Source of the DNA: a virus
DNA length: 59,896 bases
Virus record (IMG/VR): IMGVR_UViG_3300020391_000476
Location: 1-59,896 of that record
Direction: 5' to 3' (one strand)
A model generated the notes under the pieces. It did no database searches and was not told the origin of the DNA. It was given only the letters and a program-made list of their open reading frames with translations. The number at the start of each line of letters is the position of its first letter. Position 1 is the stretch's first letter. Of the stretch, positions 1 through 59,896 are shown in pieces. The translations under genes and the position numbers were made by a program.

Positions 1-1210
1 GAACTTTTAACATTTTCTTCCATAATTCTTTTGCAGGAGTAACTCGGTAATTTTTTATTAAACCTTTTTCTGCTTCACCGCATAATTGATTATATTTTTT
101 GTCAAATTCATTTCCGAAACAATCATGAAGGGCAGTTTCTTTAGGGTCAAAAAAGTACCATGCATCATCATTTTGAACTCTTCTCATAAATTCGTCTGGA
201 ATCCATGAAGCGGTATTCATGTCATGGCATCTTAATCTGTCATCCCCAGTATTTCTCCTAAGGTTTAAAAAGTCTTCAAAATCTAAATGCCAAGGTTCGA
301 GGTATGCGCACCCTGCGCCTGGACGTTTTCCGCCTTGATTAACAGCAACCAATAGATCGTTGTAAATTTTTAACCAAGGTACCAAGCCACTAGATATCCC
401 ATTAGTACCCTGGATATGAGAGCCTGTTGAACGAAATGGTGTTACATCTAAGCCTAGTCCACCAGCGTACTTAGATTTTCTAGCTTCTTGCCAAGCTCCA
501 TCAAAAATTCCATCAATACTGTCATCGAAAGTGTTTAAATAACAAGAACTTAATTGAGACTTGACTGTGCCGCTATTAAATAATGTGGGAGTTGAGGAAG
601 TATAAAGCATTTGACTTAACATGTCATAAAACTCTATAGCTTTTTCAGTTTTATCTTTTTCATTTATCGCTAAACCCATCGCAATTCTCATCCAGAAACA
701 TTGAGGAGCTTCCATTATTTTATCGTCTTGCCTAATAAAATATCTATCAAAAAGTATTTGTATACCTAAATACTTAAATTTTTTATCTCTTCTGATTTTT
801 AAAGCTTCAGAAAGTTTTTGTAAATCAAAGTCGAGCAGTTTCTTGTTGAGGCGGTTTAACTTTACTAGTTTTTTTGTATTTTGTATAAAACTCTTTCTGT
901 ACTGAAGAGAAAAAGTATCTGAGTCTACTCCTTCTTTAAATACTTCTTTATATAAGCAGTTAAGTAATAGTCTTGCAGCTGCAAATGAGTAGTTAGGTTC
1001 TTTTTCTATCTTTTCTCTAGCTGACAAAATAAGAGCCGTGTCTATTTCTTTTGTGGTAATTTTATCAAAAAGTTGAAGTTGAGCATCTAAAACAATTTCA
1101 CTGGCAGAAACATCTTCTATCTCTTCACAAGCTCTTTGAGCGCTGGCGTTAATCTTATCTACTTGAAACTCTTCTAAGCGGCCATTGCGCTTTTTAACTT
1201 TTATATCCAT
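1..1210 (-). CDS. nrdA: Ribonucleoside-diphosphate reductase, large (alpha) subunit, class I, partial
   Basis: Reduces ribonucleotides to deoxyribonucleotides for phage DNA synthesis. I translated the minus strand from the ATG at 1210-1208; the frame stays open to the left edge, giving about 403 N-terminal residues, and the C-terminal half lies outside the window. Residues 1-90 form an ATP-cone domain (opens MDIKVKKRNGRLEEF). The catalytic barrel follows, with APQCFWMRIAMG, the STPTLFNSG stretch and the redox-cysteine motif LSSCYLNTF (Cys near residue 220). Next come the substrate/loop motifs KYAGGLGLDVTPFRSTGS, PGAGCAYLEPWH and FLNLRRNTGDD, all hallmarks of NrdA. The start is supported because the ATP cone begins there. 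There is no obvious Shine-Dalgarno sequence. The small subunit NrdB is not in the window. Confidence 0.96.
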   Translation of the reverse strand, partial: MDIKVKKRNGRLEEFQVDKINASAQRACEEIEDVSASEIVLDAQLQLFDKITTKEIDTALILSAREKIEKEPNYSFAAARLLLNCLYKEVFKEGVDSDTFSLQYRKSFIQNTKKLVKLNRLNKKLLDFDLQKLSEALKIRRDKKFKYLGIQILFDRYFIRQDDKIMEAPQCFWMRIAMGLAINEKDKTEKAIEFYDMLSQMLYTSSTPTLFNSGTVKSQLSSCYLNTFDDSIDGIFDGAWQEARKSKYAGGLGLDVTPFRSTGSHIQGTNGISSGLVPWLKIYNDLLVAVNQGGKRPGAGCAYLEPWHLDFEDFLNLRRNTGDDRLRCHDMNTASWIPDEFMRRVQNDDAWYFFDPKETALHDCFGNEFDKKYNQLCGEAEKGLIKNYRVTPAKELWKKMLKV

Positions 1211-1288
1211 GGACTAATTTACACAGGGGTTAAGGTGTATTCCTTAAAATTAAACAATAACTTTGATTTTGTGATAATAACAAAAGAG

Positions 1289-1308
1289 TTAGTGTATGGC
1301 AACACTAA
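1289..1308 (-). terminator. Weak hairpin after the sugar operon
   Basis: TTAGTGT and ACACTAA form a 7-bp perfect stem with a 6-base loop in the 133-base gap between gmd and nrdA. Read leftward it is followed by CTCTTTTGTTATT, a broken U-rich run. It could be a weak intrinsic terminator for the seven-gene sugar operon. The stem is short and AT-rich, so the call is tentative. No clear promoter for nrdA is visible in the rest of the gap. Confidence 0.3.
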
Positions 1309-1343
1309 ACTTCTTAAAAGTTATTAACAATTTATAAACGGAT

Positions 1344-2387
1344 TTACAATTTCGATTTAAATAGCTCATAATCACTGAGATACATTTTTTTTACAAGACT
1401 TTTAAAAGTTATTTTGGGTTTCCAGTTTAAATGTTTTTCAGCTAAAGAATAGTCGGCGCAAAGTTTGTGGACTTCTGCTGGCCTATAAAAATTTGAGTCT
1501 ATTACAATAATTGGATTTTTTTTGTAAAAATATTTTTCGTTCTCAAATTCTCCTTCTCTTGTAAAATCAATGTTAGCGCAAGCTAAACATGTTTCTATAA
1601 AATTTCTAACTGAATTCATTTTTCCAGAACCTATGACGTATTCTAAAGGTTTGTCTTGGTTTAACATTAACCAGACAGATTTTATAACATCTTCTGCGTC
1701 AGACCAATCTCTTTTTGCATCTAGATTTCCAAGTCTAATTGGCTCAAAACTTTTGTTTTTTTCTATACAGTGTTTTATTCTAGCTATCCCGTGACTAATT
1801 TTTCTGGTCACAAAATCTAAACCCCTTCTTGGTCCTTCATGATTGAATAACCAGCCTTGTATGGCGTAAAGATTATAAGATTCTCTGTAAACTCTAACAA
1901 TATGTCTTGCTGCGCATTTTGCAGCTCCATAAGGAGATTGGGGTCTAAGTGGGTGAGATTCACTTTGAGGTGTAGAAATTACGTCTCCAAATTCTTCAGA
2001 AGAACCTGCGTTATAAAAGCGGCATTGGGGGGCAAATCTCCTTATTGATTCAAGGATATGGAGAACTGCATCAGCATCTGTGTTCCAAGTTTGAATTGGA
2101 TAATTCCAACTGCCAGCGACAAAAGATTGTGCTCCAAAATTTATAAAATAATCTGGTTGTATATCAATGATAACATCTCTTATACTATGAGCGTCATTCA
2201 AGTCCATATTAAGCAGCTTGAACCTAGGCTCATTTTCTAAATGCAAAATATTGTCATGATTTTTAACGCTAAGCCTGCGGGCAGTTCCGTATATTGTAAA
2301 ATCACTTTCGCTAAGTATTTGCAGTAAATAATCTACCATGTGACTGCCGTCTTGACCTGTGACGCCTGTTATTATAATTTTTTTCAT
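1344..2387 (-). CDS. gmd: GDP-mannose 4,6-dehydratase
   Basis: Converts GDP-mannose to GDP-4-keto-6-deoxymannose, the precursor of GDP-fucose and other deoxyhexoses. It is a 347-residue short-chain dehydrogenase, close to the usual ~350-370 of the family. Visible are the N-terminal Rossmann motif GVTGQDGSHMVDYLL, the AGSSEEFG active-site segment, the catalytic Y-x3-K in SPYGAAK, and the Gmd-specific FNHEGPRRGLDFVTRKI. The RDWSDAEDV substrate-binding region is also present. It is the last gene of the minus-strand sugar operon and overlaps the upstream GT2 gene by 4 bp, so translation is probably coupled. Together with the neighbouring glycosyltransferases it suggests that the phage makes or modifies a deoxysugar glycan on its virion, its DNA or the host surface. 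Confidence 0.93.
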   Translation of the reverse strand: MKKIIITGVTGQDGSHMVDYLLQILSESDFTIYGTARRLSVKNHDNILHLENEPRFKLLNMDLNDAHSIRDVIIDIQPDYFINFGAQSFVAGSWNYPIQTWNTDADAVLHILESIRRFAPQCRFYNAGSSEEFGDVISTPQSESHPLRPQSPYGAAKCAARHIVRVYRESYNLYAIQGWLFNHEGPRRGLDFVTRKISHGIARIKHCIEKNKSFEPIRLGNLDAKRDWSDAEDVIKSVWLMLNQDKPLEYVIGSGKMNSVRNFIETCLACANIDFTREGEFENEKYFYKKNPIIVIDSNFYRPAEVHKLCADYSLAEKHLNWKPKITFKSLVKKMYLSDYELFKSKL

Positions 2388-3019
2388 GAATTGTAAGACA
2401 CAAGTGGCGCATCAAGGTAAATGCCCCTGTATTTATTAAATACTAAATCTTGACAAAATTTACCATCTTCTTTTCTGTAATAAAGTCTAGATTCATTAAA
2501 TTTTAATGTTTTAAATATTTCTGTTTTTATCGTTATATGTGCATGATGAATGGATAGATTCTTATCTATATGTAAATTTGTACAAGCATGATTTATGCTG
2601 AAATTATGATATATGTCAATATTTAAAGATTTAAGCGTTTGAAATTTTGAGTTATTAGTTTGGTAATTATGAAGTAAAAAATCGTAACCTTGGATGTAAT
2701 GTTTGCAAAATTCAATTTTTTGAGGATGAGGAATGTCGTCAACATCAAAAAACATAATATACTCCGCATCACTCATTAATGCTCCTGCGTTTCTGGCAGA
2801 TGACTGCATCCACCTTTCTTCTTGATTTGTGATTTTTATTGGAACAGCATTGCCGCAAATTTTAAAATTTTGATATATTTCTAAAAATTGATTCTTAACG
2901 CCGCTTGAGGATATTATAATTTCGTCTGGTGATATTGTTTGTTTTTGGAATTCATTTAATAATCCATCAAGCAAATGAAAGTCTAAGTCGCAACACGTGA
3001 TGCATAGAGATAAATTCAT
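2384..3019 (-). CDS. Family 2 glycosyltransferase (GT-A fold)
   Basis: Likely transfers a sugar from a nucleotide-sugar donor. It is 211 residues long, short for GT2. The N-terminus MNLSLCITCCDLDFHLLDGL gives the first beta strand, followed by QKQTISPDEIIISSSG. The metal-binding DxD-type motif is in MFFDVDDIPHPQKIEF near residue 95. The C-terminus contains RKEDGKFCQDL, like the ED-x-x-F segment of GT2 enzymes that often precedes the catalytic base. The acceptor is unknown. It starts one base after the stop of the exostosin-like gene and overlaps gmd by 4 bp. Confidence is high for the fold and low for the substrate. Confidence 0.8.
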   Translation of the reverse strand: MNLSLCITCCDLDFHLLDGLLNEFQKQTISPDEIIISSSGVKNQFLEIYQNFKICGNAVPIKITNQEERWMQSSARNAGALMSDAEYIMFFDVDDIPHPQKIEFCKHYIQGYDFLLHNYQTNNSKFQTLKSLNIDIYHNFSINHACTNLHIDKNLSIHHAHITIKTEIFKTLKFNESRLYYRKEDGKFCQDLVFNKYRGIYLDAPLVSYNS

Positions 3020-3898
3020 TTAACGTAAGAAATGAGAGCGTCTAGAACGGAAATAAATCTCTATAGTTTTATGGAGATTGTTTAGTTTAAAAAACTTGTT
3101 GTATATCTCATGCCCGTTTTTAATCATTACCCGCGCAACATTTTGAGGAGGTATCATATTAATGACACTATCTACAGAGGATTCACTAACAAAGATACAA
3201 GAGTCTTCCCAGTTTACATGGTTAGAGATTGGCATCTCTAACCCATCAGAGAATATCACAGGTATAGAGCCTAGCGCAAAAGAATCCCAAATTCTTATGG
3301 TTGATGGGCCTGTCCCACGAGGACATAACGAAAAAACGCACTCTGATAAAGATTTTGCATAATCGGTCTCCATTTGGGCGCGAGCTTCATCGCTTTTCTC
3401 AAAGTGCCATGCGCCTGTATCTATTAAGTTGAAATCAGGATGATTTTTGTAATGATTGAATATTTTTTTACGAGTTTCATGGGTGCAAGAGGCTCCATGA
3501 AAACAAAAAAGATTAGGACGATTAGAGAGGGGTATGGGTTTCGCTATAGGATCAAAGGGGGTGAAGTGAGGTATAGATATATAATTATCCCCTTTGGTAG
3601 CATGTGGAGTAAAAAGAAGACAATTCTCGGGCATCACCAAACGAATAACATCTATATGCTGACATATGAAAACTAAAGTTTTAGTTATAGGGTATCTCTC
3701 TCTGAGAGACTGTAAAAAACGATTAATTAATAAAATGTTTCTATTATTTTTGTTAATAAGATCGGCAAAGGGAAACTTCATAAAAAGATAGTCTTCTTTA
3801 ATCTTAAGGTTTTCTTTTTCTAAGTTACCCCAAATAGTTTCTTCTGTGGAAACTAAGTCTTCACAATAATCAAAGCTTAATATTTCCTCTATAATCAT
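3020..3898 (-). CDS. Exostosin-like glycosyltransferase (GT47 type)
   Basis: A 292-residue GT-B type enzyme. The C-terminal half carries the exostosin signature: FCFHGASCTHETRKKIF, then FSLCPRGTGPSTIRIWDSFA and GSIPVIFSDGLEMPI, corresponding to the family pattern CPRG-x-G-x-S-x-R-x-x-(D/E) followed by G-x-x-P-V-I. The gene overlaps the upstream FkbM gene by 4 bp. Together with the next three upstream genes it is visibly richer in GC than the flanking genes (see findings), which may mark a separate origin. Donor and acceptor sugars cannot be told from the sequence. Confidence 0.8.
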   Translation of the reverse strand: MIIEEILSFDYCEDLVSTEETIWGNLEKENLKIKEDYLFMKFPFADLINKNNRNILLINRFLQSLRERYPITKTLVFICQHIDVIRLVMPENCLLFTPHATKGDNYISIPHFTPFDPIAKPIPLSNRPNLFCFHGASCTHETRKKIFNHYKNHPDFNLIDTGAWHFEKSDEARAQMETDYAKSLSECVFSLCPRGTGPSTIRIWDSFALGSIPVIFSDGLEMPISNHVNWEDSCIFVSESSVDSVINMIPPQNVARVMIKNGHEIYNKFFKLNNLHKTIEIYFRSRRSHFLR

Positions 3899-4512
3899 TG
3901 GGCGTCCTGATCGTAACGAACAAATGTATACTCTTTGCCATTAGGGGTGTACTGCATCGTATATTCCAGTTCGTGAAGTTTTTTAAGGCAGTTAAGCGTG
4001 TCCTGCTCAGTAAAATGAGTGCAAAAATGATGGAACTCTATGCAGAGTTGAGGTACCTTTAGTTCTTTAGTATTTTCTATTATTTCATATTCCGCTCCCT
4101 CTATATCCATTTTTATTACCGCAGTATCTGGGTGTAAGAATAGGAGTTCATTTAGTGTTATAGTGTCACAAATGTGAAATTCATCGGAAGAGTTTTCGTT
4201 AGAGGATAAAATAGACTCAGATACATAGTCGGGGTTTTTTTGTTTAAAAATCTTTATATTTTTGTCCCCAGAGCCAATTAAAGCTTTTTTGATTAAATGA
4301 AAATTAGGAATGTCTTGGGACGCAATGAAATCATGGGATTTAGGAGTGGGGTCCACGCCGATGATAGAGCACGATTTAAGGTTAATCAGGTGTAGATCAA
4401 AGGTTATATCCTCTCCCACTCCCGCAGATATTATTGTAGAACGCTCAGGTATGAGATCGGGAGAAAGAAACCACCCTCCATAATCACTACCCATATAGTT
4501 AAAATTAATCAT
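3895..4512 (-). CDS. FkbM-family SAM-dependent methyltransferase
   Basis: A 205-residue putative O-methyltransferase that probably methylates a sugar hydroxyl. The FkbM signature is visible: IIGVDPTPKSHDFI (end of the SAM-binding core), NFHLIKKALIG, then ITLNELL followed by TAVIKMDIEGAEYEIIEN, the highly conserved K-x-D-x-E-G-x-E box. LCIEFHHF near residue 160 matches the next strand. It sits inside the glycosyltransferase operon and overlaps the upstream gene by 8 bp, which fits capping or decoration of a glycan. Confidence 0.88.
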   Translation of the reverse strand: MINFNYMGSDYGGWFLSPDLIPERSTIISAGVGEDITFDLHLINLKSCSIIGVDPTPKSHDFIASQDIPNFHLIKKALIGSGDKNIKIFKQKNPDYVSESILSSNENSSDEFHICDTITLNELLFLHPDTAVIKMDIEGAEYEIIENTKELKVPQLCIEFHHFCTHFTEQDTLNCLKKLHELEYTMQYTPNGKEYTFVRYDQDAQ

Positions 4513-5344
4513 TGTATGTGATGTAAGATGAAAGTAAATTTTTGGAAGGTCCTTGAAATTGTAAACTATGGAATTTCACTTTTTTGTTATGGATTAGGTT
4601 ATAACCATAAGGATGATTATTTTTCATTTTTATTTCCTTAACGCCTTCATTCATGCGATATTCGTTGTCTAAATGATTGGTGGAATTATTTATGCTATGG
4701 TCAAACGAAGAGTCTTTATGGGAAATACTCGTTAATATGGTGGCAGGAGAAATAAGCTGAGAAAAATGCCACAGGGCGGTCATGTCGCAGACCCCTCCAG
4801 CTAGGTTATTTTCTTTATGGTGAGTCCATTTGGGTTCAAGGAGAGTGGTGAATTTTGATTTATCTTCGTAGAGAGATAACAAAAATTCGCAGAAAGCCTC
4901 GATTTTATTAAGGTTCCAATAAGAAGCTTCACCCGTAGCCGCCCACCTAAAATCTGGTTGATTGTCAGGTATCGAAAGGCCTAAATCAGGTTTATTGAAA
5001 TCGCTATAAGCTTCTTGAATGCATGAATAGATAAGATTGTCAGAGTCCGAATGAAACACAACATCTAGAGATTGGGCTTGCATGACATTTCGAAGGCATA
5101 TCCATCTTATAAAACTTAGGATTTCGAAGTTAGGATTATTGGTGTTAAGATGTCGATATGAGTTGAGGAATCGCTGCACATCCTTATTGTGATCATTGTA
5201 ATTAAAATGCACAACATTATCTACAGATCCTAGACGCGCATTAGAATCATCTCCAATTAAAATCGTTGGGTTTATGTGAGAAGACTGTTTTATTACATGC
5301 TCAAGGTAGGGCGCAAAGCCTAAATGGAAAAAGATAACTTTCAT
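4505..5344 (-). CDS. Putative glycosyltransferase with a DSD motif
   Basis: 279 residues. I do not recognise the family with confidence. The N-terminus MKVIFFHLGFAPYLEHVIKQ looks like a first Rossmann strand and helix. VVFHSDSDNLI near residue 97 carries a D-x-D motif after a hydrophobic strand, as in GT-A glycosyltransferases that bind Mg/Mn and a nucleotide sugar. The downstream segment ending in LAGGVCDMTALWHF resembles the acceptor-side region of such enzymes. It overlaps both neighbours in a sugar operon, which supports the assignment. It could also be an unrelated Rossmann-like enzyme. Confidence 0.55.
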   Translation of the reverse strand: MKVIFFHLGFAPYLEHVIKQSSHINPTILIGDDSNARLGSVDNVVHFNYNDHNKDVQRFLNSYRHLNTNNPNFEILSFIRWICLRNVMQAQSLDVVFHSDSDNLIYSCIQEAYSDFNKPDLGLSIPDNQPDFRWAATGEASYWNLNKIEAFCEFLLSLYEDKSKFTTLLEPKWTHHKENNLAGGVCDMTALWHFSQLISPATILTSISHKDSSFDHSINNSTNHLDNEYRMNEGVKEIKMKNNHPYGYNLIHNKKVKFHSLQFQGPSKNLLSSYITYND

Positions 5345-6003
5345 GTTAGTAAGTTAAATATAAAGTGCTTAACGGATTTCAATAGATTGATTTTATTCTC
5401 TAAGCCCACAGTGTAGTTTGCATGATGGACTAGCATAGTGGCTTTGCGATTTACCTCTATGTTAAAATACTCCTCGCCGTTGTAAATACGCCATTGATTG
5501 TCCATAGCCACAGTATAAAACTTAGACGATAAAGATTTGTAAGATATGCCTGAGGCGGGAAGCAGTTTATTCATTGCGTCTTGGTCTTCTAAAAATTCCT
5601 CTAGACGCTCTTCAATTTCTTCAAACAAAGACACAACCTTATCTGTACATCTCGTTATAAAAAACCCCGCGCATAGTCGTGTGCCGTCACTTTGAAAGGC
5701 CATATCTTTATCTCCTAGTTCTTTAATTAAAGTGGATTGAATGCTGCCATTTTTAGGGAAAAATTGAATATCACAGTCTCCGTGAACTATCATCCCTCCT
5801 TGATTTTCTTTTAAACCATTAATAATCACAGCAAGCTTCCGACGCATAGTATTGTTCCATCCATCTTCGCAGTAAGCTCCACTGGGACACTCTTGGTCGA
5901 ACTCTTCAGCTATCAGAGAAAATTCGTTGTGTGGGAAATTAGGAAGAAAGAAATCTTCATAAAGGCATTTATGACTAGGTGTATAAAAAGTGTAAAATTT
6001 CAT
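5341..6003 (-). CDS. Nucleotide-diphospho-sugar transferase-like glycosyltransferase
   Basis: 220 residues. The pattern matches the Nucleotid_trans family (GT77-like, PF03407 type): IVHGDCDIQFFPK with the D-x-D metal site near residue 77, AFQSDGTRLCAGFFITRC, and the EDQDAMNKLLP box, where the QDA/N pair is a family hallmark. A conserved late His pair (MLVHHANY) may also be functional. It overlaps the upstream end of the DSD-motif gene by 4 bp. The acceptor is unknown. Its base composition matches the GC-richer island of this operon. Confidence 0.75.
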   Translation of the reverse strand: MKFYTFYTPSHKCLYEDFFLPNFPHNEFSLIAEEFDQECPSGAYCEDGWNNTMRRKLAVIINGLKENQGGMIVHGDCDIQFFPKNGSIQSTLIKELGDKDMAFQSDGTRLCAGFFITRCTDKVVSLFEEIEERLEEFLEDQDAMNKLLPASGISYKSLSSKFYTVAMDNQWRIYNGEEYFNIEVNRKATMLVHHANYTVGLENKINLLKSVKHFIFNLLT

Positions 6004-6026
6004 TTATCAATAAGTTAACTGTATTT

Positions 6027-6821
6027 TTAGACATTTATCATACTGTTTATATTTCTTATTATTCTTCTTGCATTACCTGTATGAGTAGTCCCGTATTCTT
6101 TATATTTATCTCTAACCTCTTTTTCTTCGATCATTTTCCAAGAATGATTATTTGGATCAGTTGAAACCCCTGTAGGGTTATCATAATAGACACCAAGAAC
6201 GTCGTTTATCTTTTTCATTTTTGCTCCATTAGCGCCGCACCTTAGCCAAAATTCGTTGTCTGCAGCCGACTTGTAAGACTCATTAAAAAAACCGAATTTG
6301 TCATGTAAGGATTTCCTGTAAACAGGGGATTGGTGTGGAGGGTTGCAGTCTATTATATTTGCCATTGAGAAATCAGGAAAGTTGTACCTGAAAGCACTTT
6401 CTTTTAAAGCTACATCGTAACTGCAATTAATAGAGTTTGTTATAAGACTATCTGCGTAAACTAAATCAATATCTTTGTTTTGATCAAGATATGAGTGTTG
6501 AATTTCTAAAGCGTCTTTTCTTTTTGAATCGTCTAGATTTGCATTATTGAGCATTTCTCCAGAAGATTGTTGTATCGCTATATTCCAGCATGCATAGAGG
6601 CCTGGATCGCTGTCTAGTCTCAAATATTTAATATTTGAGTATTTGTCTTGGTAATTTTTTATTATTGTCGATTCTTGGTCTGGTGAGTTTGCGTCGATTA
6701 ATATCAACTCGCATTCATCAAAAATAGTTTGATTCGTTATATCATTCAGATAGTGGTCTATGTATTTGCCACCTTTAAATATTGAGCAAAAAATGCTTAC
6801 TTTAATTTTTTTACTTGACAT
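6027..6821 (-). CDS. Family 2 glycosyltransferase (first gene of the sugar operon)
   Basis: 264 residues with a clear GT2 N-terminal domain: KVSIFCSIFKGGKYIDHYL, then CELILIDANSPDQES, GLYACWNIAIQQSSGEML and the metal motif NANLDDSKRKDALE. The ANLDD motif plays the D-x-D role. SAADNEFWLRCGANG corresponds to the E/D-W acceptor region. It is the promoter-proximal gene of the operon. The ATG at 6821 lies about 8 bases after the predicted transcription start from a TATACA -10 element, so the leader would be very short and no Shine-Dalgarno is present. Confidence 0.85.
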   Translation of the reverse strand: MSSKKIKVSIFCSIFKGGKYIDHYLNDITNQTIFDECELILIDANSPDQESTIIKNYQDKYSNIKYLRLDSDPGLYACWNIAIQQSSGEMLNNANLDDSKRKDALEIQHSYLDQNKDIDLVYADSLITNSINCSYDVALKESAFRYNFPDFSMANIIDCNPPHQSPVYRKSLHDKFGFFNESYKSAADNEFWLRCGANGAKMKKINDVLGVYYDNPTGVSTDPNNHSWKMIEEKEVRDKYKEYGTTHTGNARRIIRNINSMINV

Positions 6822-6849
6822 ACTGGATTTATTTATGTATAATTGTATT

Positions 6850-6867
6850 CCTCAAACTTGTTTGAGG
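6850..6867. promoter_or_regulatory. 18-bp perfect palindrome, candidate operator
   Basis: CCTCAAAC-TT-GTTTGAGG is a perfect dyad in the divergent intergenic region, 29-46 bases upstream of the leftward GT2 start. A two-base loop is too tight for a stable RNA hairpin, so a binding site for a dimeric repressor or activator is more likely. It overlaps the expected -35 area of the leftward promoter (the -10 TATACA reads leftward from 6841). No repressor gene is seen nearby. Confidence 0.5.
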
Positions 6868-6918
6868 ATATCTCTTACGTATTCTTATATTATTATCTAA
6901 CGTTAATCTTAATAATAA

Positions 6919-6950
6919 TGTTGACATTACTTATGATATTATGTTAACAT
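6919..6950 (+). promoter_or_regulatory. Rightward promoter with two ATGTTRACAT dyads
   Basis: TTGACA at 6921-6926 is a consensus -35. An 18-base spacer leads to TAACAT at 6945-6950 (4 of 6 matches to TATAAT), 24 bases before the sigma-factor ATG. The -35 lies inside ATGTTGACAT (6919-6928) and the -10 lies inside the perfect palindrome ATGTTAACAT (6941-6950). The two near-identical 10-mers are 22 bp apart, about two helical turns, and sit where a repressor would block both promoter elements. Transcription should start near 6957 and give a leader of about 17 bases without a Shine-Dalgarno. Confidence 0.5.
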
Positions 6951-6973
6951 AGTCTCTTTTCAACAAATAATAC

Positions 6974-7606
6974 ATGAATCAATTTAATCATTTAATAGGA
7001 GAGGATATATCTGAAATGTCAGATATGGATCTGATAAACGGAATAAAGCGGCAAGGAAATTCAGGCGAATGTCTTTCTGAGTTAGTTTCTAGGCATAGTG
7101 GAATCTTTTTAAGCATGGTAAACAATTATACTCCGCCTTTAGTTTCTCCATACAAATCTCACAAAAACGAACTTATAGATGATAAGTGCTATTATATTTA
7201 TCAAGCCGCGCTTAAATATGACGATACAAAAAATACTAAATTTTCAACTTACTTAGGTAACGAAACCAGATGGATGTGTTTAAATTTATTTAACAGAGAT
7301 AAAAAAAGGAAAGTTACTGATATTGATCTAACTGACACTAGCGCAAAGCAAATCCCTGAAGACAAAGACGTAAATCAAGAACACTCAAAAAGAGATTTCC
7401 TTGACATAATTTTTAAAATGATAGAGAAGGACCCCGACTCAAGAATATCAAAAATTTTTAAAATGAGGTATAAAGACTCAGATACAAACAAAGTGACACC
7501 GTGGAAAAAGATAGGTGAAGAATTACAATTAAGTATTCAAGGATGTATAAACATTCACGATAAGACAATAGACAAAATCAAAAAGGAGTTAACAGCAGAT
7601 ATATGA
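6974..7606 (+). CDS. Phage sigma-70-family RNA polymerase sigma factor
   Basis: 210 residues. The middle contains a region-2-like block, YYIYQAALKYDDTKNTKFST followed by YLGNETRWMCLNLFNR, matching the sigma-70 pattern in which an A-x-x-KYD-x-x-K-x-x-x-FSTY box recognises the -10 element and binds the RNAP clamp. The C-terminus (TPWKKIGEELQLSIQGCINI) resembles region 4 (helix-turn-helix, -35 contact), though it is divergent. An acidic linker lies between them. Small phage sigma factors of this kind usually redirect host RNAP to late genes. It leads the rightward operon and ends in an ATGA overlap with ssb. The shared GTGTAT element at structural genes may be its target (inference). Confidence 0.82.
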   Translation: MNQFNHLIGEDISEMSDMDLINGIKRQGNSGECLSELVSRHSGIFLSMVNNYTPPLVSPYKSHKNELIDDKCYYIYQAALKYDDTKNTKFSTYLGNETRWMCLNLFNRDKKRKVTDIDLTDTSAKQIPEDKDVNQEHSKRDFLDIIFKMIEKDPDSRISKIFKMRYKDSDTNKVTPWKKIGEELQLSIQGCINIHDKTIDKIKKELTADI

Positions 7607-7986
7607 TAAATAAATTTATAGGAATAGGTAATCTTACGAAAGATCCAGAAAGTAAAAAATTAGGAGAATATTTTAAATGTGGATTCTCAATAGCTATAAA
7701 CTCAACCAAGGATGAAGTTATTTTCCTTGATATAGAATCGTGGGGAAAAACAGCTGAAAATTGTCAGAAGTTTATAAAAAAAGGTTCTCAAGTTTATATC
7801 GAAGGCAAAATAAAAATAAGTAAATGGGAAGATAAAAGTGGCAACAAAAAACAAAAATACTACATAAACGCTGACCTTGTAAGATTTCTTCAAAAAGATA
7901 AAAAGGAACATGACTCTTCTCCAAGAGAACCAGAGCCAGCACAAAGCGTAAAAGAAATCGTAAACGAAGAAGAAATGCCATTTTAA
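7603..7986 (+). CDS. ssb: Single-stranded DNA-binding protein
   Basis: 127 residues with one OB fold. The N-terminus MINKFIGIGNLTKDPESK is the classic SSB opening (family pattern N-x-x-x-L-x-G-x-L-x-x-D-P-E). FLDIESWGKTAENC and GSQVYIEGKIKISKWEDKSG are the standard strands 4 and 5. The tail after residue 100 is charged and proline-containing and ends in EEEMPF, the acidic tip through which bacterial-type SSBs recruit repair and replication partners. Start: ATGA overlap with the sigma gene, with GGAG 14 bases upstream. It coats ssDNA during phage replication and recombination. Confidence 0.93.
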   Translation: MINKFIGIGNLTKDPESKKLGEYFKCGFSIAINSTKDEVIFLDIESWGKTAENCQKFIKKGSQVYIEGKIKISKWEDKSGNKKQKYYINADLVRFLQKDKKEHDSSPREPEPAQSVKEIVNEEEMPF

Positions 7987-9071
7987 TGAATAAAATTAAC
8001 TACAATGGCCCCATCAATCCTTTAAGTTTTGGGAATGTATCTTACAATTTTTTAAAACATCTTTATAGAAAAGAGATTGAGGTTTGTTATTTTCCAATAG
8101 GAAATAATCTAGACTTCTCAGCTTTTGATAAAGCTGAAGACGATTTTAAAAAATGGGTTTACAGTAGCTATGAAAATCGTTATAAGAACTTATCATCTGA
8201 TTCTCCCTCGCTAAGGATGTGGCACATCAACGGTTCTGATATAAGATATGGTAAGCGTCAATTTTTATATACTTTTTACGAATGCGACCAACCGACATTA
8301 ATTGAAAAAAACCTTTGCAACTATCAGGATAAAACAATCTTTAGCAGTTCTCATGCTAAAAAAATATTCAAAGAAAACGGTTGTGATAATTCAGAATACA
8401 TACCAATAGGTTTCGATGAAGATTTTCACGAAACAGGTAAAACATATCTAGAAGATAAAGTTAGTTTTGGTATAGTTGGAAAATTTGAAAAAAGAAAGCA
8501 TACAGCAAGAATACTAAAATTATGGGCTGATAAGTATGGAGATAATGATAAGTATCAATTAACTTGCTCCATAACAAATCCTTTTTTTAAGAAAGAGCAG
8601 CAAAATTCTTTAATACTAAAAGCGTTAGAAGGTAAAATGTATAAAAATATTAACCTACTCCCATTCGTCAAAACTAATACTGAAATGAATGAAGTCTATA
8701 ATGCTATAGATATAAACCTAAGCGGCCTCAGTGGTGCAGAAGGATGGAATCTTCCAGCCTTTAACTCTACCTGCTTAGGTAAGTGGAGTATTGTTTTAAA
8801 TTCAACTTCTCATAAAGATTGGGCTAATAACGAAAACTCAATACTCATAAATCCCAGCGATCAAGAAGATATATATGATAAAATTTTCTTTACAGAAGGC
8901 GAGGATTACAACCAAGGCACAATGTCAACTTTTACAGACGATCAGTTTTACGAAGCTTGTGAACTAGCGGAAAAAAAGAATAAACAAAAAAATAAAAAAG
9001 GGGTAGAATTAATAAAACAATTTAATTACAATAAAACCATTGATAAAATATTACAATTAATGCAATCATGA
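7986..9071 (+). CDS. Family 4-like glycosyltransferase (GT-B fold)
   Basis: 361 residues. The C-terminal Rossmann domain is recognisable: VSFGIVGKFEKRKHTARILK (the usual GT4 strand after the interdomain linker), then NLLPFVKTNTEMNEVYNAID and INLSGLSGAEGWNLPAFNST. The last contains the E-x-x-x-P-A position equivalent to the GT4 donor-binding E-G-x-x-x-P-x-x-E box, although the second Glu is not obvious. The N-terminal domain includes LSFGNVSYNFLKHL. It shares one base with the ssb stop and overlaps the next small gene by 4 bp. The substrate is unknown. Its place between replication genes rather than in the leftward sugar operon is notable. Confidence 0.72.
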   Translation: MNKINYNGPINPLSFGNVSYNFLKHLYRKEIEVCYFPIGNNLDFSAFDKAEDDFKKWVYSSYENRYKNLSSDSPSLRMWHINGSDIRYGKRQFLYTFYECDQPTLIEKNLCNYQDKTIFSSSHAKKIFKENGCDNSEYIPIGFDEDFHETGKTYLEDKVSFGIVGKFEKRKHTARILKLWADKYGDNDKYQLTCSITNPFFKKEQQNSLILKALEGKMYKNINLLPFVKTNTEMNEVYNAIDINLSGLSGAEGWNLPAFNSTCLGKWSIVLNSTSHKDWANNENSILINPSDQEDIYDKIFFTEGEDYNQGTMSTFTDDQFYEACELAEKKNKQKNKKGVELIKQFNYNKTIDKILQLMQS

Positions 9072-9256
9072 ATATTATAAAAGAAAATAACACAGTATTA
9101 CTTTGTTGCGGTAAAGGACGTTGTCCTGCAATTAAAAAATCAGAAGATCACGAAGGTATGTATGAATTAACAGATGATCTTGACAACAAAGTTATATTAG
9201 AAAAAAGTAATTTACTAGCAATTAGTGAAGCTATAAAATCTTTAGATGATGATTGA
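9068..9256 (+). CDS. Small conserved-looking phage protein
   Basis: 62 residues, function unknown. It opens MNIIKENNTVLLCCGKGRCP, a strand ending in a Cys-Cys-Gly-x3-Cys-Pro cluster, followed by an acidic beta-like stretch (YELTDDLDNKVILEKSN) and a C-terminal helix. The cysteines could bind a metal, but three is not a standard site. It overlaps the upstream glycosyltransferase (ATGA) and the downstream membrane protein by 11 bases, so it is translated as part of the operon and is likely real. Confidence 0.6.
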   Translation: MNIIKENNTVLLCCGKGRCPAIKKSEDHEGMYELTDDLDNKVILEKSNLLAISEAIKSLDDD

Positions 9257-9542
9257 GGTCATATCTTGCATTGGCTTAATGTGGATTTTAAAACACGGGT
9301 CAATATTGGATGCACCAAGAAAGTTTTTAACTTTTCATTCTAAAATACTATCCGAGCTTTTTAAATGCAGTCTCTGCTTAGGGTTTTGGAGCGGTTTAAT
9401 TATTGGGCTTTGTTCTTATTTTTTTATTCAAAAATCTAATGAGCTTTTTCTTTTACCGCTTGCTTCTTCAGCTCTTTGTTGGTTTTTTGATTCGCTTCTT
9501 GATTTAATTCAGTTATCTTCCTGTCGCTTAGATAAAAAGTAA
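9246..9542 (+). CDS. Small membrane protein with CxLCxGFW motif
   Basis: 98 residues. A short N-terminal hydrophobic helix (VISCIGLMWIL) is followed by an amphipathic segment, then FKCSLCLGFWSGLIIGLCSY, which forms a second membrane helix, and FLLPLASSALCWFFDSLLDL, a third. The C-x-x-C-x-G-F-W pattern at the start of a membrane helix is reminiscent of the DUF1360-type small membrane proteins common in phages and bacteria (inference). Two consecutive ATGs could start it; the first is used here. It may act at the inner membrane. The next gene has its own strong promoter, so this appears to end the first transcription segment. Confidence 0.65.
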   Translation: MMIEVISCIGLMWILKHGSILDAPRKFLTFHSKILSELFKCSLCLGFWSGLIIGLCSYFFIQKSNELFLLPLASSALCWFFDSLLDLIQLSSCRLDKK

Positions 9543-9571
9543 TTGACATTCCATGTGCTGCGTTGTATAAT
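9543..9571 (+). promoter_or_regulatory. Perfect sigma-70 consensus promoter
   Basis: TTGACA (9543-9548), a 17-base spacer and TATAAT (9566-9571) give 12 of 12 consensus positions at the optimal spacing. The predicted start site is 9577-9579, immediately before the ATG at 9580, so the transcript would be leaderless or nearly so. This is a host-type promoter and would be active early without phage factors. Confidence 0.85.
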
Positions 9572-9579
9572 CTTGCATT

Positions 9580-9966
9580 ATGCCAATATATATATTTAGC
9601 AATCCAGAAACAAAAGAACTAAAAGAGATTTTTTTTCATATGGATGATGAGAAGAAATACATTGATGATCAAGGTTTAGAGTGGGATAGAGAACTATCCT
9701 CCCCGCAGCTCAACACTCAAGGCTCCATAGATCCCTGGAGCAACAATGATTTTGTTAACAAAACTGCCGACATGAAAGGTACTGTCGGAGACTTACTTGA
9801 TAAAAGTTCCGAACTTTCAAATCAAAGGGCTCAAGAAAATGGCGGAGTAGATCCATTAAAGAAAAAATACTATGAAAACTATTCTAAAAAAAGAAAAGGC
9901 GCCAAGCATTTAGATCAAATAAAAAAGACTTACGAAAATAAAAACGTAAAAATAGAATTCGATTAA
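9580..9966 (+). CDS. FmdB-like small phage protein lacking the zinc ribbon
   Basis: 128 residues. The first 40 residues (MPIYIFSNPETKELKEIFF, then the MDDEKKYIDDQGLEWDRE segment) resemble the N-terminal FmdB-type domain found in many phages, but the cysteines of the zinc ribbon are absent. The remainder is hydrophilic, with DPWSNNDF and a Lys-rich C-terminus (KKRKGAKHLDQIKKTYENK) that could bind nucleic acid. It is the first gene after the perfect promoter, so early and strong expression is expected. Function is unknown. Confidence 0.6.
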   Translation: MPIYIFSNPETKELKEIFFHMDDEKKYIDDQGLEWDRELSSPQLNTQGSIDPWSNNDFVNKTADMKGTVGDLLDKSSELSNQRAQENGGVDPLKKKYYENYSKKRKGAKHLDQIKKTYENKNVKIEFD

Positions 9967-9967
9967 T

Positions 9968-10504
9968 ATGAGTATACAAATCTATAAACCAAACAAAGAT
10001 AACACAGGTTTCGGTTTTTCTTTTAGCTTAGGTAAAGATAAAAAAAGCAATGAGCCTGTTATGTTCGTCAATGCAATAGCTCAGTATTCCTGGAATGATG
10101 GAGTTGGTTCATTTCAAAAAAATTCTGAAAATCCAGATAAAAATATATCTGTAAAATTCAATGAATTTGAATGTGGCGCAATTATATCATGCATAAAAGA
10201 CAGGTACGAATGGAATACTTTCCATCAAAGCAAAGATAATAAAACCACAATTAGATTGACTCCTTGGGATAAACCTGTCACTATTCAAAAGTTTAATCCA
10301 CAAACAAAAGGTTACGAATCCACTAAACAAAAAGTTCCAGCTTTCGGTATGACAATGACCAAGAACGGAAATCAAACTTTTAAAATTTCTTTGGATCCAG
10401 GTGAGTGCGAATGCATCGTTAGATTTTTAGAGTTATTGCTCGCTAAATTATATTCTCATAGAATAACTAAGAACAGTAAATATATCGAACCTTTTGATGG
10501 GTAA
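9968..10504 (+). CDS. Unknown protein, possible ssDNA-binding (PC4/whirly-like) fold
   Basis: 178 residues, starting two bases after the previous stop. I do not recognise it firmly. It appears to contain two similar halves, each made of beta strands followed by an amphipathic helix: FNEFECGAIISCIKDR near residue 62 and LDPGECECIVRFLELLLAK near residue 142. The strand-rich part with KTTIRLTPWDKP and FGMTMTKNGNQTFKISLDPG suggests a PC4/whirly-like ssDNA-binding domain, which would fit the SSB and the Rad52-like protein in the same operon. That is inference from pattern only. Confidence 0.5.
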   Translation: MSIQIYKPNKDNTGFGFSFSLGKDKKSNEPVMFVNAIAQYSWNDGVGSFQKNSENPDKNISVKFNEFECGAIISCIKDRYEWNTFHQSKDNKTTIRLTPWDKPVTIQKFNPQTKGYESTKQKVPAFGMTMTKNGNQTFKISLDPGECECIVRFLELLLAKLYSHRITKNSKYIEPFDG

Positions 10505-12416
10505 AAAGAAGAAAATATTATTTCATAGTAACCATAGTAAAGCTTTCACTGGTTTTGGAAAAAACTGTAAAAACGTATTAACTTATTTATACAAGACAGG
10601 GAAATACGAAATAATAGAAGCTGCAAATGGATTTACTAAAAGCAACCCTGCTTTAAAAAAGATGCCATGGAAGTGTGTTGGTACTTTGCCAGATAATCAA
10701 GCTAGACTTGCTCAATTAAATAAAGACCCAAACTTAGCTAGGGCCGCTTCTTATGGTGGAGAAACTATTGATTCTTTAATTAAAGAATTTCAACCTGATA
10801 TTTACGTAGGCGCAGAAGATATTTGGGGATTTAATAGATACTGGGATAAAAAATGGTGGAATAAAATAAACTGTATGGTTTGGACCACCCTAGATTCAGA
10901 ACCTATACTACCCCTAGCTATCGAGGCAGCTGGCTATGTTAAGAATTACTTCTGCTGGGCTAGTTTTGCTGAAAGAGAAATGCATAGGCTTGGTCACAAA
11001 CATATTAAAACATTAAGGGGTATTGTTGATAGTAAGCACTTTTTTAAATTAAATAAAGAAAAGAAAGAGTCTTTGAGAAAAAAATATAGGATTGATTCTA
11101 ATAGCTTTATAATAGGTTTTGTTTTTAGAAATCAATTAAGAAAAAGTGTTCCCAATCTACTTGATGGCTTTAAACAATTTTGTGAAAATAACCCTGAATC
11201 TAATGCTAAGTTATTACTTCATACTAGTTGGGCTGAGGGCTGGGATATACCAAGACTAATAAAAGAGAAAAAAATAGATAATCTAAGAGTACTAACTACT
11301 TATTTTTGTAAAGAATGTAAAAGTTATGACATTAGGCCTTTCTCTGGACAGGAGCAAGATTGTAGATTTTGTAAAACTAAAAAATCTCAAAATACAATTA
11401 CTGCTGCGCATGGAGTTTCTGAAAAACAATTGAATGAAATTTATAATCTAATGGATGTATATTGCCACCCATTTACATCTGGCGGTCAGGAAATACCAAT
11501 ACAAGAGGCTAAATTAACAGAATTAATTACATTGGTTACAGATTATAGTTGCGGAGAAGATCATTGTACAGAAGAGAGCGGAGGACTTCCTTTGTCTTGG
11601 TCTGAATACAGAGAGCCAGGAACTCAATTTATAAAAGCTAGTACATCACCATCAAGTATAACAAAACAACTTGAAGAGGTTTACAAAATGGATCTTTCTA
11701 AAAAGATAAAAAAGGGTAAAACTTCTAGGCAATTTGTTATAGACAATTACTCAACGAAGGTTATAGGTGGCCAGCTTGAATCTATATTCGACAATATGCC
11801 CAATATTGATTGGGATTTCGATTTTAAAGAAAAACCAAGAAATCCAGATTACGAGCCTAACGAAAATTTAAGTGATTCAGATTGGCTTGTAGAAATATAT
11901 TTAAATATTTTAAACATGGAAGTTGACCCTTCTTCTGACAAAGGGCATAAATATTGGATGAATAAAATAAAAGAGAAATTTCCTAGAGATAAAATATTAA
12001 ATTATTTTAAAGAAGTCGCCTCTAAAGAAAACGAACAAATCTTCAATAAAAAAACTATAGAAGATTATTTAGATGGAGATTCTCCTGATAATAGAATTGC
12101 TGTAGTTATGCCTGGTAGCGCTGGTGATGTGTTAATGGTAAATTCTTTAATAGATAATTTAAAATCTTTATACCCTAACAAAGATATATATTTTATTACT
12201 AAACCTATATTTTACCCTTTAATAGAAGATAATATAAATATTCACAGACTAATACCTTATGACGAAAGTTATGATAGTTTATTAACACTAGAAGGCTCAA
12301 GCTCGCATAAGGGGTATTTTAGTATAGCTTACCTACCTCATATAGGAACGCAAAAGATTTTAAATTATGTACATAACGGGGAAGATAAAATGCAAATTGA
12401 ATTATATGAAAATTGA
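10497..12416 (+). CDS. Three-part glycosyltransferase: GT4, DUF4214-like domain, N-half of GT9
   Basis: About 639 residues from the ATG at 10497; a TTG one codon earlier is in frame but less likely. Residues 1-430 are a GT-B family 4 enzyme, with HSNHSKAFTGFGKNCKNVL and the donor-site segment CHPFTSGGQEIPIQEAKLTE (the E-x7-E type box). Inside it, near residues 255-275, CKEC and CRFC form a C-x2-C...C-x2-C zinc ribbon not expected in GT4. Residues 455-515 (LVEIYLNILNMEVDPSSDKG, then HKYWMNKI) look like a DUF4214 domain. The last ~105 residues begin RIAVVMPGSAGDVLMVNSLI, the N-terminal Rossmann motif of GT9 heptosyltransferases (G-D-x-L). The GT9 C-half is encoded by the gene at 12792. It overlaps the DUF6165 gene by 11 bp. 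Confidence 0.78.
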   Translation: MGKKKKILFHSNHSKAFTGFGKNCKNVLTYLYKTGKYEIIEAANGFTKSNPALKKMPWKCVGTLPDNQARLAQLNKDPNLARAASYGGETIDSLIKEFQPDIYVGAEDIWGFNRYWDKKWWNKINCMVWTTLDSEPILPLAIEAAGYVKNYFCWASFAEREMHRLGHKHIKTLRGIVDSKHFFKLNKEKKESLRKKYRIDSNSFIIGFVFRNQLRKSVPNLLDGFKQFCENNPESNAKLLLHTSWAEGWDIPRLIKEKKIDNLRVLTTYFCKECKSYDIRPFSGQEQDCRFCKTKKSQNTITAAHGVSEKQLNEIYNLMDVYCHPFTSGGQEIPIQEAKLTELITLVTDYSCGEDHCTEESGGLPLSWSEYREPGTQFIKASTSPSSITKQLEEVYKMDLSKKIKKGKTSRQFVIDNYSTKVIGGQLESIFDNMPNIDWDFDFKEKPRNPDYEPNENLSDSDWLVEIYLNILNMEVDPSSDKGHKYWMNKIKEKFPRDKILNYFKEVASKENEQIFNKKTIEDYLDGDSPDNRIAVVMPGSAGDVLMVNSLIDNLKSLYPNKDIYFITKPIFYPLIEDNINIHRLIPYDESYDSLLTLEGSSSHKGYFSIAYLPHIGTQKILNYVHNGEDKMQIELYEN

Positions 12417-12795
12417 AACACCAATATCAGTAGGCGAACTTTTAGATAAGATATCTATACTCAAGATTAAATCTTTTAAAATAAAAGATGAAAAAAAACT
12501 TAAAAATATAAAACTTGAATTAGAATATTTAAACTATATTGCAAGAGAAAAATTAAGTGAATACAAAAATTTTGAGAAAAGAAGCGAAGAGCTTTATCAA
12601 GTTAACGCCTCCCTCTGGAACATAGAAGATCAAATAAGGGTTGCAGAAAAAAGAAAAGATTTTGATAGCGAATTCATTTTTTTAGCCAGATCTGTATATA
12701 TAACAAACGACAAAAGGTTTGATATAAAAAATAAAATTAACGAAGAGTGTGGCTCTGAATTAAAAGAAGAAAAATCTTACGAAAAATATTCATGA
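12406..12795 (+). CDS. DUF6165-family protein
   Basis: The longest open frame begins at 12367, but I place the start at the ATG at 12406, giving 129 residues. The protein then opens MKIETPISVGELLDKISILK, the typical DUF6165 N-terminus. The rest is mostly helical with charged residues, including ELYQVNASLWNIEDQIRVAE. The molecular function is unknown; in bacteria the family is found beside LPS and glycosyltransferase genes. Here it lies between the two halves of a GT9 enzyme, overlapping the upstream half by 11 bp and the downstream half by 4 bp (ATGA), so the three should be made in step. It may be an assembly partner of the split enzyme. Confidence 0.8.
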   Translation: MKIETPISVGELLDKISILKIKSFKIKDEKKLKNIKLELEYLNYIAREKLSEYKNFEKRSEELYQVNASLWNIEDQIRVAEKRKDFDSEFIFLARSVYITNDKRFDIKNKINEECGSELKEEKSYEKYS

Positions 12796-13982
12796 GTCAC
12801 CTTATTGAAGAGTATGCAAAATCTTTAGGAGTAAAAATTGGCGAACCTACCTTAGACCCTCATTTTTTTCCAATATTAAAAGAAAAATATATAACCTTTC
12901 ATACCAACAATGAGAAAGTTAAAGCCAAACATTATGATCATTGGCCCATTGTTTATGGATTAATATCTGATTATTTAAAACAGAATAATATATCAATCAT
13001 ACAAGTTGGTGGTCCCGACGATCCTCAAACCTCTTTTTGTGACCAAGATACTAGGGGCGCTTCATTTAAGCAAATGTCTTATATTATCAAAAGCGCAATA
13101 CTTCATCTTGGTATAGATAGTTTACCTATGCATATAGCCAGTGCTTACGATAAAAAAATTGTTTCTTTGTTTTCTAATCTTTACATTAATAACGCTTCTC
13201 CTATATGGAATAAAAATAGTGAAGTAAAACTTTTTGCGCCAGATTTTACAGATCAAAAACCGTCTTTTAGATTTGATGAAAGTAAAAAAAGAGTAAATGA
13301 AATAAGCCCAGAAGAAGTAGCAAAAGCTGTTTTAGATTTACTTGATATAAAAAACGATTTATCAGACATAGAAACCTTAAGTATAGGTTATCATTATCAA
13401 AATATAATAACCGAAATAATTCCAGATTTTATTCCAAATGATAGTGATTTTCAAGGAAAACTTATTAACTTAAGATGTGACTACGACGTTATGGAAGAGT
13501 CTCTTGTTAAGTGGTTAACAAGAAAAACTAACTTAATGATTAACAAGCCCATTGATATAAATACAATAAATTTTTTCAAAGATAATATAGCGGGCTTAAC
13601 AATATTTTTAGGAGAACATGAGTTTCACGAAGAATACTTTGAAAACTTAAATAAACTAAATATAAATTTTAACTTAATCTCTAGGCATAAAGATAAACTT
13701 CCTGACTTACGCTTGAAGTTTTTTGATTACACGGTTGAAGAATACGTCGATTATCTAAAAAAAGATCTTGACTTTACTTCAGAATTATGCAATGATACAT
13801 ATTATCACAGTAATAAAACCTTAATTTCAAAAAACAAAAAATACAGTAGTAAAGCAGCGTGGAAGCAAGGAATAGAAAAAACCCAAGAACATCAAAAGAT
13901 CATTGACACTAAAGATTTTTGGGAAGAATTCCAACATTTAAACATATATAATTATGCCAAGAACAAAAAGCTCAGATACTAA
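12792..13982 (+). CDS. C-half of a GT9 glycosyltransferase plus an unknown domain
   Basis: 396 residues. Residues 1-185 match only the C-terminal Rossmann domain of GT9 (ADP-heptose:LPS heptosyltransferase superfamily): KYITFHTNNEKVKAKHYDHW, ISIIQVGGPDDP, LHLGIDSLPMHIASAYDKKI (the conserved D-S-x-P-x-H-x-A nucleotide-sugar site) and EISPEEVAKAVLDLL. The N-terminal domain is missing here but is present at the end of the protein encoded at 10497-12416. Residues 190-396 are an unrecognised, probably alpha/beta domain containing GLTIFLGEHEFHEEYFENL. It overlaps the next gene by 29 bp. It is in the same reading frame as the GT4-GT9N gene. Confidence 0.75.
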   Translation: MSHLIEEYAKSLGVKIGEPTLDPHFFPILKEKYITFHTNNEKVKAKHYDHWPIVYGLISDYLKQNNISIIQVGGPDDPQTSFCDQDTRGASFKQMSYIIKSAILHLGIDSLPMHIASAYDKKIVSLFSNLYINNASPIWNKNSEVKLFAPDFTDQKPSFRFDESKKRVNEISPEEVAKAVLDLLDIKNDLSDIETLSIGYHYQNIITEIIPDFIPNDSDFQGKLINLRCDYDVMEESLVKWLTRKTNLMINKPIDINTINFFKDNIAGLTIFLGEHEFHEEYFENLNKLNINFNLISRHKDKLPDLRLKFFDYTVEEYVDYLKKDLDFTSELCNDTYYHSNKTLISKNKKYSSKAAWKQGIEKTQEHQKIIDTKDFWEEFQHLNIYNYAKNKKLRY

Positions 13983-14742
13983 ACGTAAATCAGGACCATC
14001 TATATTTTCAAGAGACAGTGATGGTTTATTAATTAATACTGACTACGAATTTAATGAAGATGGCTCTATAAATTGGAGAGCTATGGTTAAAGAAGATCAC
14101 TTATTTCCCAATAAATTGTGGTTTCAAAACAGAGGAAAAGATACACCAAGGTCTACTGAAGGTTTAGCAGACCATCAACTCCTTATTAAACTTGGAGGAA
14201 TAAAAGAGCTTGCTAAGCTAAGAGGTTTTTCTAAGTTATCTTATGAAGTAGTAAAATGTGAAGAAGAACATGTTGCGGTTATTTGCACAATGACCTTTCT
14301 TCCAAACTACGAAACATTTGGCGAACCTGTAACTTTTCAAGACATGGCTAATGCCACTCTTAATAATACAAGTAGTTTTGCAACTAAATTTTTAGAGACT
14401 ATAGCTTGCAATAGAGCTTTTGTAAGATGCGTCAGAAATTTTCTGCAAGTTCATATTGTAGGAGATGATGAAATAGATAAGTCTGATGGCCCAAGTAAGG
14501 TAACTCCTAAATATAAAAGTACTTCTCCAGCAAATCCTCTAAGCCCAACCTCTTCCCTTCAAAACAAAGCTTTAGAAGTTTTAGGCTGCGAATCTTTTGC
14601 CGACTTTAAATCAAACCATATTAAAGTTTGGTGGCAAGAAAAAATAGAAGGAATATATTCTAATGATTCTATTAAAAAAGCAGAAGATTGGTCTGATGTG
14701 GATGCTAAAGATGCCAGAATAATGCTTGGCTTAATTAATTAA
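13954..14742 (+). CDS. Putative Rad52-like ssDNA-annealing or recombination protein
   Basis: 262 residues. The central region, from LIKLGGIKELAKLRGFSKLS through VAVICTMTFLPN to FLETIACNRAFVRCVRNFLQ, has the beta-beta-beta-alpha look and the T-x-A-x-x-R-A-x-x-R-x-x-R helix seen in Rad52-type annealing proteins and other phage recombination proteins. The tail after residue 180 is a Ser/Pro/Lys-rich linker leading to a small helical domain. The assignment is inference and would fit with ssb upstream. It ends the rightward operon, its stop overlapping that of the convergent tail-tip gene by 4 bp. Confidence 0.45.
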   Translation: MPRTKSSDTKRKSGPSIFSRDSDGLLINTDYEFNEDGSINWRAMVKEDHLFPNKLWFQNRGKDTPRSTEGLADHQLLIKLGGIKELAKLRGFSKLSYEVVKCEEEHVAVICTMTFLPNYETFGEPVTFQDMANATLNNTSSFATKFLETIACNRAFVRCVRNFLQVHIVGDDEIDKSDGPSKVTPKYKSTSPANPLSPTSSLQNKALEVLGCESFADFKSNHIKVWWQEKIEGIYSNDSIKKAEDWSDVDAKDARIMLGLIN

Positions 14743-17700
14743 GTATTTTCATAAGTACTACCGCTTGTAAAAACCACAGGATGTTCTGGGTTTCTAATTG
14801 ATATATCTTTTTCAATATTATCAAATTTATCTATATCGTACTCTAGCGCTTGTATATTAAATAAACCATTAGATTCTTCAGTTATATTAATAACTTTATA
14901 TTGTTTTGGTTTAGCGAAATTCACAGAATCATTTAAGATAAATGTAGTTCCTTGAGAGTCCGCTATTTTTTCCAAAGAATCATTTGATATTTTTTCTAAT
15001 ATATAACCATATCTTTGGCTTAGTTTTTCATGTTTCCATTTCCCGTGCTCATCTTCATTTTCCGATCCGTTTATAGTTATGAATCTATGACCACTTAATC
15101 CTTCTGTGTGGTCTCCTGCTAAAAATGAATCACTAAAAGGATCGTCAACTATAAAATTTTCTTCTTGGTTGTCTGTTTCTAAAACTGTGGAAAACTTAGG
15201 GTAATCTTTAGCCCAATTAAAATACTGTATCCCATCATTACAATCTGGAGAGTTTTCCCAAACTAATTTTTCAGGAGGTGGTTCTTCTCTATTGTATCCC
15301 CCAAGCCAAGCTATTTGATCTTTTGGAAGAACTATTTCAGACAACAGCTGAGATGATTCATCAGTTATCTGCGCAACTCTTCCACCTTTTTCTCTTGCGT
15401 CTAAAATCGCTTCGTACCAAGTAAAATTTCCTTCTACAAAAGTAAATAAATCATTATATAATTTTAAAGTTTTTCCATCATTGTCTATATCAAAAACTTG
15501 ATACGTGCCAAATTGCTTAAACCTCATATTATCAATATCTTCATCCGTTACGTTTTCAGCTGAATCTAATGATGCTATTGTTTCGTTTCCAGACGGCTGA
15601 TATATTTCAATATTTTTCCATGTTAATTTATTAAAAGGCTCAATAATTGTGTGCATAGGATGGTCAATCGTAACTTCTGCCATCATACCTCTTGAATCAA
15701 CTTGTATATCTACTATATGCCCAGCAAATCTACCCACGGTTCTTTTATTATCGAGCACATCAATAACATCTCCAGGCTTTAAATAAGAACCTATCATGCT
15801 TGTTTGGAAAGATAGAATTTCTGTTTCCATATTTGCAGATTTGACCAAGAATTCTGTTGCTCTTTTTGCTTGCGCCTGAGAAGTTATGCCAAACCCATCT
15901 ATAGTTTGTTCTATCATGTTGTTTTCATGGACGGCTTCTCGATCCTCTGCCCTCTCCATTTTAGGGCGATACATATTATATCTGTCCGTGTATCTTATAT
16001 TACAAGCGTTTGTTCTTGATGATTTTGGAGTGCTTGAATAAGCAAACCCTGCCTCAGAAATATTGTTGTTTGAAAAAAGCATAACAGCCTCTTTCTTTTC
16101 GTCTTGAAAGAAATTAATGGCGCCTCCAGACCAATAGGAATAAGCTCTAAAAATTAATGCAAATTCATTTATTAATTTAAAAGCATTTTGTTTATCCATT
16201 ATGTATGCATTTAAAGTATATCTTGGTTCTACGAGTGGATAATCTATTTCTACTGCACACTTAAACTGATCGTTTTTAGGTTCAACACTTAATGATATTG
16301 TGTTTTGATTTCTATCTATTGATGAAATTGTTATTGATTCATATGTTCCGTCATCGTAAAATATTGCTAATTTTTTTCCAGTATAATTAAATTCTTTTAG
16401 GAACTCTGGGGTAGATAGGTTACTAATTTCAGCAAATGTTCTTTTTTTGTATTTAGGGCTATATCCAGTTGGCACCATTTGGTCGCAATATTTTGCTATT
16501 TTATATAAAGTCCACCTATCAATATTTTCTTCTTTTATACCAAACCTACCCACTCCAAATCTTTTATTAGATATTAGATCATATAAACACCAGGCTGGAT
16601 TATCCGTCCATTCAGGCTCAGGCTTAAACTCTCCATTCCAGTTACCAGTGTACCTTCTGCTTTCACTGTCATAATTGGATGGTACTTGGACAATTTTCAT
16701 TCTTAAATGATATGTTCTTTTTGGTATAGTTGAAACATCTTTGGCATTTACTCTTGTTCCAATTAAAACTGAATTAGGATAATTTAATTTAACTGGAGTA
16801 ATTTCTGTTATGGAAGCTAATGCAAATTTTTCTCTATATCTGGCTGCTTGCTCCCCTTCTTTTACTGCGTTTCTCTCTCTGTTTAATTTATAAACTTTTA
16901 TGACCCTATCTCTTTGGTCTGGATTTGGGGGAAAGTATATTTTAATATCTTTTCTATAAGAAGAATTTGCAATTCCATAAAAATAGACATCTGTACTATA
17001 TAATTCTTCGCCCTCATTTCCGTATTTTATTCTAAATCTAGCTTTGTTGGGCCAAAACTCTCCTGAGTTTTCTATTTTTGTTCCTATTTTAAATCTATGA
17101 TTTCCTAATACAAAAGATAATATTATCCCCATTACCCCAACTAAAACACCGCTGGCTACCCCATCTTTTACTTCTTGAGCGGCATGTCCACCTGCATGAC
17201 CCGAAAGCAAACCTAGCGCGGCTACTCCAGCTGGCCCAATACTCAAAGAGGTGGCGGCTTGAGCTCCCGTCATAATGCCAGAATACGCTGCTGAGTAGCT
17301 TATTGTTGATATAGATTTATATATATGATATGCCGATAATCCTGCTAGCAAAAAAGTCCAAAGCTTACCTATCTTATATTCGACATTTATTTCATCTCCT
17401 TCGTATACATACATTAATTCATCTATTTGTAAGCTTACGTAGGCTTCCTCTACTAATGGATTAATTACACGATGGGACTCATAATTTTCTTCTTGTAATT
17501 TTCTTGCCACTAAATTATTTAAATCAGAACCCTGTAACTCTCTAAAAACACCTTCAAGATCTGAAGGTTTGGTTAATTGCTTTTGTTCCCATAAAGTTGG
17601 TTCCTGACTAGGGCTTATATCGACAGGACTAACAATTTCAGCTGGAACGCTGACTGTCACTGTATTAGCTATATCAGGAGAAAGTGAACCATCAGCTTCG

Positions 17701-19892
17701 TTTACTTTTTGAGGTATAAATTCAATTTCGCTTCCAAATTCGTTAGAAAAATCACTCATCATATACACAGGGTCTCTGGCATAATCAATATATTCTTGAT
17801 CACTTTCATCTACCATAGATATACCTGTGGCAAAACTATTTATAGAGTCGCCAGGTGTCATTTGTGTTCCTGTTATAAGAAATATACCAGCATTTGTGTT
17901 TGGCCCACCCCTCAATGCATTATCCATTATGACCGAACCTTGTTTATTACTATAATCAATAGTTCTACTATATGTCCCGAGAAATTTATCTGCATCAGGC
18001 CCCATTTTGTAGTAACCCATAGTTCCATTATATCTTGAAGACCTAACAGTTTCTCCCTGATTATAAGTATTAAAATTATTTCCATCATGAGTAACATGCT
18101 CGCCTGAAAATATCTTGTATTCGTCTATAAGTTCAGTTGCTTCATAAAAAGTTGAGTTAGGAGGTTCTCCTACATAAACAAAAGATCCAGACTGATAATC
18201 TCCACTTTTAGAGAATTCTTCATCAGTGCTTTGCATAACCTGATAGGTGATTGTTTTGTCATTTTCTTCGTAGGTCACCATTTCTCCTTGTGCATAAGTT
18301 ACTCCTTGCTCAAAAGGGTTTGATGGTAAAGCATAAGAGTATTCAGCGAAGTTAACGGTTCTTGGTCCGTACAATACTGTTCCAATTTCTTTAGTGTTTG
18401 CTGTAAATAAATATTGATCTTCTAATAATTCTTGATCTTCTGACCCAAAAGACATATCTATGTCAAATTCATTTATGTTATATGCGTCAAATCCGCCGTC
18501 TGCAGTTTCAAAGTTTATTTCTTTTACTGGGATATTATCAAGAAAAACACCCTGAAGGTAATCGTTATCAGGCTCTCTTGTTGGGGCAGGAGTAGCTGCA
18601 GAACTTAAAGATTCTGTCGATTGATTTGGGTCATTTAATTTAAATTCTCTGTCAAATTCCAGTTTCTTTCCGTTTTTATCAGAGAATCCATCTATTTCTC
18701 CTTCTGAAATTAAATCTATTGATTTAGATATGGATGTTGATTCTAGTTTATACCATCCGACTCCTTCTGACTTGTTTCCATTTCTATATCTTTGTCCTAC
18801 TTGAACTGGGAAAGCTCCATTTTCTTCATTTTTATTTTCGTTGTTTCCTTTTAAGTATGGCAAACTATCTTGGCTAAATATTATTGGATAAAATATTTTT
18901 TCTTTTAATTGGTCGTTCTCTTTAATTGGATCACTCTGTAAACAAACAAAAGAAGATATTATTGCGTCTCTTTCTGTTATAGCATACCTCTGGTTTTCAA
19001 TTAATTTTGCTTCAGCGTACCAGTTTCCAGTGTCTTCATTAAAAGACCCAAGAAACGCTTTGTTAACCCCTTTTGCAAAATTATAAAAATAATAATAATA
19101 ACCCCCAATAGAGTTACCTTTTTTTTCCATTCTTACGGTTCTACCTGTTTGCGAATCGACACTTTCGAAACCACCGTAAAGGCCGTCTATTGTGCCAAAT
19201 TCTGTGGCATCCGCAAGTCTTGCTATATATTGAAAAGCAGGATCTACCATCTTGTACCTACTCTCTCCATCAAATACGCTTCTAGCAAAACTTGAAACTA
19301 ATGGTCCAAGATCAACAAAATAGTGAGGGCTATAAGAGGGTATTAAACTATATAACCCATTACTAAAACTAAAAATTCTCTGAGTTTCTGAATTGTAGTC
19401 GTAATTTATATTACAAGAAGATATTACATTACTGCCCACAATCATTTTTCCATAGCCAACAGGAATTGTGGCGCCTTGATTAAATTTGTTTTCAGTGCCA
19501 TTATATAAGTAAGATTTAGTTTGAACCTTTAATACAGATTCATCTCTTTCCATGGCTTCCGCCATTTTTTTACTAATATACATTGATGCCGCCGTAGTTG
19601 CAGCCATAACAAGTAAACTTGTAATAAAACCTCCAGACCCTTGAGGCACAGGAAAAACATGCAAATCTTTTTCTGTTAACAAATTACATTCTTCTGCAGT
19701 AGCAAAACTTTTGGAGTTTGATTTTTTTATTCCATAGCATATTCCTTCTTGCTGTTTCTTGAACAAATATCTTTCGATTTCAGGTTCGTTTGCAAACAAA
19801 GCGTTCACAGCTTCTCCTGGAGTAAATACATTAAGCTCCCACTTTTTACCAAAGCGTTTGCCTAACTCTCCATGTAAATATACATTTTTCAT
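14739..19892 (-). CDS. Tail-tip protein: lambda I-like plus J-like fusion with a C-type-lectin-like domain
   Basis: 1,717 residues. The N-terminus (YLHGELGKRFGKKWEL, TPGEAVNAL, a membrane helix in GGFITSLLVMAATTAASMYI, then NQGATIPVGYGKMIVGS) is a lambda gpI/TipI-type domain. J-type motifs follow: SKSIDLISEGEIDGFSDKNG near 390 and NPAWCLYDLISNKRFGVGRF near 1085, with SYWSGGAINFFQDEKKEAVM and QYKVINITEESNGLFNIQAL at the end. A Gly/Ala-rich hydrophobic stretch at about 837-929 (plus-strand 17105-17380) could insert in a membrane. A C-type-lectin-like domain at about 1480-1632 (FTWYEAILDAREKGGRVAQI, AWLGGYNREE, YGYILE) is nested in the last J domain. It should form the tail tip and bind the host receptor. 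It is preceded by CAGGAACAAGG, a doubled Shine-Dalgarno. Confidence 0.88.
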   Translation of the reverse strand: MKNVYLHGELGKRFGKKWELNVFTPGEAVNALFANEPEIERYLFKKQQEGICYGIKKSNSKSFATAEECNLLTEKDLHVFPVPQGSGGFITSLLVMAATTAASMYISKKMAEAMERDESVLKVQTKSYLYNGTENKFNQGATIPVGYGKMIVGSNVISSCNINYDYNSETQRIFSFSNGLYSLIPSYSPHYFVDLGPLVSSFARSVFDGESRYKMVDPAFQYIARLADATEFGTIDGLYGGFESVDSQTGRTVRMEKKGNSIGGYYYYFYNFAKGVNKAFLGSFNEDTGNWYAEAKLIENQRYAITERDAIISSFVCLQSDPIKENDQLKEKIFYPIIFSQDSLPYLKGNNENKNEENGAFPVQVGQRYRNGNKSEGVGWYKLESTSISKSIDLISEGEIDGFSDKNGKKLEFDREFKLNDPNQSTESLSSAATPAPTREPDNDYLQGVFLDNIPVKEINFETADGGFDAYNINEFDIDMSFGSEDQELLEDQYLFTANTKEIGTVLYGPRTVNFAEYSYALPSNPFEQGVTYAQGEMVTYEENDKTITYQVMQSTDEEFSKSGDYQSGSFVYVGEPPNSTFYEATELIDEYKIFSGEHVTHDGNNFNTYNQGETVRSSRYNGTMGYYKMGPDADKFLGTYSRTIDYSNKQGSVIMDNALRGGPNTNAGIFLITGTQMTPGDSINSFATGISMVDESDQEYIDYARDPVYMMSDFSNEFGSEIEFIPQKVNEADGSLSPDIANTVTVSVPAEIVSPVDISPSQEPTLWEQKQLTKPSDLEGVFRELQGSDLNNLVARKLQEENYESHRVINPLVEEAYVSLQIDELMYVYEGDEINVEYKIGKLWTFLLAGLSAYHIYKSISTISYSAAYSGIMTGAQAATSLSIGPAGVAALGLLSGHAGGHAAQEVKDGVASGVLVGVMGIILSFVLGNHRFKIGTKIENSGEFWPNKARFRIKYGNEGEELYSTDVYFYGIANSSYRKDIKIYFPPNPDQRDRVIKVYKLNRERNAVKEGEQAARYREKFALASITEITPVKLNYPNSVLIGTRVNAKDVSTIPKRTYHLRMKIVQVPSNYDSESRRYTGNWNGEFKPEPEWTDNPAWCLYDLISNKRFGVGRFGIKEENIDRWTLYKIAKYCDQMVPTGYSPKYKKRTFAEISNLSTPEFLKEFNYTGKKLAIFYDDGTYESITISSIDRNQNTISLSVEPKNDQFKCAVEIDYPLVEPRYTLNAYIMDKQNAFKLINEFALIFRAYSYWSGGAINFFQDEKKEAVMLFSNNNISEAGFAYSSTPKSSRTNACNIRYTDRYNMYRPKMERAEDREAVHENNMIEQTIDGFGITSQAQAKRATEFLVKSANMETEILSFQTSMIGSYLKPGDVIDVLDNKRTVGRFAGHIVDIQVDSRGMMAEVTIDHPMHTIIEPFNKLTWKNIEIYQPSGNETIASLDSAENVTDEDIDNMRFKQFGTYQVFDIDNDGKTLKLYNDLFTFVEGNFTWYEAILDAREKGGRVAQITDESSQLLSEIVLPKDQIAWLGGYNREEPPPEKLVWENSPDCNDGIQYFNWAKDYPKFSTVLETDNQEENFIVDDPFSDSFLAGDHTEGLSGHRFITINGSENEDEHGKWKHEKLSQRYGYILEKISNDSLEKIADSQGTTFILNDSVNFAKPKQYKVINITEESNGLFNIQALEYDIDKFDNIEKDISIRNPEHPVVFTSGSTYENT
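15000..15460 (-). other. C-type-lectin-like domain inside the tail-tip protein
   Basis: Residues about 1480-1632 of the tail-tip protein. The typical CTLD order is present: WYEAILDAREKGGRVAQITD (helix 1 and strand), AWLGGYNREE (the W-I/L-G-G strand), KLVWENSPDC and YFNWAKDYPK (the W-x-W and Y-x-N-W-x-x-x-x-P segments), ENFIVDD, GKWKHEKLSQ and YGYILE (final strand). The usual disulfide cysteines are mostly missing, as in other bacterial and phage CTLDs. It probably recognises a host-surface glycan or protein. Confidence 0.75.
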
Positions 19893-19911
19893 CCTTGTTC
19901 CTGTGTTATAT

Positions 19912-20637
19912 TTACACTAATTGAGGGTGCCTGTACACTCCTTTGATTTTTTTTTGCCACCTTTTATCTAAAAGAGTTTTTTGAGATATGCTGTTTCCAC
20001 ATTGATGAATAAAATAATCATCTCCCTGATACACACCCACGTGTTTTCTTCCTTCTTTTTTTATTTTAAAAATAATTATGTCGTGTTTTTTTAATTCGTT
20101 TTTTTCTTTATAAATAAAGTTTGAATGCATCACATTTTCTAAAATTCTATTAGATTCTTTGTCGCATTCAGGCAGCCAATAATTATAATGATATCTTGTT
20201 ATATTAATATTTAATTCTTTAATAAAATAATCCTTAAGCAGGCAAGTACATTCGTAGAAACCTTTAATATATGGTCTTTTTAATAAATTATCGGGTTCAA
20301 AAGAATAAGGAAAATGCAAGAAAAATTTGTCAGTAAAAATACTGTATATAAAAAAAGGAATACCAAGCTCTTGAGATATATTTAAATCGTGTAGAGAAGG
20401 GTTCTCATTTCCTTCAGGGTGAGAATGATATATTCCTAGTATTTTTTTGTTGAGTTTTTTTTCTAAGAAGGTTTTTGGAGATATTGAAAATGAAAGTTTT
20501 TTATTTGGATTCTCATTCTTTACTCTTTCTACTGATATTGTATTGTCTGGGTTTAATATAATAAAACCACAAATTTCTTCTTCGGGCTTTTCTAAAGCAT
20601 GCGCTTTTACTTGCTCATGAAAATTATTTAAACTCAT
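19912..20637 (-). CDS. Lambda K-like tail-tip protein: JAB/MPN metallopeptidase plus NlpC/P60
   Basis: 241 residues. The N-terminal half is a JAMM domain: EEEICGFIILNPDN provides the conserved Glu, and GIYHSHPEGNENPSLHDLNI gives the zinc-binding H-S-H-P-x7-S-x-x-D motif complete. The C-terminal half from residue 120 resembles NlpC/P60: KGFYECTCLLKDYFIKEL holds the candidate catalytic Cys, and RKHVGVYQGDDYFIHQCGNS the catalytic His. Proteins of this architecture sit in the tail tip and cut peptidoglycan or process tail-tip proteins. It overlaps the L-like gene by 14 bases and lies directly before the I/J fusion, which is the lambda L-K-I-J order. Confidence 0.9.
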   Translation of the reverse strand: MSLNNFHEQVKAHALEKPEEEICGFIILNPDNTISVERVKNENPNKKLSFSISPKTFLEKKLNKKILGIYHSHPEGNENPSLHDLNISQELGIPFFIYSIFTDKFFLHFPYSFEPDNLLKRPYIKGFYECTCLLKDYFIKELNINITRYHYNYWLPECDKESNRILENVMHSNFIYKEKNELKKHDIIIFKIKKEGRKHVGVYQGDDYFIHQCGNSISQKTLLDKRWQKKIKGVYRHPQLV

Positions 20638-21643
20638 ACGGATCTATTCCAGGGAAACCTCCATAAGGAAGCCCGTTACCGCTTTCCGTCCAAATAACAG
20701 GGTCTCCAGGTTTGTTTTTTGCATTCATCCTTAAGCATCCTCCTGCCCCAGTGGCTTCTGGAGAAAATCTTAGCCTGCAACCGCAGAGAGTTTTGTCGCA
20801 ATCATCTAGTCTCCAGTTTTCAGTATCTCTAATTGGGTTAGATCTTATATTGTCATTAAGGCATACGTAAATATTTACTGGGTAAATTTCTCTATCGCTG
20901 TCTAATGGTTCTACTTTTACAACATCTCCTTTGTTGTATACTTGATTTCTTGTCCAGTCCCCTGTTTCCGCTCCTCCAAAATCTCCGTTTGGTTGCTCGA
21001 TATAAACTTCCTCGCCGACCATTTGACCAGTATATCCACTAGGCACGAATCTTTTATTCTTTTGATCAGATATAGGCTTGCCTTTATAGCCGCACCCTAT
21101 TTCACTTCTGTATTGCCAGCCACAATAATTAGAATACATTGTGCGCGCAGGTATATTTGCGTTTTGTAATTCCAATAACGATACTAATTCGAATTCTACA
21201 ACATTATCGTCTTCTTTTGTTTTTTGATTAACATAGAAAACATCTTCAACAAATGAGCTATCTGGATCAGGGTCAGCATGAGGATTAACATTGTTAGGGA
21301 AATTTACATCATCTATATATCTTACAAAGGTTTTAATTCTGGTAACCTTATAATTTATAAAGTCTTTAAAAACTCCAAGCCTCATTGATATGTTGCCGTT
21401 TTGATTTGAGAAAGTTAATTTTGGACGAGGCAATTTTCCATCTCCATGCATTTCAAAGCCTTCAACTTTTATGGGGTAATAATTATATTCTTTTTCGTTG
21501 AAAATTATTGGATTATTATATCCATTTTCTCCCGCATGAAATCTATATTCTCCTTGATCCTTGAGGTCTACAACATAAAGAAGGACAACGGTTGACGGTT
21601 CTGTTGCGAATATTTCTTTATTTATTTTTGATGTGTTTTTCAT
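20624..21643 (-). CDS. Lambda L-like minor tail protein (putative Fe-S tail-tip protein)
   Basis: 339 residues. The N-terminal domain contains EPSTVVLLYVVDLKDQGEYR, then EYNYYPIKVEGFEMHGDGKL with PRPKLTFSNQNGNISM, the standard pattern of the gpL/DUF1833-like tail-tip domain. The C-terminal half has cysteines at YSNYCGWQYRSEIGCGYKGK and CDKTLCGCRLRFSPEATGAG ahead of CLRM, matching the cysteine-rich part of lambda gpL that binds an iron-sulfur cluster. An extra insertion (DFGGAETGDWTRNQVYNKGD) looks like a carbohydrate-binding W-x-x-x-x-x-Y-x-x-G-D-x-V module. Positioned before the K-like gene as in lambda. Confidence 0.85.
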   Translation of the reverse strand: MKNTSKINKEIFATEPSTVVLLYVVDLKDQGEYRFHAGENGYNNPIIFNEKEYNYYPIKVEGFEMHGDGKLPRPKLTFSNQNGNISMRLGVFKDFINYKVTRIKTFVRYIDDVNFPNNVNPHADPDPDSSFVEDVFYVNQKTKEDDNVVEFELVSLLELQNANIPARTMYSNYCGWQYRSEIGCGYKGKPISDQKNKRFVPSGYTGQMVGEEVYIEQPNGDFGGAETGDWTRNQVYNKGDVVKVEPLDSDREIYPVNIYVCLNDNIRSNPIRDTENWRLDDCDKTLCGCRLRFSPEATGAGGCLRMNAKNKPGDPVIWTESGNGLPYGGFPGIDPYEFK

Positions 21644-21644
21644 T

Positions 21645-22805
21645 TTAAGATTCTAAGATTTTTTCGTTTTGAAAATCACCTTCATCGCATAAAAACATTT
21701 CTATACTCCCAGGTGGATTTATTTCTCTTAAAAATAAAGATTGATTTGTCATCAAATCAATTGATTCAATTGGTTGATTTTTTACTTTTAAAACTATGTA
21801 AATGTTTCCATTATAATTAACTTCTTCGTAATCTTCTGTTGAAAAATCAGTTCGATATGATGTAAAATCATTTATGTTTACTACGTGATCAAATCCTACG
21901 TTGTATAAATTTGTTTTAGTATTATCGACATTATTTTTTTGTAGACCAGATACATGCAGGAAAACCCCACGCAAAGTACCACTTATCCCGTAATCACCAT
22001 AAACATCAAACCAAGAATTTTGATCAAAATATTCAGCGTATTCTTTTAAAGCTCCACTTATGCCGCTAAAATAGTTTTCAGCGCTAGGATCTTGTTTTGG
22101 ATTCGTATATTGTAATGTATGTTTTTTTCTCAAAAAGAATTCATTTTGAAAAGTAGGGGGCTCGTAATTTTCTAATGATGATTGGTTAAACTCTTGGTCG
22201 AAATTACTTTTATTCTCTAGCCATTCCAAGTCATGTTCTACGTTGGGGCATAATAATTCACCTGTAAGTATAAAGCTTGCATCACATGGGGCCTTATTGC
22301 AGTTTATTATAGGAAACCCTGGGAGCATTCTAACTTCTGCGCCAAATTTATCACCAGTTCTATTTTCTGGGGTTCCTGCATTTCCGTGTTTTATTTCTTC
22401 ATAGAGGGGGTGAAAGTATGTATTCACTTTTATTTTTTCCCTTGGATTAATAGTGAAAGGTAATTGGTTTACATTTCCAGACGAGTAAACTTCTATTCCA
22501 GTATAATCTGGGAATTGAAACAAAGAAAACCTGACAGGTTCAGACACCTTCATTCCTGTAACTGTGATAGGCAAAGTGCAAGAGTTAATCATCGTAAAGC
22601 TTCCAGAAGCAGCAACTCCTTGCTCGCAAGCGTTTCGACAATCTATTTCAAAACTGGCGCTAGACTCAACTTCCAACAGCAACCCATTTTCGGTCTTAGT
22701 CTGAAGTAGTATGGGTTCACTTTCTACTTCTAAAAACCTAGGATTTTCTTTTATATTAGTCTCACTAAACGTGATATCATAATCATCTGGATTAATAAAA
22801 CTCAT
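21645..22805 (-). CDS. Tail-associated protein with Ig-like (ASH-type) domain
   Basis: 386 residues, family not recognised. Residues 45-190 have the strand pattern of an immunoglobulin-like ASH/SPD-2 fold: GVAASGSFTMINSCTLPITV, GMKVSEPVRFSLFQF, LPFTINPREKIKVNTYFHPL, ASFILTGELLC. The C-terminal third is mixed. It lies between the L-like gene and the M-like/vWA gene, where lambda has nothing, so it is probably an additional tail-tip or baseplate component. It overlaps the upstream gene by 4 bp. Confidence 0.55.
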   Translation of the reverse strand: MSFINPDDYDITFSETNIKENPRFLEVESEPILLQTKTENGLLLEVESSASFEIDCRNACEQGVAASGSFTMINSCTLPITVTGMKVSEPVRFSLFQFPDYTGIEVYSSGNVNQLPFTINPREKIKVNTYFHPLYEEIKHGNAGTPENRTGDKFGAEVRMLPGFPIINCNKAPCDASFILTGELLCPNVEHDLEWLENKSNFDQEFNQSSLENYEPPTFQNEFFLRKKHTLQYTNPKQDPSAENYFSGISGALKEYAEYFDQNSWFDVYGDYGISGTLRGVFLHVSGLQKNNVDNTKTNLYNVGFDHVVNINDFTSYRTDFSTEDYEEVNYNGNIYIVLKVKNQPIESIDLMTNQSLFLREINPPGSIEMFLCDEGDFQNEKILES

Positions 22806-23644
22806 CTATTTGAAATTCCGTACCTTACTATATTAGTTGTATCAGGCTGTGTTTCGCCTTCTTCTACTGGCCCTATTTGGTTATTTTTATTTGGCGTTTC
22901 GCTTCCTGGAATTAGATTTCCACTTCCATCTTTGCATGAAGTTCGTACCCATCTTCCATTTTCATATTTATAGCAATAATCGTCAGGTATATTTTTCAAC
23001 TCTCCATCATCATCTCTCCCTAATCTTGAATTATTATTGCCAGGTGTACAATCAATTGTTATCTTCCCTTTTGGCCAACCATGCATATCAGTTGTTGAAA
23101 AAAGTGATATTTTATCAAAATGTGTTTTTGAATTTATTCCATATTTTTTCCAAAAATTACTTATTGTATTTCCATCTTCGTCTTCGTATTCTCCTTCGTA
23201 TGTTGCTTCTCCATTTCCCCAGGAAGGTCTGAACCCCCATTTTGCATTATTTAAAATAAAAGGCCCAATGCAATCAAATTCAATTATATTTTCGTCATCT
23301 TGGTTAAAAATCATGACTCTTGTTGTGGTGTCAACTACTATTGAGTCAAAAGTTCTTTCCATTGCATTTGGAGCTAAGTCTGATAAATTTTTCTTTACTA
23401 CTCCGTCGTAGCTGTCAAAATTGTCTCCGCCAATTGTTTCGCCTATAGCCATGCCAAAATCATGAGTTAAAAATGGGTTGGTTATGTGATACGCTTGTCT
23501 TTCTCTGATGGAGCCCTGTAAACCTCCATTAAAATGAATCCTGCAACCAGGCCCTGGAACTGGGGGAGCCTGATAGGAAACCTTTAACTTTTTATTTTCT
23601 TCTAAGTCTTGGTTTTGTGGTTCTATTATAAATTCAGTTTCCAT
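22802..23644 (-). CDS. Unknown tail-module protein
   Basis: 280 residues, not recognised. The central part (residues 60-200) is beta-rich with many Trp/Gly residues (NNAKWGFRPSWGNGEATYEG, MHGWPKGKITIDCTPG). The tail is Asn/Pro/Gly-rich and likely flexible. There is no signal peptide or membrane helix. It starts 15 bases after the M-like/vWA gene and overlaps the next gene by 4 bp, so it is co-expressed with tail-tip genes. A structural role is inferred from position only. Confidence 0.45.
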   Translation of the reverse strand: METEFIIEPQNQDLEENKKLKVSYQAPPVPGPGCRIHFNGGLQGSIRERQAYHITNPFLTHDFGMAIGETIGGDNFDSYDGVVKKNLSDLAPNAMERTFDSIVVDTTTRVMIFNQDDENIIEFDCIGPFILNNAKWGFRPSWGNGEATYEGEYEDEDGNTISNFWKKYGINSKTHFDKISLFSTTDMHGWPKGKITIDCTPGNNNSRLGRDDDGELKNIPDDYCYKYENGRWVRTSCKDGSGNLIPGSETPNKNNQIGPVEEGETQPDTTNIVRYGISNR

Positions 23645-23659
23645 ATTTTAATTTAATGT

Positions 23660-26600
23660 TTAAGATATTTCTGATGACACGCCTATTGGGAACCTAGCAT
23701 AACAGTCCATTTTTTCATCTTTTAAATCTTCTGCGTTAAATACTAGTTCGATTTTTTCTGTTTCTGTTGATTGAGAGTTAAATCTAATTCCAAAAAATAA
23801 ATCTATAGATTCTCCATCTTGTAAAACTGGTATATGATTGTAATCACCGTGGTAACTATTAGCTTCATCAACATTGCCAATATTATAATCTATAATATCT
23901 ATGCCTTTATCGCTTGTAAAAACCCTGACAGGAAAATCCTTAAAAGCTACTCCAGTATTATTTACTCCTTCTGTTCTTATTTCTTCTACTCTTATAAGGT
24001 CTGTGAGCAATTTTTCTCCACTGTCTAAAACTATAGTTTCTCCAGCTTCGGTTTGTATTTGAAAATTTTCTTTTAAAGGATCCCAGCCTTTGTCAAATAT
24101 TTCAGGCTTTCCGTTTCTCCAAACTTCATGTTTAGTATTAAAATTTTTCCAAAGAATGTTGGATTTTTTACTCGCTAAAAGTTTTTCATTTATAGGATCA
24201 CCAAAATATTGACCTCCATATCCTAATATGTTATTTTCATGACTGGAAAGAGTTGACGTCATTTCAAAATTTTCAAAATCATTATTTTTTGTTATACCTG
24301 ACCTTATAATTTCTGTAGTCCATTCAGTTAATCCTCCGTCAGAGAAAAAGTTTATTATTGTATTTTTTATTTTTATTGGATTTGGTCCGCAATTTTTAAT
24401 ATTTATTGAAAATAAATTTTGAGCGCCAGTATCATAAGTTAACGATTCAATTACTTCAAAAAAGTTTACGGCTCTAGAAGCTTCTTCGCTCCCAGATCCA
24501 CCATTACTTATTTCATAGCACATTTGTATGTCTTCTAAGTCAATAGCAGAATTGTAATCCTCAGCGTATTCGTAGAACTTTGAGTTTATTTGATTATATA
24601 TGCCCAATGAAACTGGAAATATAGTGGTTTTTAAATTATCTCCATACCAGTTTGGATTGGTCAACGATGGATCGTAATTTTGATAGACATCCTCGCTTCC
24701 AAAATCTCCATCGGGTGAAAAATCAGGATTGTATAAATATGAATAAAACTCACCACCTTCCCCAGGAAATTCTTGTTCTGAAGCAGCATAAGAAAATTCT
24801 TTCATCATTTCTCTTGGACTACCTTCTCCAAAGTCTCCTAAAACTGAATCAAGAGGCCTTCTCTTAGATAATTCATTTCCATCTCTTAAGGCTAATCTAA
24901 TTCTATCCATTTCACTAGATTCATTTTGCCTGAAGTTAAAGTCACTAATTAAAAAAATATATCTTTCTGATATTATAGATGCTCTATTTGAATTATATAA
25001 TTGAGATAGTGCGTCGCATATATTTTTAATATATTCTTTACCCCTTTGATTATTGTGAACCGTGTCACGGAGCCTTTCTTGAATAAACTTTTTGTCAAAA
25101 GATTTTGGGTAATTAGGTAAATCTAAAATTCTATTTTCATCTAAAGGCAAATTCCCCATTGCGCTATGACCTACTATACAAATTCCTATATTTACTCTGT
25201 TTTGTTCTATTCTTACATTAAATCTTTTGAAACCTTCTACATCATAACCTTGTGACTTTAAATGGTTTTCAAAATTTATAGAATTTGTTTCTTCATATAT
25301 CTCAGAATAACTTCCTGAATACCAAGGAGGTTCACCAGATGTATCGTATTTGCCTCCATAGTTTTCGCTGTAAGGGAATTTATTTCTATCATATCCAGTA
25401 ACAGATTTTATCAATGAGTCTATGATTATTTGATATTTTGAAAATTCCCCGACACCATCAATATTTAATAATTGCTGAGACACCGCTGCGCTCCCGTCAA
25501 TAACAAAAATTAAATCCATCTGTTTATTTTTTGGTTTTGCTATGAAAGTGTTATTTTTAAATTCTAATCCGCTTTGATGACTAGCAACAGCTACAGAAGA
25601 AAAAGTGCAAAGCGAATGCCTGTTTATATTATCAAATAAGGTTACTCCAAAACAAGGCTCTTCTATGTTACCCACATCTTCTTGTATGTTTGTGGTAGAT
25701 TCGATAAAAGTTGCGCTTATCAAATGGTTATTTTTATATACAATATCATGCTGCCAATCAGGACAGTAAAATACAGAGTTGTTAGGTCTTCCAGGTGTCG
25801 TTAAAGAACTGTCATCTGCTCCGTATGGTCTAGGCATTGCAAACCTAAATTTTTTATAACCCAAATGACTCTCTAAAAATTGTAAAATTTCTACAGCTTC
25901 ATCATCATCTCTCATATCAAACACAACATTAAATGTGGACATGTTTTGATTGATTGATTTTTTATACCTTTTATTATAATACTCTAAAAATTTTGATTGA
26001 GTATGGGTTGGTTTTTGTGATAAATTAAAAGAAAGGGTTGGACGGTGCTCAAAATTTCTAACCTTATAATATGGAAATTTAGCAATTTTTTCTGGGTCTT
26101 CTAGGTAAATACTACTTCTTCCGCAGATTGCTGGAACAATTGTGTTGTAGTTTTCTCCTGATTTTAAAGTAAAGTTAGATAAAGGTGTCACCTCAAAAGA
26201 ATATGAATCTTTACCTATATCTGATTCCAGCTCTAATTGTACATAATTACTTAAATGTATTATTCTTTTTCTTTTTTTCCCAGTTACTTTGTCAGTAAAA
26301 TCTTTTGTTATCACGTCACATCCCTCTGGAAATAAAGCATTAGCCGCCAAACAATCTTGAGGGCAAAACTTTAGTTTACTTACAGATGCGGGAGCGTCTT
26401 TTGTTTTATCTAAAACTACAAATACGTTATCTTCTTCGTCTTCTAGTATTTCTTCTGGGTTTGCTGTTAACCCCAAATAGTTTCCAACATCAGATGCATC
26501 TCCTGAATCAAGAAGTCTAGATTTTAATACTAATTTAGGAATTTCTTCAGTTATTAAAGTTTCGCAAGAATCTAATTGAACATTGATGTTTAAATCTGTT

Positions 26601-28120
26601 AATATTGATTGTTCGAAATATTCAACAACAAACCCTTCTCCGTTTCCAAATATAAAAGTTTTATTGTTTATAACTTTAAATACTTTTGCAAAACCTATAG
26701 AAAAAATAGAATCTTCGGGCTCTTCTACATCTATGTATATGCAGTCATCTACAACTAATTCTTGAGGATCTCTAAAAAATAAAACCCCTGAAGTAGGCTT
26801 GTTGTTTTCATCAGTTTGATACACATATATTTCTATTAAAGAGCTTAATGTTTCTTTTTGATCTTCATCCATACTGAATGAATCAAGTTTTATTGTTTTG
26901 CCTTTTTTAAGCTCTATATCTTCATTTACTCTTATAGGTAGTACGGCGTCAGTTTTTATGTTATAACCAGCGTGACTCTCTACGCTTCTCAGAGTACTTT
27001 CTGTATTACATATAAATTTAGCGACTACATTATTGTTATTTCTATAGTCAATACTGTGATTAAATTCTACACATGTAAACTTAAGATCTGTTCTGTAGGG
27101 AAAACTATATATAAAATTAAAAGCCTGAACATCTGTAGATAAAAGTCTTTCGCCTTTATAATCTAAAGCATATATAGATTCATAAGGAAAATGTTTTTCT
27201 TGAAGAAAATGTATTATAGCTTTTGCTTCTTTGTCTGTTCTATTGTTGAATCTTAAGTTTAATTCAAGCGGTAAGGAATTAATAGCTAGATTGTTTACAT
27301 AATCATATCCCTCTCCTAATTTCATTGATTCATTATTTGCTTTATAAGAACCACTAGAACCGTAAGAAGGTCTCCATACAAAATTTTGAGTCCAATTGTT
27401 CGACGCACTTGGATAATTTGATGTGTTAGATGTATGGTTATTAACGCAATAAAAAAACTTATTAACTGAAGAAGACCTTATGTCTCTAAACTCAAAACCT
27501 CCTTCTTGATAACCATAAACAAATATATAAGCTTGAGCCTTGACTGCACTGGCAGGTATATGCTTAGGGTGTACATCTAGCTGAACGTTGTAGTATTCTG
27601 ATTCACTAAGTTCAGAAGAAGCCATCGGCCTTACCAAGGGTCTGTAATTTTCTACTTCAATAATCTTTTCTTGGTTATCAAAAAATTTAACTCCAACTCC
27701 AACTCCTACTGAATCGAATTTATTTATTACTCCATTGGACGTTTCTATACGAGTTAAATAGGGGTCTATAGTGTCAGAGAGGGCAGTGTTTTTCCTTACG
27801 TAAGTTTTAAAAGTATAAGGTATAGAAGTGTCTATAGAAAATATAAAACCAAAAGGTATTTCAATGTTTCCAGATAAAACAGTCTTCTTGAAAATCATAC
27901 CTCTATTTGGGTCAATTGATATTAAGTTCCCTTCTTCATTTGATATATTTATGTCGTCTGCGAGACAATCAAAATTTTTATCACTAATAAGATTATCGTC
28001 ATTAGGAGTGGCTACTGAATACTTATCTATATCATTAGGTACAGAAAGATTGTCTACCTTTACGATATCGTGTTTTTGGTAGTTTTTTTCTAACTCCCAA
28101 CTTTTTGCAGATATATCCAT
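23660..28120 (-). CDS. Large minor tail protein with tandem lambda M-like domains and a vWA-like domain
   Basis: 1,486 residues. Two segments resemble gpM-type minor tail domains. One, at about residues 270-370, contains LELNLRFNNRTDKEAKAIIH. The other, at about 690-820, contains FNVVFDMRDDDEAVEILQFL and VFYCPDWQHDIVYKNNHLIS, matching the family pattern of a strand, an E-A-x-x-I-x-x-F-L helix and a C-x-x-W. Residues about 870-1170 form a von Willebrand A-like domain: MDLIFVIDGSAAVSQ carries a partly degenerate MIDAS motif (D-G-S-A-A instead of D-x-S-x-S) and YIFLISDFNF the third metal-site strand. Beta-sandwich modules follow to the C-terminus. Its place after the tape measure and two tube-like genes and before L/K/J fits a distal-tail or baseplate hub role. 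Confidence 0.7.
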   Translation of the reverse strand: MDISAKSWELEKNYQKHDIVKVDNLSVPNDIDKYSVATPNDDNLISDKNFDCLADDINISNEEGNLISIDPNRGMIFKKTVLSGNIEIPFGFIFSIDTSIPYTFKTYVRKNTALSDTIDPYLTRIETSNGVINKFDSVGVGVGVKFFDNQEKIIEVENYRPLVRPMASSELSESEYYNVQLDVHPKHIPASAVKAQAYIFVYGYQEGGFEFRDIRSSSVNKFFYCVNNHTSNTSNYPSASNNWTQNFVWRPSYGSSGSYKANNESMKLGEGYDYVNNLAINSLPLELNLRFNNRTDKEAKAIIHFLQEKHFPYESIYALDYKGERLLSTDVQAFNFIYSFPYRTDLKFTCVEFNHSIDYRNNNNVVAKFICNTESTLRSVESHAGYNIKTDAVLPIRVNEDIELKKGKTIKLDSFSMDEDQKETLSSLIEIYVYQTDENNKPTSGVLFFRDPQELVVDDCIYIDVEEPEDSIFSIGFAKVFKVINNKTFIFGNGEGFVVEYFEQSILTDLNINVQLDSCETLITEEIPKLVLKSRLLDSGDASDVGNYLGLTANPEEILEDEEDNVFVVLDKTKDAPASVSKLKFCPQDCLAANALFPEGCDVITKDFTDKVTGKKRKRIIHLSNYVQLELESDIGKDSYSFEVTPLSNFTLKSGENYNTIVPAICGRSSIYLEDPEKIAKFPYYKVRNFEHRPTLSFNLSQKPTHTQSKFLEYYNKRYKKSINQNMSTFNVVFDMRDDDEAVEILQFLESHLGYKKFRFAMPRPYGADDSSLTTPGRPNNSVFYCPDWQHDIVYKNNHLISATFIESTTNIQEDVGNIEEPCFGVTLFDNINRHSLCTFSSVAVASHQSGLEFKNNTFIAKPKNKQMDLIFVIDGSAAVSQQLLNIDGVGEFSKYQIIIDSLIKSVTGYDRNKFPYSENYGGKYDTSGEPPWYSGSYSEIYEETNSINFENHLKSQGYDVEGFKRFNVRIEQNRVNIGICIVGHSAMGNLPLDENRILDLPNYPKSFDKKFIQERLRDTVHNNQRGKEYIKNICDALSQLYNSNRASIISERYIFLISDFNFRQNESSEMDRIRLALRDGNELSKRRPLDSVLGDFGEGSPREMMKEFSYAASEQEFPGEGGEFYSYLYNPDFSPDGDFGSEDVYQNYDPSLTNPNWYGDNLKTTIFPVSLGIYNQINSKFYEYAEDYNSAIDLEDIQMCYEISNGGSGSEEASRAVNFFEVIESLTYDTGAQNLFSINIKNCGPNPIKIKNTIINFFSDGGLTEWTTEIIRSGITKNNDFENFEMTSTLSSHENNILGYGGQYFGDPINEKLLASKKSNILWKNFNTKHEVWRNGKPEIFDKGWDPLKENFQIQTEAGETIVLDSGEKLLTDLIRVEEIRTEGVNNTGVAFKDFPVRVFTSDKGIDIIDYNIGNVDEANSYHGDYNHIPVLQDGESIDLFFGIRFNSQSTETEKIELVFNAEDLKDEKMDCYARFPIGVSSEIS

Positions 28121-29331
28121 TATCTATAAGATTGTCTAACTGTAGCTCTACCTCTTAAAAACCCGCCTTCTGATACAGTTAGGGCGTCTTGATCTACGAC
28201 TCCGTATTGTTTTAATTCCTCAGGAACTTCGTCTGGTAATACTAGGTTGCCAAGTAACCTAAATTCTTTTAATTTTCCTTGGTTGTTATCTGTAAATTCT
28301 TTTGAGAAACCTATATCATGAAGTTTTATTGTTACGTCGGCTCTTTGCCCTGTGATTTTTAAAAAAGGATCTAATTTTTCTCCTTGTAAATTTATCGTAA
28401 TGTCTATTTCATTTTTAGTAACTCTTATGGGCAATTCTCCATCATTATCAAAATTTCCACTTATTGGTATCGGTATTTCTGGAGTTCTGTTTGAGGATAT
28501 ATTGTAATCAAAAGCTAAGGGGTATTGAATGCCTACATCGCTTGTCCCTAATATTTCACTTCTTGCAGCGTGAGGTACACTGATTTGATTTTGCTTTAAG
28601 CATTCGTAGTTGTTTGTAATATTATCCGCAAGCCCTTCTACGTATTCCATTTTTCCATATACATCAAGGCTTGCTTCTGCCATAATAGGTTGAAATGGAG
28701 CCGCGCTAAAACTCATTTCTGTTAAATATATGTCATTAAAAACATAATCACCCAAACATCCTGTCATTTTAGACTCATTAATTTGTGGGTAAATTTTTGG
28801 GTCAAGTAATCCTGTTAAATCTGCAAACGTATGAAGATTTCCAGTATTCATGTAGTAGCTGAAGTTTAGTCTTCCCCTAACGGGTCCTCTGGCAGAATGA
28901 TTTCTTACAACCTCTACCTCTCCATAAGGCACATCTTCTTGGATATCTAAAGTCATTTCTCCAGTAGACCTTACTTTAATGTGGTAATCTCCAGCCTCTA
29001 GGTCTTCTGCAAGTATAAGAGATTGTCCGTTTGGGTAAGCTATCTTTTGTCCACTTCTCACTACCTCAATAGAATTTGACATTTTCATTCCTGGGCCAGA
29101 TGGTGGGCCAAGAATAAAACCTGATTCATGTGCTCCAGTAAAGTGAATATCTTCCTTCTGAAAAGCAAATGAAATATTATAATCATCTACAAATTTTCTT
29201 GCATCTATAGGTTGATTTGCTGATATGCTTGCTGAGTTTGCAAAAACCATCGTTGGCTCTTCTCCTTCGGGTGCTAACAAAAGCGGTACATCTTCATACC
29301 TGTAAAACGGTTTATTTTTTCTGTAACTCAT
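28120..29331 (-). CDS. Tail tube-like paralog (distal tail)
   Basis: 403 residues, beta-rich. Segments such as MTGCLGDYVFNDIYLTEMSF followed by SAAPFQPIMAEASLDVYGKM follow the same scheme as the tube proteins at 51683 and 53193: a statement of tube-fold strands ending in -x-A-S-x-D-V-x-G-. It opens MSYRKNKPFYRYEDVPLLLA, comparable to the short basic openings of its paralogs. It directly follows another tube-like gene after the tape measure, where siphophages encode the distal tail protein or a tube-to-tip adaptor. The stop and start overlap its neighbours by 1-4 bases. Confidence 0.55.
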   Translation of the reverse strand: MSYRKNKPFYRYEDVPLLLAPEGEEPTMVFANSASISANQPIDARKFVDDYNISFAFQKEDIHFTGAHESGFILGPPSGPGMKMSNSIEVVRSGQKIAYPNGQSLILAEDLEAGDYHIKVRSTGEMTLDIQEDVPYGEVEVVRNHSARGPVRGRLNFSYYMNTGNLHTFADLTGLLDPKIYPQINESKMTGCLGDYVFNDIYLTEMSFSAAPFQPIMAEASLDVYGKMEYVEGLADNITNNYECLKQNQISVPHAARSEILGTSDVGIQYPLAFDYNISSNRTPEIPIPISGNFDNDGELPIRVTKNEIDITINLQGEKLDPFLKITGQRADVTIKLHDIGFSKEFTDNNQGKLKEFRLLGNLVLPDEVPEELKQYGVVDQDALTVSEGGFLRGRATVRQSYR

Positions 29332-30404
29332 CTCTTATTATAATAAGCTGTGTAGCTTAAATTTGCAGTTAATCTTCCATCTGTTGATGCCGACATTGAT
29401 TCGTTTGTTAATCTAGCTAATTTTACCGTATAATTTTGTATTGGCTCACCAAAGCAATCTTTTATTCTTATAGCTAAGTTATGTAGGGTAGGAGATTTTA
29501 AATACTTTCTCAGGCTTTTATATTGTCTTTCGTCAACTTCAACCGTAAAATTTGTTTTTGTTGTAATAGGCCAAATGACATCAACCTGAGCGGGCACTGT
29601 TGATCCTACTGTATAAATAGGATCTATTCCAATATTGATAGTATGATTAAATGATGTAATTCTATCAAATACATAATCGCCTTGATCTGTTTCGTAGTCA
29701 GTGGGATACGATTCACTTTCGTTTTCTTTTAGTAGCCCTCCTATTTCAACTTCTATAGATTTTTGATTTGTTAGTCTTATTTCAGGAAAAGGTAATTCTC
29801 CTGAAGCGTTATAAGTTGTGGGGTTGTCTGTATCTTCCTGTATGAATAGAAAATTGTCTTCGCTTTTTAGGTCTGTATCATCTTCGTTTTCTATGATATC
29901 TGGAGATCCACCTATATCTCCTAAAACTCTAATATTTGTGCTTGTTGTGGGCAATTGACCTATTCCACACGATACAGAATGACTTGTTATGTATCCGCTA
30001 TGAAATCCAAAATAACTATTGCCGTGATGAATACTGCCTGTAAATGGGTTATCACCAGTAAAATTTAACATAAAATCTTCGCTAACTAAAATTGAATTTA
30101 TGCTGAAAGTTCCTTCTAGTGGAGCATCTAGTAAAGCTAAACTTTCTGGCAGTCTTTCATTTCTTTCCCTGGTGCATATTTTTTCTTGTAAAAGTTTAAA
30201 TCCGTCAGCATCCAACAAGAAGCCTTGCTCGGTTACCTGGAAATATTCGGCTTGTTTATAAAATGATCTATTAACGTGACCCCAGCCAAGCACGTTTATA
30301 GGTTTTTCTGATATAGAATACGAACCCTCAACACTTTGTACTCCAGAAATTTGAGTACCGTTGAGATAAAATTGCTGTTCATAACCTAGTACCGCTTGTC
30401 TCAT
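29328..30404 (-). CDS. Tail tube-like paralog adjacent to the tape measure gene
   Basis: 358 residues. The opening EQQFYLNGTQISGVQSVEGS, then YSISEKPINVLGWGHVN, closely parallels the R-V-Q-S-A-x-x-x-x-x-I-x-R-Q-x-I-x-Q-x-G pattern in the two upstream tube proteins. LQEKICTRERNERLPESLAL and the later EVDERQYKSLRKYLKSPTLH are additional helices. It overlaps the tape measure stop by 4 bp. A role as the tube's terminal ring below the tape measure is inferred. Confidence 0.6.
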   Translation of the reverse strand: MRQAVLGYEQQFYLNGTQISGVQSVEGSYSISEKPINVLGWGHVNRSFYKQAEYFQVTEQGFLLDADGFKLLQEKICTRERNERLPESLALLDAPLEGTFSINSILVSEDFMLNFTGDNPFTGSIHHGNSYFGFHSGYITSHSVSCGIGQLPTTSTNIRVLGDIGGSPDIIENEDDTDLKSEDNFLFIQEDTDNPTTYNASGELPFPEIRLTNQKSIEVEIGGLLKENESESYPTDYETDQGDYVFDRITSFNHTINIGIDPIYTVGSTVPAQVDVIWPITTKTNFTVEVDERQYKSLRKYLKSPTLHNLAIRIKDCFGEPIQNYTVKLARLTNESMSASTDGRLTANLSYTAYYNKR

Positions 30405-33400
30405 TTATCGAGTTCTCCGCCTAGTCTTTTCTCCTCTCTTATAACCTCTAATACTCTTGTTTTTATTTTCATAGCAAGCTCTTGTTCTTGTTGGTAGGAT
30501 CCTTCTGGCGTTTGAGCTTCCACACTTTCTTTGCCAGAGCTGTCAATGGTTACATTAACACTAATATTGTTGGTTATCTCGTTGTTTTGAGCTGCGCTTG
30601 TTTTTTCTGTTTCTGATGATTTTGCAGCTTCTATTAAAGGCTGTATTCTGTTTACTGGTTGATTTCCTTTTGGGCTTTCTGGGTTTGATTGGTTCGAGGG
30701 AAAGCTGGCCTGGCTGCCAGTACCAACAATTCCGCCATCATAATACCCAGTTGCGCTTTTCCTGAATCCATCTGGATTTTGCATTGCGAAACGCATGGTA
30801 TTTGGATTGTCTCGCATCAACTTATCGGTAGAACTTTTTCTTATAATAAAATCTCCTTCGTCAAGTCCAACAGGGCCAACTTTATCAATCCCAGATGGGC
30901 CTTGTATTGTAGGAAGAGAGCCTGTTCTGTTCATTGATTCAAGGTTCTGATAGCCGATTTTTTTAGCTGTACTTGAAGGTATAAACCCTTCTCCTCTTGT
31001 TAACATTGATGGAATTTTTCCTCCAGAATTATTTCGCAAAGTTCTTCTTCCGTAAGAGCTTTCCATGTTGTTTGAGTCTGGGCGGGTGGGATCAACAAAA
31101 GCCCTGTCATCAAATGTTCTTGTCCTTGTTACTTTTAAGAAATTGCCAGGTTGATAAGAGATTGATCCTTCAGGCCCAACCCTTCTTCTATCTTGAGGTG
31201 TTAAGGTGCGCGTGGTTGCATTCTTTTTACCTCGATTAGTTGTATATTCTATCGGCTGTCCAGTTTCAAAAGAGTTTTTTATTTGATTGTAACTAAGATC
31301 ATATCCAGTTTTATTTGCTGCTTTATAAGCATCTGAATATTCTCCAAACCCTAAATCTCCATTAAAGAAATCACTAGCTTTGTTTCCAATGTATTTTCCT
31401 GTTTTTACAAAAGGTGATGATATGAAATCAACCGTTTTTCTTAAAGGTTCTCTAAGAATGTCTGTTACTTCGGCGACGGCAAAGCTGCTTATGAAACCCA
31501 TAGCTTGCTGGAGGTATCCCATTCTTTTTTTGAATTTAGCGTTCTTTTTATCTACTTCGTATGCGGCTTTCTCTAAAAGATAATCTTTATACTCTTGCAT
31601 CTCCTGGCTTTTCGCTAAAGCCCTTCCGCTCATTCTTGGGTCTCCTGTTTTTAAACTAACATCAGAACCTAGGGCAAGAGGGTTCATTCTTTTCATATCA
31701 AAGACGGGTGGCCCCTTTTTCTTGCTTTGATCTTCCATTGCTTTATTTACAGCGTCAGCAGTTATGGTCATGACTGCGGCTTGAGTGGCTCCTTTAAAGA
31801 ATCTAGTAGCCCTTCCTCCTCCCGAGAAATTTTGAACCTCTTCTTTGGGCACAACATATTCTCCAGCAGTTAACATTGCTGGGACATTATCTATACCTCC
31901 TGGGCCTTCAACTAAGCCACCTTTTGCAAAGCGTTGGATTTTTCCGCCCCAGAAATTTTTTCCAGGAGGAGTGGGTTCTACTGCTGGAGGAGAGTCTGTT
32001 GTTGTGGTAGTTGCAGAAGGTTGTTGGAGACTAGCTGCTCGAGCTTCTGTTGCAATAGTTATTGCATTTTGCGCCGCAGACTCCCTCATTTTATTTATAT
32101 ATAATTGTTTTTCTAGTTCATTTATTTGGTATGCGATTGATTTTTCTATTTCTGCTAAACTAACTTTTTCTTCAAGTAATTTGCTTATTGTTGCGGTATT
32201 GGTTTTTCTTTGAGCTTGTTTTGACTTTAGTTCTGCGGTAAGATTAGTAATTTCTTCTTCGTGCTTTATTGATTGTTCTATATGATTTTCATTAGGCAGA
32301 CCCAATCTTTTCTTGTTAATGCTCAAACGATCATGTCTTTTTGCTTGTCTTGTGCTGTTTTTTATTTTTTCTTCGATCCCTTTTATTTCTTCATCTATTT
32401 TTCCATAATTAGTGGCTTCAACTTTTGTAGGAGGTAACGTTTGTGGCATGTATGGCACATACGGCATCATTGGCGCATAATTTTGTATAGTAAATCCAGG
32501 TTTATCCATTAGGGATTTTTCTTGTTCCGCTTCTTTTAAATTGTTTTTATTAACTTCTAATTTTTCTTGATTTAAGGTAGCATCCCGTTCTAATTTTGCT
32601 AATTGTCTTAATGTTCCATATACTGGAGGATCTGGGCTCAACTCTAATTCTAGACCACTTCCTTTTTCATTAAATGGCGTCGTTTTAACAGTATCATTAG
32701 TTACTGGGTCTACTTTTGCATCTACTTCCGATTTAATTTCTTCAAGCTTTTGTCTTATTTTTTCGAAAGCTCCACTTAAGCTTTCTACAAGACCTATTCC
32801 AGCATTTGTAAAATCTGTTATTTTAATATCTAGGCCTTCTAGTAAAGGCTTAAAGGTATTGTTTATTCTATCTTGCTCGATTTGTTCAGCTGTTTCTTTT
32901 GTGGGCTCTTTTGAAAATTCTGGAGGTGGAGGTGGTATTATTCCCTTCATTAATTGACCTCTTAGTTTTTCCAATGCCGAAGTGTTTGCAGATACTGCGT
33001 TGTTGTTTTCCATTAAAAATTTATTCGCTTCTTTTTCTGGGTCTACTCCAGTAAATGCATAAGTTAAATTACTAATGATTTTATCAACATTGTGTTGCAT
33101 CATTCTATCTAGAATTGCTTCAGCTAAACCAAGACCAAGATCCCGATATGCATCGCCTACTGATTTAGCGCCTGACCCAATATCTTTAAACATTTGAACC
33201 ATATTGGTTCTCAAATTTTCAATACCTGTATTTACTAAATCTGATTTTAGATTAGAGGCAGAAACTTGCATCTCAGCCATTTTTACTCTTAAGGCGTCTA
33301 TCGCTTCTGTTCCATTGTTTGTGGTTTTGTTAAATTCCTTTAATTTTTCAGTGAACGCAAGCATGTCTTCCGCTGTTGCATTAGGATTGATTGCCTGTGT

Positions 33401-36400
33401 TGCAGCAGCTCTAGTGTCATATCTTTGGTTAAAACGATTAATTTGCATGTCAGCTCCAACCATGCCCGATAGCGCTCTTTGATCTATTGAGGCTCTGTTT
33501 GCGGCAAGTCTCGCTTCGTCAATCTTGTTTGAAAAATCAAGAAGTTCTTGAGCTTTCTTTTGTCTTTCATTTATGCCTTCCAGTAGCTGCGCTTGCTCTG
33601 ATTTTAATGCGGCTAAGTATGCATCTTTTTCAAGCATTGAAGTTTCAAGCTTTAATTGTTCTTGTACTGTTCCGAGCAATTTGCCATTGTTTGCGGCAAT
33701 TTGGAATTTAGCTTCTTCTGTTAATCTTTGCGATTCTAATTCATTAAATTCTGAATTGACTAGAAAATTTGCAAGCTCAAGCCTTTTTTCAATATTACGT
33801 AATTGTTCTACTTTTCTTTCTGAACTGGTTGCTGCACGTTCTGCATCGGCGGTTTCATTTGCTAAAACAAGCTCTCCCATCTTCTTGCTTTGCTTTAATA
33901 ACTTAATTTCTTCTGCTTTTTCTTGTATTTGAGTTTCAAGAGAAGATTTTTCTTGTTTAAATTTTTGTTCCGCTATTCTTTTTCTTTCTCCAGATAAATC
34001 AATTAAAGATTGTTGTATATCGTTTTCAAGATTAGATAATACCAGGCCATCGCTTTCTAGGCCTACTTTATCTGCGAGTAATAGTATGCTGGTTGTTCGT
34101 AATTTTTTTTGTCTATCATCTAATTCGTTACCAGATACATTTGGGTCAAAAGATTTGATTTCCTCTTTTGATAATCCTCTTTTAGGTAGGTTTTCAATTA
34201 ACTCTGTTGTATTTTTACCAATTTTCGCTTCAACAGCTTGGGCGGTAAGATCGTTTATTATTTCTTTTCTTAAGTTGTATTCTTCTAATTTTGCATCATT
34301 GATTTGCATATCAAACATTGTTGACTCTTGTATTTCTTTAGCCAAAGTTTTACTATCTGTTATCCTGTCTTTAAGTATTTTGTATAAAGTTTTATTACCC
34401 TCTAGTGTTTTAGCTGTTAGATTTTCGCTTTCCATTTGTAGTGAAAGTTCTTTTCGGGCAATTGCTTCTGCTTTCTTAGCCGCATCAATCTCTTGTTGTT
34501 CTGTTAATTTTGATTCACGAATTTTTTTAATTTGTTCTTCTCGTAACTTAAGTATATTAGTACTGGCCAACACAAGAGCGGTAACATTTTCATCTCCTTC
34601 TTTCGCTAATCTTGAGTAAAGATCGGTTAGTATTTTTTGAAGTTCTAATGTCGATTCAGGATTATTGTTTACATTTTTTAGTTGTTCTTCAACTTGCTTT
34701 TTTGTTTGTTCAATTATTCTGGAGGCGGTTTCTTTATCTTCTTTTGATGCGGTTATTTTATTTTCTGGGTTTAAGCCTTTGTTAATTTTTTCAAAAGTTT
34801 TTGCAGATTCTATTACTCTTTTCCCTGCCGAATTTAAATCCTCCTTTAAATTTTCCAAAGCTATCTTCATGCTGCCAACATCCATTTCTGCAAGATTGTT
34901 TGTGACAAGTAATTTGTTTGCTTGCTCAAGAAGAGCTTGGTTTAGTTTTTCTCTAGCGTTTGTTGTTGAAAGTTTTTCTGTATTTTGAATATCTTCAAGA
35001 GCAAGGCTTTGTTTTTCTGCGAGTAATTTTGACTTGGCGATTAAGTTTTGTTCATCTAAGAATTTTGATCTTTGAGATGTTTGTTTGTTTATAATCTTAT
35101 TCAAAGAATTTTCGTGTTTAGCTGCGGCCATTTTCATCTTAGAAACATGTTTTTCTATAACCACTCTTCTTGCTAATTCTTTTATTCCTTCACTGTTACT
35201 TTGAATAAGATTTCTTAAAGATTTGCTAACGTCATTCTTTTTAAACCCATCAATAAAACTTTTCATTGCTTGCCTGAATGCTTCATTTTCATCCATAATG
35301 AAAAAACTCTCTGATTCTTCTAGGCCGTCATGAAGAGTTTTAAATACATTCCTAAAATCTTCTTGAGAGACGCCTTCTTTTAGCCCGAAATTCATTCTTT
35401 CAAGCATAGAATCTGGTTCTCCTCCTGCTTGGCTTAATTTTTTAAAAAGATCTTCGTTTTTACTAGCTTGACTTTCGTCCATCAAACTTCTGGTTAACAT
35501 AGCTAAACTATAACCCCTGCTTTTACCTGCATCGTTTAGCTTATCATTATTGTTTATTGAATCAGTAGTATTAGCAAAGGATTCATTTGTTGAAACAACA
35601 GCTTGAAAGACTTTCATTTGTTGAAGCATTGATTCAAGGTCAGCTTTATCTAAAGTAGATTTTCCCGCTTTTTTTGTTGCTTCAGAAAACATTCTCATTG
35701 CAAAACCGCCTTCGTTTGCTTCTTTTTGCAGTTCTGCCATAGATTTTGCTACAGCAATTTCTACATCATAAGATTTTACTCTGAGATCTAATAACTCTTG
35801 ATCTTCTTTTATTGTTCTACCGCTACCTTTTATTTCAAGCTCGACAATTTTTTGCTTGTTTTCTTCTTGTTTCTTTAAGTTTTCTATAGCTGCAGTTGTT
35901 GCTTCAATACTCTTGCTCATTAATTCGAGCCTGTGCGCAGCCTTCTCTGATGCTGAGCCCATAGCATACATATATAGCCCCATTTTATCATCGCTAATAA
36001 AATTTTTAAACACGCCATCAGCTAATTTAAAACCAGCTACAACAGCCGCAACTGGTTTGATAAATCTCTGCATAGCCTGAGCTCCTCTTGCAGCCATGTT
36101 TCTGATGCCCGCAAACATTGATCCTCTAGCTGCTCCTCCAGCAGCGGCTCCTCCAGCAACTCCTTCAATAACCCCACTGCTTCCTCCTTCTTCATCCTCT
36201 TTTTGTTTTTTACCCATCGATTCAAAGAAATTGGCCAATTCATCTCCAAGCATTTGTATTTGGACAAAAGAGGCTACTGTATCCGAAGCGACAGTCCCTA
36301 GTTTAGCGAAAGTTCTAGTTACCGTATTTGTACTTTCTGCAAATTCTTGTAAAAATCCATTTGTAGTACTAATTATGGATTGAAGTGCAAAAAGCTTGAC

Positions 36401-39400
36401 TAAGTTGTCCCCCTGGCTTTTTGTGTTTTGTTGTACTTCTATATCGGCTTCTTCTATGCTTGAAGTAAGTTCTTTGGTTGCTTTTTCGAGCTGCGCCATC
36501 TTTTTGTCTGCATTATCTTTTGTGGCTCCAATGGAATGCTGGCTTTGCGCATCAAGTATTTGCTTAGGGTTATTAATAAATTTATCAACCCCTTTTTTTC
36601 TGATGGTTTCAACTTCGTCTTTTATATTTAAAACATTTTTAGTGTTGCCTGTTTTCTTTGCTTTTTCTATTGAGTCATCAAATTTCTTTTTAAGATCTTT
36701 AGCTAAATCTCCTAGTTCAATATCATCTAGGGTTTTTTCTATATCCTTAAATGAACTTTCTGCTTTAGATACAATATCTTTCAAAATTTTATCAAATTCT
36801 TCTTTGTTTACTGGGGTTGCAAAATTTGGAACTTCAATTCCGTGTCTCTTGGGGTCTATTCTTTGTTTTTTGGCCCTTCTTATTCCTTGGGCTAATCCAC
36901 CTGGTTCATCACGAGTATTTGTAACAGCAAGGCCCATGGGGTTCATTGGGCTTTTTAATTGAGAACTTTTTTCTATTTTAATTCTTGAACTGGGTACGCC
37001 AGCTGATTTTTCTCTGTGAATTGCTTCTTGCAGTGGGTCCGCAAGGTTAGGTATATAGTAATCTTGCCCACCTCTTAATTTTTGGAGTTCGTCCCAAATC
37101 CTGTTTGCTTCTTCGTTTAATTTACTAATTATTGGATCTATTTCTATGCGAGCTCCACCTTTTTCAATTTGTTTTACATATGGAGCAATTTCGCCCATTT
37201 TGTCTCTCCATTTTTTTCGCAATAATTTGCTGTCAGACATCTTGTCTTTGTCGGATAGGTTTTTTCTATTAAGTTTGACGAAGTTAGGCACTAAACCCTT
37301 ACTAAGATCTCCTTGCATTAAAGGGTCTTTGGCTTCTTTAAATTTTCCTTTTGCTAACAATAAAGTCTCAAAATGCCCGAGCATGTATCCGTCTAATATA
37401 TTTTTAAGTTTTCTTTGGCTTCCTGCTATTTGGATTAAATCTTTTTCGCTCTTGCCTGAAGTTTTAAATGTTTCAATTAAGTTTCTGTCGTCTGGAGTTC
37501 CAGTTAGCGATGCCCTTGCATCATTAAATCCAAATGAACTAGATAGTCCTGATATTTTAGATATAAAATAATCAAACATATTAAACGCTATATCTTTATC
37601 TCCCTCGCTTAACCCTCTTCCAATAAACTCTCCTTTACCCTTTACCCTATCTTCTTGAGCTTTTATTGTTTTTGTTACTTTAGAGAAATTAGGCACCAAA
37701 CCCTTGCTTCGATTTTTACTTTCTTCAAGACCTGTACTTAAATCTGTAATTAAAATTCTGTTTCCAATTTCTTTAGTTCCTAGGGTATTTTGAAAATCTT
37801 TACGATTAATTTTGTTGACGTGGCTCTCAAGGTCTTTTATTCTGTTAAATTTATGTGACGATCCAAGGGCTTCGTTTATAAGTCTGCCAGACGTTAATGC
37901 TCCTTCTTGCATGCGATATCTTAATTGTGGAAAGGCGTATAAAAGATCCTCGAAGTTGCTAGAAGAACCTTGTTTAAATGATTTTTGTTGCTTAATGCTT
38001 CTAGAGGTATATTTACCCCCTCTTTTCATAAATTTTCCTTCTAGTTCACCCCTGATCATCTTGTATGCATCGCCTCTTTTATTAGACTGCAGGAAATCAA
38101 TATCTCTAACATTGGCGCCGTCTTTGACATATGTCATGAAAGAGCCAGTATCTTCGTCTTGTATAATTCTGCCTCTTCTTCCAAAGCCACCATCTAATCT
38201 AACAGGTGAATTTTTAAAGGCAAAGTTTGGGATTAAACCTTTTGACTTTTGACTTGCAACGTGTTGCCTCATTCCTTCTTTCCCAGCTCTCCTGGAGGCA
38301 TTCATTGCTTTTTCTGGATTTTTTGCAACTTCAGATGTTATCTCAAAAAATTCTTTATTATCTAAATGTTTTCCAGATATTTTCCTTTCAATTAAATAAT
38401 TATCTCGATTTAAATTTGGAGAAAATATTGACCTTATTTTTTTATCATCTTCGATTGTAAACCCATCCCTAAATGCATCTCCTGGACCTAAGTCAGGTAT
38501 AATATAGCCAGGCCCAAACATTCCATCATTTTTGTATGTTGCTAATGGGCGTGGGTTATCTTTAGTTCCAGCCATACTAGCTTTCCATAAACGATCATTT
38601 TTTTTGGTATTTCTTAGTCTTGAATATGCCCCAAGCCTGCCTTCCATTTCATCATATGCTTCATCAAATCCTTCTCCTGAATTATTAAGAAGATCATCTT
38701 CCCATTCTTCGTCGTATTGATTAGGTAGTGAATTGTTTGCCTGGAAAGCTCTACTCATAACCCTGAGTTTTCTTAAATTCCCAGAACTATAAATTCCAGA
38801 TGTCATTTCTTTTAGGTTACTATCGCTAATTGAATATTCACGAGCATATAAGTGTTCAATGTCTCTGCTTACCCTACCTTTAGCTACTACATTTCGCCAA
38901 TCATCTAATATTGCGTCTGTTCCTTTTTGACTATCAAAATACCAACCATCACCAGTCCTATTGCTTCTAAAATTTTTATTGTCACCAATATACGCTTGAT
39001 ACAGTTTTTTATAATTTGGCACAAATCCTTTATTTAAACCAAACCTATTTAAAATATCTTTTTCGTCTTGACCTATCCCGCTTGCTAACAAATCATTCCT
39101 AAAATTGTTTCCCCTTATAGATGACTCAAGTTCTTCTTTTGTCATTCCAGGAATAGTATATTCCCCCATTCTTGCTAAAGTGCTTAAATTTTTAACTATA
39201 CTATCCTCCTCGATTTGAGCAATAGATTGAGAAAGAGCGTCAGCTATTTCTCCACTAGTACTAAATCCGCCTATTTTAGTATTAGGATTTTCATATCTAC
39301 TTGGTTCCCTATGGTAAGCAGCGACGCTTTCAAGAGTATCCCTGAATTTTTTATTAGAGTATCTTCTTATGCTTTTCTCAAAAATATTTTGAAGTTTTAT

Positions 39401-42400
39401 ATTTCCAGACTTTACTTCAGTTGGGGCTCCATCTGAACTTATTGCGTCAACGACTGCTTGGTCATCTAATGAAGTAGATAGATATTCCTTTCCAACATCT
39501 GATTCTAAAAATTTCGATTCTGCAAAATTGCCTCTTTGTTTTGTCGTTCCTTCTGTCAAACCTTTTCTAGTATCATTTGTCATTCTTCCTTTTTTATTGA
39601 CAGGTAGGTCAATAAAATCAAAAGGTATTGTTGTTTCTATGTAGTCAACTCCTAGTGCTTCAAGATATGATCCTATATTCTTGAATGTGCTTGTTTTTAA
39701 GTTAGATGATGGTGTCTTGAATTTAATGTTACCTCCACCTAGACTTCCATCAGGCCTTCTTATTTGGTCTTGTATATGTTTAGGGAAATTCTGAAACGGA
39801 GTTCCCTTTAAGTTCATTTTCTCCTGATTTCCTGTTACATTATTTTTTAAAGTTACGCTTGCAAAGTTAGGAACAAAGCCAGAACTCTTTTTTTGGTAAT
39901 ATTTTTTTGCCTGTTCGGGAGAAACGACTTCAAGATCTTTGAAAAATACTTCCTCATCTTTGTATTTTTCCATGCCGTGATGTTTGATCCTTGCGATTTT
40001 CTTATCATTATCTACGCGAGTTACCCTAACGATTTTATTGTGAGGCTTACTGTAGTAGATTGCTCCGTTTTGAACTTTATCAACGAAGTTAGGAACAAGG
40101 CCAGAACTCTTTTTTTGGTAATATTTTTTTGCCTGTTCGGGAGAAACGACTTCAAGATCTTTGAAAAATACTTCCTCATCTTTGTATTTTTCCATGCCGT
40201 GATGTTTGATCCTTGCGATTTTCTTATCATTATCTACGCGAGTTACCCTAACGATTTTATTGTGAGGCTTACTGTAGTAGATTGCTCCGTTTTGAACTTT
40301 ATCAACGAAGTTAGGAACAAGGCCAGAAGAATAGCTTAAATCTTTATTGCCGTAGTATTTACCGCCTTTTATTGACTCCTTGTATTTTTTAAGTACAGAG
40401 TTTACATCTACATTATCTAAATTTTCGAAACCTGGAAGTTCAAGGTTTTTTCTTGTTTGTATTGTTTCTGATATAGCATTTTTGATTTGACTATCAGAAT
40501 ATTTATTGGGGTTTTTCTCTCCCATTGGAACTTTTAAAACCCTGCTTATTTGTGCAGGGGTTATGTTTGCTGGGGCTTTGAATTTTATATTTGCATTGGC
40601 TGGATCGTTTAGAGCAGATTGTATTTTTTCTGAACGAGTTCTGTCGTCTGCGAAATTAGGGATTAGGCCTAAATTTGCTTTTATATTGTGGGCTTGTTTG
40701 TTTCGCTGCTCTATATGTTTCATAGTAGGAGCGCCAAAACTTTCTGTATGAAAATATTCTAGACGCCCTAAGCTTCCATACCCTGCTCGTGGTGGCCATG
40801 ATATTGAGTCAGTGCCAATTAAGTGCCTTAAAAATTTTCCTGTTAAATGCTCGTCAAGGGTGTTTTTATATGCTGTTGGTCCGAATTTAGCTTCTCCAGG
40901 GACATCTATAAAATCAAGAGGAGATCCCGCAAGTCCTCGTTTACGACGTTTAAAATCTGAAATTGCATGCTCAAATCCATTCGCGTTCAAGCTATAAGGC
41001 GCATTTGCTAAAGTATTATAACTTAAAAAAACGGGTTTTGGTGGGTTTCCTTGCATTTTAGCAAATCCATAATGATCAACATTTGCGCTAAAATTTTGTT
41101 TTTTGAAGTCGGCTAGTTCTTTTTTAGTTAGTGGGTTTATATCAAACCTTTTATCTAAACCTAAAAAACTTTGAGGAGCTCCGCTTTTTATACCATTGAA
41201 AACACTATCAATTTCTTTGCCAGTAGCATTTACTTTTGACTTTCCCTTAGATTCTAATGATACATTTGCCCATGGACTAGAATTAGGTGGGCCAACGTAA
41301 GTTGAATCATCTTTTAAATATATTGGTGGCGCTACAAGCTTGTCTCTGTTGACGAATTGATTTCTGTAAGATGTAACTGAGTTTGCAAAAGATATTTTAG
41401 ATCTTCCTCCAGCTTCAACTGCGGCTTGAAAATAATGTCCAGATGCGGATTTTAAATTTTTTTGTTTTAAAAATTTATCCATTAAATCGTCATCAGTTAT
41501 TATCGCAATTCCTTTTTTTTCGGGGTCTTGATGGTGTTGTATAAATTTTGCAATTTTTTCTTTATTCGTTTGTAAGTATTGGTAGTATTCTGTGTGTGGT
41601 CTTGCATTAACAGTGTATCCAGCTTTGTTTAATTGGGCTCCAAAATCTCTATCAAAGTGTGAATGCGCTTTTTTATATGGATTATCAGGGGCTCCTGGAA
41701 GGCCAGTGGCATCTGTAAGTTCTTTGTTTGTCATTCTGTACCCTCCAGACAACCAGGCATTTTTTAATTCTTGGTAAACCTTATTAACATCAGAGCCTTT
41801 TCTGGGCGCAAAATTCGGAATAAACCCTCCACTAGCATAAGGATCAAAACCGTGTTTGTCTGAAAATTTTTCTTTATAGTTTCTTCCAGCCCTACTGCTT
41901 TGTGGCGGCATAATAGCAGGCTGTTTCATTCCCTCAAAATTCTTTACTTTTTCGGCGGTATTATAAATAACCTCACCCATTCCAGGAACCTTCATCTTGG
42001 TTACTTTTCCAGGACTATAACCTGCTTCTATAGCCCCTTTTCTTTCTGTATTTTTTTCTTGAGGTAAAAGGCCTCCAGCACTTCTAATCACTCCATCTCC
42101 ATCGATATCAACAAGCGTACCAGGGGTATTATCGTAACTAAGATCTGGGGTTATCCCTCTTTTTAAAAGAGCGGGGCCTAATTTGCTTGCGAGTTGTTGT
42201 TGTTTTGCAAGCGCATTTGTTTGAGCTTCTATTATCCCCAGTATGTATTGCTCTTGAGCAACCCTGTCTCCTTCAAGTCGGTTTAAAGCTTGAGTTACTT
42301 GAACATTTGAGCCTAATACTTTAACTATAGACTCTTCAATTTGCCTAACTTTTTCTTTTTGAGTTACTATTCCTAAAACATCTTTTAATGAGCCAGAAGC

Positions 42401-43765
42401 AAACTTAAAAACATTAAATAGAAGTTTTGTAAAAATAGCTACAAAAGCGATAGCTGCTGGGCCAGTCAAAACATTCCCAATACCTCTAACTAAACCTTTT
42501 GCAAACGCATTACCTTCCTCTTCTCCTCCTCCTAATGCATTTTTTAAACTTTCTATAGCATTGCCGAACAGTCCAACTGCTTCGCCTAGATCTTGTTTTA
42601 TTGATAATTCACCGATTATTCCTACTAGTTCTTTTAATCCAGAACCAGCTTGCGAAGCCATAGCGGATATGCTTTTATTTAAAAGTTCGTTTTTTCTAGC
42701 TGCTTCTCCAGCTGCGTTAGCTGATATTTCAGTAGCTTGTTGTTGAATGCCTTGAGTTTTTGCTAGGTCAGCAAGAGCGGCTCTAAAAATGTTAGCTTGA
42801 AATATTCCAGCAGCAAACTGAACAATGTTTGATTGTTGACTTTGAGATAGTTCTTCAAAACCTTTCGCTATGTTCTTCAAAACTTTATCAGCTGGAAGAA
42901 CTGCTCCAGTTAGAGTTCTAACTGCAACGCCCATATCTTCTAGCTGCCTGATGGATTCTGGCCTTTGGATTCTCGTAAAAATAGTTTTAAGTCCATTACC
43001 AATAACCGCACCACCACGAGCAGTTGTTTGCTGCAAAGAAGTTATAATTCCAACTAAGTTATCAAGGTCAACGCCAGCATCAATAGCAACAGCCCCAGCT
43101 CGCTCCAGACCGTTAATTAAGTCTTCAGAGCTAACAGCAAATTTTACGTCTACCGCAGCGAGTTTGTCTATAATATCTGTTGTTGTTAGACCTGCTTCTC
43201 CGAAAGCATTTACTGCTGCAGTTAATCCAGAAACAGCCTCAGCCGCATCTAAGCTTGTGATACGAGTCAATGTAAGGGCATCATTGGTTCTTTTTAAAAC
43301 TTCTTCTACGCTTAAACCTTGACGAGAAAATTCAAGAGCGGCTTCAGCAGCAATATTGAAAGATTGAGCTGTGTTTTGAGCTACATCAAATAAACCCTGT
43401 CCAAACTTTTCGATCTGTTCATTTGAGGAATTTAAAACTACATTAATGTCCTGGAGAGTTTTTTCAAATCTAATGGTCTCTGCAACTAAAAATTTAAAAG
43501 AATCTGTTATTGCATTAATTATTCCAACTGAAGCTCCAAACGCTATAACACGAGCATTAGAAGCTTCTAAAGATTTGGTGAATTCATTTGCGGATGCTGT
43601 AATTCTACCAAGCGGCTGGGTAAAGCTTTTTCCGTTTACATTAAAAGATATATCTTTTCCTGAAACATTTTGTACAGTTTTGTTTATCTCTCTAGCAGCG
43701 CGATCCATGCTTCGTTTTACTGAAGCCATGTTTACTTTTAGATCAACATTTGCTCTTACTGCCAT
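30401..43765 (-). CDS. Giant tail tape measure protein with a motif-bounded cargo cassette
   Basis: 4,454 residues, among the longest genes expected in a phage. Residues 1-420 are a TMP core domain (ARVIAFGASVGIINAITDSF, GLTAAVNAFGEAGLTTTDII, TTARGGAVIGNGLKTIFTRI). A hydrophobic helix lies near 430-460 (GPAAIAFVAIFTKLLFNVF). Residues about 640-2320 hold ten segments delimited by 11 copies of G-x-x-P-N-F or close variants. Residues about 2320-3900 are long charged helices and coiled coils, with another Ala/Gly-rich hydrophobic patch near 2560. The C-terminus (FAKGGLVEGPGGIDNVPAML, TAGEYVVP) is a common TMP ending, partly repeated near 4240 (GGKIPSMLTRGEGFIPS). It sets tail length, is ejected before DNA and may form a channel. 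Start: ATG preceded by AAGGAACAAGG. Confidence 0.95.
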   Translation of the reverse strand: MAVRANVDLKVNMASVKRSMDRAAREINKTVQNVSGKDISFNVNGKSFTQPLGRITASANEFTKSLEASNARVIAFGASVGIINAITDSFKFLVAETIRFEKTLQDINVVLNSSNEQIEKFGQGLFDVAQNTAQSFNIAAEAALEFSRQGLSVEEVLKRTNDALTLTRITSLDAAEAVSGLTAAVNAFGEAGLTTTDIIDKLAAVDVKFAVSSEDLINGLERAGAVAIDAGVDLDNLVGIITSLQQTTARGGAVIGNGLKTIFTRIQRPESIRQLEDMGVAVRTLTGAVLPADKVLKNIAKGFEELSQSQQSNIVQFAAGIFQANIFRAALADLAKTQGIQQQATEISANAAGEAARKNELLNKSISAMASQAGSGLKELVGIIGELSIKQDLGEAVGLFGNAIESLKNALGGGEEEGNAFAKGLVRGIGNVLTGPAAIAFVAIFTKLLFNVFKFASGSLKDVLGIVTQKEKVRQIEESIVKVLGSNVQVTQALNRLEGDRVAQEQYILGIIEAQTNALAKQQQLASKLGPALLKRGITPDLSYDNTPGTLVDIDGDGVIRSAGGLLPQEKNTERKGAIEAGYSPGKVTKMKVPGMGEVIYNTAEKVKNFEGMKQPAIMPPQSSRAGRNYKEKFSDKHGFDPYASGGFIPNFAPRKGSDVNKVYQELKNAWLSGGYRMTNKELTDATGLPGAPDNPYKKAHSHFDRDFGAQLNKAGYTVNARPHTEYYQYLQTNKEKIAKFIQHHQDPEKKGIAIITDDDLMDKFLKQKNLKSASGHYFQAAVEAGGRSKISFANSVTSYRNQFVNRDKLVAPPIYLKDDSTYVGPPNSSPWANVSLESKGKSKVNATGKEIDSVFNGIKSGAPQSFLGLDKRFDINPLTKKELADFKKQNFSANVDHYGFAKMQGNPPKPVFLSYNTLANAPYSLNANGFEHAISDFKRRKRGLAGSPLDFIDVPGEAKFGPTAYKNTLDEHLTGKFLRHLIGTDSISWPPRAGYGSLGRLEYFHTESFGAPTMKHIEQRNKQAHNIKANLGLIPNFADDRTRSEKIQSALNDPANANIKFKAPANITPAQISRVLKVPMGEKNPNKYSDSQIKNAISETIQTRKNLELPGFENLDNVDVNSVLKKYKESIKGGKYYGNKDLSYSSGLVPNFVDKVQNGAIYYSKPHNKIVRVTRVDNDKKIARIKHHGMEKYKDEEVFFKDLEVVSPEQAKKYYQKKSSGLVPNFVDKVQNGAIYYSKPHNKIVRVTRVDNDKKIARIKHHGMEKYKDEEVFFKDLEVVSPEQAKKYYQKKSSGFVPNFASVTLKNNVTGNQEKMNLKGTPFQNFPKHIQDQIRRPDGSLGGGNIKFKTPSSNLKTSTFKNIGSYLEALGVDYIETTIPFDFIDLPVNKKGRMTNDTRKGLTEGTTKQRGNFAESKFLESDVGKEYLSTSLDDQAVVDAISSDGAPTEVKSGNIKLQNIFEKSIRRYSNKKFRDTLESVAAYHREPSRYENPNTKIGGFSTSGEIADALSQSIAQIEEDSIVKNLSTLARMGEYTIPGMTKEELESSIRGNNFRNDLLASGIGQDEKDILNRFGLNKGFVPNYKKLYQAYIGDNKNFRSNRTGDGWYFDSQKGTDAILDDWRNVVAKGRVSRDIEHLYAREYSISDSNLKEMTSGIYSSGNLRKLRVMSRAFQANNSLPNQYDEEWEDDLLNNSGEGFDEAYDEMEGRLGAYSRLRNTKKNDRLWKASMAGTKDNPRPLATYKNDGMFGPGYIIPDLGPGDAFRDGFTIEDDKKIRSIFSPNLNRDNYLIERKISGKHLDNKEFFEITSEVAKNPEKAMNASRRAGKEGMRQHVASQKSKGLIPNFAFKNSPVRLDGGFGRRGRIIQDEDTGSFMTYVKDGANVRDIDFLQSNKRGDAYKMIRGELEGKFMKRGGKYTSRSIKQQKSFKQGSSSNFEDLLYAFPQLRYRMQEGALTSGRLINEALGSSHKFNRIKDLESHVNKINRKDFQNTLGTKEIGNRILITDLSTGLEESKNRSKGLVPNFSKVTKTIKAQEDRVKGKGEFIGRGLSEGDKDIAFNMFDYFISKISGLSSSFGFNDARASLTGTPDDRNLIETFKTSGKSEKDLIQIAGSQRKLKNILDGYMLGHFETLLLAKGKFKEAKDPLMQGDLSKGLVPNFVKLNRKNLSDKDKMSDSKLLRKKWRDKMGEIAPYVKQIEKGGARIEIDPIISKLNEEANRIWDELQKLRGGQDYYIPNLADPLQEAIHREKSAGVPSSRIKIEKSSQLKSPMNPMGLAVTNTRDEPGGLAQGIRRAKKQRIDPKRHGIEVPNFATPVNKEEFDKILKDIVSKAESSFKDIEKTLDDIELGDLAKDLKKKFDDSIEKAKKTGNTKNVLNIKDEVETIRKKGVDKFINNPKQILDAQSQHSIGATKDNADKKMAQLEKATKELTSSIEEADIEVQQNTKSQGDNLVKLFALQSIISTTNGFLQEFAESTNTVTRTFAKLGTVASDTVASFVQIQMLGDELANFFESMGKKQKEDEEGGSSGVIEGVAGGAAAGGAARGSMFAGIRNMAARGAQAMQRFIKPVAAVVAGFKLADGVFKNFISDDKMGLYMYAMGSASEKAAHRLELMSKSIEATTAAIENLKKQEENKQKIVELEIKGSGRTIKEDQELLDLRVKSYDVEIAVAKSMAELQKEANEGGFAMRMFSEATKKAGKSTLDKADLESMLQQMKVFQAVVSTNESFANTTDSINNNDKLNDAGKSRGYSLAMLTRSLMDESQASKNEDLFKKLSQAGGEPDSMLERMNFGLKEGVSQEDFRNVFKTLHDGLEESESFFIMDENEAFRQAMKSFIDGFKKNDVSKSLRNLIQSNSEGIKELARRVVIEKHVSKMKMAAAKHENSLNKIINKQTSQRSKFLDEQNLIAKSKLLAEKQSLALEDIQNTEKLSTTNAREKLNQALLEQANKLLVTNNLAEMDVGSMKIALENLKEDLNSAGKRVIESAKTFEKINKGLNPENKITASKEDKETASRIIEQTKKQVEEQLKNVNNNPESTLELQKILTDLYSRLAKEGDENVTALVLASTNILKLREEQIKKIRESKLTEQQEIDAAKKAEAIARKELSLQMESENLTAKTLEGNKTLYKILKDRITDSKTLAKEIQESTMFDMQINDAKLEEYNLRKEIINDLTAQAVEAKIGKNTTELIENLPKRGLSKEEIKSFDPNVSGNELDDRQKKLRTTSILLLADKVGLESDGLVLSNLENDIQQSLIDLSGERKRIAEQKFKQEKSSLETQIQEKAEEIKLLKQSKKMGELVLANETADAERAATSSERKVEQLRNIEKRLELANFLVNSEFNELESQRLTEEAKFQIAANNGKLLGTVQEQLKLETSMLEKDAYLAALKSEQAQLLEGINERQKKAQELLDFSNKIDEARLAANRASIDQRALSGMVGADMQINRFNQRYDTRAAATQAINPNATAEDMLAFTEKLKEFNKTTNNGTEAIDALRVKMAEMQVSASNLKSDLVNTGIENLRTNMVQMFKDIGSGAKSVGDAYRDLGLGLAEAILDRMMQHNVDKIISNLTYAFTGVDPEKEANKFLMENNNAVSANTSALEKLRGQLMKGIIPPPPPEFSKEPTKETAEQIEQDRINNTFKPLLEGLDIKITDFTNAGIGLVESLSGAFEKIRQKLEEIKSEVDAKVDPVTNDTVKTTPFNEKGSGLELELSPDPPVYGTLRQLAKLERDATLNQEKLEVNKNNLKEAEQEKSLMDKPGFTIQNYAPMMPYVPYMPQTLPPTKVEATNYGKIDEEIKGIEEKIKNSTRQAKRHDRLSINKKRLGLPNENHIEQSIKHEEEITNLTAELKSKQAQRKTNTATISKLLEEKVSLAEIEKSIAYQINELEKQLYINKMRESAAQNAITIATEARAASLQQPSATTTTTDSPPAVEPTPPGKNFWGGKIQRFAKGGLVEGPGGIDNVPAMLTAGEYVVPKEEVQNFSGGGRATRFFKGATQAAVMTITADAVNKAMEDQSKKKGPPVFDMKRMNPLALGSDVSLKTGDPRMSGRALAKSQEMQEYKDYLLEKAAYEVDKKNAKFKKRMGYLQQAMGFISSFAVAEVTDILREPLRKTVDFISSPFVKTGKYIGNKASDFFNGDLGFGEYSDAYKAANKTGYDLSYNQIKNSFETGQPIEYTTNRGKKNATTRTLTPQDRRRVGPEGSISYQPGNFLKVTRTRTFDDRAFVDPTRPDSNNMESSYGRRTLRNNSGGKIPSMLTRGEGFIPSSTAKKIGYQNLESMNRTGSLPTIQGPSGIDKVGPVGLDEGDFIIRKSSTDKLMRDNPNTMRFAMQNPDGFRKSATGYYDGGIVGTGSQASFPSNQSNPESPKGNQPVNRIQPLIEAAKSSETEKTSAAQNNEITNNISVNVTIDSSGKESVEAQTPEGSYQQEQELAMKIKTRVLEVIREEKRLGGELDK
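39395..39580 (-). other. PD-(D/E)XK nuclease-like segment in the tape measure cassette
   Basis: Residues about 1395-1457. GNFAESKFLESDVGKEY supplies the helix with a conserved Glu, and AVVDAISSDGAPTEVKSGN supplies D-x(n)-E-x-K followed by the S/G-N often seen after the catalytic Lys. Spacing of about 35 residues between the Glu and the E-x-K fits the fold. The assignment is by pattern only; the segment lies between the motifs encoded at 39871 and 39021. Confidence 0.5.
39881..40324. repeat. Exact 222-bp tandem duplication within the tape measure gene
   Basis: The unit 39881-40102 is repeated at 40103-40324. I compared the two copies by eye and found no difference within the 222 bases. The length is 74 codons, so the frame is kept and two identical 74-residue segments result (each starting SSGLVPNFVDKVQNGAIYYS). 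Each carries one GxxPNF motif and a small strand-rich domain, possibly SH3/KOW-like (KIVRVTRVDNDKKIARIKHH). Lack of divergence points to a very recent duplication. Confidence 0.95.
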
Positions 43766-43780
43766 TTTCCTTGTTCCTTA

Positions 43781-43793
43781 TACTATAATACAC
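43781..43793 (-). promoter_or_regulatory. GTGTAT element before the tape measure gene
   Basis: Read leftward: GGTGTATTATAGTATAAGG, 28 bases before the ATG. It shares GTGTAT plus an AT-rich tail with elements before the genes at 53125, 56801 and 58961. It could be a phage late promoter. The sequence between it and the ATG contains the doubled Shine-Dalgarno AAGGAACAAGG. Confidence 0.4.
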
Positions 43794-43821
43794 CTAAAAC
43801 ATGAATTATTTAATCATTATG

Positions 43822-44949
43822 TTAAGTAGGGTCATACTCAGATATAATAGGCTTTATTGTTATGTTTTTATTTATTGTTAAATAAACATAATATTCACCA
43901 TATTCTTCGTCATACTCTTCATCTAAATCTTGTATTTGATTTTTTATATCATTTCCGTTTTCGTCTACGTAAGTAAATTCATCTATTTTGTATTTTGGTA
44001 CACCGTCATAATCTCCGTCGTGTTCTATAGAGTTATATCTAAATACATATTCACCGTCTTCGTCTGTGTATTCACTAATAAAAAACGATGCCTCAAGTTC
44101 TTCTCCATATGAAAAAGAATCAAAATCTCCTTCTACAATAACCACTGTTTCCTCTTCCACGGAATCATCTTCTAGTGCAAAGGGTATTCCATCTGATTCA
44201 CTTAAATTAAAATCTAATTCAACGGCTTGAAAATCTGCTATAGCAATCATGTTGTCTCTGTCTATTTTTATAGTAGTTTCAATAGAATATTTATCTGCTA
44301 TTTTTATGCCTATCCATTCTGTAAACTCGTGTGAGTCCGTATTAATTGCTTTAATTGGAGCGTCAGATAAGTAATCTTTTAACCCAGATAAAGTCTCATC
44401 AACCAAGCCTATTGGATCTCCGTTTTCATCAACCACGCTGCTTAGTGATAAATTAAACTTTGCAGGTTCGAAATTTGCATTTATAGTTATGTTTTTTTCA
44501 AGTAGTATGGATTGAACAGCAAGGCTTGGGTCTACAAAAGTATAATCATCAGAATCCCAACCTGTAAATACGTAACCAAAATCGACATTTAGCTCTATAT
44601 CTAAAAGATCTCCTAAAAAACCTCTTAAAGTTCCTATTACAGATCCATGGTCTGAATTAACAATAATTCCCAAAGTATCATGTATCTCGCACACATTGGT
44701 TGCGCATAATGTCAGCCTGCCTTCAAAATCTCTAGAATAAGCTGCGTAGGCCCAAACGCCAGGTCCCTCCACTTCATCTATGTATTGAGTTACAGTTAGA
44801 TCTCCTGTTTCAAATACTAGCTCCTCGTTATACAAGAAATCGCAGCCTCTAATGTTTTTTCCCTTAAACAACATAATTGCTTGTACATCACTTGTATGCA
44901 AAGGAATATCCCAATCCGCCAAAAGTTGATATTTAAAGTTATTACTCAT
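43822..44949 (-). CDS. Tail-associated protein: FN3-like domain plus InlB-B-type repeats
   Basis: 375 residues. The first ~105 residues (YQLLADWDIPLHTSDVQAIM, then GVWAYAAYSRDFEGRLTLCA) resemble a fibronectin-III-like sandwich and parallel the N-terminus of the 2,243-residue protein upstream. Residues ~110-250 contain two repeats of the divergent InlB-B type (DFGYVFTGWDSDDYTF, ITINANFEPAKFNLSL; HEFTEWIGIKIADKYSI, MIAIADFQ). The C-terminal 120 residues are very acidic. It overlaps the upstream gene by one base. Probably a smaller sister of the giant repeat protein, made by duplication and repeat loss. It lies between tube and tape measure genes. Confidence 0.65.
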   Translation of the reverse strand: MSNNFKYQLLADWDIPLHTSDVQAIMLFKGKNIRGCDFLYNEELVFETGDLTVTQYIDEVEGPGVWAYAAYSRDFEGRLTLCATNVCEIHDTLGIIVNSDHGSVIGTLRGFLGDLLDIELNVDFGYVFTGWDSDDYTFVDPSLAVQSILLEKNITINANFEPAKFNLSLSSVVDENGDPIGLVDETLSGLKDYLSDAPIKAINTDSHEFTEWIGIKIADKYSIETTIKIDRDNMIAIADFQAVELDFNLSESDGIPFALEDDSVEEETVVIVEGDFDSFSYGEELEASFFISEYTDEDGEYVFRYNSIEHDGDYDGVPKYKIDEFTYVDENGNDIKNQIQDLDEEYDEEYGEYYVYLTINKNITIKPIISEYDPT

Positions 44950-47900
44950 TATGCTTGAGGAGGTATTTCTAATACAAAAAATGATTCGTCTGCTGATATA
45001 GCTATTTTTGTCGCAGTCCCAGAATCTCTTGTGTCAAAAACAACAGCTTTACCAAAGAAATCAGGTTCTGACATATATATTTTATTCCAATAATCAAAGT
45101 TTTCTGAAGTGGAATTCCATTTATATATAAAAACTGTTTTTTCGCTTGGTGCGGATATAGCCAAATAGTCTCCTTCAAAAGCTATGTCGTAAGCAAAACC
45201 CAATCTTCCATTAGCAGTTGTTTGAAAGTCTGATGGTATTGTTATTGATTGAACATTTTCGTATTCAAACCAATCATATGTTGATGATGAATAATTTATG
45301 GTTATAGGTCTTCTGAGTAATACCTTAACCTCAGCAGGTTTGTCTGTTCTTCCAATACCCAGGGTTGGATTCGAATCTCTAGAGTTACTAATAACTGCTA
45401 TTGATCCGTCTGGGGATAACTTTACTTTTTTTCCATAATCACTGTTTGTGTTGTAGTCTCTTCCAAAATCTATTACTGGTTCCTGATCCACATCTAATGA
45501 TGGTGAATTCCATGCGCCTCGATAATTCATATAATCTTGAAATGTAGCTGGATTTTTTACAGAAGATGTATCGCTTGGATCTCTTAAACCTATACCCATT
45601 TTCATTATTGTTCCGTTTTCTTCATAAACACCTATGATCTTAGTTATAGATGTTTGTCGAAGCCAACCAGTATAAGTTAAATCTGAATTAGAAGGCCTCC
45701 ATACAGATGTAATAGCTACGAATATAGGATTTGTTGCAGAAGACGTATCTAATGTTGGGCTATCTCTGGATACATCAATAGATCTTCCAAATTGAGAGAA
45801 TGATCCATCGGTAGACTGACCGCCTATATCGGTTGAGCCAAGATTAAATGTTATATAATTTAAATCTCCTTTTCCGTGATCTTGGTCGTCCCAATCTTCT
45901 TCTGTATATTGGGCTATAGCTGTATTATTTGCGTAAGCATTAGGGACTACATGTACTATGTTTGAATCTTCTGGGGCAACATTAGGTGCGAATAAGGGGA
46001 TTGTTTGCCCGTACTGAGGGTCCCGATTAGCACCTGTTACATTAGAAGTTGAAGGCAGAAAATTATCCACGCTACTTGGACAAGAATAAGCTACAAAATT
46101 TTTAGCAATACATATTGAATGCCCGAAGAAAGTTTTTTTACTCTGCCTACTAAAAGTATAATTGATATCTGAAGCATTAGGGGTATGGATTACATTTGTT
46201 CCTGACATTATTCCTATATTTCCGTCGCTGTCTATATTTGAAACTGTTCCTAAAGTAAGGCTGCCATATTCGGTAGACCCAAAAGGTGTATATGTTTCTG
46301 TAGAGAGTCCCGATGTACTCGAGGCTGTTGCTATAGTGGTTTTTAAATAATCCCCTGGGTTTCCACACATTATTTTTGTTCCATCTGGAGAAACAACTAG
46401 CCTGCCTTTGTGCCCTTTTATGAATTCTAGTTGCAATCGTCCCGAGAAGGAGCTAAATATATTTTTAGCGTAGTTAAAATAACTTATTCCTTCAGCACCC
46501 CTATTATCTCTATACCCAGATAGACTTTCTTCGCTGGTAAGTAAAGTTTCTATTTGATTTCCCGAATTATCTTTATTAATTATTCTGATCGCAGCTATAG
46601 GACTCGTCCCATCTTCTATACTACTGTCGGAGTAACCCATTGAACTTGTGTGCCCTGTTACATCTTTTACTCTTGAAACAGTAGGGACATATAAGGAAGA
46701 TAAAACTACTGCGCCTGCATCTTTTGTCATTGCGAGCATATTTCTATCGATTTCTTGACCTCTGTTTCCATCAGAGGAAATAATTGGGAATAATATATTA
46801 CCTCCACCATCTCTAGGCAGCGGTATAGCCTCCAGATATAACTCTATGGTAGTATCTCCTAATATATTAATGCTTTGGTTTTGTTCGTTTGAGTTAAAAT
46901 TTGTAGGAGTGGTGCCGCTGGTCACGCTCCATCTTGTAAATTTGTAACCTTGATTGGGGGTAGCTGCTATATTTGCTACTTCATTATACAAGTAAGTTCC
47001 AGCTCCTGCAGCTGAACCCCAACTTGAATCATTTATAATAATAGTAAGCGTATAAGGTGTTCCTATGAATACTGGCCTTATTTTAGTATCCCCAGTTAAC
47101 CTTATAGTGTCCGAAGCTGAACCATTAAAGTCTTGCCAATTATTCGCAGAAACTTCATATTCCCATTTTGAAAATTGAAAATTAGAGTTTGCATTTGCTT
47201 GTAATGTGATATCTTGAAAAGCATTGTAGCTTCCATTGTTTGTGCTTCCAGAAGTGTTTCCATTGGCTCCCTGAATAATAGTAAAAGAATATAACTTGAA
47301 GCTAAAGTTGGCCTCCAGAGCTACATCACTTTCTATTTGTATATTAGAAGATGATGCAGAAGGAATATTTCCTTTTAAATTTCCTGAAATTAAACTCCAA
47401 TTGTCAAAATTAAGATGATTTGGTGGGGTAACGCTTAATGATATTAAATCGTCCAAAAAATATGGCCCAGTATTACTTGGACTATAAGTAAAATCAGGCG
47501 CACTTTGAGGGTATGTTGTAGGATAGCCTGCTGTTATTGATAACTCATATCCCTGATACACTATGTAATCGATAGTAACATCATCTGTTAGATTAATTGT
47601 TGTTCCTTCAGGCCAAACCGTTGAAGGTTCTGAGGATAAAGCACTTGCGGTACCTTGCGTTATTTCCCAGCTTTGAAATTCTTGATTATTGGGTACACTA
47701 ATTGATGGTATAGTTATTGCACTATTTCCTTCTATTACATTTTGAGTATACTCATTTACAGGCGATCCGTTGTCCACTATTTTCCTGATAGTAAAGACAT
47801 AACTCTCTAGAGCTCTTAAGTAAAAACTTAATATAGTATCTTCATTTATAGTTATTTCTTGATCGTCTGTATTGTTCTTGTCAAAAGATTGGCTTCCTGA

Positions 47901-50900
47901 TTCTACTACTGTATCTATAGTGTATCCATTCAGAGATGGCCACTCCACATTTACATCAACCGTTCCTCCTTCGTTTATTGTTTCAAGAAGAGTTGTTTCA
48001 GCTATACTCATTGATTGGTCTAATATTCCTCCAACATAAACGTTTTTAGTGAATTTGATTTCTTTCTTAAATGTAGCTATCAGCGTTAAGTCGCCATATA
48101 AAGATAAATTAAAACTTGAGCCTCCACTAAAAGCCGAACCAGCTACTACTCCTGTTGCTTGAGAAGATACTATTTCCCATTGGTAAAACTGATACCCGCT
48201 GGATGCCAGGTGCTCTATCGTTACATTTTCTGTGGCATTTAATGTTTTAGAAACACTGGCGCTTTTTGATTCGCTTAAAAATCCTACGGTTCCTTGGTTT
48301 GTCTCTGATTGCAATGTTAGTACGTATTGCGATTCTTCGTACACAGCTTCTATTTCTGTGTCTTCAGTTATTCTTATTGTAGAAGAATTTGAGCTTAAGT
48401 TTGAACCGCTGCCTAATGATCCAGCCACTAATCTCCAATTTAAAAAAGAAAAATTATTTATATTTGAAGCATTAAGAGTTGGTGTGGTTTCTATATTGAT
48501 ATCTTCTGTAGATAAATATCCTCCTGCGCCAGAAAGCGAACCTGCTCCAGGGATATTTATAGAAAGAGAAAGAACAAAAACCTTTTCTACTTTGACTATA
48601 ACATCATAATCCCTGTCCATTGCAAATTCTTGATTTGAAGATGTTAACGTTGACTGTGTTGCTCCTCCATTTATAGTCATGCTTAAAAATCTGTAACCAA
48701 TATTAATTGATGATTCTATGTCTATTGTAACGTCAGAATTTTCAGTATAAAGGCTGCTTGTGCTTACATCGTTTGCATCTGGATATTCTATTGTAATGTT
48801 AAGGTTATACCTATTTTCAAAAATCGCCTCTAATTCAAGATCTCCATAATCAGCTAAATTAATAGATGTATCTTGACTCGTTGAGAACAAATCTCCATTC
48901 GATTTTCTCCATTCTTTAAAAACATTTTTTATAGGGTCAATAGGTTCTGCTTTTAGAGATATTGATTCTAATGTATTATATTGACCGTCAAGTGATGTAC
49001 CCACGATAGTTCCTCTCGAAGAATCTACTGTGGTAGAAAAATTATACAATACATAATCTAAGTGAGCTGTTATAGTTACATCTCCAGAGATTTTTATAGT
49101 ATTTGATGTTTGATTGTTTATTAATCCAGTAACCAGACTTGAATTTGTAGTGCTATAATCATTTAAAAATTGATAAGTAGGTATGGCGGCATTAGCATTG
49201 TTTAATGAAAGCTCGATATCTATATTTTCCGTGCTTCTGAAAAAATCATTAGTATCTCCATGTGAAAAACTTGCTGCACCAGGCAAGTCTATCAATAATG
49301 TTAGTTCATTACTTCTTAACGCATGAAATTTTATGATTGAATTTTCAACAAGATCTATTGTTTTATCTCCAAAAACTTCTGGTTGATTTATGGTAACGTT
49401 GCCACTTTCCACTTCCCACCTATCAAATTCATGTCCAACTGAAATATTTAATGGGCTCACGGTTATTGAACTTGGTTCATTTTCTTTTCTTGAGTAAGTA
49501 ACCTGCTTTGAAGTATCTTCTACTCCGCCTTCAATATATTTTACCGTTAATACATATACAGCTAAGAAGTAAGCCTTTAAACTTAGATTTCCATAATTTC
49601 CTAAAGTGAAGTTTGTTAAAGAAAAATTAGCTCCAGCAATTAAACTGTAGTCAGAGGAAACGACTTCCCATCTGTCAAATATACTGCCTCCTTTAGGAGA
49701 AGTAGATATTGTGATGCTTTCAAATACATCATAATCAGGCCCACCAGTTTTAGATACAGTTCCTTTAGAGTTATCTTCGCTTGATACTGTTAATGTATAT
49801 TCAATAGTTTCTACATTTGCTGTTATGGTTGTGTCTTCTACGATACTCACTGTCCCAGATTTAGCGCTTGGAAGACTAAGACTTTGAGAGCTTTGCCAAT
49901 TAAGGAAATTATAAGCTGGAGCAACCGTAGGATTATTTAGTGTGACTGATATACTTATATTTTCATGGCTTCTAAAAACGTAATCACCTTCGCCTGTTAA
50001 ATTAACGGCGGATGGAATATTTGATGTTAATATTAAAGAATAAACTTCAAGCACATATAACTTTACTGTGGCATCATCATCTAGAGTATGTGATAAGTTT
50101 TCACTTGTATATTCTGGCTGATCTGAAGGCAGATCAACAACCCATTTTTCAAATTGATATTTTCCAGCAGGTTTTACAGTTTCATAATTTAAAGAGAGCT
50201 GATTATTTACTTCATCGTATCCATTGTTAAGTGGGGTCAGAGAGCTGACACTTGGAATAATTCTGTTTACCCCAGTATAAAAAATCTGTAAGTAAACAGT
50301 GAAAAATTTTATAAATACAGCATGCAATTCGGCATCGCTTAATATACTAATAGAAGAATTTGCCGAAGATGCTCCAGTTACATTTCCTGCTATCAACTCC
50401 CATCCATCAAACCGATGAGAACTATTTGCGGCTGCTGTTATGTCAAAAGGGTTATTAATGCTTTCTATATTTGCAGTTATAGTATTACCAGAGGTGGATT
50501 GATCAGTTGCATTAATTGAGATTGAACCTCTTGCGCTTGATCCTGCTATACCATTCGGTCCCATTATCTTTAAAGCAATTTGAAAAACTTTTGTAAAAAA
50601 AGCTTTTAAATTTACATTACCTTTTATCTTTAAATCGTTGTAAGTTATAGGGTCTAAAGAGGTGAGGCCTTCTGGAACAGATTCTGGATCACCTTCTCTT
50701 ATTTTGCTAGAACCTCGAGTTATTGTCCAACCTTTAAATTTTGTTTTTTCTGAGATAGGTTTTGCAACCAAAGCAATGTCATCAAAGCACGAATATTCTC
50801 CTTCCCCGCTTACTTCTCCTATTTCTGGAATATTGCTTGAAAGTTTTAATTCTGATATTTTTTCTTTGTAACTAGCGCTTAGCACATAATTTTGATCTAC

Positions 50901-51680
50901 TAATATTTTTGTGCTAGATTTGTTTGGGTCATATTCTTCTTGACCGTAAGGATCTGCATTTCCTTCTGCTGTATATTTATCAAACTCATAACAGTCTTTT
51001 TTGTCTCCTCCTATAGGGGAACTTATATTTTTTAGCTTTCCAGCTTTTAAATTTTTATAAACTTTTTCTCCATTTTTAGTATCTCTAAAATAATTACCAT
51101 CCCTTTTTATGGTTATTGTATATTTTTGTTTGTGACAAACGACTGATATTTCGGTGTCCTCTGTTATTGTTATAGTAGGCGCTCCTTTTTCCCAGAATGC
51201 TCTAAAATTTACCAAATTAAATATGTAAACGTTTTTAATAGCATATCCTTCTGATAAATTGGGTATAACTAAATCTCTTAAATTTAAATCTGATCCTTTT
51301 ACGACTGTTTGGGTATATTTTAAATCGTTCCCATCTTCTTGGGCTACTCCAAAATTTTGAACCGTTGCTTGGTTTTTGTCTGTTATTATGGTGACATCAA
51401 CATTGTCATTATATTGATAAACAAAAGTTGCACATTCTGATATTTCACCGCTATGAGACTCGACAAAAGCTGAGTACCTATAAATTCCTTTATCTTTTAT
51501 TTCGTCTATATAATTATTTTGAAAAGGTGCCGTTGAGTCTTTTAACAATACAGAGCCTGTATTGATTACATCTTGGCAACTTTTATTTTGGTTTGGATCT
51601 TCAGCTCTATACAAAATACTGGCCGCAACGTTAGCTAAGTCTGCAGGTAAGTTCCATTTTATTTGAAGCTTTGTGCTCAT
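44949..51680 (-). CDS. Giant repeat protein: FN3-like, ~18 InlB-B-type repeats, FG-GAP-like propeller
   Basis: 2,243 residues. The N-terminal ~100 residues (KLQIKWNLPADLANVAASIL, GIYRYSAFVESHSGEISECA) are FN3-like. From about 105 to 1560 I count about 18 units of 70-90 residues with the divergent InlB B-repeat (Flg_new_2) scheme: G-x-G-x-Y, E-x-I-x-I/L, F-x-x-W, a variable loop, then I-x-x-D-x-x-I-x-A-x-F. Examples are KFKGWTITRGSSKI, HRFDGWELIAGNV, YNFLNWQSSQSL and YKFTRWSVTSGTTP. The C-terminal ~620 residues contain at least five FG-GAP-like blades (FFGHSICIAKNFVAYSCPSS, QFGRSIDVS, YGKKVKLSPDGSIAVISNSR, EGDYLAISAPSEKTVFIYKW), suggesting a beta-propeller. There is no signal peptide. A tail fiber or decoration that binds the host is likely. 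Confidence 0.75.
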   Translation of the reverse strand: MSTKLQIKWNLPADLANVAASILYRAEDPNQNKSCQDVINTGSVLLKDSTAPFQNNYIDEIKDKGIYRYSAFVESHSGEISECATFVYQYNDNVDVTIITDKNQATVQNFGVAQEDGNDLKYTQTVVKGSDLNLRDLVIPNLSEGYAIKNVYIFNLVNFRAFWEKGAPTITITEDTEISVVCHKQKYTITIKRDGNYFRDTKNGEKVYKNLKAGKLKNISSPIGGDKKDCYEFDKYTAEGNADPYGQEEYDPNKSSTKILVDQNYVLSASYKEKISELKLSSNIPEIGEVSGEGEYSCFDDIALVAKPISEKTKFKGWTITRGSSKIREGDPESVPEGLTSLDPITYNDLKIKGNVNLKAFFTKVFQIALKIMGPNGIAGSSARGSISINATDQSTSGNTITANIESINNPFDITAAANSSHRFDGWELIAGNVTGASSANSSISILSDAELHAVFIKFFTVYLQIFYTGVNRIIPSVSSLTPLNNGYDEVNNQLSLNYETVKPAGKYQFEKWVVDLPSDQPEYTSENLSHTLDDDATVKLYVLEVYSLILTSNIPSAVNLTGEGDYVFRSHENISISVTLNNPTVAPAYNFLNWQSSQSLSLPSAKSGTVSIVEDTTITANVETIEYTLTVSSEDNSKGTVSKTGGPDYDVFESITISTSPKGGSIFDRWEVVSSDYSLIAGANFSLTNFTLGNYGNLSLKAYFLAVYVLTVKYIEGGVEDTSKQVTYSRKENEPSSITVSPLNISVGHEFDRWEVESGNVTINQPEVFGDKTIDLVENSIIKFHALRSNELTLLIDLPGAASFSHGDTNDFFRSTENIDIELSLNNANAAIPTYQFLNDYSTTNSSLVTGLINNQTSNTIKISGDVTITAHLDYVLYNFSTTVDSSRGTIVGTSLDGQYNTLESISLKAEPIDPIKNVFKEWRKSNGDLFSTSQDTSINLADYGDLELEAIFENRYNLNITIEYPDANDVSTSSLYTENSDVTIDIESSINIGYRFLSMTINGGATQSTLTSSNQEFAMDRDYDVIVKVEKVFVLSLSINIPGAGSLSGAGGYLSTEDINIETTPTLNASNINNFSFLNWRLVAGSLGSGSNLSSNSSTIRITEDTEIEAVYEESQYVLTLQSETNQGTVGFLSESKSASVSKTLNATENVTIEHLASSGYQFYQWEIVSSQATGVVAGSAFSGGSSFNLSLYGDLTLIATFKKEIKFTKNVYVGGILDQSMSIAETTLLETINEGGTVDVNVEWPSLNGYTIDTVVESGSQSFDKNNTDDQEITINEDTILSFYLRALESYVFTIRKIVDNGSPVNEYTQNVIEGNSAITIPSISVPNNQEFQSWEITQGTASALSSEPSTVWPEGTTINLTDDVTIDYIVYQGYELSITAGYPTTYPQSAPDFTYSPSNTGPYFLDDLISLSVTPPNHLNFDNWSLISGNLKGNIPSASSSNIQIESDVALEANFSFKLYSFTIIQGANGNTSGSTNNGSYNAFQDITLQANANSNFQFSKWEYEVSANNWQDFNGSASDTIRLTGDTKIRPVFIGTPYTLTIIINDSSWGSAAGAGTYLYNEVANIAATPNQGYKFTRWSVTSGTTPTNFNSNEQNQSINILGDTTIELYLEAIPLPRDGGGNILFPIISSDGNRGQEIDRNMLAMTKDAGAVVLSSLYVPTVSRVKDVTGHTSSMGYSDSSIEDGTSPIAAIRIINKDNSGNQIETLLTSEESLSGYRDNRGAEGISYFNYAKNIFSSFSGRLQLEFIKGHKGRLVVSPDGTKIMCGNPGDYLKTTIATASSTSGLSTETYTPFGSTEYGSLTLGTVSNIDSDGNIGIMSGTNVIHTPNASDINYTFSRQSKKTFFGHSICIAKNFVAYSCPSSVDNFLPSTSNVTGANRDPQYGQTIPLFAPNVAPEDSNIVHVVPNAYANNTAIAQYTEEDWDDQDHGKGDLNYITFNLGSTDIGGQSTDGSFSQFGRSIDVSRDSPTLDTSSATNPIFVAITSVWRPSNSDLTYTGWLRQTSITKIIGVYEENGTIMKMGIGLRDPSDTSSVKNPATFQDYMNYRGAWNSPSLDVDQEPVIDFGRDYNTNSDYGKKVKLSPDGSIAVISNSRDSNPTLGIGRTDKPAEVKVLLRRPITINYSSSTYDWFEYENVQSITIPSDFQTTANGRLGFAYDIAFEGDYLAISAPSEKTVFIYKWNSTSENFDYWNKIYMSEPDFFGKAVVFDTRDSGTATKIAISADESFFVLEIPPQA

Positions 51681-51682
51681 TT

Positions 51683-53125
51683 TTATTCAACTATACCTAT
51701 GTTAGTTGGTGTATCCTTTTCCCCTAAAGGACTAACATTTGAAACTTCCATATTTCTAGGAGAGGACAACATGTCTGGCCCGCATTTTTCAAGCCTGCTA
51801 TTTTCAAATGTTCCATCTATAAAAATTCCCCTATTCTTGCTTATATCAAAAGAAAAACTGCAATCAAATGTTGCATATGAACCTATCGATTCATTTAAAG
51901 TATAGCTGTCTAACTTTGCATTAGATATCGTAAATTTCATATTCGTATCTTTGGCCCAAACAGGCAAGCAGCTTAGCTTACATTGATTATTTAAATCTAT
52001 TTCTATTTGATAAATTTCATCATCGCAGAATATTTCTGAAAATTTACCTTTTTCAAAAGCGCTAGAAATTATAGAAAATGAAATCGTGCCTATTTGTGGG
52101 TATTTTATCTTTCTTCCAAAAACATGCATTGATTGAAATCCTTCCAGGTCTTCCCTTTCAAAAGGTATGCTTATGTCAAAACTTTGTATATGAGCGTAAC
52201 CTTTAGAGCATTCTGCTAAATTATCATCGCTTAAGACTGGCCCTCCTACGTTTATATTTTTAACATTTACAGAAATTCCACCTGGCGGAATAGCTAGGGT
52301 TGCAGCCTTATAAACTTTTGGATCAAATATAAAACCTGAATCTGTTCTTTGGGCCGCATAATTTTTTAAATCCATAGAAGGTGGGTCAACCCCTCCTAGA
52401 TTTCTCACCTCAAACGAATCCGAAGCTTCAAGAAATATTTTCCCTCCATTTTCAAGGATTGCTAAATTTTCTATTTCTTGTTCAGATTCTAATAATACAG
52501 CCTGAATATTGTCTGATATTTGTTGAAATTTTTCTCCCTGCCCTTCTTTGCCTAAGCCAATACAATCATAAGTAACATCAGAAGCCACAATATCAACAGA
52601 TGCTTTTGCAAAATCTCCGACGCTTGCGGAAATTGAATAATTCGTAACAAAACAATTACCTATTCCAATGACATCTAACCCAGAGTATCCATGTTCTCTA
52701 TTAGCATAGCCAGTTAAATCAAAATGTTCTTCTCCTACTACCAAGAAAGCTGTCTTGTCTTCTTGAATATTATTGTGCAAGCTACCGTATTTTCTATCAC
52801 TCACTGGCCTGTCTATTACCCCAAATTCTTCAGTGTATATTATTGGAGATCCGTTTAAGTTAAAGCCTAATACATCTTCTTCGTATCCGTCGGTTAATAA
52901 ATATTCTAAATTTAAATTTACCGAAGCTGCAGAGACTATTTTTCTATCTAGAAAATTATCACTGCCAATGTGTTGTACATTTTGTCTTTGAATGTCTAAA
53001 GATAAAGATGCAGACTGCACTCTATTTAGAAACTTTATAGTCTCATCTTTTGGTTCATACGCAGGAGATTCAGTTAGAAAAACACCCACTGAATTGTACC
53101 TTATAGCATTCCTTGTTCCTGGCAT
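51683..53125 (-). CDS. Second tail tube-like protein
   Basis: 480 residues, a paralog of the protein encoded at 53193-54755. The N-termini align directly (MPGTRNAIRYNSVGVFLTES against MAVHRNRVIYQSEALFISPD), as do FLNRVQSASLSLDIQRQNVQ / QLKRVQSANYGFTINRQDIN and VNLNLEYLLTDGYEEDVLGF / VNLDFSYYLLDGFNERQMEF. CFVTNYSISASVGDFAKASV matches GYITDYSVDIAVGSIPTASV. It may form a special ring, a minor tube component or a decoration. The ATG follows a GTGTAT-type element by 14 bases with no Shine-Dalgarno, so a leaderless mRNA is possible. The N-terminal match supports this start. Confidence 0.75.
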   Translation of the reverse strand: MPGTRNAIRYNSVGVFLTESPAYEPKDETIKFLNRVQSASLSLDIQRQNVQHIGSDNFLDRKIVSAASVNLNLEYLLTDGYEEDVLGFNLNGSPIIYTEEFGVIDRPVSDRKYGSLHNNIQEDKTAFLVVGEEHFDLTGYANREHGYSGLDVIGIGNCFVTNYSISASVGDFAKASVDIVASDVTYDCIGLGKEGQGEKFQQISDNIQAVLLESEQEIENLAILENGGKIFLEASDSFEVRNLGGVDPPSMDLKNYAAQRTDSGFIFDPKVYKAATLAIPPGGISVNVKNINVGGPVLSDDNLAECSKGYAHIQSFDISIPFEREDLEGFQSMHVFGRKIKYPQIGTISFSIISSAFEKGKFSEIFCDDEIYQIEIDLNNQCKLSCLPVWAKDTNMKFTISNAKLDSYTLNESIGSYATFDCSFSFDISKNRGIFIDGTFENSRLEKCGPDMLSSPRNMEVSNVSPLGEKDTPTNIGIVE

Positions 53126-53128
53126 ATA

Positions 53129-53139
53129 TATAAATACAC
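53129..53139 (-). promoter_or_regulatory. GTGTAT element overlapping the tube-gene terminator
   Basis: Read leftward: GGTGTATTTATATATATG, with the last ATG being the start codon of the tube-like gene 51683-53125. The GTGTATT part is also the 3' arm of the hairpin at 53132-53165. The distance from the G of GTGTAT to the ATG is 14 bases, the same as at 56801. It may restart transcription where the hairpin stops it. Confidence 0.4.
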
Positions 53140-53165
53140 CACAGCCCGAAGACTGTGGTGTATTT
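53132..53165 (-). terminator. UUCG-capped hairpin after the main tail tube gene
   Basis: The arms AAATACACCACAG and CTGTGGTGTATTT form 13 perfect base pairs. On the leftward transcript the centre reads U-C-UUCG-G-G, so a U-G and a C-G pair close a stable cUUCGg tetraloop. The 3' side continues UUUAUAUAUAU, a weak U-tract. It lies in the 67-base gap just after the stop of the main tube gene, where partial termination or protection of the 3' end would raise tube mRNA over downstream genes. Confidence 0.8.
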
Positions 53166-53192
53166 TAATTAAATTATTTTAATTTAATAGAA

Positions 53193-54755
53193 TTACTCGC
53201 GATAACCAAACAAGAATCCGTCGGCTGCGCCAGTAGTTTGACCACCTACGCCTGTCCAGGCTGGGGGCAATCCTGAAATTCCTTGATTCGTAGCAGTACT
53301 TCCTGCTTCCGCTCCAGAAATATAAAGACCTCTTACCATATCATCGGAACTTCCAATCTGAGTAGTAAAAGTAAGATCAACAGATTTGTTGTCTCCAATA
53401 GTACTACTAAAGTTTTCTGATTCAAGACGAGCACCTTTCATCGTATATTTCATGGCTAAGTCAGTTTGCTTGGTTACGCAACCATTGCAGTCTGGCTTGA
53501 ACAACAAAATAGAAATATCAAATTCTTCGCAGTCGCAAAGTAGGTCAACCATGTTTCCTCTTTTTATATCTGAAAGAAGTGCATTAACACTAACAGTTAC
53601 AGAAAGAGGGAGATCAATAGCTTTGGAAAATCCAAATACTGAACCTAAACGCTGCAGCGAAGTTCTTGCCAAAGGCAATGAAATATTTGCAGATTGAATA
53701 TGAGCACTTCCTATCATAGGAGTACTTCCATCTCCAGAAGTAGCTTTCGAAATTAAAGATTTTCCTTGAAGATCAACTACTACATCACCTGGGCGAAGAG
53801 CAGCGATATCATCTTCACATCCAGTGTATCCACTTCTGGATGCTGGTAAAGAGTAAAGACCAGTACAGCCTGGAGCGTAACATGTAGTACGGTCATTATC
53901 TGGTCCCCATGCATTACTTACTCTACTTCCATCACGCATATTCATTGCTGGAACATCGTTACCAGTGGTTCCAAAATCACTACGGATATTCATTCCTTCA
54001 ACTGTAACACTTGCAGTTGGAATAGATCCAACGGCAATATCTACTGAATAGTCTGTGATATAACCATTACCTAAAGAAATTACACTTTTGGAGTTTTCTT
54101 CACCAGCTGCATTAACTTTAGCATCTCCTATTACCGCATCGCGAGCTTCTGGAGCTGTAAGGATAAAAAAGTTATTTCCTGCTTGATAAAGTTCAGGAGT
54201 TAACATTCCACTAAGGGTATTCACCGCACCATTAGTTACAAATTCCATTTGTCTTTCATTAAAGCCATCAAGAAGATAGTACGAAAAGTCAAGGTTTACT
54301 GTAGGTGACTCAACTACTACACTATCAAGTCTTGATGCGTGACCGAATTGATTAATGTCCTGACGATTAATTGTAAAACCATAGTTTGCAGACTGAACTC
54401 TTTTAAGTTGCTTAATAATAGAGCCATGGTCTTTTGCTAAAGCTGCGTCAGCTACATTGCCTTGCTCATCGCTTGGATTCCAAGCTGGCCAAGCATCACC
54501 ACATTGCCATCCGACTGCTTGTCCTTTATTGTTGGTTCCAACATCTGCTACTAGCGTTGGAACCCCTGGTACTGCGCCTTGCACGGTTTGACTAGCGTCA
54601 AGAGGTGGGGTCATTAAGCCAAAGTTAGCTGTCACGTCTCCGTGTTGATTTGTTGTGATGGTTCCTTCTGCACCAGTGAAATGATATCCTGTCGCGTCTG
54701 GACTGATAAACAATGCTTCTGATTGATAAATTACTCTATTTCTATGTACTGCCAT
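53193..54755 (-). CDS. Major tail tube protein
   Basis: 520 residues, proposed to be the main building block of the tail tube. Reasons: it is the first tube-type gene after the head-tail joining genes; it has the best ribosome-binding site in the block (TTAGGAG, 8 bases before ATG); and it is followed at once by a strong UUCG hairpin, which fits high expression. Segments HASRLDSVVVESPTVNLDFS, GNGYITDYSVDIAVGSIPTA and SVTVSVNALLSDIKRGNMVD are beta-rich as expected for tube folds. It is longer than lambda gpV, with an insertion containing NTLSGMLTPELYQAGNNFFI and a Cys-containing loop (CYAPGCTGLYSLPASRSGYT). Three other proteins in the block are paralogs. Confidence 0.8.
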   Translation of the reverse strand: MAVHRNRVIYQSEALFISPDATGYHFTGAEGTITTNQHGDVTANFGLMTPPLDASQTVQGAVPGVPTLVADVGTNNKGQAVGWQCGDAWPAWNPSDEQGNVADAALAKDHGSIIKQLKRVQSANYGFTINRQDINQFGHASRLDSVVVESPTVNLDFSYYLLDGFNERQMEFVTNGAVNTLSGMLTPELYQAGNNFFILTAPEARDAVIGDAKVNAAGEENSKSVISLGNGYITDYSVDIAVGSIPTASVTVEGMNIRSDFGTTGNDVPAMNMRDGSRVSNAWGPDNDRTTCYAPGCTGLYSLPASRSGYTGCEDDIAALRPGDVVVDLQGKSLISKATSGDGSTPMIGSAHIQSANISLPLARTSLQRLGSVFGFSKAIDLPLSVTVSVNALLSDIKRGNMVDLLCDCEEFDISILLFKPDCNGCVTKQTDLAMKYTMKGARLESENFSSTIGDNKSVDLTFTTQIGSSDDMVRGLYISGAEAGSTATNQGISGLPPAWTGVGGQTTGAADGFLFGYRE

Positions 54756-54829
54756 TTTGTTGTCTCCTAATTTGTAGGTAAATGTTTGTATAAAATTACA
54801 TTATGTTTTGTGTATTGGGAAATATTTTT

Positions 54830-55735
54830 TTAACTTCTTGGAAATCTTGCTTGACTGACTTGGAAATCAACGAACCCTAAATATAAATCTGGATTGTTTG
54901 TTCTGTTAGACTTATCGCTAATTTTAGACGCTTGAACATCTTCTATGAACATCAAAGGGCCAGGATGTTGACAGTTTGTGACTGCTTCACTATAACTATA
55001 AGAGCCTTCTTTTAAATCTCCATAATTGTCAAAAGGGTGATTATCATACCCTAGATTTCTTATGGCTAATTCTTTGGCATCAGTACATACAGACATGAAT
55101 CCGTCAAGTTGATAAAGGTCTTCTGCGAATAAAACCACTCTATAATTTAACCTGGTAAGATCTTCTCCCCCAAAAGCATAAGGAGTATTTCTTGAACTTT
55201 CCATAGAAACAAACGCTGCAGGAGCAACATGTTCATACGGTTCAATTCCGACGCCCTGGCCATAGTTAGGAGTAGTTCTACTATTAATATTGTATTTTCC
55301 CTGAACAACAAGATTTTCTTCCGTATCATCTGCTAGATAAATATTTACATCTTTTACCGATACATCAGTTTTGACCTGTAAAGTTTGATAATTATTTGGA
55401 AATTTATCGCCATCAAGCAAAATTCTTCCGTTATCAAAATCAATCATTAATCCACTTTGCCCTCTAGCACAAAACTCATATCCATTTCCAGTATCAATAT
55501 GAACCCCGTTTGGCACTTGAGCGTTTTGAATATCGTGATCATAAACCCATTGTTTATATTCGCTACTGTAAGTTATAAAACCAAGCGGGTCTTCTGGGTA
55601 TTTAAGCAGTCTTTCGTCTGGTGTATAATACATGCCAACTTCTTTATTAGAAAAAGCTTGGGCTTTTGTTGACATATAGTAGTCTAGCCATAGAGCAAAA
55701 CTAGTATTAGCTTCATGCTGGAATTGAGGAATCAT
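54830..55735 (-). CDS. Probable neck or tail terminator protein
   Basis: 301 residues, not recognised with certainty. The central part contains SGLMIDFDNGRILLDGDKFP and YQTLQVKTDVSVKDVNIYLA, and the second half LNYRVVLFAEDLYQLDGFMS with CTDAKELAIRNLGYD, an alpha/beta pattern of a tail-terminator type protein (strand followed by a helix that reads out numbering of tail rings). It lies between the putative tail-completion gene and the major tube gene, where terminators are usually found. It starts one base from the upstream stop. A 74-base gap separates it from the tube gene, probably containing a promoter. Confidence 0.5.
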   Translation of the reverse strand: MIPQFQHEANTSFALWLDYYMSTKAQAFSNKEVGMYYTPDERLLKYPEDPLGFITYSSEYKQWVYDHDIQNAQVPNGVHIDTGNGYEFCARGQSGLMIDFDNGRILLDGDKFPNNYQTLQVKTDVSVKDVNIYLADDTEENLVVQGKYNINSRTTPNYGQGVGIEPYEHVAPAAFVSMESSRNTPYAFGGEDLTRLNYRVVLFAEDLYQLDGFMSVCTDAKELAIRNLGYDNHPFDNYGDLKEGSYSYSEAVTNCQHPGPLMFIEDVQASKISDKSNRTNNPDLYLGFVDFQVSQARFPRS

Positions 55736-56352
55736 TATTTAAATATTTTTTGGAATTTTTTTTCCCATAAAGCTATAAAATTAGAAATATATTTTACGTT
55801 TTGGAATCTTCCACTAAATAAAGTTTCTTCGGCTTGTATTCCTCCGCCTGATCTTCCTTTATCTTTTCTAGCTAAATACTTCGGGTATCCAGAAATTCCC
55901 ATTTCAATTCTCTGAGCCCAACTTAATCCAGTCGCCCAAGGCATTGGGGTAGCAGAAAAGATTTCTTTTGTAGAAGGAAGCTCTATAGTTACTCTCAAAA
56001 AACCCCTAGTGTTAAATCTAGATACTATCATATGGCTTTTAGCCAATAAATTGACTATTGGAGATATAGGATCATCGCCCTTATTAAAACCAATAAAAGA
56101 AAAAAGGTTTCCGTAACCTCCTAATGTTCCACTAATATTAGAGGAGTTCGGGCCCGCTGAGATTTCTCTTGTCACAGGATGCATTAAAAAGTCTTTTATC
56201 ATTTCTTTTTTCATTTTTTCAAATACTTGATCAACACTTTGATTTCCTATGAAAATACTTTTTCTAATTTGAGTTGCATTGTTAAGTGAGGCCAAAGAGT
56301 TGACTACTTGTTTTCCTAAAACTCTATGATCTATTTTTAAAGTAACGCTCAT
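55735..56352 (-). CDS. Putative tail-completion (HK97 gp10-like) protein
   Basis: 205 residues. It opens MSVTLKIDHRVLGKQVVNSL and has an early helix with KKEMIKDFLMHPVTREISAG, then GYGNLFSFIGFNKGDDPISP and a strand pair MIVSRFNTRGFLRVTIELPS before SATPMPWATGLSWAQRIEMG. This layout (helix, long loop with P-V-T, sandwich of strands) and gene position are like HK97 gp10/lambda Z tail-completion proteins. Overlaps both neighbours by one base. Family assignment is inference. Confidence 0.5.
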   Translation of the reverse strand: MSVTLKIDHRVLGKQVVNSLASLNNATQIRKSIFIGNQSVDQVFEKMKKEMIKDFLMHPVTREISAGPNSSNISGTLGGYGNLFSFIGFNKGDDPISPIVNLLAKSHMIVSRFNTRGFLRVTIELPSTKEIFSATPMPWATGLSWAQRIEMGISGYPKYLARKDKGRSGGGIQAEETLFSGRFQNVKYISNFIALWEKKFQKIFK

Positions 56353-56801
56353 TAATCAGTCGGTCTTAAATAGTAGGTGAAAAATTTAGGCCTGAATAAA
56401 CCGTGTTTTTTTACATCTGTTACTTTGAACATTAATCTTCCATCTATTTCTACTCTTTTTGCGTCTTTGAAATAATCGTAACCTTCAGAATCAAGTTTAA
56501 TTCTTACTTCACCTATGTCATGATGAAGTTTTACCGTGCTATCAACTTCAGAATCGAATGATACTTCGTTTTGCTTATCCATATATAAAACTCTAGCATT
56601 TAAAGTTTTAAATTGAGTTCTGTGCAAAGTTGTTTTTACACCTTTTACATTGTTGTAAAGAAAGTTAAAATTTGGATCCATACTCACAATAATCTTTTTG
56701 GCGTCTTTGTAAGCGAATATTGTGCGCGAAAAAGTTTCATGCATCCTTTGCATGACTGATTCAAATTGTTGTTTTTGCGCAGATGATAAAAAAGAGGACA
56801 T
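56352..56801 (-). CDS. Putative head-tail joining (stopper) protein
   Basis: 149 residues. After an N-terminal helix (AQKQQFESVMQRMHETFSRT) the rest is a small beta-barrel: KIIVSMDPNFNFLYN, VRIKLDSEGYDYFKDAKRVE, IDGRLMFKVTDVKKHGLFRP ending KFFTYYLRPTD. This matches the general form of head-closure proteins such as SPP1 gp16 and lambda FII, and it is the first gene of the leftward tail block. The ATG lies at the predicted transcription start of a TATATA element, so the mRNA may be leaderless. Confidence 0.55.
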   Translation of the reverse strand: MSSFLSSAQKQQFESVMQRMHETFSRTIFAYKDAKKIIVSMDPNFNFLYNNVKGVKTTLHRTQFKTLNARVLYMDKQNEVSFDSEVDSTVKLHHDIGEVRIKLDSEGYDYFKDAKRVEIDGRLMFKVTDVKKHGLFRPKFFTYYLRPTD

Positions 56802-56804
56802 ATA

Positions 56805-56815
56805 GTTATATACAC
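56805..56815 (-). promoter_or_regulatory. GTGTAT-type promoter for the leftward tail block
   Basis: Read leftward: GGTGTATATAACTAT, followed at once by the ATG at 56801. TATATA at 56812-56807 can act as a -10 element; the start site would then fall on or next to the ATG. The -35 position is poor (TCAATA), which suggests either a phage-specific sigma factor or an activator. It shares GTGTAT with three other structural genes. Confidence 0.45.
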
Positions 56816-56831
56816 CAACGATAATAGTTTA

Positions 56832-56860
56832 TTGAAAAAAACAAAGACTTCTATTAATAT
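56832..56860 (+). promoter_or_regulatory. Rightward promoter before the 94-residue gene
   Basis: TTGAAA (56832-56837), a 17-base spacer and TAATAT (56855-56860) give 5 of 6 and 4 of 6 consensus matches. The start site would be about 56867, one base before the ATG at 56868, again leaving no leader. It lies in a 66-base divergent gap, so leftward and rightward promoters overlap. Confidence 0.5.
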
Positions 56861-56867
56861 ATGAAAT

Positions 56868-57152
56868 ATGGATCCACATAAAGCGATTAACGCAATATAC
56901 AGTAAAAATACTAAATTGCTTTTTAAATCTTTTTTGACTCTTGTTGAAGATTTACAAAACGAACATACAATAAATTTTAAAAAATTAAAAAAAGCTCTTC
57001 CCGAAGATTATCATAGTTTAATTGATCAAGCTAACTATTTTGATTATAATAAAATGCAGTATTTAAGAAAGAAAATTCTTGATATGGGTAATGAAAGCAT
57101 TAGGGAATCTGAAAACAATTTTGAAAATTTTACTATAAGTTTTAAGTTTTAA
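56868..57152 (+). CDS. Small helical protein, unknown function
   Basis: 94 residues, mostly helical and charged: AINAIYSKNTKLLFKSFLTL, then VEDLQNEHTINFKKLKKALP and YNKMQYLRKKILDMGNESIR. No family recognised. It is the first gene of the rightward unit that starts back-to-back with the tail block. Its helical character and position before two candidate tail-assembly genes suggest a scaffold or chaperone-like role, but this is speculative. There is no Shine-Dalgarno; the promoter geometry predicts a leaderless transcript. Confidence 0.5.
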   Translation: MDPHKAINAIYSKNTKLLFKSFLTLVEDLQNEHTINFKKLKKALPEDYHSLIDQANYFDYNKMQYLRKKILDMGNESIRESENNFENFTISFKF

Positions 57153-57181
57153 ATTTATTATAACAAAAGGAATAAGGACAA

Positions 57182-57943
57182 ATGAATAAAAAAATTATAT
57201 ATCAATTCACTGTAAATACAGATCAAGACGTAGAAGAAGAAAAGACTTCTAGGCGCAAGAATAAAGAAACTGGAGAGATGGAGACAATTACTACCACAAA
57301 GGTAGTCAAGAAATCTGTACCCAGTGACATTATTATTTATCAGCCTTCCAGGCGTCAAATAGAAGATGCTGACATGGAGTTTAGCATTGAGATGAGCAAG
57401 TGCATCAAGAAAGGTATTTTAACAAAAGCTATGTTGGCTAAAAAATACAGCGACACTGGGGGCTTATTAACAGAAGGTGATTCGCAAAAGCTTATCCGTC
57501 TCTATAAAGAGCTTGGCGAAACTCAAAACGCTCTTGCAAAATTGTCTCAGAAAAAAAAGAAAACAGAAAATGAAAAAAAGAAAGAGTCTGAACTTACTGA
57601 AACATTTGCTAGCACTCGAAGAGAGATAGTTGATTTAGAAACTAATTATCAAAACCTTTTTAATCATACCGCTGATACCAAAGCTCAAAATAGAGCTATC
57701 TTGTGGTATATGCTTAACCTATGTTTTGTTAAACAAAATGAAGAAGAAAGACCTTTATTCACTGGTGAGTCTACAGAAGAAAAAGAAGACTCTTATTATG
57801 AGCTAGAAGAATCAGAGGATGAAATTTTTGATTTAGCAAAAGAAAAACTGATGACTTTTGTTAGTTTTTGGTATTTTAGTCAAAATCCTGCTAAAGAAGA
57901 TTTTGAAAATTTAGAACAAGAGCTTGACGCTGAATTAGCCTGA
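57182..57943 (+). CDS. Candidate tail-assembly chaperone 1
   Basis: 253 residues. Not firmly recognised. The core SDIIIYQPSRRQIEDADMEF, then SIEMSKCIKKGILTKAMLAK and KYSDTGGLL, is a helical segment reminiscent of phage tail-assembly proteins. A Lys/Glu-rich coiled coil follows (residues 105-160), then an acidic C-terminus. It has the best ribosome-binding site nearby (AAAGGAATAAGGACAA, then ATG). A lambda G/GT-type chaperone pair would normally lie between the tube and tape measure genes; none is there, so this pair is the best candidate. It ends with two consecutive TGA codons. Confidence 0.45.
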   Translation: MNKKIIYQFTVNTDQDVEEEKTSRRKNKETGEMETITTTKVVKKSVPSDIIIYQPSRRQIEDADMEFSIEMSKCIKKGILTKAMLAKKYSDTGGLLTEGDSQKLIRLYKELGETQNALAKLSQKKKKTENEKKKESELTETFASTRREIVDLETNYQNLFNHTADTKAQNRAILWYMLNLCFVKQNEEERPLFTGESTEEKEDSYYELEESEDEIFDLAKEKLMTFVSFWYFSQNPAKEDFENLEQELDAELA

Positions 57944-57946
57944 TGA

Positions 57947-58927
57947 GTGGAACTCAAAGGCTATAGAAAACTTTTAAAAGAAATATCTGACGGTTTTTCT
58001 GTATATTTTATAGGCGAAGAAAGAGTATTCATAAAGCACCAATCTAATTCTGATTTGGTAGACTTTGATGATGTTTATGAAGCTTATTTTTCAATGGCCA
58101 AAAAAAGAGGCCTTCCTTCTGAAAAAGAAATACTTGAAGACTTAAAGTCAGAAGAAATATGGACAGATAAAGATGATTCTGAAATCGAATCTCAATCTTT
58201 TTATGTAGAAAATTTAATAAGAAATAAAAAGAATATTGTTTTAAAAAGTGCGCTTGAACAAATCAATAAACAAATAAAACAAGCTGAAGAGCAATTAAAT
58301 TCTTTAAAAAATAAAAAAAGTAGCTTAACAGCTAATAGTTGTGAATCTTATGCGCTAAATAGAGCAAATGATTTTTATATAGTCAACAGTTTTTACAAAG
58401 ATAACTCTTTTAAAGAATCTCTTTATACTAGCGAAGAATATGAATACGCAGAAGCTTCTGAAGTTTCATCCTTAGTTTCTCATTATAATAATTTTCACGA
58501 AAGATTTAGCGAAAAATCTGTACAGCATTTAGTTTTGCAAGATTTTTATAGAATTTATTTTGCATTTTGCGAAACTTCTAATGATTTTTTTGGTAAGCCA
58601 ATTATGTGTCTTACTAATTTCCAATTAAACCTTATTGTTTATACTAGAATTTTTAAGAATATTTTTGAAATGAATGAAGATATTCCTGAGAAAATAAAAA
58701 AAGATCCAGAAGCTCTTCTTGACTTTGCAAACTCTTCTGAAGCAAGAGAAGATATGAAGAAAAAATTCTCAGGAGACAAAGGTGCTTCAACTATAGTCGG
58801 AGCAACCAAAGAAGATATGGAAGACCTAGGCATGGAACAAAACACTGGGGTTAGTTTATCAGAGGCTGCGAAAAAGAAAGGTGGCTCTTTATCCATGAAA
58901 GATCTAATGGATATCAGCGGCGCTTAA
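57947..58927 (+). CDS. Candidate tail-assembly chaperone 2 (GTG start)
   Basis: 326 residues from a GTG that directly follows the double TGA of the previous gene; no upstream start is possible in this frame and the first in-frame ATG is about 50 codons in. Residues 85-125 form a coiled coil (KSALEQINKQIKQAEEQLNS). The middle is helical and rich in aromatic residues (VLQDFYRIYFAFCETSNDFF, LTNFQLNLIVYTRIFKNIFE). The C-terminus is flexible and lysine-rich, ending SMKDLMDISGA. Function is inferred only from position and from the partner gene. Both genes are in the same frame, so this is not a standard -1 frameshift pair. Confidence 0.45.
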   Translation: MELKGYRKLLKEISDGFSVYFIGEERVFIKHQSNSDLVDFDDVYEAYFSMAKKRGLPSEKEILEDLKSEEIWTDKDDSEIESQSFYVENLIRNKKNIVLKSALEQINKQIKQAEEQLNSLKNKKSSLTANSCESYALNRANDFYIVNSFYKDNSFKESLYTSEEYEYAEASEVSSLVSHYNNFHERFSEKSVQHLVLQDFYRIYFAFCETSNDFFGKPIMCLTNFQLNLIVYTRIFKNIFEMNEDIPEKIKKDPEALLDFANSSEAREDMKKKFSGDKGASTIVGATKEDMEDLGMEQNTGVSLSEAAKKKGGSLSMKDLMDISGA

Positions 58928-58933
58928 TTTTAA

Positions 58934-58946
58934 GTGTATATCTAAA
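58934..58946 (+). promoter_or_regulatory. GTGTAT element before the tail fiber gene
   Basis: AAGTGTATATCTAAATAG lies 27 bases before the fiber ATG. The GTGTATAT core matches the element before 56801 exactly and those before 43765 and 53125 in the first six bases. TAAATA can serve as a -10-like element. Candidate late promoter. Confidence 0.35.
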
Positions 58947-58960
58947 TAGACAGAAAAGCC

Positions 58961-59896
58961 ATGCAAACAATAAAAATTAGAAATCTTGACTCTACTGAAG
59001 ATAACACCGTTACAGATAATAGTTATTTAGCTTTATCGCTTAATGAAAATGACGTCAAAAGAGAATCAGAAGACCCTAACGATTTAAATCCAAGGATAAC
59101 TGTAAAAACCACTATCTCTCAGCTTAGAAAAGCTATTTTACCGACAATAGGAAGCTCTCCGCCTGTTTCTGAAAATGAAGAAGGCGGTATTGACGTAGGG
59201 ATTGGAGACGTAATTTTAGACGAAAATGGACAACCTTTAACAACTCAGCCTCCAGTCGTTATAAAACAAGGAGGCAAAGAACAAATAAATATTACCGATG
59301 ATGGAGTATCGTTAAAAGAAAATGTAATTATAGAGAAAGAACTTTCCGTCACTGGGCCTACTACTTTTAATAATACAACTACTTTTAATAATACAACTGC
59401 TTTTGGTCGTGACGTTTTTATTAATGAAATAACTAACGACCCATCTCCAATAGAAGGAAAAATTTACAGAAAATCTGACGGTCTATACTTTAATGGTTCT
59501 AAGATTTTAACCGAAGGTGAGGGAGGGAAATGGGTAGACGGAGACTCTTCTGGTGATATAGTTTATAATAGTGGCAATGTAGGTATTGGTACTGCTGAAC
59601 CAGATGGTAAACTTGATGTGGAAGGTGATTTTGTTATCTCAAGAAATAGCTTGTACGAGTCTCGATGGAAAATTGGCATTACTCATACTGGAGTTGATAA
59701 TTACGGCTCACTTTATTTTTTGCCAGAGGGCAATAATAGCTCAACGGCTGACTGGGGGGTACCTAATAAATTTATTGTTAAGGCTAACGGCGATGTAGGT
59801 ATTGGTACTGAGAACCCCGCTTCGATATTTCATGTTAAATCATCGCTAGATGGTCCTATTTTCGATAGTGGTGGCACAGACAATGCAAATCACGCA
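58961..59896 (+). CDS. Tail fiber protein, partial (GIGT-repeat type)
   Basis: 312 residues are encoded before the right edge; the frame is open. I translated it by hand: it opens MQTIKIRNLDSTEDNTVTDN and includes RITVKTTISQLRKAILPTIG, typical of a virion-attachment N-terminus. Later come two copies of a fiber repeat, GNVGIGTAEPDGKLDVEGDF and GDVGIGTENPASIFHVKSS, of the G-x-V-G-I-G-T-x-x-P type common in phage fibers and trimeric adhesins. Such proteins often end in a self-cleaving S74 chaperone, which would be outside the window. There is no Shine-Dalgarno before the ATG. Confidence 0.82.
   Translation, partial: MQTIKIRNLDSTEDNTVTDNSYLALSLNENDVKRESEDPNDLNPRITVKTTISQLRKAILPTIGSSPPVSENEEGGIDVGIGDVILDENGQPLTTQPPVVIKQGGKEQINITDDGVSLKENVIIEKELSVTGPTTFNNTTTFNNTTAFGRDVFINEITNDPSPIEGKIYRKSDGLYFNGSKILTEGEGGKWVDGDSSGDIVYNSGNVGIGTAEPDGKLDVEGDFVISRNSLYESRWKIGITHTGVDNYGSLYFLPEGNNSSTADWGVPNKFIVKANGDVGIGTENPASIFHVKSSLDGPIFDSGGTDNANHA
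59363..59398 (+). repeat. 18-bp tandem repeat in the fiber gene
   Basis: ACTTTTAATAATACAACT occurs twice without a gap (59363-59380 and 59381-59398), encoding T-F-N-N-T-T twice. It keeps frame and lengthens the fiber shaft by six residues per copy, so copy number may vary by slippage. Confidence 0.85.

What the first reader, a model, noticed from the sequence alone, without database searches (positions are those of the whole stretch)
10497..13982. GT9 glycosyltransferase split in two, with a DUF6165 gene lying between the halves
The GT9 N-terminal domain (MPGSAGDVLMVNSLI) is the last ~105 residues of the GT4 fusion protein, while the GT9 C-terminal domain (DSLPMHIASAYD) starts the protein encoded at 12792. 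The DUF6165 gene lies exactly between them. The two halves are in the same reading frame and the joint (...KMQIELYEN, then HLIEEYAKSLGV...) reads as if it had once been continuous. Short overlaps keep translation coupled. The enzyme may work as a two- or three-chain complex, as the split Alg13/Alg14 transferase does in eukaryotes.
Basis: partly seen in the sequence, partly recalled or inferred. Interest (0 to 1): 0.7.

Follow-up and report, generated by a model that had tools for sequence, protein, structure and literature searches.

The report
Conserved two-gene split GT9 sugar transferase
A whole lineage of uncultivated water-borne phages makes one sugar-transferring enzyme as two separate proteins, and the small DUF6165 gene that sits between the two genes in this phage is a later passenger that most of its relatives lack.

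Summary
The C-terminal ~110 residues of the GT4 fusion (10497-12416) are the N-terminal half of a GT9 transferase. The protein at 12792-13982 carries the GT9 C-terminal half plus a ~208-residue extension, and DUF6165 (12406-12795) lies between. It is neither a sequencing error nor specific to this genome. All 67 non-redundant loci in which I could read both genes complete are split at the same loop, in all three relative frames. Both halves match the same solved GT9 chains in complementary stretches. A read-through model of one relative folds into a GT9-type structure (pLDDT 90.6, pTM 0.89). The N-half catalytic Asp is invariant (67/67). The two halves co-diverge more tightly with each other (r 0.86) than with the domains on their own chains (0.72, 0.75).

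The same-frame relation is incidental. Best reading: an obligate two-chain GT9 tethered to a GT4. Split GT-B enzymes are known (Alg13/Alg14, EpsE/EpsF); I found no report of a split GT9, so this is a new variant. Assembly of two chains is not shown experimentally.

The parts
10497..12083 (+). GT4 glycosyltransferase with an inserted Cys4 (CxxC...CxxC) putative zinc ribbon, followed by a DUF4214-like region; N-terminal part of chain A
   Evidence: Pfam GT4 1.3e-5 and DUF4214 4.4e-4, both below the curated cut-offs; PHROG 2170 3.4e-14; Cys4 motif in 67 of 67 loci
12084..12416 (+). GT9 N-terminal half (acceptor-side Rossmann domain, MPGSAGD catalytic Asp) at the C-terminus of chain A, with a ~9-residue tail KMQIELYEN and TGA stop at 12414-12416
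   Evidence: profile hits 3tov 9-63 and 1psw 2-56; Asp invariant 67/67; dN/dS 0.04-0.07
12406..12795 (+). DUF6165 gene (129 aa, predicted four-helix bundle) lying in the gap between the GT9 halves; accessory cargo
   Evidence: Pfam DUF6165 3e-8; model pLDDT 93.9; present between the halves in 8 of 67 loci, two or three gains
12792..13355 (+). GT9 C-terminal half (donor-side Rossmann domain, GIDSLPMH motif), N-terminal part of chain B
   Evidence: Pfam Glyco_transf_9 9.7e-7; profile hits 1psw 239-338, E 1.9e-7; read-through model of relative L046 matches GT9 folds
13356..13982 (+). C-terminal extension of chain B (~208 aa), unknown function, with near-invariant Gly199, Arg228 and Asp230
   Evidence: conserved with the C-half in the family, G 66/67, R 66/67, D 67/67; no convincing Pfam family
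9968..10504 (+). p178, conserved upstream neighbour of the module, unknown function
   Evidence: synteny in most relatives
13954..14742 (+). p262, conserved downstream neighbour of the module, unknown function
   Evidence: synteny in nearly all relatives; no PDB hit

Best explanation
This is a GT9 glycosyltransferase whose two Rossmann domains are made by two genes throughout a large lineage of uncultivated phages. Chain A is a GT4 enzyme (with a Cys4 insert, usually followed by a DUF4214-like region) ending in the GT9 acceptor-side half with the catalytic Asp. Chain B starts with the GT9 donor-side half and ends in a ~208-residue extension. Inferred mechanism: the chains associate to complete one GT-B active site, so that a GT4 and a GT9 sit on one scaffold and add successive sugars to a phage-directed glycan. 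The target is unknown; a virion or host-surface glycan is more likely than DNA. The break falls in a loop between the two domains that is modelled with low confidence, which is probably why splitting was tolerated. The gap between the genes has since received glycan-type cargo, DUF6165 here. Shown by sequence: the split, its universality in the sampled loci, homology of both halves to GT9, conserved residues, selection and co-divergence. Inferred: physical association, activity, sugar and target.
For: Split at the same loop in 67 of 67 non-redundant loci, spacing -14 to +14 nt where nothing intervenes, all three frames. The two half-profiles hit complementary stretches of the same GT9 chains 3tov and 1psw. 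L046 read through its single TAA, with other relatives' halves as alignment, gives pLDDT 90.6 and pTM 0.89, below 50 only at the break. Foldseek best hits are GT9 3tov (E 9e-12, 362 columns, TM 0.60 by target), WaaF, WaaC and TibC. Intact relative L041 shows the two halves directly abutting. N-half Asp 67/67; C-half Tyr48 67/67. Co-divergence r(GT9N,GT9C) 0.864 against 0.718 (GT9N-GT4) and 0.749 (GT9C-extension), bootstrap differences above zero, partial r 0.68 against a permutation maximum of 0.21. dN/dS 0.03-0.13 in all parts where it could be computed.
Against: No binding or activity data. Only 4 of the 92 alignment rows behind the model are genuinely paired, and the chains were covalently joined in it, so the packing may reflect GT9 homology rather than a tested interface. 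In 10 of 67 loci, mostly one clade, the donor-site Asp of the C-half is lost, so some members may be inactive or altered. Co-divergence could partly reflect similar evolutionary rates. The N domain is short compared with WaaF, though intact L041 is equally short.
Confidence: 0.72

Rival explanations
1. The GT9 is broken or decaying in this lineage: the halves are remnants, each kept for another role (for example the N-half as a folding domain of the GT4, the C-half as a carrier for the extension).
For: Donor-site Asp lost in 10 of 67 loci, 7 of them one clade; GT-B halves without activity would be easy to overlook.
Against: N-half Asp invariant in 67/67; strong purifying selection on both halves; the halves co-divergent beyond their own-chain domains; the window keeps both motifs.
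Confidence: 0.15
2. Three-subunit enzyme: DUF6165 bridges or regulates the two GT9 halves.
For: DUF6165 was captured exactly between the halves two or three times; in other phages DUF6165 sits in sugar loci and next to at least one intact GT9 (L105).
Against: 59 of 67 split loci lack it there; cupin, Anp1-type GT and FkbM methyltransferase genes take the same place in three; in two Bacteroidota chromosomes DUF6165 has no evident glycan neighbour in the stretch held.
Confidence: 0.12
3. The halves are joined at translation by programmed frameshifting or stop read-through, giving one polypeptide.
For: Five relatives have the halves in frame 0 with no intervening gene; most others overlap or abut.
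Against: All three frame relations occur; no common junction sequence was seen; in 11 loci a whole gene intervenes, including the window; the C-half has a start codon of its own at the joint.
Confidence: 0.03
4. Sequencing or assembly error made the stop.
For: None found.
Against: Independent contigs with identical architecture at 96%, 82% and 61% identity of the C-half protein, and 67 distinct loci in all.
Confidence: 0.01

Closest known systems
GT9 heptosyltransferases (WaaC, WaaF, Veillonella GT9 3tov, TibC)
   Same: Both Rossmann halves, catalytic Asp in the N-half, GxDSxxxH-type motif in the C-half; best fold matches.
   Different: One polypeptide in the known enzymes; here two chains, the first fused to a GT4, the second to an unknown extension. 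Donor sugar unknown.
Alg13/Alg14 and bacterial EpsE/EpsF split GT-B transferases
   Same: A GT-B enzyme made as two chains divided between acceptor-side and donor-side domains (PMC4973528 for EpsE/EpsF and Alg13/14).
   Different: Those are MurG relatives with a membrane-anchor half; here GT9, no membrane segment evident, N-half fused behind a GT4. Works like them, is not a member.
Intact viral GT9 proteins (L041 here; BFVD entries such as A0A6J7WHE7)
   Same: Same fold; L041 also shares the short N domain and sequence motifs and shows the unbroken joint.
   Different: Single chain; L041 continues into a GT2 domain and has no GT4 in front.

Membership tests
GT9 (Glyco_transf_9) | C-terminal donor-binding domain recognised by the family profile | tested here: met
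   9.7e-7, above the curated cut-off; 36 of 45 members scanned match
GT9 (Glyco_transf_9) | N-terminal Rossmann domain with catalytic Asp | tested here: met
   profile hits 3tov and 1psw N-termini; Asp 67/67; that this Asp is the catalytic one follows from established knowledge of WaaC
GT9 (Glyco_transf_9) | two halves together adopt the GT9 GT-B fold | tested here: met
   read-through model of relative L046, Foldseek to GT9 structures; joined in one chain in the model, not shown for separate chains
GT9 (Glyco_transf_9) | both domains in one polypeptide | tested here: not met
   two genes in 67 of 67 loci
GT9 (Glyco_transf_9) | sugar transfer activity, donor identity | not testable with these tools
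   needs biochemistry
Alg13/Alg14-type split transferase (MurG/GT28 relatives) | sequence kinship to MurG/Alg13/Alg14 | tested here: not met
   best sequence and fold hits are GT9, not MurG
Alg13/Alg14-type split transferase (MurG/GT28 relatives) | membrane-anchor half | tested here: not met
   no 19-residue stretch above hydropathy 1.6 in any of the three proteins (a simple hydropathy test)
Alg13/Alg14-type split transferase (MurG/GT28 relatives) | two chains form one active enzyme | not testable with these tools
   supported only indirectly by co-divergence and modelling
DUF6165 (PF19662) | family profile above the curated cut-off | tested here: met
   33.9 bits against 27

The most novel reading that the evidence does not exclude
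An obligate heteromeric GT9, the first split reported in this family, in which a tethered GT4 and the GT9 acceptor half form one chain and the donor half is a separate subunit with its own extension. The gene gap created by the split serves as a recurrent entry point for glycan-modifying cargo in an uncultivated phage lineage.
Probability: 0.4. Interest if true: 0.68.

Novelty: new variant of a known kind. Interest (0 to 1): 0.57.

Why it matters
It shows a GT9 transferase stably divided between two genes across a deeply diverged phage lineage, which extends the split GT-B principle to a further family. It gives a natural two-chain system for studying how GT-B halves assemble and which half sets donor or acceptor. 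It also corrects annotation, since both halves are easily missed or called unknown: Pfam does not see the N-half at all.

Tried and rejected
DNA glycosylation as the target: only 2 of 24 carrier records hold a thymidylate-synthase-family gene, so a hydroxymethyl-base pathway is not evident (many records are fragments). Isolated phages: no usable relative in 50,697 records; the hits were weak, to Campylobacter phages A11a/A18a and Synechococcus phage S-CBS4. DUF6165 function by fold: a confident four-helix bundle with no significant PDB match. GT4-GT9N full-length profile against PDB: nothing at E 0.01. Literature searches for a split GT9 or a split phage glycosyltransferase returned nothing relevant. 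Identity of p262 and p178: no Pfam or PHROG family for either, and no PDB match for p262. Donor-half swapping between lineages: no clear outlier pairs in N-versus-C distances.

Full report
What is there. The window is a whole IMG/VR virus record of 59,896 bases. On the + strand lie three overlapping genes: a GT4 fusion protein (10497-12416), a DUF6165 gene (12406-12795) and a protein starting with a GT9 C-terminal domain (12792-13982). They are followed by a conserved gene p262 and preceded by p178. The stop that ends the first gene is TGA at 12414-12416, and each joint is a short overlap (11 and 4 nt).

Are both halves GT9? Pfam sees only the C-half (9.7e-7). A profile of 46 N-halves finds two GT9 structures, 3tov (residues 9-63, E 8e-4) and 1psw, the WaaF heptosyltransferase (2-56, E 0.015). 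A profile of 45 C-halves finds the same two chains at 1psw 239-338 (1.9e-7) and 3tov 247-340 (0.014). The two proteins therefore match complementary, colinear parts of one enzyme.

Is the split real and general? Scans of viral contigs brought in relatives down to about 30% identity, and a scan of cellular genome assemblies added a dozen contigs, about half of them in metagenome-assembled genomes named as Bacteroidota. Among 67 loci that differ by more than about 7% and in which both genes could be read at near full length, all 67 have the GT9 divided at the same point. Where nothing lies between, the genes overlap or are separated by at most 14 nt, and the relative reading frame is 0, 1 or 2 in 5, 26 and 25 cases. 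A sequencing error and a fixed frameshift signal are both excluded by this. The same frame in the window is thus incidental. An intact relative, L041, reads ...ATQASNNWTRNGHGEHLARTYATHCGV...: the two halves abut within a few residues, and the tail KMQIELYEN of the window N-half has no counterpart. L041 was the only one-chain protein that the half-profiles brought in.

Do the halves work together? I could not model two chains. As a proxy I read relative L046 through the single TAA that separates its in-frame halves, with the halves of other relatives as alignment rows. The model has mean pLDDT 90.6 and pTM 0.89, with confidence below 50 only at the break. Its best PDB matches are GT9 3tov (E 9e-12, 362 alignment columns, TM 0.60 by target length), WaaF, WaaC and TibC. 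The model is of a joined chain and only four of 92 rows are paired, so it shows that the halves complete one fold, not that separate chains bind. Independent support comes from divergence: pairwise identities of GT9N and GT9C correlate at 0.864, although they lie on different proteins, against 0.718 for GT9N with the GT4 on its own chain and 0.749 for GT9C with its own extension. Bootstrap intervals of the differences exclude zero, and the partial correlation given GT4 and extension is 0.68 against a permutation maximum of 0.21. The N-half Asp is invariant in 67 of 67, as is Tyr48 of the C-half. The C-half donor Asp is kept in 57 of 67. dN/dS against the two nearest relatives is 0.03-0.13 in every part where it could be computed.

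DUF6165. It lies between the halves in 8 of the 67 loci, in two clades, and the DUF6165 tree suggests up to three captures (support is moderate). In three other loci the same gap holds a cupin (L029), an Anp1-type glycosyltransferase (L048) and an FkbM methyltransferase (L089). In the remaining 56 nothing lies between. Insertions over 250 nt occur at this joint in 11 of 67 loci, against 3 of 63 and 1 of 66 at the neighbouring joints; since related loci share insertions, this is suggestive only. In other phages DUF6165 often lies in glycan loci. In two Bacteroidota chromosomes it lies near a gene that looks like thymidine kinase, with no evident glycan gene in the short stretch held. Its predicted structure is a four-helix bundle without a significant PDB match. 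It is best seen as accessory cargo.

Setting. The window also carries a glycan gene cluster at 1344-6821 and a second GT4 at 7986-9071. Combined with the absence of a thymidylate-synthase-family gene in 22 of 24 carrier records, this makes a protein or surface glycan a likelier target than DNA, but the target is inferred. Hosts may be Bacteroidota, on the weak ground that about half of the assemblies holding the module are binned there. Among 299 genomes of the family of one such assembly, only that assembly itself holds the C-half gene, so it is a phage gene rather than a host gene. No isolated phage in the collection carries it.

Judgement. The novelty lies in the conserved split of a GT9 fused to a GT4, not in the DUF6165 gene. 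Split GT-B transferases are known in the MurG family (PMC4973528), so this is a new variant of a known kind. Experiment is needed for association and activity.

Noticed in passing
window 1344-6821 (-): Phage-borne glycan gene cluster: sugar-nucleotide dehydratase, two GT2, an exostosin-type GT47, an FkbM methyltransferase and a nucleotide-diphospho-sugar transferase.
   Followed up: partly
window 10497-12083: The GT4 domain holds a CxxC...CxxC motif, present in 67 of 67 loci, probably a zinc ribbon of unknown purpose.
   Followed up: partly
L068, L069, L070, L071, L078, L079, L084; also L056, L184, L186: The donor-site Asp of the GT9 C-half is lost while the N-half Asp stays; these enzymes may be altered or inactive.
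   Followed up: no
L029, L048, L089: A cupin, an Anp1-type glycosyltransferase and an FkbM methyltransferase gene occupy the gap between the GT9 halves in place of DUF6165.
   Followed up: partly
L201, L202: DUF6165 in two Bacteroidota chromosomes lies near a gene that looks like thymidine kinase, not among glycan genes.
   Followed up: no
window 13356-13982: The C-half extension has no known family but near-invariant Gly, Arg and Asp; it may be a separate catalytic or targeting domain.
   Followed up: no
window 30401-43765 (-): A 4454-residue open reading frame on the strand of the tail-side genes, not examined.
   Followed up: no
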